Shown in pieces: positions 1 through 32,950 of a DNA stretch of 32,950 nucleotides. The DNA is from Planctomycetota bacterium (GTDB lineage: Bacteria; Planctomycetota; Planctomycetia; Planctomycetales; Planctomycetaceae): contig QWPB01000075.1 of the NCBI GenBank assembly GCA_003671275.1, positions 1 to 32,950 of the forward strand, written 5' to 3'. Every line of letters starts with the position of its first letter. Position 1 is the first letter of the stretch. Below the pieces are notes generated by a model that was given only the letters and a program-made list of their open reading frames with translations, was not told where the DNA came from and did not search any database. The position numbers and the translations under genes were made by a program.

Positions 1-1
1 C

Positions 2-1462
<1,461 letters not shown>

Positions 1463-1563
1463 TTGTGGAGCGCGACATCCACCACGAAATACACCGGCAT
1501 AGACATTCCTGACGGTGCGTTCTACCGACCGATTCTGAATCTACGTGAAGACGCGACAGGGGA

Positions 1564-3324
1564 TCAGTTTTTCGCGGACGAATCGTCCGACAACGTGTGC
1601 GATGTCCGCTGGTGGGGGGCACCCTCGATCACATGAATCTGTTTCATAGTCGACTTCAGGGGAATGGTCTCCAACCGCCCACTGGGCCAGCGAATTTCTA
1701 GACGCACCGGCTGGTCATCGGAGGCCATGCCAAACAACAGGTGTCCTGCACTGGTCGAGGCAAAGCTGCCACCGCCTTTCCATTGTCGGATCTGAGACTG
1801 ATTGGACGAGATCAGTCGAACAATCGTCCCGATCGCCGTCCGGGGGGACTGCGTCCCGGTCAGTTCCACGGTAAACGATCGGCCAGCAGCAGCTCCGCGA
1901 TTTTCCAGCAGGGCGATCGGCTGATTCACGTGCGAAACCACCAGGTCAAGATCCCCATCCTGATCGATATCTCCGGTAGCTGCTCCTCGGCCCGAATGCG
2001 GCTTGCGGAAGTAGTCACCACTCAGAGCCGCCACGTTTCGAAACTGCTTGCCGGCGTGGTTATCCATGAGCACGGGAAGCTGTAGGACAGGGGCTCGATG
2101 AGCATGTCGAACGACATGCCCGTTGCTGACGAAGACATCCTCGTCCCCGTCCAGATTCCAATCCCCAAAGAGGACTCCCCACCCCACATAGGCCTGTCCG
2201 ATGCGATCGACGCCAGTCTCTTCACTGACGTGGGCGAACTGCATCCCTCCCAGATTTTTGTAGAGTGCGAATGTTTCATCCTCAAAGTTGGCCACCCAGA
2301 GATCGGGCAGCCCATCGAGATCAAAATCGCCCATGTCGGTCCCCATCGACCCTTCCACCGCGCCGAGCCTGCTCAGACTGACACCGCTGGTCAGCCCCCG
2401 CTCACGTAACTGCCCACCCTGGTTCTCGTAGAGGAATTTGGGTGTTGTGTCATTACCGACATAGGCATCGACATCCCCATCGAGGTCGAGATCGGCGACT
2501 AGCACGCTCAACCCCTTGCCGCCCTCCACCAATCCCCGCTCGCTCGATTGATCCCGGAAGCCCCCCTGTCCATCGGCCAAATAGAGGGTGTCTGCCAGAC
2601 CACGAAAGACAATAGGCGAACAGACCTCACGCAGTTCGCCGTGCGTAAAGCAGGGCGGGTCATTCGTCAACGACCAATCCACGTAATGCGTGACATAGAG
2701 ATCCAGGTGTCTGTCCTGATTGAAGTCCCCCCACGCCGCACTCGAACTCCATCGGACATCACCATCCAGGCCGGATTCGACGGTCAGATCTTCAAACGTA
2801 CCGTCTCCCTGATTCCGCCACAGCTGGACACCACCGTACCCCGTAATCAAGGCATCCACGAACCCATCATGGTCAATATCAGCGGCTGCAATCCCATGTT
2901 GATAGTGGGAAGCCCGACCGATTCCAGCCGTAGCTGCGACGGGGGCCATGTGATGCGGCCCCCGATTCAGGAACAGCTCGCCGGGAAGTCCCACGGGCCG
3001 CATGGATTGGCTGGCGAACTTTCCGCCTCCGACGCACCAGAGATCGAGCATCCCGTTGCGGTCGAAATCGGCCAACCCCACGCCGCCCCCAAGAGTTTCC
3101 AGGATGGTGAAGCGTCCCGCCTGCTCGCCGTTCTCATACTGAAACCGCACGCCCCAAGCGGAGGCCTGATCCACGAACTGGGAAGGGGGAAGAACGGGCG
3201 TCGGTGCGGAAGGGCCCGGCGAAACCGCGGGTGGAGACTGCGGGCAACCGAGTCCGATCAATACCAGCAGTCCAGCGGTGACCCCGCACCAGGGATTGTG
3301 CTTCAATCGGAACGGCCCACCCAT
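1564..3324 (-). CDS. CRTAC1-like FG-GAP/VCBS repeat lipoprotein with ASPIC/UnbV C-terminus
   Basis: Predicted exported beta-propeller protein of 586 residues. I chose the ATG at 3324 rather than a longer frame because a GAGG lies about 6 nt upstream and the protein then opens with a signal peptide ending near a lipobox-like LIGLGC (Cys27), followed by a Pro/Ser-rich linker. At least seven calcium-binding FG-GAP/VCBS loops of the DxDxDGxxD type are visible (for example DFDRNGMLD, DIDHDGFVD, DLDLDGDVD, DFDLDGLPD, DWNLDGDED, DIDQDGDLD). They are followed by an ASPIC/UnbV-type segment (GGGSFASTSAGHLLFG, then VRLEIRWPSGR). Such proteins are abundant in planctomycetes and are thought to work at the cell surface, but the ligand is unknown. 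A strong hairpin at 3419-3455 separates it from the upstream AhpD-like gene, so it probably has its own promoter. The family is sure; the function is not. Confidence 0.9.
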   Translation of the reverse strand: MGGPFRLKHNPWCGVTAGLLVLIGLGCPQSPPAVSPGPSAPTPVLPPSQFVDQASAWGVRFQYENGEQAGRFTILETLGGGVGLADFDRNGMLDLWCVGGGKFASQSMRPVGLPGELFLNRGPHHMAPVAATAGIGRASHYQHGIAAADIDHDGFVDALITGYGGVQLWRNQGDGTFEDLTVESGLDGDVRWSSSAAWGDFNQDRHLDLYVTHYVDWSLTNDPPCFTHGELREVCSPIVFRGLADTLYLADGQGGFRDQSSERGLVEGGKGLSVLVADLDLDGDVDAYVGNDTTPKFLYENQGGQLRERGLTSGVSLSRLGAVEGSMGTDMGDFDLDGLPDLWVANFEDETFALYKNLGGMQFAHVSEETGVDRIGQAYVGWGVLFGDWNLDGDEDVFVSNGHVVRHAHRAPVLQLPVLMDNHAGKQFRNVAALSGDYFRKPHSGRGAATGDIDQDGDLDLVVSHVNQPIALLENRGAAAGRSFTVELTGTQSPRTAIGTIVRLISSNQSQIRQWKGGGSFASTSAGHLLFGMASDDQPVRLEIRWPSGRLETIPLKSTMKQIHVIEGAPHQRTSHTLSDDSSAKN

Positions 3325-3418
3325 GAATGCCTCGGGAGACAACAGATTCGCTTGGATGAACTCAGCGTAGCAGATTCTTCCCGATCCATGGATAGGCTGA
3401 AATGGATCAATGGAAACA

Positions 3419-3455
3419 ACGCGAGGAGGGAGCGTTCCAGGTTCCCTCCTCGCGT
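3419..3455 (-). terminator. Strong 13-bp hairpin after the AhpD-like gene
   Basis: Arms 3419-3431 and 3443-3455 (ACGCGAGGAGGGA and its exact complement) enclose an 11-nt loop. On the minus strand the stem is followed by a modest T-rich run (TTGTTTCC). It starts 37 nt past the stop of the AhpD-like gene, so a transcription terminator is the simplest reading. It also lies 95 nt before the start of the FG-GAP gene, so a leader structure for that gene is the alternative. Confidence 0.6.
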
Positions 3456-3491
3456 CTCGCACACTCACGCTGAGTGCGGAGCTTCAATGAA

Positions 3492-4820
3492 TCAATTCTC
3501 CAACGGCAGTTGAAGCGCCTCGGTAAACCGGCTGAAGGCGTTGGCCTCACTGGTCAGCTGAATGATTTCAGCAACCTCATGGTCCGTGAACTGCTCTCGC
3601 AATCGAGCAATATCCGCATCGCCGATGGTGTGCGGGGCCGAGGTCAGCCGGCGGACGAATCGCAAGGCTTCCGCCTGAGCCGGAGTCACCAGGGACTCCA
3701 ACTGGGAGTACGAGTCCAGATCGGCGGCCTTACGGCCCAGTGCCACGTAGCGGGCTTGTGCATGACCAGCGGCGTACCAGGCCCGGTTCTCACGGGCCGT
3801 AACCCACTCGATCAGCACCCGCAGCTCCGGTGCGGTCTGGCCATCGCGAACCAGGGCCTGCCGCTGTTTCCAACTTGCAAGAGATGTCGGCAGGTTCGCC
3901 ATCGCCTGGAACCAGACAGGGGGAATGGCTCCTGGTGTGTCGGCTGCGAGTACCTGGCGGGCGATCTCCATCGACGGCAATTCGACAGCCGGTTCGCGAT
4001 GGCGAGCGATCGCCAGTGCGGCGTCGACCGCTTCACGGGCCTCCCATTCCGGACGGGGCTGATAGTCCACCGGGGCCACACGGGAGGGCAGCCGCGAAAA
4101 CTCAGCCGATGTGGGCGTGTCCAACTGGCTGGGTTCGTCCCCGCCAAACGACTGATCCTGCGGGATTCCCGTCGAGGCGGTCCAACGATTGGTCGCGTTG
4201 TACCGCGCCACGGTCTGGACAATGTCGATGATCTCGCTATCCGTAAAATGCTTCTTGAGCAAAGTCCGCTCCGCATCACCGAATCGATGAGGGGCCATGG
4301 TCAGCTGACGGGTGGCCTGCATGGCAGCCTGTTCGGCATCGGGAAACAAATCCCATCGAACATCCAGCGATGCAATCTGGTCATCCGTCATCCCGACGCG
4401 ACGCAGCTTCAACTCCTGATGCCCCAGGCAATACTGGCAATCGTTGGTCCGTGAAACGATCCAGAACAACCGGGTTTTGAAGCCGTAGTCCGGACTCTGT
4501 TGAAGTGTATTGAGTGTGGCAGCGATTCCTGTGGGAACCGCTCCGCGCGGCCCGCGCGAGCTGGACGACGACTGCCACGATTCCGGCAGATAGATCGACC
4601 GCAACCGTCCGTTATTCACAGAACGCCGTCCGGAGGCCAGCTCGTCGGCAGTCAACGCGGGCAGCGGCAGCCGCGAGGTACGGGTTTTCAAGGCTTCAAT
4701 GCGCTGCTTCATTTCGGGACGGGTCAACGCCGGACCAGCGGGCGCAGCGTCTTCAGCGATTCCGACGGACATTGTGAACAGTAGCAGCAGGCTGGCAATC
4801 CAGGTCATGCGAAACGACAT
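3492..4820 (-). CDS. Exported tandem AhpD/carboxymuconolactone-decarboxylase-like protein
   Basis: 442 residues. The ATG at 4820 is preceded by AAGGAG at 6-7 nt and gives a Sec signal peptide (hydrophobic residues 7-20, likely cut near residue 22). Two AhpD-like all-helical halves follow. Half one (about 35-215) carries CQYCLGH (Cys128, Cys131, His134) and ends GDAERTLLKKHFTDSEI. Half two (about 255-440) repeats the pattern and ends GDADIARLREQFTDHEV, but its Cys positions are Ala347 and Ala350, with only His353 kept. AhpD proteins reduce peroxides or disulfides with a CxxC pair and a proton-relay His. Here the spacing is CxxCxxH rather than the usual CxxCxxxH. I infer one redox-active half and one degenerate, perhaps structural, half in the periplasm. 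The substrate is unknown. Confidence 0.85.
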   Translation of the reverse strand: MSFRMTWIASLLLLFTMSVGIAEDAAPAGPALTRPEMKQRIEALKTRTSRLPLPALTADELASGRRSVNNGRLRSIYLPESWQSSSSSRGPRGAVPTGIAATLNTLQQSPDYGFKTRLFWIVSRTNDCQYCLGHQELKLRRVGMTDDQIASLDVRWDLFPDAEQAAMQATRQLTMAPHRFGDAERTLLKKHFTDSEIIDIVQTVARYNATNRWTASTGIPQDQSFGGDEPSQLDTPTSAEFSRLPSRVAPVDYQPRPEWEAREAVDAALAIARHREPAVELPSMEIARQVLAADTPGAIPPVWFQAMANLPTSLASWKQRQALVRDGQTAPELRVLIEWVTARENRAWYAAGHAQARYVALGRKAADLDSYSQLESLVTPAQAEALRFVRRLTSAPHTIGDADIARLREQFTDHEVAEIIQLTSEANAFSRFTEALQLPLEN

Positions 4821-4860
4821 AAGGTCTCCTTGAACAGAGGATGTACGGATGAAGTCGACA

Positions 4861-5232
4861 TCACTCGGGGAAGATGGTGATCACGGGAGAGGTCCCGACG
4901 ATATAGACCACGCGGGACTCGGTCTCTTTTCCCTGGGTGTTGAATTTACGCTTCACGGGGACATGCAGATTCGTCCCGTCGGAACGCTCTTCCGCCGTGA
5001 GAATCTCGTAAGAGACCAGCGTCTTCCCCGAGTCCCATGCTGAATCACCCACCACAATTTCCGGTTTCAGATCAACGGGCTTCTGACCGGCCACCCACGC
5101 CTGCATCGCCTTGTCGAGCGAGACATGGGCCACCTCCAAATCCAACGGCAGATCGCGAGCGGATGACCCGCAACCAGACAGATTGCTGATCAGGCACAGA
5201 CTCAGACCACAGAACAAACGAAAGGCGAACAT
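4861..5232 (-). CDS. Small lipoprotein downstream of the DUF1559 gene
   Basis: 123 residues from the ATG at 5232, which has GGAG about 9 nt upstream. Longer frames reach back towards the intergenic palindrome and add no signal sequence. The N-terminus is a lipoprotein signal with a lipobox-like NLSGC before a Gly/Ser linker, and the mature part is a single small domain ending in VVYIVGTSPVITIF. I do not recognise the domain. Planctomycete DUF1559 genes are often followed by a short lipoprotein gene like this one, and here the gap to the DUF1559 stop is 113 nt on the same strand, so joint expression is plausible. The function is unknown. Confidence 0.75.
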   Translation of the reverse strand: MFAFRLFCGLSLCLISNLSGCGSSARDLPLDLEVAHVSLDKAMQAWVAGQKPVDLKPEIVVGDSAWDSGKTLVSYEILTAEERSDGTNLHVPVKRKFNTQGKETESRVVYIVGTSPVITIFPE

Positions 5233-5267
5233 CGATCCATCTCCAAGGGAGCCGAGGGGAAGGGCCG

Positions 5268-5314
5268 ACAAGAATGCCTGGCCCACTGACATCCGTGGCA
5301 CAGGCATTCCTGTC
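5268..5314. repeat. Intergenic inverted repeat between DUF1559 and lipoprotein genes
   Basis: GACAAGAATGCCTG (5268-5281) is matched by CAGGCATTCCTGTC (5301-5314), its complement with one mismatch, around a 19-nt loop. It lies between two minus-strand genes that may be cotranscribed. It may be a REP-like element or an mRNA processing/stability hairpin. There is no T-run, so it is not an obvious intrinsic terminator. Confidence 0.55.
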
Positions 5315-5345
5315 TTGCGAATGGAAGACAATCTCGGAATCTGTC

Positions 5346-6284
5346 CTAGAACTCCCCGACCACTTCTCCACCATTGATCGTGCCCATCGCTCGCCAGGTT
5401 CCCAAGTCGACATTGGTCGAGATGAATCGCACCGCCCCATCACACAACAAGGTATGAATCCCACCGACATGCCGGCTGCTGGCGGTCGTGGCAATGCGCC
5501 CCGGGGGGAACATGCACGAACGCCCGTTCGGCGGCAGAACATGCGAATACTGAGTCGTTGAGTGATACGGCTGCAGCCACGGCCCGCCAACGTTCGAGAC
5601 ACCTTGCAACGACAGATTCGTCACATCCATCGCATTACATTGCTGCAGTGCCTCGTCCGGCGTGTTGGGATAGGTCCCCGGACGGAACGTGTCGCTGATC
5701 GGTGTCGTGATTCCGTTACTGCCATCTCCCAGCAGTTTCTCGGACATCATGGCCGAGAGACTGGTCCCGTCAGTGATGTCCGCGATGCGGATCTTGTTCG
5801 CCTGATGCACGATGCCACTGGGCCCCGTTTGCCCTGCGGCCCCGGACGTGGAGTACACGATCCCGGACCCGGCATTCATGTAGTAGTTATTCCGGCCACC
5901 AATCGAGGCGGGCAGAGAATCGGTATCGGAAGGGCAGCGGAACGCGGGCAGTTCCTGGGCCGCCGCCACGGCATTCACGGGATTGTTGTACGGCACGTTG
6001 AAGTCGATCAGGGAGTACAGTGGAGCCTGATCGATATAGGGCAGGATGCGGGCCTGAGCTGAAATTCCGTTGACATTTCCCAGCGGGAAGGCCAGGAATG
6101 TGTCGTGGTAGTTGTGCATGGCCAGCCCCAGCTGCTTGAGGTTGTTTTTGCACTGGGATCGACGGGCTGCTTCACGGGCCTGCTGGACGGCAGGCAGGAG
6201 AAGGGCAATCAGCACGGCGATGATTGCGATGACCACGAGCAGTTCAATGAGGGTGAAACCCCGACGCGAAGAATGACGAAACAT
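5346..6284 (-). CDS. DUF1559 protein with prepilin-type N-terminus and H-X9-DG tail
   Basis: 312 residues. The ATG at 6284 sits about 8 nt after GGGAG, which decides the start; the in-frame upstream extension shows no homology-like features. The N-terminus is a textbook type IV prepilin signal: RRGFTLIE with predicted cleavage between Gly9 and Phe10, Glu14 as the +5 Glu, then a hydrophobic helix ([19 protein letters not shown]). Next comes [20 protein letters not shown], characteristic of DUF1559, and the C-terminus has [18 protein letters not shown], the exact H-X9-DG spacing. Planctomycetes carry many such paralogues. They are thought to be pseudopilin-like surface or secretion components, but no member has a well-defined role that I know of. 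An unusual hairpin sits in its likely leader at 6365-6385. Confidence 0.93.
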
Positions 6285-6635
6285 GGAATACTCCCAGACG
6301 GCCGAATGGCGTCCTGTGGTATGAGGTGCGAAGAAGAGATCGGCTACGAAAAAGAACCGAACCACGGATACGTCGTTCGTATCCGAACCTTGAGAATCAC
6401 TGAACGAAAACCACCCACGAGAACTGGCCCAGCGCGGACATCGCCTATCGGTCCGCAATCACCGGAGCATGCCTCGGCTGCCAGGTGCGGGCAAACACTT
6501 GCTCAGCACCCCCAACCCACGTGGGCATGACAACCAGCTCCCCACTGGGAGCGATGTTCAGCTCAGCCTGGAACTCAACAGCGAAACGACGCGGATTTCC
6601 AAGGCGCACGAGCTGCAGCCCGCAGGCCGCGAAGA
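6285..6635. other. Gene-free stretch upstream of the DUF1559 gene, rich in hairpins
   Basis: No convincing gene on either strand. It holds the presumed promoter and leader of the DUF1559 gene. Inverted repeats visible are 6365-6385 (8-bp perfect stem, 5-nt loop), 6434-6439 with 6451-6456 (GCGGAC/GTCCGC), the palindrome CCCACGTGGG at 6516-6525, and 6537-6552 (GCTCCC/GGGAGC, 4-nt loop). Confidence 0.6.
6365..6385 (-). promoter_or_regulatory. Leader hairpin before the DUF1559 gene
   Basis: CGGATACG and CGTATCCG form a perfect 8-bp stem with a 5-nt loop about 80 nt before the DUF1559 start. On the minus strand a CTTTTT run follows about 11 nt after the stem, so an attenuator is possible, but the gap is longer than in a normal intrinsic terminator. 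Confidence 0.4.
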
Positions 6636-7061
6636 CTACTGACTACAAGGCGGGCGAAAAACGCCCAGCACTACCTCATAACGCAACGACGCCCACACGG
6701 CATCGGAAAATTCAGACGGCGACTTCTGTCCAACCAACCGATCCACCACGTTCACCAGAGCCTCCTGGGGGAGGCCTGTGACGACTCGCTGATCGGGAAT
6801 CGGCAGCGGGGCAACCGGAGAACAGCTGGCTCCGGTACACCGGCAGGGGAGTGGCATTTGCGGCAGCGGAGTCTCGGAATCCGGCGACGAAAGCTTCAGC
6901 GCACCGGCGACATCCGCATCGGGAGAATGCCACCCTTTAGGCAGCCCACCGCATTGGGCGGCAAACAGATCAGAACCGATCCCGACCACAAACAGAAACA
7001 ACGCCAGCCCGACCGAAAATCGGCACCCGTTCTTCACGCCGGTCTGAACCGTGCGAAACAC
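6636..7061 (-). CDS. Hypothetical small exported protein
   Basis: 141 residues from a GTG at 7061. That start is preferred over the upstream ATG at 7139 because AGGAG lies exactly 7 nt before the GTG, and the ATG version would begin inside an intergenic palindrome (7110-7138). The N-terminus has a basic region and a hydrophobic stretch (VGLALFLFVVGIG), then LFAAQCGG, consistent with Sec export. The mature part has a Cys-containing PLPCRCTGASC stretch. I recognise no domain. It is divergent from the PVC cytochrome gene, and the two share a palindrome-rich promoter region of about 205 bp. Confidence 0.55.
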   Translation of the reverse strand: MFRTVQTGVKNGCRFSVGLALFLFVVGIGSDLFAAQCGGLPKGWHSPDADVAGALKLSSPDSETPLPQMPLPCRCTGASCSPVAPLPIPDQRVVTGLPQEALVNVVDRLVGQKSPSEFSDAVWASLRYEVVLGVFRPPCSQ

Positions 7062-7109
7062 TTGGTGGCTCCTGGAAGGTACTGACACGTTCTTGATCGT
7101 AAGAAAGCG

Positions 7110-7138
7110 TGTGCGAAAGTCAATTCGTCTTTCGCACA
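7110..7138. promoter_or_regulatory. Perfect 10-bp inverted repeat in a divergent promoter region
   Basis: TGTGCGAAAG and its exact complement CTTTCGCACA flank a 9-nt spacer. It lies 49 nt before the start of the exported-protein gene and about 130 nt before the PVC cytochrome gene. It could be a dyad operator or a 5'-UTR hairpin. No T-run follows. Confidence 0.5.
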
Positions 7139-7181
7139 TGTCACGGATTTCTACGAATTATTCTGTCCCACGTGTGACATG
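7137..7181. promoter_or_regulatory. Second inverted repeat overlapping the first
   Basis: CATGTCAC (7137-7144) and GTGACATG (7174-7181) are exact complements 29 nt apart. The left arm overlaps the end of the 7110-7138 repeat by two bases. The space between is AT-rich (GAATTATTCT), as expected of a promoter core. Confidence 0.4.
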
Positions 7182-7266
7182 CTGGAACGCAAAACGGTTT
7201 CCGTTACCCGACTCGCGGCGGTAAGCTGGCGACGGAGTGATCCGCCAATTGGTCGAGGAATGTTCT

Positions 7267-10233
7267 ATGCGAGAATACATCGGATGGCTGATAGCTGGGA
7301 TCGTCGCAACCGGTCTCATCGATTTCGTCCCGCAACCGGCCCAGGCGGAAGTGGATCCCGAAACTTCCATCCCCCACTGGATTCGGGCATCTTCGCATGA
7401 TGGTCAACCGGTGGACCTCTTACGGTCGTTCACCGTCGACGCCCCCGTCCAGCAGGCGACGCTCAAGTTCGCAGCTGACTTTTGCTTCGCCACGGTCGCG
7501 ATCAACGAGACCGAAGTGCTGGAGGTCGCCCCGTTTGTGCAACTCCAGACGCTCAACGTGACCAACGCCGTGCAGCGGGGCGAGAACCGGCTGCGCGTGC
7601 GGCTGCGAGAGGGGAATCGGTTGACCGGCGTGGCTCTGTCGCTGGAGATTCGGTATGCGAACGGCACGTCGGCGATGATCGTCAGCGATGCGGCGTGGTG
7701 GGTGGGGCTGGTCGATCCGACGGGTGTGCTGAAGACAACTCCGCTGGAAACCGAGAAACTCCTGCTGGAGGATCGCGGGGCGGTGGCCCCCGAGCTGTGG
7801 GGGATCGGTCGGCGGGATATCTCGCTGTCGGCCTTTGAGAACTACGAACAGTGGCAGCAGTCGAAGGGCGAGGTGGCCGATAAGCACCGCCCCCAGTTCT
7901 GGCTCGCCCCCGGCTTTGAGATCACCGAACTCCGCGTGGCCCAGCCGGACGAGGGGTCATGGATCGCGATGGCGTTTGACGACAAAGGTCGGCTGACGAT
8001 CTCGCGTGAGGATGTGGGGCTGTTGCGAATGACACTGGCGGAGGACCGAAAGTCGGTGGCACGGGTCGAGAAGGTCGAGGTACCGCTCGAAGAGTGCCGG
8101 GGCCTGGCCTACGACGGGGAGACGCTGTACGCGAATGCGAACAACTCGAAGGCGATGTTCCGGCTAAAGATCGACGACGAGGGAAAGCCGCAGGATGTGA
8201 CGAAGCTCCGCGAATTCCCCGGCGGTGTGGGCCATGGGCGAAATGATATTGCCCTCCGCAGAGACCGTGTCTATTCGATCCATGGAGATTCCGTAGAGCA
8301 GCCCATTGAGAACGGGTTGGATTGGACTTCTCCGAACCGCGAGTTTCGGTCGACGGGGTCTCAGAAGGAAGGACTGTTGGTTCGCGTGGACCCCAATTTC
8401 AGGCAGGCCGAGATCATGCATGCCGGGCTGCGGAACCCTTACGGGATCGCATTAAACTCGGTCGGCGATCCGTTCACGTTCGATGCCGACAACGAACACG
8501 ATATGGGGACGCCGTGGTACCGCCCCACGCGGATTCTGCAACTCATCGATGGGGGCGACAGTGGCTACCGCGAGGTGACTGGACAACTCCCGCCGCGCTT
8601 TCACGATCAACCGGATCATGCACCGCCGCTGTTTGATATCGGCCGGTCATCGCCGACTTCGGTCATGTTCGGAGACGAATTGAAGTTTCCCATGGCTTAT
8701 CAGCGGGCTTTGTTTGCACTCGACTGGACCTATGGTCGGATTATCGCCGTGCATCTTGCGCCACGGGGACTGACGTATCGCGTGAATGCCGAAACGTTCT
8801 TGCAAGGTCGCCCACTCAACGTGACTGATATCGGTGCTGGCCCCGATGGAGCGATCTATCTCACGACCGGAGGCCGGAAGACGCAATCGGCCCTTTACCG
8901 CGTGGCTTGGACCGGTCAGGAAGTTCATGCGGCAGAGCCTTCCCAGCACGAATCCGAGTGTTCCCATGCGGCGGAGAATGCCCGCAGTCCTCGCGGCTTG
9001 TGGTATTATCGAGGGTTTGTTTTTCCTCGCGGATTTGCTTCGCCCGATCCCGTGGAGCGACACAACGCAGTGCTGGAAGAAGAACGAAAACGCCACCTTC
9101 TGCGGCACTCGACAAAGGTCGCGCAGCCGCTGATCAGCGGGCTCATCGCTGCGCGGTCACGACAAACTCTGTCGGTTCCAACGGCCTTGAAGTCGTTGGC
9201 GAGCAAGCCGCTACCGGAGCAGAGTCTCACCGATCAGTTCATCTGGGTCCGAATCGCGAACCTATGCCTCGAAACGTCTCGGGATGAGGTGCTGGCTCAA
9301 CGGGATCAATTGATCCCGCTGGTGCTGGCAGCCTGGAAGGCCCTCGACGCCCGTCCGTACTCCGTCGCCCCCGAAGGCACCAGCGTCGAACTCCGTCGGC
9401 GGTTGGCCTACCTGCTTGGCGAGTTGGGAGCTGATGAACTTCCCAAGCTGGCGAGCGAGAAGCTGCTCTCCAGCGGAGTACAGGAGGACCAGATCGCGGG
9501 GCTCCTCGCTCTGCGGAATCAGAAGACCGGCTGGACTCTCGAACTCCGCAGACAACAGTTCGCGACGATCAACTCGATCTCGCTGATGATCGGCGGGGCG
9601 GGGTTGCCGCCGCTGGAGAAGTGGCTGCGGGAGGAGTCGATCAAGACGCTGACGGACGACGAGAAAGCCGCCCTCGGTGACATGCTGCAGCCGAAGCCGC
9701 CCGAGCCGGAACCGCTGCCGCCGCCGCGTCCGCTGGTGCAGAAGTGGACCCTCGACGCCCTGGTCTCGCTGCACACAAGCGATGGTCCGCAGGGCGATGC
9801 CGAGCGGGGCCGGCTGCTCTTCCGTGAGGCCCTGTGCAGCCGCTGTCACCGCGTCGGCCTGCGGGGCGCAGCTGTCGGACCGGACCTGACACATGTGAGC
9901 CGCCGGTTCAACCACCGCGATATTCTGGAATCGATCCTCTCGCCTAATCTATCGGTCGCCGAGCAGTTCCGGCAAGAGGCAATCGAAACGCACAGCGGCC
10001 AGACCCATATCGGCCGCATCATCCCCGAGGGCGACTACCGGAAAGAGACAATCCGTTTGGCGACCGATCCGCTCGATATCAACAAGTTCGTCGAGATCGA
10101 CAAGAAGGAGATCGCCGAACACAAAAGCGTGCCGACCTCGCCGATGCCCAGCGGGCTGTTGGATTCATTGACGATGGAGGAGATCCGGGATCTGCTGGCG
10201 TATCTGGCCTCGGGAGAAGTCTCTCGTCCGTAG
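7267..10233 (+). CDS. PVC-type protein: beta-propeller, helical repeats and C-terminal haem-c domain
   Basis: 988 residues. I use the ATG at 7267, preceded by GAGGA about 8 nt upstream, because it starts directly at a signal peptide (hydrophobic residues about 5-17, then PAQAE); ten codons of further open frame upstream lack these features. About residues 20-165 resemble a beta-sandwich ligand-binding module. About 205-550 are the propeller typical of this family (LAPGFEITELRVA, LRNPYGIALNS, DIGAGPDGAIYLTTGG), and 600-810 look helical. The C-terminal domain has CSRCH (Cys857, Cys860, His861) for covalent haem and SPMPSGLLD with Met960 as the likely axial ligand. Such proteins are assumed to be periplasmic redox enzymes acting on sugars or polysaccharide-derived substrates. 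The substrate cannot be told from sequence. The stop codon lies inside a palindrome. Confidence 0.92.
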   Translation: MREYIGWLIAGIVATGLIDFVPQPAQAEVDPETSIPHWIRASSHDGQPVDLLRSFTVDAPVQQATLKFAADFCFATVAINETEVLEVAPFVQLQTLNVTNAVQRGENRLRVRLREGNRLTGVALSLEIRYANGTSAMIVSDAAWWVGLVDPTGVLKTTPLETEKLLLEDRGAVAPELWGIGRRDISLSAFENYEQWQQSKGEVADKHRPQFWLAPGFEITELRVAQPDEGSWIAMAFDDKGRLTISREDVGLLRMTLAEDRKSVARVEKVEVPLEECRGLAYDGETLYANANNSKAMFRLKIDDEGKPQDVTKLREFPGGVGHGRNDIALRRDRVYSIHGDSVEQPIENGLDWTSPNREFRSTGSQKEGLLVRVDPNFRQAEIMHAGLRNPYGIALNSVGDPFTFDADNEHDMGTPWYRPTRILQLIDGGDSGYREVTGQLPPRFHDQPDHAPPLFDIGRSSPTSVMFGDELKFPMAYQRALFALDWTYGRIIAVHLAPRGLTYRVNAETFLQGRPLNVTDIGAGPDGAIYLTTGGRKTQSALYRVAWTGQEVHAAEPSQHESECSHAAENARSPRGLWYYRGFVFPRGFASPDPVERHNAVLEEERKRHLLRHSTKVAQPLISGLIAARSRQTLSVPTALKSLASKPLPEQSLTDQFIWVRIANLCLETSRDEVLAQRDQLIPLVLAAWKALDARPYSVAPEGTSVELRRRLAYLLGELGADELPKLASEKLLSSGVQEDQIAGLLALRNQKTGWTLELRRQQFATINSISLMIGGAGLPPLEKWLREESIKTLTDDEKAALGDMLQPKPPEPEPLPPPRPLVQKWTLDALVSLHTSDGPQGDAERGRLLFREALCSRCHRVGLRGAAVGPDLTHVSRRFNHRDILESILSPNLSVAEQFRQEAIETHSGQTHIGRIIPEGDYRKETIRLATDPLDINKFVEIDKKEIAEHKSVPTSPMPSGLLDSLTMEEIRDLLAYLASGEVSRP

Positions 10234-10258
10234 GACGGTCCCATGGGCCGGTCCTACG
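10229..10258. repeat. Imperfect palindrome spanning the PVC gene stop codon
   Basis: CGTAGGAC (10229-10236) and GTCCTACG (10251-10258) are perfect 8-bp arms around an inner CCCATGGG palindrome, with mismatches between. The UAG stop (10231-10233) lies inside the left arm. A related half-motif, CCGTCCTAC, recurs at 32350-32358 next to another palindrome, which suggests a dispersed repeat family. It may also act as a 3' mRNA hairpin between the two convergent genes. Confidence 0.5.
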
Positions 10259-10377
10259 CCGGTTCGGGTCTGCGACTCAATGATTGAGACAAGGTGAGTG
10301 AACAAGAAGCGACAGAAGCCCCAAGACACCCGGGCGGGCTAACAGTCCGTTGAGAAACGTGGGATAGGCTTCCACAT

Positions 10378-11298
10378 TTAGGCGGAGCGGCGGAGTGTGA
10401 AGGAGACTCCCAGCGGGCGTTCGAACGGAATGGTGTGCAACTCCGGGCAACGGGCGTCGAGCCAATCACTCACGATTCCAGCAGTCGTTTCCCAGTCGGG
10501 CTCGCTCATTAGTTCATGCAGATGCCCCGCCATTAGCCGCATCGTCTTGTCCGGCGACGGCACGGTCAGCCACCACCGCAGCGCGGCCTCGGGACTGACC
10601 ACTTCATCCTGATCCCCTTGCAGGAGCAGTGTGGGCAGCGTGAGCTTCGTCGACTCTTCCCAAACCTGAACCAGGGCATCGAGCACCTGAAAGTACCAGC
10701 TGGCAGTGACGAAATGTCGACGTAACGGGTCCGCGTCGCGGGTGGACTGCGCCACCGGGTCGCGGGTGAGCTGTTCCGATTTGATCGTGCTTTTGAACCG
10801 GGTTCGGGGAGCAATCAGAGAGCAGACCCGCCCCAGGGTTCGTTTCCAGGCGGGCACCCGTAGCTGCATCGCAAGTAGAGGGCTGGAGAGAATCAGCCCC
10901 GCCAGTTGCCCTGGTCGAGTCTGGGCATACCGGGCAGCGATCAGCCCACCCAAGCTGTGGCCAAAGAGAATTGTCCGGGCGGGGTTCAGCTCCATTGCGG
11001 GCCAGAGTCGGTCCAGATCGTCGAGATATTGGTCAAAATTATCGATGTGAGCATGGGGGCCGCCGGAAAGTCCGTACCCGCGATGGTCGAGGGCCACAAC
11101 CTCCCATCCGTCAAGTGCCACGCGTCGAGACCAGCGTTCGTGTCGCTGACTGTGCTCCCCGGCTCCATGAATCACCAGGAGGGTCCGACCTGGGGGATAT
11201 CCCATCGGTCGCGTCCGCCGCACAAAGAGCGGAAGCCCATCGGATGTCTGGAGATGCGTTGTTTTCTGAAAGACTCCGGAATCCTGTTCGCAGTGCAT
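10378..11298 (-). CDS. Alpha/beta hydrolase, monoacylglycerol-lipase-like
   Basis: 306 residues; the ATG at 11298 follows GGAGG at 8-9 nt. It shows the Hydrolase_4 / lysophospholipase pattern: VIHGAGEHSQRH with the oxyanion His-Gly (44-45), LDHRGYGLSGG, nucleophile elbow GHSLGG (Ser115), acid in LLQGDQDEVV (Asp231), and catalytic His in HELMSE (His261). It probably hydrolyses monoacylglycerol, lysophospholipid or a similar small ester. No signal peptide is seen, so a cytoplasmic location is likely. It stands alone, convergent with the PVC gene and divergent from the 53-residue protein. A near-perfect palindrome at 11324-11344 lies just upstream of its start. Confidence 0.9.
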   Translation of the reverse strand: MHCEQDSGVFQKTTHLQTSDGLPLFVRRTRPMGYPPGRTLLVIHGAGEHSQRHERWSRRVALDGWEVVALDHRGYGLSGGPHAHIDNFDQYLDDLDRLWPAMELNPARTILFGHSLGGLIAARYAQTRPGQLAGLILSSPLLAMQLRVPAWKRTLGRVCSLIAPRTRFKSTIKSEQLTRDPVAQSTRDADPLRRHFVTASWYFQVLDALVQVWEESTKLTLPTLLLQGDQDEVVSPEAALRWWLTVPSPDKTMRLMAGHLHELMSEPDWETTAGIVSDWLDARCPELHTIPFERPLGVSFTLRRSA

Positions 11299-11323
11299 TG
11301 GACCTGCCTCCTGCCGGTAGCGA

Positions 11324-11344
11324 ATAGCCCCTGCAGGGAGCTAT
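11324..11344. promoter_or_regulatory. Palindrome just upstream of the hydrolase start
   Basis: ATAGC and GCTAT enclose the perfect palindrome CCCTGCAGGG, with a single unpaired base (21 bp in all). It begins 26 nt before the hydrolase ATG, where an operator or 5'-UTR hairpin would act. No partner regulator is identifiable. Confidence 0.4.
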
Positions 11345-11531
11345 CGGTCAAAAACCCGGCAGATCGCCAGTCGAATGCCGTTTCCTGGCGTCAGATCCGG
11401 AATTCGAGTCATGATCGTTAAACTTCCACCGACGATAGTCCCCAGAAGACTCCTGACAGTTGGCAGAATGCCAGAACGTCATTACAATTCCTCCTCCCAT
11501 TTCCACTGGATGCGATTTGGACCGAAGCATC

Positions 11532-11693
11532 ATGACCAAGCGAACTTTCGTCGACGTGAAGACCGCCCTCGCGGAGAAGTACGAGCGGCTGGCCCGACTG
11601 ACCTGCAGTGTGCCCCGGAAGGCCACGTACGCTGGACACGCTCTCAAGTACCGCCGTCAGGCTGCTCAGGCCGCACGCGACGGTCACAAGTAA
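11532..11693 (+). CDS. Hypothetical 53-residue basic protein
   Basis: MTKRTFVDVKTALAEKYERL begins a short, strongly basic, probably helical protein (many Lys/Arg, one Cys, one His near the end). The ATG at 11532 is favoured over an in-frame ATG 72 nt upstream, because the intervening part (Pro- and Ser-rich) is unlike the rest. No ribosome site is strong. It looks like a genuine gene: the composition is protein-like and a near-ideal intrinsic terminator follows 82 nt after its stop. A nucleic-acid-binding role is possible from the charge, but no domain is recognised. It is divergent from the hydrolase. Confidence 0.65.
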   Translation: MTKRTFVDVKTALAEKYERLARLTCSVPRKATYAGHALKYRRQAAQAARDGHK

Positions 11694-12025
11694 GACCCGC
11701 GGACGAGTAAGACACCGGAAGGCGTTACGGAGTGATCACTCCGGGGATGCCGGATGGCAATTCATACGATCTCGACCTGCGCCGGTGTTCAACAGGCGCA
11801 GGTTTTTTTGTTGTCCGGGCCAACAACCAGGCGACAATCACTCCATATTTTGTCGTGTACGATCTATTGGTGAAAAGTTTGCGATACCTTCCTCCGTTTG
11901 CGGTGTTTGACACCGTAGAAGCCTTGCCTGTCCCGGGCAGTCGCCCCCCTATCTCCCTTCTGGATTGTGACCACTCAAAAGAGTTCTCGGGACGAATCGT
12001 TCCGGAATGGAAAGCGGAATGACCG
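11694..12025. other. Intergenic region before the three-gene operon
   Basis: A 96-codon open frame crosses it but runs through the terminator at 11775-11809 and has no protein-like features, so I treat it as non-coding. Besides the terminator, a 6-bp hairpin (CGGTGT/ACACCG, 3-nt loop) lies at 11901-11915. The operon promoter must be here or overlap it, but no clear -35/-10 pair stood out. Confidence 0.5.
11775..11809 (+). terminator. Rho-independent terminator after the 53-residue protein gene
   Basis: A perfect 9-bp stem (ACCTGCGCC / GGCGCAGGT) with an 11-nt loop runs directly into TTTTTT (T-run 11803-11809, including the last stem base). Orientation is plus. Confidence 0.9.
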
Positions 12026-13396
12026 ATGAGCACTCCCCAGATCGCCATCATTGGCGGTGGACCGGGCGGGTTAATCACGGCCTATACCCTGCAAAAGATT
12101 CTGGATCGCCCCGCGCGGATTACACTGTTTGAAGCCAGTGGACGCTTGGGGGGAAAGATTCTCACCCCCCAATTCCGATCCGCTCCCGTGCGGTATGAAG
12201 CCGGGGCTGCGGAATTCTATGACTACTCTATGTTCGATGAAGACCCCCTGAAGGATCTGATCGCCGAACTGGGGCTGCCGATTCGTCGCATGGGAGGCCC
12301 AGCGGTCATCATGCGGAATCGCATCCTGGCCAACATGGATGACATCCGTGACCAATTGGGAACTCGAAGTTATCAGGCTGTTTCCCAATTCGATCGGATG
12401 GCCAAAGACCACATGACGCCACAGGAATTTTACTATTCAGACTACCCTGAAGGCCGTGCTGCGCCTCCCCTGACGGAACGGTTCAATGCGGTCATGGCGG
12501 ATGTGGCCGAGCCTCAAGCCCGCCAGTTCATTGAGAACCTGATTCATAGTGATTTGGCGACGGAACCGAAGCAGACCAGTGTGCCGTATGGGCTGCAAAA
12601 TTATCTGATGAATGATCCCGCCTATATGGATCTGTATGGGATCGAAGGGGGTAACGAACTCCTGCCGCAGGCTTTGATCGCCCGTATCAATGCCGTCATC
12701 CGGTTGGAACACATCGTCCAGAGTGTCTCCCGGCACGAAAACCAGATGCGTGTCGTTTCCACGCATCGAGGAGTCACACGCCAGGACGATTTCGACTATG
12801 TCGTGGTCGCACTTCCCCATAATCACTTGAAGTCGGTGGCCTTTCCGGGTGACCGGCTGACGCCCGCCATCGAGCGGCATTACGCCCATTATCATTATCC
12901 GGCCCACTACCTGCGGATTACGATCCTGTTCCAGACGCCGTTCTGGAGACAGGCGTTTGAGGACTCCTATTGGATGCTGGATCAGTTCGGGGGATGCTGC
13001 CTGTACGATGAATCGTCGCGCGATCCGAATTGCGTTCATGGAGTGCTGGGCTGGTTACTCGCAGGGGAGTCCGTCCCGCAGAAGAGCCCCCTCAGCGATG
13101 AACAGCTAATTGCCGAAGCCCTGGACTCGCTGCCCGACTTTCTGGCCCATGGCCGCTCGGAATTTGTGGAAGGGCGAGTCCATCGCTGGGCGGGTGCCGT
13201 GAATGCTCTCCCCGGCGGAGTCCTGCCACAGCCTCACGATCAGCGGCACCGGCCCGAGCCAATTGAACACCCCCACTTGTTTCTGGTGGGCGACTACCTT
13301 TACGACTCCACGCTGAATGGAGTTCTGGACTCGGCGGAATATGTCGCCGGGTGGATCGCGGCCCAGCTTGCCGCCACCTCTCAGGAAAATCGATGA
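12026..13396 (+). CDS. FAD-dependent amine-oxidase/protoporphyrinogen-oxidase-like oxidoreductase
   Basis: 456 residues. It opens with a Rossmann dinucleotide-binding motif, IAIIGGGPGGLITAY (Gly10-Gly15), followed by the ribose-binding acid in LFEASGRLGGK, and it closes with HPHLFLVGDYLYDSTLNGVL, the second FAD contact of the flavin amine-oxidase / phytoene-desaturase superfamily. The middle (about 170-330) is the substrate domain and matches no named enzyme that I recognise. There is no signal peptide, so it is probably cytosolic or membrane-associated. It is the first gene of a tight operon: its TGA overlaps the ATG of the next gene (ATGA at 13393). The operon partners (a membrane-anchored DUF155-like protein and a multi-pass acyltransferase-like protein) suggest a lipid or envelope precursor as substrate, but that is inference. 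Confidence 0.85.
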   Translation: MSTPQIAIIGGGPGGLITAYTLQKILDRPARITLFEASGRLGGKILTPQFRSAPVRYEAGAAEFYDYSMFDEDPLKDLIAELGLPIRRMGGPAVIMRNRILANMDDIRDQLGTRSYQAVSQFDRMAKDHMTPQEFYYSDYPEGRAAPPLTERFNAVMADVAEPQARQFIENLIHSDLATEPKQTSVPYGLQNYLMNDPAYMDLYGIEGGNELLPQALIARINAVIRLEHIVQSVSRHENQMRVVSTHRGVTRQDDFDYVVVALPHNHLKSVAFPGDRLTPAIERHYAHYHYPAHYLRITILFQTPFWRQAFEDSYWMLDQFGGCCLYDESSRDPNCVHGVLGWLLAGESVPQKSPLSDEQLIAEALDSLPDFLAHGRSEFVEGRVHRWAGAVNALPGGVLPQPHDQRHRPEPIEHPHLFLVGDYLYDSTLNGVLDSAEYVAGWIAAQLAATSQENR

Positions 13397-14313
13397 TGTC
13401 CGCCACTGGTGAACTGAATGCCTCATTGTCCTCATGGCCGGTCGGATCCGCGATCCAGCAGATTGCCTATGTCGTGGAAGCGACATCCGGGCAGGTGGTC
13501 GCCATGGAGTTCCCGCCTCCCCTGCGAATGTGCGCTGTCGTGACCGCGTCCGCAGCCGGCCCGGATGGGGGTTCCAGCGAACTGACGATCCTGACCGTCC
13601 CCGCGCCGGTCCGGGAAACCATGAGCGACGACGAAACCGCACTCTTCGCCCGCATGCAGATGTGGGTCGAGGCTGCCACCCCGGCCCCTGGTCCAGCCAG
13701 TCAGATCATGATGTTTCAGGGGGCCCGCATCTGCTGGACACCAGGACGCATCGCGCTCCTCGTGCAACCGGAGCGGATCGAATCCGCACGGCGGGCCTTG
13801 ATCGAAGTCTCATTCTACGACGCGGAATTACGAGCCATCGAGCACCAGCTGGGCCAGGACTGGCCTCACATGGAAGCCGATATGCCGCTGGCCTTTGAAG
13901 TCACGGAAAATACCCTGAGCCAGCGGCAACAGCTACGGCAGCGTTTCCTGCAGATTCTTCAACTGCGGACACGCCTGACACGGCTCAGCGGACATATCCA
14001 TTGCCCCCATCTGCACCCCCCCACACTGGCCAGCCAGATTGGCGAACGTTTTCGAGACCGAACACGCATGGAGCTGCGTTACGAGATCATTGATGAGCAG
14101 ATCGAAGTCTTCGAGGGGGTGTATGAAATGTGCGGACAACGGGCCAGCGACTTCACGCTGACCCGATCGGGCAACATCCTGGAGTGGATCATCATTATCC
14201 TTTTGGTGGCCCAGCTGTTGCTATCGGGAATCGAGATGCTGGCGGGCAGCGGTACCGAGACCTCGACGACCACGTCGAGTCCCCCGTCCACGACCGCGAG
14301 CACGGGGCAGTAG
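13393..14313 (+). CDS. DUF155/RMD1-like protein with C-terminal membrane anchor
   Basis: 306 residues from the ATG at 13393 (or the adjacent ATG at 13396), with AGGAAA 6 nt upstream and a 4-nt ATGA overlap with the preceding stop, implying translational coupling. The last third contains a long helical region with many charged residues (RTRMELRYEIIDEQIEVFEG), then ILEWIIIILLVAQLLL as a single transmembrane helix (about 262-283) and a Ser/Thr-rich 23-residue tail. A helix-rich region followed by LEWIIIILI close to the C-terminus is the hallmark of the DUF155 (RMD1/Sif2) family as I know it. The N-terminal half is less clearly matching, so the assignment is tentative. RMD1-type proteins are membrane-bound with poorly known roles. 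Confidence 0.6.
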   Translation: MMSATGELNASLSSWPVGSAIQQIAYVVEATSGQVVAMEFPPPLRMCAVVTASAAGPDGGSSELTILTVPAPVRETMSDDETALFARMQMWVEAATPAPGPASQIMMFQGARICWTPGRIALLVQPERIESARRALIEVSFYDAELRAIEHQLGQDWPHMEADMPLAFEVTENTLSQRQQLRQRFLQILQLRTRLTRLSGHIHCPHLHPPTLASQIGERFRDRTRMELRYEIIDEQIEVFEGVYEMCGQRASDFTLTRSGNILEWIIIILLVAQLLLSGIEMLAGSGTETSTTTSSPPSTTASTGQ

Positions 14314-14314
14314 C

Positions 14315-15403
14315 ATGCGTTATGCATCGATCGATCTGTTGCGAACACTGGCCATCTTCGTCATGGTGATCGTTCACTTTGGCGAAAACCTGTCGGGCTA
14401 CACCTCCCCATTGGTCGGGTTCGGGGCTCCTCTGTTCGCGTTCCTTTCCGGGGCCAGCTACTTCCTGTGGGTTCACGGATTGGAAGCCCATGGAATTGTC
14501 GACACCCACATCTCCAAAGTGTCCGTTCGTCGTGGCCTGTTTGTGACGGGGATTGGATTCGTATTCAACGTACTGGTATGGTTGCCCGAGGACACCTACA
14601 ACTGGGATGTGCTGACCTTCGTAGGCACCATGCTGCTCGTACTGAATGGAGTCCGGCGCATCCCGGCAGTGATCCCTGTGATGATGGCCGGGATGGCTCT
14701 CTTGATCAGTCCCATTCTGCGATCACTGGTGGACTACAACAGTTATTGGCAGAACGGTTACTTTGAATGTGACCCGACCTTGGCGGATCTGCTGATTGGA
14801 TACCTGGTGACCGGGTATTTTCCTGTGTTGCCCTGGATGGTCTTCGCACTGAGCGGGCATACTGCTGCCCGCTATCTGTTTACAGCAGGACCGCTCGAGC
14901 AATCGCAGGACAGCCGCCCAGGAACTCTGTCATTGCTCGGGGGAGTACTAATGATCGCGGCGCTGGGGGCTCTCAGTCTGCGTTCGTTTTTTCCAACCCC
15001 GGTTCAGACAATGGTCGGAAGCTGGACGATGTTCCCGCCGTCCTCCGTGTATGTGACATTCACGCTGGGACTCGCATTACTGGCGTTCGGAGTATCGCAT
15101 CGCCTGATCGACCAGCGGGGCCTGCTTTCGGATCGGTCCCTGGTGCTCTCTCTGGCCAAGACGTTCAGCCGTTATTCCCTGACCATTTATGTGCTGCACC
15201 ACATCGTGCATCTGTGGCCACTCTGGATCTATGGCATGATGGCCGGGCAGGAGCCCACGTATTACTGGAAGATTGCACTGCCCATCACGGTCTCGATCCC
15301 ACTGGCGTTCGCCTTTCTGTGGCTGACATACCTCGCGTTGCGGCGACTGGGGCCAGAACGCACTTATGGGATTGAGTCATGGATGCGATGGGTATGCGAT
15401 TGA
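14315..15403 (+). CDS. Multi-pass membrane acyltransferase-like protein (HGSNAT/DUF1624 or DUF418 type)
   Basis: 362 residues, beginning one base after the previous stop, so certainly in the same operon. The opening RYASIDLLRTLAIFVMVIVH is the characteristic first helix of membrane acetyltransferases related to heparan-alpha-glucosaminide N-acetyltransferase, and about ten hydrophobic helices follow. His21 sits in the position of a commonly conserved His. A conserved-looking late segment reads FSRYSLTIYVLHHIVH. These enzymes move acyl groups across or onto sugars and lipids at the membrane. DUF418 and OpgC/acyltransferase_3 families are alternatives with similar topology. Donor and acceptor are unknown. 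Confidence 0.75.
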   Translation: MRYASIDLLRTLAIFVMVIVHFGENLSGYTSPLVGFGAPLFAFLSGASYFLWVHGLEAHGIVDTHISKVSVRRGLFVTGIGFVFNVLVWLPEDTYNWDVLTFVGTMLLVLNGVRRIPAVIPVMMAGMALLISPILRSLVDYNSYWQNGYFECDPTLADLLIGYLVTGYFPVLPWMVFALSGHTAARYLFTAGPLEQSQDSRPGTLSLLGGVLMIAALGALSLRSFFPTPVQTMVGSWTMFPPSSVYVTFTLGLALLAFGVSHRLIDQRGLLSDRSLVLSLAKTFSRYSLTIYVLHHIVHLWPLWIYGMMAGQEPTYYWKIALPITVSIPLAFAFLWLTYLALRRLGPERTYGIESWMRWVCD

Positions 15404-15414
15404 GGCGGTCGTCC

Positions 15415-15429
15415 CGCCCGTGTCGGGCG
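15415..15429 (+). terminator. Hairpin after the three-gene operon
   Basis: CGCCCG and CGGGCG pair with a 3-nt loop 12 nt after the stop. No T-run follows, so it is a weak terminator candidate or an mRNA 3' stabiliser. Confidence 0.35.
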
Positions 15430-15511
15430 ACTCGACAAGCCCTCTGACTATCGCGCACTATCCTCTCTTTACCCAACTTTCGCGAACGCAGTAAACTCCC
15501 GCGCAGGAGAT

Positions 15512-15550
15512 TGTCCCGGCATGCTCAGCCGTTGGGATTATCACGGGACA
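15512..15550 (+). promoter_or_regulatory. Inverted repeat in the leader of the CvpA-like gene
   Basis: TGTCCCG (15512-15518) and CGGGACA (15544-15550) are exact complements around 25 nt. The right arm ends just before the GGAGGGGG ribosome site of the CvpA-like gene, so pairing could affect access to it. Confidence 0.35.
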
Positions 15551-15569
15551 CTCAGGAGGGGGCGTAGTC

Positions 15570-16904
15570 ATGTGGTACGACATCCTTGTCGTGTGCATTT
15601 TGTTGTTCTTTCTCGCGAAGGGTGCCGCCAAAGGACTGGTCTGGCAGTTGGCAGGAATCGCCGGCATTCTGTTGTGCATGACTTTTGCCAGCACGGCATC
15701 AAAGGTGATCGGCCCCCATATCAATCTGGCACCGCCGGCCAATCAGTGGGCCGTGATGTTTATCACCTACCTGCTGGCCTCTTTTGTGGCCTTTGGTTTT
15801 GCACGAACTCTGAATTCCTGGATCGAGAAGATGGAATTCAAAGAGTACAACCGGCATCTGGGAGCGATCTTCGGCCTGGTCAAAGGGGCCTTGCTGGTTC
15901 TGCTGATGACCTTCATGATCGTGACGTTTTCCGAGAAGTCTCGGAATCTGATCAAGGACTCGCGGGCGGCCCATATCGCCGCCAAGGTGATTCATCAGAT
16001 TGAGCCGCTCGTCCCGGACAAGATGAGTCAGGCGGTGGGGCGATATATCCAGATGTTCGAAGCCACGGGCTTTGCTCATACCCCGCCGGACGAATTCACC
16101 CCCGAAGAGAAGATTATCGATCAATACCCCACCGAGATTGATGGCCTGACGCAGCTGGGACAACCCGCCCCCTTTGAGACCGGCAACCCGCAGACTCGAA
16201 CACCAGCCACGCTGCCACCCAGCGACCTCTACAACGATCTGCTCGGCGTCATCGGCAAGGCTGCTACGGATAAACTGACCACCGAACTGGGAGGGGCCAG
16301 TCCCCGAACCAAGGCGCAGCTGGAAAGCACAATTACCAGTGCCTTGCAGAGTGCTGATCGCCAGACGCTACTCGATCTCCAGCAGCGGATTCGAAATTCC
16401 GAACGGAATCAGGAGCCATTACTCCAGAATGTGGGCGACTGGGCCTACGAAAATCTGGAAAACGTCCTGCAGCCAGCGGTCCCTGCAAATTCGGGGACAC
16501 GACAGCCAGCCCCGGTCGATCAGCCCAATGTCGCCAACACTCCGACGGCCCCCCGAATCACGTCACCCGTGGCTCCCACAGGGCCACGGACAATGCTGGA
16601 CGATATCGTGGCGGCAAAAACGCAGTTCGCCTCGCTGCAATCCAAGCTCAAGCAAGAGTACGAAAACACTCTGCAGGGGCTTCCCAAGAACATCAGCGCT
16701 GCGGTAATCACCGACTGGCATGGCGATTTGACGAATTCCCCGACAGACACGGATCCGGAAACCGACTCCACCACACCGATTGAGGCCCGGATCATTCGCC
16801 AGCTGCGGTCCGCCCGGATTTCAGAGTCCAAACTCCCCGCCGTTTTACAAAAGCGGCTGGCCGATTTCCGCCTGACGGCCCATGGAGCGGAAACAATCCG
16901 CTGA
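15570..16904 (+). CDS. CvpA-family membrane protein with long C-terminal tail
   Basis: 444 residues, with a strong GGAGGGGG upstream of the ATG at 15570. The first 125 residues form four membrane helices with the CvpA pattern: a helix followed by AKGAAKGLVWQLAG, then about 25-48, 63-82 (ITYLLASFVAFGFARTLNSW) and 98-122 (GAIFGLVKGALLVLLMTFMI). CvpA proteins are usually about 160 residues. Here a 320-residue hydrophilic extension, rich in Pro, Thr and Gln with predicted helices, is added. CvpA is linked to colicin V production and envelope homeostasis in enterobacteria, but its molecular role is unclear. The tail is unrecognised. The gene is convergent with the large helical-repeat gene, with 51 nt between stops. 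Confidence 0.85.
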   Translation: MWYDILVVCILLFFLAKGAAKGLVWQLAGIAGILLCMTFASTASKVIGPHINLAPPANQWAVMFITYLLASFVAFGFARTLNSWIEKMEFKEYNRHLGAIFGLVKGALLVLLMTFMIVTFSEKSRNLIKDSRAAHIAAKVIHQIEPLVPDKMSQAVGRYIQMFEATGFAHTPPDEFTPEEKIIDQYPTEIDGLTQLGQPAPFETGNPQTRTPATLPPSDLYNDLLGVIGKAATDKLTTELGGASPRTKAQLESTITSALQSADRQTLLDLQQRIRNSERNQEPLLQNVGDWAYENLENVLQPAVPANSGTRQPAPVDQPNVANTPTAPRITSPVAPTGPRTMLDDIVAAKTQFASLQSKLKQEYENTLQGLPKNISAAVITDWHGDLTNSPTDTDPETDSTTPIEARIIRQLRSARISESKLPAVLQKRLADFRLTAHGAETIR

Positions 16905-16955
16905 CAGCCTATGGAAAAATAGCGAATCGCACGGACCGGCCTGTCGGCCCGGATT

Positions 16956-19559
16956 TCAGGGTGTGGGGAGCAGGCACTCTTTTTCCAGCGATGCGTATTC
17001 CGCCGCCAGGGCAGGGCTCCCCAGCTGGGGATAGAGTATACGAGTGACCTTCAGAAGCTTGCGGCACTCGTCCAATGCTCCCAGGCGATGGGTGACTCGC
17101 ACAACCTCCAGCCTCCGACGGAACCACTCCAGCGTCCCCGGTCGTTCGAATCCTTCGAGCTGCTGATAGATCGCCTTGGCCCGCTTGAGATTCTCCGGCT
17201 GTCCGCGTTCCACCGACAACCGGCTGATCGTTTCCAGCAGTGACCGATCGCGAGGACGGGTCAACAGAACCTTTTCATAGATCTCAATCGCCTCCGGAAG
17301 ATCTCCGGTGGCGGTATACGCATCCGCCAGACATTGATCGAGCACGGCGATCACCTCCCGAGGAAGTGATTCCCGCTGCCGCTCCAGCCTTTGTGCCACA
17401 GCCAACTGCACTCGTCCCAGGTCGTGCCGGGCCACTGGCTCCAGAGTCTGTGACAGCTCGGCCAGCCCCGAGAGAATGACCAGCAGCTCTGCCGGATCGG
17501 AGGTGGTCAACTGTCGCAGCTGATGCTCAGCCTCTCCCATGCGTCCCAGGCCGGCCAGACAAACGATCTGCATCTGATGAACCGGGGCCAGCAGGGCAGT
17601 CCATCCGGTCGCCAGAGGAACACCGTCACGAGCTGCTTCGCGTTCCGCCAGATCACGGCTGTGGGCCACCTGCCGCAACAGAGTATCCGCATCGGCATAG
17701 CGTCGGGCACGGAAGTACAACAGTACCCGCGCCCAGCGCAAGGCATTCTCGGATTGTGCCAAAGACCATCCCAAGGGAGGCTTCGGCCAGCGAATCACCT
17801 GAACCTGAAAGGCCGCCGAGGCCTGCCGCTCCAAAGCATCACGCCCGGACGGTTCGCCAAATGTGGTCAGTAGCTTCTCATAACAATACGGCCACTGAGC
17901 TGCGGCATCGCCAGCCCGGACATGGTCGGCAGGAATCGATTCGAGGTACTGAATTGCGACCGGCCACTCTTCATGCCGCAAAGCATCCACGGCCAGCGCC
18001 CATTCGGCCTCCCCGCGTGAGGAATGCTTCGGGTAACGGGTCAGCAGTGTCTTGAGCTGTTCGGTGTAAGCCGACCTTAGAGCCGGGGAGGGTTGCTGAT
18101 CATGATGCTGTCCCACCGCCCAAGCCGCCAGCAACTGGGCATCCGCCCCGCGGACATCCTGGGGATAGTTTTTTTGAAAGTCGATCAACAGGCGACTCGC
18201 AACAGCCCAGTCTCGTGACTGAACGGCGATCGAGGCGCGGGTGTACGCCAGATCGGCGGCCAAGTCGGATTTACCCTCTCGCTGAGCCTGAGACGTCGCC
18301 CGTTCATAGACGGTCCCTGCAGCGATCCAGTCCTGAAGGCCGACCGCTCGTTCTCCTTCGCGAACCATGGCGGCGAGCTCTGCCCCATACTCGCGGGTCT
18401 GTGTGGCCCGGTTGATTAGCAAGTCGGCGTACGTTCGCCACGGTCCCGGAATCAATTGTCGCTGCGTGTCGATCTGCCGCTGTAACTCCTGTTCCAGCTT
18501 CTCCAACTCCTGTGGCGGGGCAGGGGAGGGGGCCTGTGGACTATGCAGTTTCTCCAGCGAGGCCAGCAGGCACTCCACGTTGATCTCTCGCAGTTCCGGC
18601 GACAAGCGGCCATGCTCACGCCCATAATCCAGGATCACCTGCATCGCATCCGCAGGACGCTGACGGGCCAACTCGGTGCGTGCCCATTCGCCGATCAGGG
18701 AGTCCGCCCAGACCGGCGGCACGCTGGTCAGCGGGATTGACTTCGCCCATGTGATCGCCCGATCGTGTTCCCCCTGCAGGCGCAGGATCTCGATCCTCGC
18801 AATACGAGCCAGCCAGTAGAACTGACTGGTTGACCGCTTTCCCTGCTCTCCGGCCAGCGTCTCCGCATCCAGCAGGGCGGCGACACGGTCAGGCCCCGTC
18901 AATTGCAATCGAGCGAACGTGATTCGCAGGCGGATGCCCAGATAGTCCAACTCGTCCTCGATCCTCCGGACATCCGCCGCCGACAGATCGCCAGGTCTCC
19001 GTCGCGGAGAGGAAGCGGGGCGTGAATCACCGGGAACCGTCCGGGCGGGCTTACCGGCCCACTGACGAAACTCTTCACCCGCGATCCGCAGATCGTCCAA
19101 CGCCTGCTGGACGGCAGCAATCGCTTGCGATTTCTGCGGTGGAGAGTCAGGGAGCAGCAGGCTTGACCAGAACTCAGCCAGAGCGAGATCGCAGAGCAGG
19201 GTGGCCTGCCGAGCCCGCACGACACCCCATCGGGCTTGCTGGCGATCACTAAGCAGTGGCTGAAGAACGGACCGGGCCCGGCCCCACATCTCCTGGGACT
19301 CTGCCGGGGTCGCGGCCTCCGCCGCATGGGCTGCCATGCACCGCGACAGTTCGACCGTGATCAACGCTCGATCACTCGGAGACAGGTCAGGATCGCTAAG
19401 CCGTGTCGGAGCATACTCTTCCGCCACTCGAAACAGACCCGCCGCCCGCAGTTCGGAAAAATAGGTGGACAGAGCCTCCCCGTCTTCCGCCTGACAGGCC
19501 ACCCCACCGGGGACCAGGGCGATCACCAGAATCCCCCAAATGAGCCGTGCTGAGGCCAC
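16956..19559 (-). CDS. Large exported TPR-like helical-repeat protein
   Basis: 867 residues from a GTG at 19559, with GGAGG about 11 nt upstream. A signal peptide is clear (LIWGILVIALVPGGVACQA), probably cut after Ala rather than lipidated, because the residues before Cys fit the lipobox poorly. The rest is almost entirely helical, with repeated pairs resembling tetratricopeptide repeats, for example LPEAIEIYEKVLLTRPRDRS and NLKRAKAIYQQLEG near the C-terminus, and Ala/Arg/Leu-rich helices throughout. I infer a periplasmic or envelope scaffold, but the partner cannot be identified. Planctomycetes have many such proteins. Confidence 0.8.
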   Translation of the reverse strand: MASARLIWGILVIALVPGGVACQAEDGEALSTYFSELRAAGLFRVAEEYAPTRLSDPDLSPSDRALITVELSRCMAAHAAEAATPAESQEMWGRARSVLQPLLSDRQQARWGVVRARQATLLCDLALAEFWSSLLLPDSPPQKSQAIAAVQQALDDLRIAGEEFRQWAGKPARTVPGDSRPASSPRRRPGDLSAADVRRIEDELDYLGIRLRITFARLQLTGPDRVAALLDAETLAGEQGKRSTSQFYWLARIARIEILRLQGEHDRAITWAKSIPLTSVPPVWADSLIGEWARTELARQRPADAMQVILDYGREHGRLSPELREINVECLLASLEKLHSPQAPSPAPPQELEKLEQELQRQIDTQRQLIPGPWRTYADLLINRATQTREYGAELAAMVREGERAVGLQDWIAAGTVYERATSQAQREGKSDLAADLAYTRASIAVQSRDWAVASRLLIDFQKNYPQDVRGADAQLLAAWAVGQHHDQQPSPALRSAYTEQLKTLLTRYPKHSSRGEAEWALAVDALRHEEWPVAIQYLESIPADHVRAGDAAAQWPYCYEKLLTTFGEPSGRDALERQASAAFQVQVIRWPKPPLGWSLAQSENALRWARVLLYFRARRYADADTLLRQVAHSRDLAEREAARDGVPLATGWTALLAPVHQMQIVCLAGLGRMGEAEHQLRQLTTSDPAELLVILSGLAELSQTLEPVARHDLGRVQLAVAQRLERQRESLPREVIAVLDQCLADAYTATGDLPEAIEIYEKVLLTRPRDRSLLETISRLSVERGQPENLKRAKAIYQQLEGFERPGTLEWFRRRLEVVRVTHRLGALDECRKLLKVTRILYPQLGSPALAAEYASLEKECLLPTP

Positions 19560-19913
19560 CGTTGCGTTATCCTCCGGACAGGGCAGCGAGACGACAGATT
19601 CTCTCGGCGAGGCCGCCGGACAGCAAGATGAGAACTCCCGATCCCAACGTCCCCCGCCTGAGCTTCTCTGTTCCCAAGTGAGAGAGGCCGAAGAATGTTC
19701 GCATGCTAATTTTTTCGTGACGCAATTCGAAGACTGACAGGAGTTTGTGACGCATGTACAGTACGTCGACCGAAAAAGTTCTTGAAATCACTACATTCCA
19801 TCGTAGAACTATCCCGTACGGCTCAAGTCTGGGCTTGCGTTCGAGCGGAGTGGCGAGTGGATCCCCTCCGATAGACATCGGCCACTCGCTGTGGCCTTCA
19901 GGGAGGATGAATC
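19560..19913. other. Divergent promoter region between TPR-like gene and csrA
   Basis: No gene found. An 8-bp direct repeat GTGACGCA occurs at 19717-19724 and 19747-19754, 30 bp apart (about three helical turns), which could be paired binding sites. A possible csrA promoter lies at 19782-19809. Confidence 0.5.
19782..19809 (+). promoter_or_regulatory. Possible sigma70-type promoter for csrA
   Basis: TTGAAA (19782-19787), a 16-nt spacer, then TAGAAC (19804-19809), about 105 nt before the csrA start. The match is moderate only. Confidence 0.3.
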
Positions 19914-20138
19914 ATGTTGGTGCTGACTCGTAAGCTGGGTGAATCGCTGGTGATTGATGGTGAAATCACCATCAAGGTTTCGCAGATTCACGGCAACCGG
20001 GTGAAATTGTGCGTGGATGCGCCTCGCTCCCACCGAGTGGCCCGGGCCGAGATCCGAGCGGAAGAGCAGCCCGTTCTGGCCGCTCGTCCTCCGCGAAGTG
20101 AACCCTCGGTCAAACCGGCTCCGGCGAATGCAAAGTAA
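19914..20138 (+). CDS. csrA: CsrA carbon-storage/translation regulator, copy 1
   Basis: 74 residues. MLVLTRKLGESLVI is the diagnostic CsrA start, followed by GEITIKVSQIHGNRVKLCVDAP and VARAEI, where the Arg corresponds to the key RNA-binding Arg44 of E. coli CsrA. CsrA dimers bind GGA motifs in mRNA leaders and block or stabilise them. The core is about 50 residues; the extra 20 are basic and Pro/Ala-rich. The leader itself contains GGGAGGA immediately before the ATG, so autorepression is plausible. A second, different csrA lies at 30072. The gene converges on an HU-like gene and a shared hairpin follows at 20188. Confidence 0.95.
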   Translation: MLVLTRKLGESLVIDGEITIKVSQIHGNRVKLCVDAPRSHRVARAEIRAEEQPVLAARPPRSEPSVKPAPANAK

Positions 20139-20181
20139 CGGGGCAGGGCATCCCCGAGAGTTATCCGCGAATCTCAGGTAT

Positions 20182-20211
20182 AAAAAAACTCCCCGGACAT
20201 GTCCGGGGAGT
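20182..20211 (-). terminator. Intrinsic terminator of the HU-like gene (shared with csrA)
   Basis: A perfect 24-bp palindrome (20188-20211; arms ACTCCCCGGACA and TGTCCGGGGAGT) is flanked by an A-run on its left, which on the minus strand becomes TTTTTTT directly after the stem. It is therefore a strong terminator for the HU-like gene. For csrA on the plus strand the same hairpin lacks a T-run. Confidence 0.9.
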
Positions 20212-20256
20212 CGGTGATCGGTATCCCGTTCGGGAGCGTAGGCTCCTGACAGGGAA

Positions 20257-20583
20257 CTAGATCATTTCTTTGAGCTTCTTGAGAGCACGGACCTTGACCA
20301 CCTTGCGAGCGGGCTTGGCCTTGATGGTGATCTTTTCACCAGTCCGAGGATTGATCCCTTCCTTGGCCGGAGTTGCCTTCTTGGTCTGAACCTGGATCTT
20401 GATCAGGCCGGGCAGGGCGAACACGCCTGGGCCCTTCTTGCCCAAGCTGGTCCCGATCAGCCCTTCGAGACCATCCAGAACCGCGACGATGTCCTTCTTG
20501 CCGAGGCCGGTGGACTCAGCCAACGTGCTGACCACTTCGGACTTCGACATGGGTTTCGGCTTGTCAGATGCTGCTTTGGCCAT
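20257..20583 (-). CDS. HU-family DNA-binding protein
   Basis: 108 residues. The ATG at 20583 has AAAGGAG 6 nt upstream; the longer frame would start before the predicted promoter's -10 and is rejected. A Lys-rich lead (MAKAASDKPKP) precedes an HU-like fold: MSKSEVVSTLAESTGLGKKD helices, then the DNA-contacting arm INPRTGEKITIKAKPARKVV, and a basic C-terminus. The Arg-Asn-Pro tip of classical HU arms is replaced by Ile-Asn-Pro-Arg-Thr-Gly. It is expected to bend and compact nucleoid DNA, which is of note in planctomycetes because of their condensed nucleoids. The gene stands alone with its own promoter and terminator. Confidence 0.88.
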   Translation of the reverse strand: MAKAASDKPKPMSKSEVVSTLAESTGLGKKDIVAVLDGLEGLIGTSLGKKGPGVFALPGLIKIQVQTKKATPAKEGINPRTGEKITIKAKPARKVVKVRALKKLKEMI

Positions 20584-20638
20584 AATTGCTCCTTTGTGAT
20601 GGCGCTCTCTCGCACTGCACGAGCAGTACACTACATGC

Positions 20639-20667
20639 AGTAAAACGCTAGTAAATCCACTTGTCAA
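20639..20667 (-). promoter_or_regulatory. Sigma70-type promoter of the HU-like gene
   Basis: Read on the minus strand: TTGACA (20662-20667), an exact -35, a 17-nt spacer, then TTTACT (20639-20644) as -10, about 55 nt before the ATG. ACTGC/GCAGT repeats lie just downstream (about 20614-20641) and could be an operator. Confidence 0.6.
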
Positions 20668-20791
20668 TCGGCAGATGGATCAAAAACCCTGAAAAAACAC
20701 TCGGAATTCAAAAGTTTCTGTCGAAACGGTGGTTTTTGGCTAGGTTTTTCACTGATCGGCCAGCGATGGTCCCGAAAACCGATGACATTGG

Positions 20792-22474
20792 CTAGGGTTT
20801 TTCCACGAGATCCCGTCCGCGCAACTCCCGATGAAACTTCCATCCCGGAATCAGAAAGGTCAGGGCACTGATGACCCCAAAGATTGCCAGTCCGACCGAG
20901 GGATAGAGGGCCATCGGCACCGCACAGAGAAACATCACGGCCGCCTGGACATAAAACTCACCCGAAAGCACACCAGCCTTTCCAATGAATACACTGGCAG
21001 CAAATAAGGCCAGGACGGGAGACAGGCTCAGCACGGGCAACCCCAGCAACCGTTCGATCAGAAACAGCATCGACGATGACGCCATACTGGCGGCCCACAG
21101 ATGAGCAATTTGTCTCTCGACGAATGTCACCGGTCCCGCCCGATGCCGCAACCCCCAGAACGCCAGGCCCCAGGTTCCCAGCCCGACGGTCCATAAGGCC
21201 ACATACGGCATCCGCGATCGAATATCGATCCACTGCATATAATTGGTCGTCAGACACAGAACCAGCAACACCAGCGAATGCCACATCCAGAGCAGGCCCC
21301 ATTGCCGGAGGATTCCCACATGATGAGTCGGACGAAAAGCCCGACTCAGGACATCCGCCAACCGCGAGGATCGGGCCTGGACGGGTTCGTGATTCAAGTA
21401 GGCCCGCAGGTCATCGGCGAATTCGTCCGCACTTACATACCGCAGATCAGAGGGCTTCTGCAAAGCCTTCAACAGGATCATTTCCAAGTCTGGATCGATG
21501 GCCGGATTCAGCAGACGCGGCGGCGGCGGCTCATGCTCCAGGGCCATAATGACCGCATCTGCGGGTGACGCACACAGGAAGGGCGGGCGCCCCGTCACCA
21601 TCGCAAACAGCACCGATCCCAAACTATAGATATCCGCCGCAGGTCCGATCTGCCGGGGATCACCCACAGCCTGCTCCGGAGCCATGTACCCCGGAGTGCC
21701 CAGGATGGCTCCCGTGCGAGTGGTCGCATGAGCCAGTTCGGAAGGCCCGGCCCCCCCATCCCGCTCATGAACAATTCTCGCCAGGCCGAAGTCCGAAACG
21801 TACGGATGGCCCGCCCGATCCAGCAGGATATTCGAAGGCTTCAAATCGCGATGCAGCACCCCCTGTCGATGCGCGTGTCCGATGGCCCGACACACGGGAA
21901 TCAGTATCTCACAGGCTTCCCGCGGTACAATGGGACTCCGGGACAGCCGCTCCGCCAATGTTTCTCCCTCGACCAGTTGCATACTGAAATACGGCAGGCC
22001 CCCCTGCTCTCCCACTTCATAGAATGACACAATGTGAGGATGGTTCAGCTGGGCCGCCGAGGCCGCTTCCGTTCGAAATCGGCGAAAATCTTCCGATGTG
22101 GAAAACAGCCCGCGGACCATCATTTTGAGGGCCACATCCCGGTTCAAGCTCCGCTGCCGGGCCCGATAGACAACTCCCATTCCGCCCCGACCAATCTCAA
22201 CGAGCTGTTCGTAATCCGCGAACCCCGGATGAGAATTCAGGAGGGGCAGGGGGGCACCATCCGGGAAATGCCCTTCATCCCGAGAGTCGGCGAACCAGGA
22301 GACCGTTCTGCCCAGGGCACTGGCCAACTGGGCGGTGCCGTACAACTCTCGCAGTTCATCCACCAGATCGGGATTCCGAGTTGCAATTTCATTCCAGTCG
22401 ATCGGAGCCCCGGGATGGACGAGCAGATCTTCGAGCTGATGATGCAATCGGGTGTCCCGTGAATCATTCGACAT
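20792..22474 (-). CDS. Membrane Ser/Thr protein kinase (Hanks type)
   Basis: 560 residues. I use the ATG at 22474 (GGGGG about 6 nt upstream), since the upstream open frame lacks family features. Residues 1-85 are a helical N-terminal part. The kinase domain spans about 89-360: IGRGGMGVVY loop (Gly95-Gly100), VALK Lys117, HRDLKPSN (Asp210), DFG (Asp228-Gly230), then GTPGYMAPEQ and DIYSLGSVL. About six hydrophobic helices follow (about 395-540), ending in a short cytoplasmic tail. All catalytic residues are present, so it should be active. It is divergent from the small membrane protein at 22716. The signal sensed is unknown. Confidence 0.93.
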   Translation of the reverse strand: MSNDSRDTRLHHQLEDLLVHPGAPIDWNEIATRNPDLVDELRELYGTAQLASALGRTVSWFADSRDEGHFPDGAPLPLLNSHPGFADYEQLVEIGRGGMGVVYRARQRSLNRDVALKMMVRGLFSTSEDFRRFRTEAASAAQLNHPHIVSFYEVGEQGGLPYFSMQLVEGETLAERLSRSPIVPREACEILIPVCRAIGHAHRQGVLHRDLKPSNILLDRAGHPYVSDFGLARIVHERDGGAGPSELAHATTRTGAILGTPGYMAPEQAVGDPRQIGPAADIYSLGSVLFAMVTGRPPFLCASPADAVIMALEHEPPPPRLLNPAIDPDLEMILLKALQKPSDLRYVSADEFADDLRAYLNHEPVQARSSRLADVLSRAFRPTHHVGILRQWGLLWMWHSLVLLVLCLTTNYMQWIDIRSRMPYVALWTVGLGTWGLAFWGLRHRAGPVTFVERQIAHLWAASMASSSMLFLIERLLGLPVLSLSPVLALFAASVFIGKAGVLSGEFYVQAAVMFLCAVPMALYPSVGLAIFGVISALTFLIPGWKFHRELRGRDLVEKP

Positions 22475-22616
22475 TTCCGCCCCCAATCTCACCGCGTGGG
22501 GCAGGGGCCCCCACCACATCCTGGCATGGGAGTTGTAATCGGACCACCCGTCCCCCGCGAGCCGGAGTGAGTTTACGCAGAACATCCGTTGTATTTACGC
22601 ATCGTGAAGTTTCCTT

Positions 22617-22645
22617 TTGACGACCGGTGGACTGTGACCTAGGTT
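22617..22645 (+). promoter_or_regulatory. Possible promoter of the small membrane protein gene
   Basis: TTGACG (22617-22622), a 17-nt spacer, then TAGGTT (22640-22645). The -35 is good and the -10 weak; it ends about 70 nt before the start at 22716. Confidence 0.35.
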
Positions 22646-22715
22646 AGTAGCGTGGAGGGCCATCCACCTCAGTCAGAAGTCACAGTGCAGTCGGCACTCC
22701 CCACGAGAAGTCAAC

Positions 22716-23177
22716 ATGAGTCGCGTCAAACGCCAATCCGAACATCACCTCATCAGCGCCTCAACAATCCTGATCCTGAGTGGATTTCTGATCGGCCTGA
22801 CGGTGGGTAAGGCGGTCGCGGAAGACATCTCGCCATACATTCTGTCCTGCGGGCTGGCGGGCTTTCTCGCCTTTATCGTGCTCGATCACATTGGAGCACA
22901 ACGCGACGAACAGGAAGACCAGGAAGAGCAGGGCCAGGTCCACAGCCGACTGGACCGCCATGTCATGTCACTTAGCGGCATCGGATTTGTTCTGCCTCCT
23001 GCGGACGATGATGACGAACCCATCGCAGCCACCGTCAAGTCGGCATCCACAGCTGATCTGAAAATCCTCGACGATCTGTACGACGAACTGAGCAAGAGCG
23101 GAGTCGATGACCTGCCACTGGAATCCGCGACCACCGCTTCCACCACAGCGAAAGAAAGCTCCGCCAGCCCGGCTTGA
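22716..23177 (+). CDS. Hypothetical two-helix membrane protein with acidic tail
   Basis: 153 residues; GAGAAG precedes the ATG at 22716. Two membrane helices are predicted at about 15-35 and 38-61, followed by a highly charged linker (DEQEDQEEQGQ) and an acidic, Asp/Ser/Thr-rich tail with a helix around DLKILDDLYDELSKSG. No known domain is recognised. It is followed by an excellent terminator (23219-23250), so it is a single-gene unit. It is divergent from the membrane kinase. A kinase-partner role would be speculation, though the Ser/Thr-rich tail could be a phosphorylation target. Confidence 0.7.
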   Translation: MSRVKRQSEHHLISASTILILSGFLIGLTVGKAVAEDISPYILSCGLAGFLAFIVLDHIGAQRDEQEDQEEQGQVHSRLDRHVMSLSGIGFVLPPADDDDEPIAATVKSASTADLKILDDLYDELSKSGVDDLPLESATTASTTAKESSASPA

Positions 23178-23218
23178 CCGGAGTCGGCTTTACGACCGAC
23201 ACTGCGGATGATCTCATA

Positions 23219-23250
23219 CAAACGCTGGCGACATCGCCAGCGTTTGTTTT
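23219..23250 (+). terminator. Rho-independent terminator after the membrane protein gene
   Basis: A 12-bp perfect stem (CAAACGCTGGCG / CGCCAGCGTTTG) with ACAT loop, followed by TTTTT. It lies only 30 nt before the foldase gene, so that gene must have a promoter that overlaps or follows the hairpin, or be read through it. Confidence 0.9.
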
Positions 23251-23279
23251 TGGGTCAGTGACTCACACGGAGAGTGGCC

Positions 23280-24188
23280 ATGCGGGGATGGATTCCAAGG
23301 ATGTGCTGTTGTGTCTGGCTTCTGGTCGGATGCGGAACCGTTCTACCGGCGGAAGAGCGATCACCGATCGTAGCCCGGGTGAACGGTCACCCCGTCACAC
23401 AACGGGAAGTCGATCTGGAGTTGCTCACCTCCATTGGATCTCGCCCGCCAACCCCTTCCGATCAAACCGCCGCGCGGGAGCGAGTGATCGATCGCCGACT
23501 GGTCAACGAGACCCTGGGGACATCCACAACCAATGTCCTGGCCGAAGATGTCGAGAATCTACTGCAAGCCACCCGGACGGCCGTGGAGAGTGGGGAAGAC
23601 ACACTGGACGCCGTCCTGAAACGATTGAATCTGTCAGAAGACGATCTGCGGGCGGCCTTCCGCATGCAACTGGCCTGGCAAGCTCATGTCCGCCGATCGC
23701 TCTCCGATTCCCAGCTGCGGATGTATTTTGAATCGCACCGTTCCCGTTTCGATGGAACGCAGGTCCGCATCCGACAGCTCGTCCGCACTTTGAAGCCGGA
23801 TGCCGACAAATCCCAATGGACGACCGCCGAGTCCCAACTGGCGGATATCCGTAAACAACTCGTGGCCGGTGACCTGAAGTTTGAATCCGCCGCTCGCGAA
23901 TTCTCCCAAAGCCCAACGGCAGCGAACGGGGGAGATGTGGGGTTTGTAAAACCGCGAGGCCAGCTTCCTTCGGCGGTGAGCGAGGCGGCGTTTCAGCTGC
24001 AGGTGGGGGAACTGAGTCCACCGATTCGCTCCACGGTAGGCGTTCACCTGATTGAGGTCACCGAGATCCGCGCTGGCGAGTTAAGCCTGGAAGACGCCCG
24101 GCCCGATCTAATGCGTGAACTGGGCAACAAACTGTGGGTATCCACCGTCCGAACGCTGCGTGCCAAAGCCAAGATTGTTGGCCCCTGA
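23280..24188 (+). CDS. Parvulin-type peptidyl-prolyl isomerase (SurA/PrsA-like), probable lipoprotein
   Basis: 302 residues from the ATG at 23280 (GGAG 7 nt upstream; an in-frame GTG at 23274 is less well placed). The N-terminus has a lipobox, LVGC (Cys18), in a hydrophobic signal with a Cys cluster (MCCC), so membrane anchoring like PrsA is plausible. Residues about 33-150 form a SurA-type helical chaperone region beginning VARVNGHPVTQREVD. Residues about 158-262 are a parvulin rotamase domain: VRIRQLV, then FAxxAREFSQSPTAANGGD-like (here FESAAREFSQSPTAANGGD), VGFVKPRGQLP, and VGVHLIEVTEI. It should catalyse proline isomerisation and help fold exported or outer-membrane proteins. The next 700 bp carry no gene. 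Confidence 0.88.
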   Translation: MRGWIPRMCCCVWLLVGCGTVLPAEERSPIVARVNGHPVTQREVDLELLTSIGSRPPTPSDQTAARERVIDRRLVNETLGTSTTNVLAEDVENLLQATRTAVESGEDTLDAVLKRLNLSEDDLRAAFRMQLAWQAHVRRSLSDSQLRMYFESHRSRFDGTQVRIRQLVRTLKPDADKSQWTTAESQLADIRKQLVAGDLKFESAAREFSQSPTAANGGDVGFVKPRGQLPSAVSEAAFQLQVGELSPPIRSTVGVHLIEVTEIRAGELSLEDARPDLMRELGNKLWVSTVRTLRAKAKIVGP

Positions 24189-24357
24189 CCGCCTGAGTGT
24201 CGCCCTCCGAGCACCATCGGGCGGCGGCGGCGAAAGTCGGCGTCGCCACAAGCCCGCCATTGGCACGCGGGCCGGCTCCGGGAGGAAAGCCTCATCCGCA
24301 GTGCGCGCGGGCCGTCTCAGACCCACACAGTGTTTTCCCTAGTCATTCCAGGGGTTA

Positions 24358-24385
24358 ATTGAACATAACGGACATTATCGGACGT
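24358..24385 (-). other. dif: Candidate dif site (XerC/XerD chromosome-dimer resolution)
   Basis: Read on the minus strand, the XerC-side arm is ACGTCCGATAA (24385-24375), the centre TGTCCG (24374-24369) and the XerD-side arm TTATGTTCAAT (24368-24358): exactly 11 + 6 + 11. The XerD arm matches the E. coli arm TTATGTTAAAT at 10 of 11 positions. The XerC arm's CCGATAA matches the form I recall for actinobacterial dif sites. The inner ATAA/TTAT dyad is perfect. It sits in a gene-free convergent interval, and FtsK-orienting-like octamers change strand around it. Confidence 0.7.
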
Positions 24386-24393
24386 TGGTAGTG

Positions 24394-24415
24394 TGGGTTG
24401 ATCCTCGCCAACCCA
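24394..24415. other. Small hairpin next to the dif-like site
   Basis: TGGGTTG and CAACCCA are exact complements with an 8-nt loop, beginning 9 bp after the dif-like site. The role is unknown and chance is possible. Confidence 0.3.
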
Positions 24416-24831
24416 GGGCCTGTCCGGGTATCCGCACCGCCAACCAGCGGCTCCGTTTGCCTTCCTGGCCGGCAGTCTGATGACTGACCCGAACCACTCC
24501 ATCCGGACGCCCGATGACGAACTCCGAATTCATGATCGCGAATGAACCGCACAAACCCGCCCACTGCCCCAGCGGGTTCCAACTCGAATCACTCGGCTTC
24601 CGAGGCGAGCTTCCCGGATCGACCACCCCGAACCGCACTGGACGACCATGAGTGCCGGGCATTCGCCGTTCGCAACCACTCCGATCTTGAACAACAGTGA
24701 GTCACTTCCGTGAAGGTACAACGAGTCCATCGGAAACGATCCCGCCGGGCCGCCAAACCCATTCGTCACAAGCCCACGGGGGGAGTCACTATTCAGAATT
24801 CGGGCGGTGTTATTCGGCTCGCACTCCTCGC

Positions 24832-24859
24832 GAAAACTGGACGCGAACGAGTTCCGGCA
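24832..24859 (+). repeat. Dispersed repeat, copy A
   Basis: A segment of about 28 nt containing AAAACT, ACGCGA and CGAGTTCCGGCAG matches a segment near 29505-29532 at about 25 of 28 positions. Both copies lie in gene-free stretches in the same orientation. Confidence 0.5.
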
Positions 24860-24896
24860 GATTCGCCGTACCCGAAATCTCAAATGCGACAGCGCA

Positions 24897-26366
24897 TTAG
24901 ATCACGTCAGGCAACTCATCCATCGACATCAGCGGGATGTCATCCACCGGCTGCGGCGTTGGCGGCTTGGGAGCGACGGGTACGGGAGGCTGCGGTACCG
25001 GAGTGGGAACCAACGGACGGGGAGCCACAGCCCCGGGCGGAACCATGCCGGGCATCCCCGGCATCATGCCCGGCTGTGGCATTCCGGGCATCGGGTAACC
25101 CGGCATCGCCTGTCCGGGCATCATACCGGGCATCGGCATGCCGGGCATTCCACCAGGATACATTCCGGGCATGGGCATGCCGGGAAAAACGCCGGGCGGA
25201 TATCCCATGGGCATGGCCTGCGGCATCCCCATCATCGGCTGGGGCATCATCGGCTGCGGAGCGGCAGGAGCTGCAGGCCGGGCGGGGGCGATTCCAGCTT
25301 TGCCGGACTTGTCTCCTTCCACCCGCCCCTTGGCTTCGGCCCGCTTACCGTGCAAAGCGGCCTTTGTCTTGGCGGCTTCTTCGGCAGCTTTCTTACGTTC
25401 TTCGGGCGTTCGTTCCGCATCGGACCGGCTGTCCATGCGGTGGGCCATTGAGTCAATGAACCGCTCTTCGTCGGATTTCGCCTTGTTCCGCAAATAGGTC
25501 TCGGGAGCTTCCTTGAAAACCTTGAGTGTCCGCAGCGCATTGACCACATCGTGCATTGATGCAAACCGGTCTTTCGGCTTCTTGGCGATCATCTTCATGA
25601 TGAACTGATCGAGTTCCGGCGTCAGATTCGGGTTGTAGCTCGACGGCTTATCGGGGGTATCGCGGACATGCGCCATCAGCAGATCATTGGGATTGCTCAT
25701 GATGAACGGGGCTCGCCCCACGAGCAGTTCAAAAAACATGATCCCCAGGCTGTAGATGTCCGCCGAGAACGTGAGCGGCTGACGCTGGATCAGTTCCGGG
25801 GCGAGGTACGTACGCGTCCCCTGAATCACCACGCTCGACTTGCGAGTGAGTAACGCGGAGAGCATCCCCGTCGGCTTGGCGGCCAGCGAGAAGTCGATGA
25901 TCCGCAGATCCCCGCCCTTCGTCACCAGCACGTTGTCCGGCTTGATGTCCTTGTGGACCCAGCCCTTGTCATGAATGAAGGCCAGGGCCTGCGCGCAGCC
26001 CTCCATGATTTTCTGTGCCCGAATCTGGGCGTTGGCGTGGTCATTCCGGATCATCCCCTTGAGGTTGCCCCCCCGGAAATGCTCCATGATGAAGTATGCG
26101 TGATCGCGACCAATCGCGGTCTCCATGATTCGGATGATGTTGGGGTGTTCGAGTTGCTTGGCAATATTCGCCTCATTCTTCAACTCGTTTTTCAGCTCCT
26201 TGTCCTTCATGTGCTCGGGAAGCAGGAGTTTCATCGCATACGGCTGCTGATTGGCGATATGCTTGACCTCCCAGATCTGGGAGATCCCGCCCGTTGCAAT
26301 ACAATTCACCAGTTGATACTGGTCAATCTGGTTTTGATTGGGATTCGGTTTTTCGTTCTCGGCCAT
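24897..26366 (-). CDS. Non-canonical Ser/Thr kinase (HKD/DFS) with Met-Pro-Gly-rich tail
   Basis: 489 residues from the ATG at 26366 (GAGGA about 10 nt upstream). The kinase domain spans about 16-282: the Gly loop is reduced to ATGGISQIW, the ATP Lys is Lys46 (YAMK), the catalytic loop is HKDIKPDN (Asp140) instead of HRD, and the metal motif is DFS (Asp158-Ser160) instead of DFG; GTRTYLAPEL and DIYSLGIMFFELLVG follow. Key Lys and Asp residues are present, so activity is possible. A charged helix (about 290-350) leads to an 80-residue tail (371-450) built of Met, Pro and Gly (PGMPMPGMYPG-like units), then a Pro/Val stretch and an acidic end. No transmembrane helix is seen, unlike the kinase at 20792. 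The tail function is unknown. Confidence 0.9.
   Translation of the reverse strand: MAENEKPNPNQNQIDQYQLVNCIATGGISQIWEVKHIANQQPYAMKLLLPEHMKDKELKNELKNEANIAKQLEHPNIIRIMETAIGRDHAYFIMEHFRGGNLKGMIRNDHANAQIRAQKIMEGCAQALAFIHDKGWVHKDIKPDNVLVTKGGDLRIIDFSLAAKPTGMLSALLTRKSSVVIQGTRTYLAPELIQRQPLTFSADIYSLGIMFFELLVGRAPFIMSNPNDLLMAHVRDTPDKPSSYNPNLTPELDQFIMKMIAKKPKDRFASMHDVVNALRTLKVFKEAPETYLRNKAKSDEERFIDSMAHRMDSRSDAERTPEERKKAAEEAAKTKAALHGKRAEAKGRVEGDKSGKAGIAPARPAAPAAPQPMMPQPMMGMPQAMPMGYPPGVFPGMPMPGMYPGGMPGMPMPGMMPGQAMPGYPMPGMPQPGMMPGMPGMVPPGAVAPRPLVPTPVPQPPVPVAPKPPTPQPVDDIPLMSMDELPDVI
25017..25256 (-). repeat. Low-complexity coding repeat (Met-Pro-Gly tail)
   Basis: Within the kinase gene, short imperfect units reading GGCATGCCGGG or close variants on the plus strand repeat about every 9-18 nt. 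They encode the PGM/MPG motifs. Codon choice differs little between units, so recent expansion by slippage or unequal exchange is plausible. Confidence 0.75.
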
Positions 26367-26656
26367 GATGCGACCGTCCTCACAGCGTGACAGCAGAGAC
26401 CCCTGCCCGGCCAACGCGAACAGACCGTTCACGCGGGACAGATTCTTCGAGTATATCGCCCCCGGCAAGGTGAACGCATCCCGAAAACCCGATGTTATGC
26501 CATCATCCTGAGTTTTCGTTACGTCCCGCGGGACCGGCCCCAAGGCACCGCCGCCCCTCCGAATCCCATGACGAATTCACGGGTTCTATTGATTTCGTCG
26601 CTGATGAATCAGCATTCCAATGGTCCCTCGCGGCGGATTGGCGGAATCCCGAATTT

Positions 26657-27784
26657 CTAAAAGTTGTTTCCACTGGAGGCCGCTGGACGACCGGGAGCTC
26701 CCGGCTGGGGATTCTTTCCTGTGTTTCCCGGCGCGAGGGGAGTGGCTGGTCGATTCGGGTCGCGTGGCACGATCCGGGCACCATCCACAATCAGCTCTGA
26801 CGACTTCAGTACCAGTTCATCCGTGGAAGAAAACCGACCGCTCACGAACTGAAAATCAGCCCCGATCTGCCCCAGCAGTTGCACGGGAACATCGCGGACA
26901 AACCCATCGCGAATCACCTGCACCTGGCGCCCGCCCTGCTCTGCATTCCGCAGCGCTGTGGTGGGAACTTCTGCGACGGGCTGGCGAGGGATCATTCCCG
27001 AATAGACCGTCTGGCCGGAACGCCACTGACCGGTGGGGTTTTCCAGAATGATCCGCCCGGTGGCAGGTGACGGAAACAGCTCGCGCAGGGAGTCCAAGGA
27101 AGCTGTCAGAGGCAGGATCACAGCCACTTTGGCCGAAACAACGTCTCCTTCCACCTGCAATTCAATGGCATCCCCTGGCTTCGTGGATCGGCCATCCACG
27201 GGGGCCTCAACGAAGAATTGCGTGGGATCAATGACGGTCACTAGCGGTTGCCCGGCGCGAATGTACTCACCATCGATGACATGAATGGCAACCACCTGCC
27301 CTGGGAAGGGACTCCGAATGCTGGCCTGATTGGCTTCCAGCTCCGCCAGAGCCAAGTCGGCCTCAGCCACCTGGACACGCGCTTCGGCCCCGCCCTTGCC
27401 CCCCGCGGCGAGATCGGCTTTGGCAGCCTTCAAGCTCGCCGCCGCCCGCTGCACTCGAAGCTGATCAGCCCGAGAATCCAGCCGCAACACTTCCCCTTGA
27501 GCTGGAACCGCCTGCCCCAATTGGGTGAGGACTCCGATCACCACTCCATCCACGGTCGCGGCCAGCGTGACCTGCCGAGTGGGTGCTAGATGCAGGTTGA
27601 CTTGGTACTTCAATGGATCTCGAAACAGAACCGGCGTGCGGTCGATCACCACCGGACGTCCGGCAACCAATGCGGGAGACTCCGGTTTCGCCTCGTCACC
27701 GGCCCCCCTCTGAGCCCATGCGGGACTCGTCAAAAAACAGGTCGCGACCCACCCACCCACGTACAACACAGCTCGCCATACCAT
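26657..27784 (-). CDS. HlyD/RND-type periplasmic adaptor-like protein
   Basis: 375 residues; the ATG at 27784 has AGGAG 8 nt upstream and a signal peptide (VGGWVATCFLTSPAWAQ) is evident. The order is that of a membrane-fusion protein: first barrel-like strands and a half lipoyl motif (TLAATVDGVVIGVLTQLGQAV), a short helical hairpin (about 108-152, Ala/Leu-rich), second half lipoyl motif (ASIRSPFPGQVVAIHVIDGE), then beta-barrel and membrane-proximal domains, ending in a Pro/Asn-rich tail. Adaptors link inner-membrane pumps to outer-membrane channels, yet no transporter or TolC-like gene is adjacent. The BBP7-like outer-membrane protein lies upstream on the same strand, separated by 186 nt with a hairpin. 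Confidence 0.85.
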   Translation of the reverse strand: MVWRAVLYVGGWVATCFLTSPAWAQRGAGDEAKPESPALVAGRPVVIDRTPVLFRDPLKYQVNLHLAPTRQVTLAATVDGVVIGVLTQLGQAVPAQGEVLRLDSRADQLRVQRAAASLKAAKADLAAGGKGGAEARVQVAEADLALAELEANQASIRSPFPGQVVAIHVIDGEYIRAGQPLVTVIDPTQFFVEAPVDGRSTKPGDAIELQVEGDVVSAKVAVILPLTASLDSLRELFPSPATGRIILENPTGQWRSGQTVYSGMIPRQPVAEVPTTALRNAEQGGRQVQVIRDGFVRDVPVQLLGQIGADFQFVSGRFSSTDELVLKSSELIVDGARIVPRDPNRPATPLAPGNTGKNPQPGAPGRPAASSGNNF

Positions 27785-27918
27785 GGTACGACTCCTGATT
27801 TCACGCGGCCCCGCCTACCGAAGACGGAAACACCCGATGTCCGGCGGAAGATGTTGCACCGCCCTGCTCCATCAGGCGCGAGCTTACGCCGGAATAATCG
27901 GCAGGTCAAATGCACAAC

Positions 27919-27940
27919 GGGCGACCCGTGATGGTCGCCC
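27919..27940 (-). terminator. Hairpin after the BBP7-like gene
   Basis: GGGCGACC and GGTCGCCC form a perfect 8-bp stem with a 6-nt loop 31 nt past the BBP7-like stop. The downstream minus-strand sequence is only moderately T-rich (GTTGTGCATTTG), so termination may be partial and some read-through into the adaptor gene is possible. Confidence 0.5.
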
Positions 27941-27970
27941 GCAGGGCCACTCGAAATCGTCTGACACCCA

Positions 27971-29203
27971 CTAGAACCGCCAGTCCATGCCGACGTTGAA
28001 TCCGTGAATCACGAACGTATGGCGGGCCGTGTCCATGGTAATGGCGGGAGGGTCAGTTGGCTGCCGGGTCGAATCCCACACAATCTGCCGATCTGCCAAG
28101 GAAATCCCATTCATCGCCATGAAGTCATACCCCATGGTCACACTGAAATTCGGACGCAGATGAATCCGGGCAAAGGCGCCCAGATCAACCGTAGGGGTGA
28201 ACCGCGTCGTCTCGTCTTGAGTCAGAAACGGCAACTCCGTGTCGGTGTAGATCTGTGCCGTCGACACCTCACTGTGATTGCGATTGATACCGAACAGGAA
28301 CTTCGGCTCCACACCGAGGGTCAGCCACTTCCCCTTCGCTTCCATCCGCAGTCCCAGCTGGGGCCCGAAAATGTTGTTATTGGTAATGGAGTCGATCTGG
28401 TGGAATGTGGCGGTCTGTTGATCGGCCCCTTCAATCTCAAACTCATTCCGGAAGTTCATGTAGCCAAAGCCCACGATCGGGGAGACTTCCATGGCGACAT
28501 TCGGTGTGATCGGCGGAAAGACGAAATTGGCCTCGGTCCCGTAAAGAGCCGTTGTGAGGGTCGAACGCATGCCCCCATCGAAGTTGATAAAGTCCTGAAG
28601 TTGACCGGTCGTCGTGGTAATCGGATTCAAGGGAATGACAGGAATCACCGGCCCCGGAAAAAGCAGTGTGATATCCGAATTGAACAGCACTTCATGATCG
28701 ACGCGGTTCTGTTTCTCCGCGAACCCCCAGAAACTGCCTTCGAACGTGAATTGTTCTGTCGGCAATCCAAAGGAGAGGCGCAGACCGTTGTTGTTCTCGT
28801 AGTTGGTTCGTTCCAGGCTGGTCGTCCGCGCCAGAATCCCCGGTCGAGCAGCACCGCCACGATCTGTGGCTTGAAATAGAGGAACCGTGGCAGCGGTCAC
28901 GGGCTCGGCACCGATCGGTCGACTACCGGGCTCTGTCAGCCGGTAATTCAGGTACTCCACCCGCAGCCAGCTTTCCGAGAACACGTTACCGATCGCCACA
29001 TCCAGCGGCGTCTCGTCGTAGAACGGAGCGGGCCGAGAGGGGACCAGCTGGGCATTCAGCATCTGACGCTGATATAGCTCCTGGCCGGGAACCGGTCCGG
29101 GCATACCGCGAAACCCGGCGGGGGCTGTCCCCTGCCCTTGTGCAAACAAGGCGGGTACCCACGCGAGCCAGGCAATCATGAGGAGGGCGAGCCGCCGAGG
29201 CAT
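27971..29203 (-). CDS. BBP7-like outer-membrane beta-barrel protein
   Basis: 410 residues. I prefer the ATG at 29203 to the one at 29212, because the GGAAGGA sequence lies 9 nt before the former but touches the latter. A signal peptide is clear (RLALLMIAWLAWVPALFAQ). The mature part alternates aromatic/hydrophobic strands: WLRVEYLNYRL near the start, many FEGSFWGFAEK- and GFGYMNFRNEFEI-like strands, and a final GFNVGMDWRF ending in aromatic-Arg-Phe, typical of outer-membrane barrels. The opening WLRxEYL and the ending match the BBP7 family of Rhodopirellula as I know it. The cargo or substrate is unknown. A short hydrophilic region after the signal peptide may be a periplasmic extension. Confidence 0.82.
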   Translation of the reverse strand: MPRRLALLMIAWLAWVPALFAQGQGTAPAGFRGMPGPVPGQELYQRQMLNAQLVPSRPAPFYDETPLDVAIGNVFSESWLRVEYLNYRLTEPGSRPIGAEPVTAATVPLFQATDRGGAARPGILARTTSLERTNYENNNGLRLSFGLPTEQFTFEGSFWGFAEKQNRVDHEVLFNSDITLLFPGPVIPVIPLNPITTTTGQLQDFINFDGGMRSTLTTALYGTEANFVFPPITPNVAMEVSPIVGFGYMNFRNEFEIEGADQQTATFHQIDSITNNNIFGPQLGLRMEAKGKWLTLGVEPKFLFGINRNHSEVSTAQIYTDTELPFLTQDETTRFTPTVDLGAFARIHLRPNFSVTMGYDFMAMNGISLADRQIVWDSTRQPTDPPAITMDTARHTFVIHGFNVGMDWRF

Positions 29204-30071
29204 CGTGGCCATTCCTTCCAGAGGAACTCCGGTAATCTCTGCTCAGCCATGCTGAACAGCCCCCGCACGATTGCACGGGACAACACCGTTATCCCTGTAT
29301 CGGTCAGAGAAGGAGTTCGACTTGGGTAGAAAAGTCCGGTCAGTTAAAATTTAACGGTTATGATGAATTCGAGGGCCGCTTGCCCGCCGATCAGTGGGAC
29401 GTCTTTCACTATATATGTAATATGTATATGGAGTGTCGAGCTGGCAGCGGCCTCACCGTTCAGCAATTCAGGTTGCGACAATCCGCATCCAGTCACACAC
29501 ACAGTGAAAACTAAACGCGAGCGAGTTCCGGCAGCTCCGTAGTCGCCAAGTCGCAAACATGGAGTCGCACGCCCTGACAAAACTCGATGATGTAATTGAT
29601 TTCTTCCCATTCTTACAACAGCGTTCATCGCAGATCAATCCAGCGCCATTCATAAGAGACACCCCGCCCCCCTACCCGACTTGGTTTTGGCACTTCGCAG
29701 CCCCCCTGAATGGCCAGATTTGCCCCTCCATTGGCATTTCACCGGCAGATGTTGCCGCAACCGAGCGACATCCGGCACTCCCTGCTGATGTCCGTTCGAC
29801 TACGCATTTCTACAAGCAGGTTTGACCCCGATTCCCAAAAAAGTGTTCACTCCCTATTGCCACATTGCTTCAATCGCCGGTGGACAATAAAACCACAAGA
29901 CAAAACACTAATAACACGACAATAACCAGTGAAACACCAACAATCTGGCACGGCATATGCCTTACCTCTTTCCGACGGCAACGACAGGTCAACACACACT
30001 CGCCAATGGATCGCGAACGACCTGCCGGGGTGCCTGGAATAACCCAAAACTCTGAAAATTGGAGAACTGCC
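29204..30071. other. Long gene-free stretch between BBP7-like and csrA2 genes
   Basis: About 870 bp with no convincing gene. It contains an AT-rich zone (29343-29355 is GTTAAA-A-TTTAAC, an exact odd-centred palindrome; 29410-29430 is TATA-rich), the second copy of a dispersed repeat (about 29505-29532), and presumably both divergent promoters. A 94-codon minus frame (29344-29628) and an 88-codon plus frame (29559-29825) lack ribosome sites and signal features. A small RNA gene is possible but I see no defined promoter-terminator pair. Confidence 0.55.
29505..29532 (+). repeat. Dispersed repeat, copy B
   Basis: Matches copy A (about 24832-24859) at about 25 of 28 positions, including the exact 13-mer CGAGTTCCGGCAG. 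Flanks diverge quickly on both sides. Confidence 0.5.
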
Positions 30072-30299
30072 ATGCTCGTCCTGACCCGCAAAAAAAGCGA
30101 AATGATTCGAATCGGTGACAACATCGTCATCAAGGTGATCTCCACCGGAAACGGAAAGGTGAAGATCGGCATCGAAGCCCCGAATGACGTTCGCGTCGTC
30201 CGCGCTGAACTCTGTGAACAGCCGCAAACTCGGGTGATCCCTACCCAATCGTTACGCGATCGGGTTCTTGCTCGTCGCTCGGTCATCGCCGCGAAATAG
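30072..30299 (+). CDS. csrA: CsrA-family regulator, copy 2
   Basis: 75 residues from the ATG at 30072 (GGAG about 7 nt upstream); the in-frame extension back to 29865 adds no CsrA sequence. MLVLTRKKSEMIRI opens the family fold, followed by GDNIVIKVISTGNGKVKIGIEAP and VRVVRAEL, again with the RNA-binding Arg. The classical GES after the start (as in copy 1, LGES) is KSEM here. The C-terminal extension is basic (LRDRVLARRSVIAAK) and unlike that of copy 1 except for the final Ala-Lys. The ribosome site contains GGA. An S41 protease gene follows 88 nt downstream after two hairpins, so the two may be cotranscribed. Confidence 0.95.
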   Translation: MLVLTRKKSEMIRIGDNIVIKVISTGNGKVKIGIEAPNDVRVVRAELCEQPQTRVIPTQSLRDRVLARRSVIAAK

Positions 30300-30316
30300 G
30301 TTGCAGATTTTTCAAT

Positions 30317-30341
30317 TCGAGAACTATACGATGGTTCTCGA
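30317..30341 (+). promoter_or_regulatory. Hairpin between csrA2 and the protease gene
   Basis: TCGAGAAC and GTTCTCGA form an exact 8-bp stem with a 9-nt loop. No T-run follows, so it is more likely a leader or processing hairpin than a terminator. Confidence 0.4.
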
Positions 30342-30351
30342 TCTTCCAAAT

Positions 30352-30366
30352 GCCGCTTCAGGCGGC
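30352..30366 (+). promoter_or_regulatory. Second small hairpin before the protease gene
   Basis: GCCGC and GCGGC pair around TTCAG, ending 9 nt before the AAGGA ribosome site of the protease gene, close enough to modulate its translation. Confidence 0.35.
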
Positions 30367-30387
30367 TCGGTCGAAAAGGACTTTCCC

Positions 30388-32256
30388 ATGTTCGCTCAGT
30401 CAATCACTCGCAAGCTGCTCGCTCCGCTGTTCGCCATGGTCAGCCTGGTGCTCGTCCTCGGCGTGACCCTCTCCTTGGCTCAGGAAACCCGGCTCGTCCT
30501 TCCGACGACCGACTCCCCCCAGATCAACACCCAGACCCCGCCCACGGCCCCTGCCCTGCTGATCGCCACAGATATTGAACTCCGTGACGAAAACTTTCCG
30601 GTGAAAGCCCCTCCGGAATTAATCCAGACAGCCATTCGGCCCAGTGCCGTAAAGCCAGTGAATAACCCCAGCGGTTACACCCCGGCTCCGACCTACACGA
30701 TTCCCGCGTATCACACCCCGAATGCGACTCCCGCTCCCATTGGCAACGGGATGTATGAAACCGATCCCGAAAAACTCCAACTGCGAATCACCGCACGGTA
30801 CCAGGATCCGAAGATGCTCGCGTTCCTGAACTCGACCAGCATGCGACAGATGTCGTCGCTCTTCTCGGAAGCTTCGCGGAGGATCGATACCCGGCACGTG
30901 AACCCCCTGTCCTATGAGAAGCGGACCGATGCGGCTCTGGAAGGTCTCCTGCGGGCTCTCAACAATCCGGAATTCCTGAAGGTCGCCGGAGCCCAGGGAA
31001 CCGACGCGAACCTGCAACAGGCCATCTCGAACATCAGCCAGATGATCGGAGCCAACCCGGCCCGATCGGCGGAAGACGCCCTGGGCACCATGCAGTGGGC
31101 CGCTGACACGCTGAACCGGAATCTCGGCCTGCGTCAGGAAGTGGTGGCCCTCGAATTCATGAACGCCACCCTCGATTCACTCGACAGATTCTCAGCTTTC
31201 GTCCCCAACAAGGCGAGTGCTTCAATGGAACCTTCGGCTTCCACCAACGATCAGACCGCTGGCTTGGAAGAACGGATCGTGGGAGTCGGAATCGAGATGA
31301 AACAGCACGACCAGGGGGCCTTGATCATGGGCACGATCGAAGGCGGTTCCGCCGCAGCCACCGGCCTGAAGAAGGGCGACATCCTCACCGCCATCAACCA
31401 TCAGAACCTGACCGGAATGGGCCTGGGACAAGTCGCCGAATTGATCTCGGGCTCAGAAGGCACCACCGTCCACATCGTGATCAACCGGGCCGGTAAGAAG
31501 TACGAAGCCACCCTGCTCCGCCAGAAAGTCTATGTCAGCAGTGTGGCAAACTCCCAGATGGTGAACGACACGGTCGGATACATCCGAGTCAAGCAGTTCT
31601 CGGATTCGTCAACCGAAGACCTCGAAAAGGCCATGCTCAAACTCTACAACAACAGCCAGATGGACACGCTGGTCCTCGACATGCGAGGAAACCCCGGTGG
31701 ACTGCTGACCGAGGCCATCCAGTTGTCCGACCTGTTCCTGCCCTCGGGCGTCATCGTCTCCACTAAGGGACGGACAGCTGCCGACAACTCGACGGAATCG
31801 GCCAAGCGAACCAAAACCTGGAGCTTGCCCCTGATCGTCCTGATCGACGAGAACAGCGCCAGTGCCAGCGAGATATTCGCTGCGGCGATCCAGGAAAATG
31901 GTCGTGGGGTGATCGTCGGTCGGCACTCCTACGGCAAGGGAACCGTGCAGACGCACTTCCCTCTGAACACGGCGTCGGCTGTGCTGAAACTGACCACGGC
32001 CAAGTTCTACGCCCCCAGTGGCCGGGAAATGGCTGGCGTCGGAGTGACCCCGGACTACGCCGTCACCGATGTGAATGATGAAACGGCCACCACGCTGGCT
32101 GACGACAACGATGTGCGAACCGCCGTGCAGATCGCCCAGACCGGCCTGCCGAATCAGTTGGCCCAGGCCGCTGGTCAGGGAAAGCGGTTGAGCGTCCCAA
32201 TGGCGACCTCACCGCGTGTCTTCGAAGAACTCCCCGCTCCGGCTACGGAACGGTAA
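30388..32256 (+). CDS. S41-family C-terminal processing peptidase (CtpA/Tsp-like)
   Basis: 622 residues. The ATG at 30388 has AAGGA 7 nt upstream and starts a signal peptide (hydrophobic residues about 10-29, ending LSLAQE); the longer frame overlaps csrA2. A 270-residue N-terminal region, first Pro/Thr-rich then helical, precedes a PDZ domain (about 299-385, with SAAATGLKKGDILTAINHQ). The catalytic domain reads GYIRVKQFSDSS, VLDMRGNPGGLL, ENSASASE and YGKGTVQ. The serine-lysine pair is Ser492 and Lys517, 25 residues apart as in the family. It should cleave exported proteins near their C-termini in the periplasm. Substrates are unknown. A hairpin directly after the stop and a terminator at 32454 end the unit. 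Confidence 0.94.
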   Translation: MFAQSITRKLLAPLFAMVSLVLVLGVTLSLAQETRLVLPTTDSPQINTQTPPTAPALLIATDIELRDENFPVKAPPELIQTAIRPSAVKPVNNPSGYTPAPTYTIPAYHTPNATPAPIGNGMYETDPEKLQLRITARYQDPKMLAFLNSTSMRQMSSLFSEASRRIDTRHVNPLSYEKRTDAALEGLLRALNNPEFLKVAGAQGTDANLQQAISNISQMIGANPARSAEDALGTMQWAADTLNRNLGLRQEVVALEFMNATLDSLDRFSAFVPNKASASMEPSASTNDQTAGLEERIVGVGIEMKQHDQGALIMGTIEGGSAAATGLKKGDILTAINHQNLTGMGLGQVAELISGSEGTTVHIVINRAGKKYEATLLRQKVYVSSVANSQMVNDTVGYIRVKQFSDSSTEDLEKAMLKLYNNSQMDTLVLDMRGNPGGLLTEAIQLSDLFLPSGVIVSTKGRTAADNSTESAKRTKTWSLPLIVLIDENSASASEIFAAAIQENGRGVIVGRHSYGKGTVQTHFPLNTASAVLKLTTAKFYAPSGREMAGVGVTPDYAVTDVNDETATTLADDNDVRTAVQIAQTGLPNQLAQAAGQGKRLSVPMATSPRVFEELPAPATER

Positions 32257-32281
32257 GGGAGGCGATCGAAGATCGTCTCCC
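32257..32281 (+). terminator. Hairpin immediately after the protease stop
   Basis: An 11-bp stem with one G-T pair (GGGAGGCGATC / GATCGTCTCCC) and a GAA loop starts at the base after the stop. No T-run, so likely a 3' mRNA-end stabiliser or partial terminator. Confidence 0.5.
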
Positions 32282-32290
32282 CGCAAGACA

Positions 32291-32358
32291 GCCTTTCCAG
32301 GCCGCCTCAGCCGGGAACAGTCGATCTCAAACGGCCAGGCCAGGAAAGGCCGTCCTAC
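32291..32358. repeat. Inverted repeat with CCGTCCTAC end
   Basis: GCCTTTCCAGGCCG (32291-32304) pairs with 32337-32350 at 12 of 14 positions, and the right side continues into CCGTCCTAC (32350-32358), which resembles the arm of the palindrome at 10229-10258. Probably a dispersed planctomycete intergenic repeat. Confidence 0.4.
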
Positions 32359-32453
32359 CGGGTTCTTTCACTCCGGCTGCTTGCATCCAGTTCAAGCGAC
32401 AGTGACCGACTTCCGCAGAACGCCCTGCCCTGATTGACAACCTGGAAGCCCAC

Positions 32454-32491
32454 AACGCCACCGGCCCTCCTCCGGTGGCGTTTGTGTTTTT
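32454..32491 (+). terminator. Rho-independent terminator of the csrA2-protease unit
   Basis: AACGCCACCGG and CCGGTGGCGTT form an 11-bp stem with a 7-nt loop, followed by TTTGTGTTTTT. Confidence 0.85.
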
Positions 32492-32855
32492 GGCGTAGCC
32501 TCCCGCCCTGTTGGCAAACGATCAGGTCAACCGGATGTCTGCGGGACTTAGAAACAAGAGGTCTACCGAAGCTGGAGATTGATTAACTGTCCGAATGTCT
32601 CTGACCCGATCGTTCCTCTCTCCAATCCTCGAAACAAGTTGTCGGGTTCATCTCCGCTGGCTGGAATAGTGCAAACACGTACACTCAATGAATACAATTC
32701 GCATATACACTTCCTGGCAAGGGTATTCCGATGCTGCGATCTCTGTTCCGCGACATGAATGCCTTCTTGGAATCGGCAGAGCAGCATCCCCCCCCCGCCA
32801 AGCCCCTGCAAACTGCCGTCTGAGAACCGTACCGACTTCTTGGGCGGTCTACTTA
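32492..32855. other. Intergenic stretch before the IS
   Basis: Nothing certain is encoded. A 30-codon frame at 32731-32823 is listed separately as a weak candidate. Confidence 0.4.
32731..32823 (+). CDS. Possible 30-residue small protein
   Basis: The frame starts MLRSLFRDMNAFLESAEQ, then a Pro run and KPLQTAV, with AAGGG 7 nt before the ATG. The first half looks like an amphipathic helix. The reading frame is short and overlaps a nine-C run that is prone to sequencing error, so it may be the remnant of a longer gene or chance. It ends 32 bp from the IS end. Confidence 0.25.
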   Translation: MLRSLFRDMNAFLESAEQHPPPAKPLQTAV

Positions 32856-32950
32856 GAGCCTGTTATGCACTTTGAAAGATCATTTTTCTGAGCATCAGTC
32901 CGAGGAAGGCGAGCCAGTGCCAGCCGGCGAGGGTGGTGGTCAGTCGTTCG
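32856..32950 (-). mobile_element. End of an insertion sequence, IS5-superfamily-like (partial)
   Basis: The sequence GAGCCTGTTATGCACTTTG starting near 32856 resembles the terminal inverted repeat of IS5-type elements, and a transposase C-terminus runs inward from it. The rest lies beyond the window, so the other end and target duplication (perhaps TA or TTA just outside) cannot be checked. Confidence 0.6.
32863..32949 (-). CDS. Transposase, C-terminal fragment (5' end outside window)
   Basis: The last 28 residues begin ERLTTTLAGWHWLAFLGLML and end KMIFQSA before a TAA. A helix of the form YERxxxxxxGWHWLAFLxLML is typical of the C-terminus of DDE transposases of IS5-related elements in planctomycetes and other bacteria. 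The stop lies within the presumed terminal repeat of the element, also typical. The catalytic residues would be upstream, outside the window. Confidence 0.65.
   Translation of the reverse strand, partial: ERLTTTLAGWHWLAFLGLMLRKMIFQSA

Follow-up and report, generated by a model that had tools for sequence, protein, structure and literature searches.

A candidate chromosomal dif site and its converging KOPS octamers in a planctomycete

XerC and XerD recombine at dif, which resolves chromosome dimers, and FtsK activates this recombination at the septum. Where would such a site lie, and how would it be used, in a bacterium from a phylum that mostly lacks FtsZ? A sequence-only reading of the stretch of planctomycete DNA analysed here, the 32,950-nucleotide window, raised this question by proposing a 28-bp minus-strand element with an 11 + 6 + 11 layout at 24358-24385 as dif. 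A 2011 survey placed dif in 641 organisms, but in none of the one planctomycete included (Kono et al., PMC3025954). Searches of the open-licence PMC literature listed no paper that, in the title, opening of the abstract or passages seen, describes a planctomycete dif or a host chromosome with two inverted dif sites side by side.

In this work, we conclude that the 28-bp element is very probably the chromosomal dif of this planctomycete. We observe the site itself, its single copy, its conservation throughout the family, the genes for three proteins, the polarity of octamers around it and exact insertions at it in relatives. Sites of this kind are well known; in this phylum the only survey found had failed, and the planctomycete member is new.

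The site and its conservation

The layout that was first described holds in the sequence. Two 11-bp arms flank a 6-bp centre, the inner ATAA/TTAT inverted repeat is perfect as claimed, and the predicted XerD arm is indeed one position away from that of E. coli (10/11). Against the whole E. coli dif, 18 of 28 positions are identical, with 3/6 in the centre and 5/11 in the XerC arm. When the window is ranked for places that resemble E. coli dif, 24358-24385 comes top with a score of 18 and the runner-up scores 16. The coordinates of the site and of the other features are collected in Table 1.

Table 1. Coordinates of the candidate dif, its surroundings and the elements at dif in relatives (positions are those of the window unless a genome is named)
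Feature	Position	Strand	Details
KOPS octamers left of dif (ten)	3180..22506	+	GGGNAGGG; starts 3180, 5257, 17009, 18085, 18518, 18523, 20141, 20410, 22244, 22499; all +
Rotamase gene, left neighbour	23274..24188	+	PPIC-type (SurA-like)
Interval between convergent genes	24189..24896	.	708 bp
Family-conserved block	24357..24386	-	30 bp; 28-bp site with A before and T after
Candidate dif	24385..24358	-	28 bp; ACGTCCGATAA-TGTCCG-TTATGTTCAAT
XerD-binding arm (predicted)	24358..24368	-	TTATGTTCAAT; 10/11 as in E. coli
Central hexamer	24369..24374	-	TGTCCG
XerC-binding arm (predicted)	24375..24385	-	ACGTCCGATAA; 11/11 in 18 scored family loci
Ser/Thr protein kinase gene, right neighbour	24897..26543	-
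KOPS octamers right of dif (six)	26401..32430	-	GGGNAGGG; low ends 26401, 29130, 29670, 30239, 30549, 32423
HlyD-type gene, next beyond kinase gene	26657..27784	-
Opposing KOPS octamer right of dif (single)	27303	+	GGGNAGGG
G052 element between two dif copies	C1 3561729-3575926		end of L084 and L085 1-14197
G172 element between two dif copies	L195 4803-13541
G311 main dif and degenerate second copy	7175924-7199077		L196/L197

The neighbouring genes converge on the interval that holds the site, since the rotamase gene lies on the plus strand and the Ser/Thr kinase gene on the minus strand. The convergent setting had been proposed, and it stands; that the interval is also gene-free stands only in part, as two ORFs (95 and 117 aa) lie inside it and the 95-aa ORF overlaps the site. 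Searches with tblastn for both ORFs gave no match in the 43 loci searched, which is weak evidence for a gene-free interval, because the rotamase gene was also unmatched in the same loci. Relatives of the kinase gene (E up to 1e-50), not necessarily orthologues since kinases are common, occur in 21 of these 43 dif loci, and relatives of the HlyD-type gene in eight. Six neighbouring genes around the site were scanned, and no phage gene was among them.

The source genome comprises 5.03 Mb in 198 contigs. A search of the whole genome with up to three mismatches found one copy of the 28-mer and none of the reversed control, so the site is single, as had been expected of a dif. The core ATAATGTNNNTTATGTT, with up to three mismatches, has 66 matches in the genome against 81 for its reversed control, and is uninformative alone. 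Its only match without a mismatch is the candidate dif; the next best core matches have two mismatches, and we saw no better dif elsewhere in the genome.

How widely is the site conserved? Across the genome collection, 21 contigs match a pattern in which 25 bases are fixed, and every one of them is labelled as planctomycete. For a more systematic count we used 393 Planctomycetota genomes, each at least 90% complete. With up to three mismatches, TCCGATAATGTCNGTTATGTTNAA was found in 108 of these, 45 of the 46 genomes of the same family included, with one reversed-control match; the looser GTCCGATAATNNNNNTTATGTNNA, allowing one mismatch, was found in 192, also with one control match. Tallied by hand from the table, the latter matched 46/46 genomes of the family, 49/53 in the rest of the class and 97/294 elsewhere. 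The 201 genomes that it did not match with one mismatch (four in the class, the others outside it) may have a dif that differs in sequence.

Among the matches listed, exactly one copy of GTCCGATAATNNNNNTTATGTNNA is found in 45 of the 46 family genomes, and two in the other (G134). Within the rest of the class, the matches listed number three in G357 and two each in G319, G367 and G387 (these three have the inverted pairs described below), and several genomes outside the class also have more than one. The central hexamer is TGTCCG or TGTCTG in most of the family sites listed.

Alignment of family loci (27 entered, of which two with the site at the end of a stretch were dropped) limits the conservation to 30 bp; beyond this block, no more than isolated columns come to about 1 bit. 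The question had been raised whether only the 28 bp are conserved, and in these 25 loci the block is 30 bp. Conservation of the arms is partly built in, because many loci were fetched with patterns containing most of the site, and the script pattern fixed positions 1-16. The outermost A and T of the block were not built in by the fetch patterns, and each is present in 25/25 loci. When the arms are scored without a forced pattern, the XerC arm is 11/11 in each of the 18 loci of the family that were scored (L009, L018, L022, L195 and L197-L210; the second copy in L195, which is altered, is not counted).

Some further features were noted around the site. A/T-rich columns at +40-42, +51-53 and +61-62 (numbered from the first base of the site), 12 to 34 bp past the XerD arm, are common to the family loci. 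A hairpin 15-40 bp past this arm was apparent by eye only, and we do not claim it, as just the A/T-rich columns stand out; these columns have no clean periodicity either, with a maximum at 13 among the periods tried and not at 10.5. One scan of viral contigs with the family dif pattern gave no matches.

FtsK, octamer polarity and GC skew

Both recombinase genes are present in the genome, as the reading of the site as dif had required. XerC (contig C102) scores 346 bits against an NCBIfam cut-off of 335.15, and XerD (contig C27) scores 346.9 bits against 329.6; the latter matches the solved XerD 1a0p at 5.9e-62 across 281 residues. The 784-aa FtsK (contig C108) has 4TM, alpha, motor and gamma domains, all above the Pfam cut-offs. 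Its gamma domain has matches to solved gamma domains of FtsK, including the 2ve8/2ve9 set; the 2ve9 structure contains KOPS DNA. The KOPS-reading helix of this domain is YGRAARMVDWM, where the solved 2j5o/2ve8 domain has YNRAARMIEAM.

FtsZ (TIGR00065) was found in none of 72 planctomycete genomes, the source genome included, with controls positive in 13 of 14 cases, and the FtsK gamma domain is present in all 72. These genomes were chosen by hand (46 from the family, 18 from the class, of which four are without a dif match, and 8 others). Division in planctomycetes is described as independent of FtsZ (PMC10591338), and in Planctopirus limnophila ftsK is an essential gene (PMC10632474). The suggestion that the link between Xer recombination and division deserves attention here is therefore sound as a question, and these counts do not make it an answer. 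As a side observation, 18 genomes of the family consist of one or two contigs, and in 11 of these, from four genera, ftsK and dif are no more than about 130 kb apart (G036, G052, G108, G119, G144, G164, G172, G184, G214, G234 and G238; distances were taken by hand).

Further support for the site comes from the KOPS octamers. KOPS of E. coli and Vibrio is the same motif, GGGNAGGG (PMC13342612, PMC5357621). In the window, ten copies are on the plus strand and none on the minus strand to the left of dif, against one and six to the right (Fisher p = 5.7e-4). The variant GRGCAGGG has eight plus and two minus copies to the left, i.e. two of ten point the wrong way, and zero and seven to the right. 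We counted the same octamers in contiguous 400 kb, 200 kb on each side of dif, in three relatives of the same family (G052, G018 and G164) and one of another (G305). The plus and minus counts to the left and to the right, respectively, are 15/2 and 3/21 in G052, 20/2 and 2/27 in G018, 29/1 and 1/29 in G164, and 25/2 and 4/31 in G305.

This motif was examined first, and the ranking of all words was done afterwards. When all 65,536 octamers are ranked by their skew towards dif, GGGCAGGG is second in G052 and first in G018, G164 and G305; among 98,304 one-gap words, GGGNAGGG ranks fifth, second, first and first in G052, G018, G164 and G305, respectively. The interval that best splits the polarity includes dif in the window, G052, G018 and G305, and is about 4 kb off in G164. 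Further away the polarity fades, as seen in sampled stretches of G164 and G052. The family differs from E. coli in that GAGCAGGG is nearly as strongly polarised as GGGCAGGG.

GC skew tells a different story. At a terminus, positive skew on the left is expected to give way to negative skew on the right, and a cumulative extremum near the site had been predicted. This prediction failed: in the window the cumulative skew does not turn at the site, and no positive-to-negative turn occurs at dif in G052, G018, G164 or G305. Mean skew over 200 kb to the left and right of dif is -0.067 and -0.073 in G052, 0.012 and 0.033 in G018, -0.036 and -0.039 in G164, and 0.051 and 0.067 in G305. In 40-kb steps, the sign never changes in three of these relatives and the values of G305 are noisy, and skew at third codon positions, taken for the genes of each strand, also has no positive-to-negative turn at dif in the four. 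Twenty 20-kb samples of the 5.21-Mb G164 genome, which is coarse, are mostly positive as far as 2.88 Mb and negative beyond, starting at 3.12 Mb, so that the sampled sign change is at least 0.58 Mb from dif (3.705 Mb). Equally coarse sampling of G052 gave several sign changes.

We therefore reject GC skew as a terminus marker here. We likewise reject dnaA as an origin marker: each of the 32 genomes examined has two or more genes with a DnaA-domain match, and in a comparison by hand these are not consistently opposite dif. Many single-contig records begin at a short protein (a frame of about 340-390 aa) with a weak DnaA-domain match, e.g. G172:46-507. With a weak match at the record start and a stronger, longer dnaA match elsewhere, this gene is a poor guide to the origin in these genomes.

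The sequence-only reading had named four observations that would speak against a dif: several equal copies, a better dif elsewhere, missing xerC or xerD, and no skew extremum nearby. Of these only the last was made, and the reading as dif is supported. We do not count the missing extremum as a refutation, because KOPS polarity is the more direct landmark and switches at the site. In Proteobacteria and Firmicutes dif lies within a few percent of the skew shift point (Kono et al. 2011, PMC3025954), and a 2026 paper states that dif need not mark replication termination (PMC13342612). It may be that dif and KOPS mark the end-point of segregation in planctomycetes, and that the end-point of replication is elsewhere or has been blurred by rearrangement. 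The site offers an anchor for the terminus region where GC skew misleads.

Phage-like elements and inverted pairs in relatives

Altered second copies of dif are found in three genomes of the family, G052, G172 and G311. In G052 and G172 the second copy is 14,170 bp and 8,711 bp from dif, respectively, with the XerC arm altered to ACGTCTGATCA and the central hexamer kept. The outer flanks of both elements match those of uninterrupted relatives (G052 with G036 and G172 with G234, by eye, with few base differences). Both encode M13-protein-IV-family, Zot-family and G2P-like replication proteins. No integrase was seen among the scanned proteins, which are a subset of each element (nine in G052, eight of these in Pfam and five in PHROGs; seven in G172, one in Pfam and four in PHROGs). 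A weaker second copy in G311 lies 23,130 bp from the main dif with a Zot-family protein between them; two-component and ParB-like genes also lie between these copies. As the elements in G052 and G172 are inserted exactly at the site, they point to Xer recombination there in living cells, and are the best available hint that it happens in vivo.

A second form of variation is an inverted pair of sites. We searched for a second, inverted site up to 130 bp from the main one and scored it out of 22. Pairs were found in nine of the 21 contigs matched by the 25-base pattern (L021, L026, L027, L028, L030, L032, L033, L034 and L037), of which four are labelled Gemmataceae, one Singulisphaera, and four by phylum or class only. 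A further four were found among 22 class loci, all in family f6 (G319, G367, G262 and G387, at L255, L256, L257 and L212), and the f6 loci of G254 and G306 have none. No pair was found in 16/16 loci of the window's own family, the window included, where the best other place within 130 bp scores 13/22 and is on the same strand. In the rest of the phylum, one of 30 loci passed, with only the lowest score of 14/22. Among random segments, 141 of 1,780 have a place scoring 14-16, and the 13 real pairs score 16-22.

In these pairs the XerC arms face each other and the XerD arms face outward. The nine loci have spacers of 36-37 bp, those of f6 have spacers of 29, 48, 48 and 49 bp, and the central hexamers differ between the two sites in 13/13 pairs. 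The near-constant spacing across nine different contigs argues that the pair is a feature of the host. That said, the attachment site of CTXphi is also an inverted pair (PMC4246890), so the paired dif may instead descend from a phage. We conjecture that a symmetrical pair would let FtsK from either side meet a XerD arm first, and that differing central hexamers would keep the paired sites from recombining with each other.

Interpretation and known systems

By analogy with E. coli, the system would work as follows. Recombination fuses sister chromosomes into a dimer; XerC would bind ACGTCCGATAA and XerD would bind TTATGTTCAAT. Membrane-anchored FtsK would load on GRGCAGGG/GGGNAGGG octamers aimed at dif from both sides, and would pump DNA as far as the XerCD bound at dif. 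There its gamma domain would, as in E. coli, switch XerD on, and strand exchange by XerD and then XerC across the central hexamer would turn the dimer into two monomers. Protein binding, activation by FtsK, dimer resolution and the placing of FtsK at an FtsZ-free division site are all inferred.

Other explanations of the site have to be weighed. An identity of 18/28 to E. coli dif is unconvincing alone, and the 66 loose core matches do not exceed those of the control, and both points would suit a match by chance with some short, degenerate motif; as the site is the genome's sole perfect core match and is widely conserved in the phylum with almost no matches in the controls, the probability of this is vanishingly small. 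The elements at the site in G052 and G172, which look like Xer-using prophages, raise another idea, that the site is an attachment site or a remnant of an Xer-using mobile element and not the host's own. Genomes with a single copy conserve the site too, which already contradicts this idea, and we consider it extremely unlikely: the site is present in 46/46 family genomes, once in 45 of them among the matches listed, the source genome has no second copy and no phage gene among the six neighbours scanned, and in relatives octamer polarity across 400 kb turns at the site.

A further alternative concedes that the site belongs to the host. XerD, or XerCD, might bind it mainly to unload SMC where the chromosome arms meet, with dimer resolution minor or absent. 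Conserved arms alone would fit this idea as well. The central hexamer, however, matters for strand exchange, and it is conserved too (TGTC[CT]G in most of the family sites listed); moreover, phage-like elements have inserted exactly at the site in relatives, and KOPS converge on it. Unloading of SMC by XerD has been reported for Bacillus subtilis and suggested to be general (PMC13342612). On balance we regard SMC unloading as the main role as improbable, and prefer the reading of the element as a dif that serves recombination.

A broader hypothesis would join these results, and we put it forward tentatively, as it is rather unlikely to hold as a whole. In planctomycetes the FtsK/dif axis may be uncoupled from the replication axis, with KOPS turning at dif and strand composition turning elsewhere, so that FtsK would set the end-point of segregation without FtsZ; in the Gemmataceae- and Singulisphaera-labelled contigs and in f6 the site would have been made symmetrical. 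Now that a site, a KOPS motif and the recombinases are available, it can be asked directly when and where Xer acts in a cell without a Z-ring. Three points stand out: a complete FtsK-KOPS-XerCD-dif set in cells without FtsZ, a GC skew that does not agree with dif, and the paired sites of some relatives.

How does this compare with what is known elsewhere? The E. coli XerCD/dif-FtsK system is alike in its 11 + 6 + 11 layout, in the XerD arm (10/11) and in a centre that starts with TGT. It also shares the two recombinases, an FtsK that combines membrane, motor and gamma domains, and GGGNAGGG octamers aimed at dif. The planctomycete differs in its XerC arm (5/11), in that FtsZ was not found and in having no GC-skew turn at dif. 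CTXphi-type phages use XerCD at dif1 of Vibrio cholerae, where CTXphi/VGJphi prophages are found (PMC4246890), and the elements of G052 and G172 likewise carry filamentous-phage genes at dif. They differ in host phylum, in the distances of 14.2 and 8.7 kb between copies, and in a second copy whose central hexamer is unchanged and whose XerC arm is altered (ACGTCTGATCA). Finally, the Chlamydiae are alike in being a phylum without FtsZ, and differ in that the 2011 survey predicted dif in 14/14 of them, against 0/1 for the Planctomycetes (PMC3025954).
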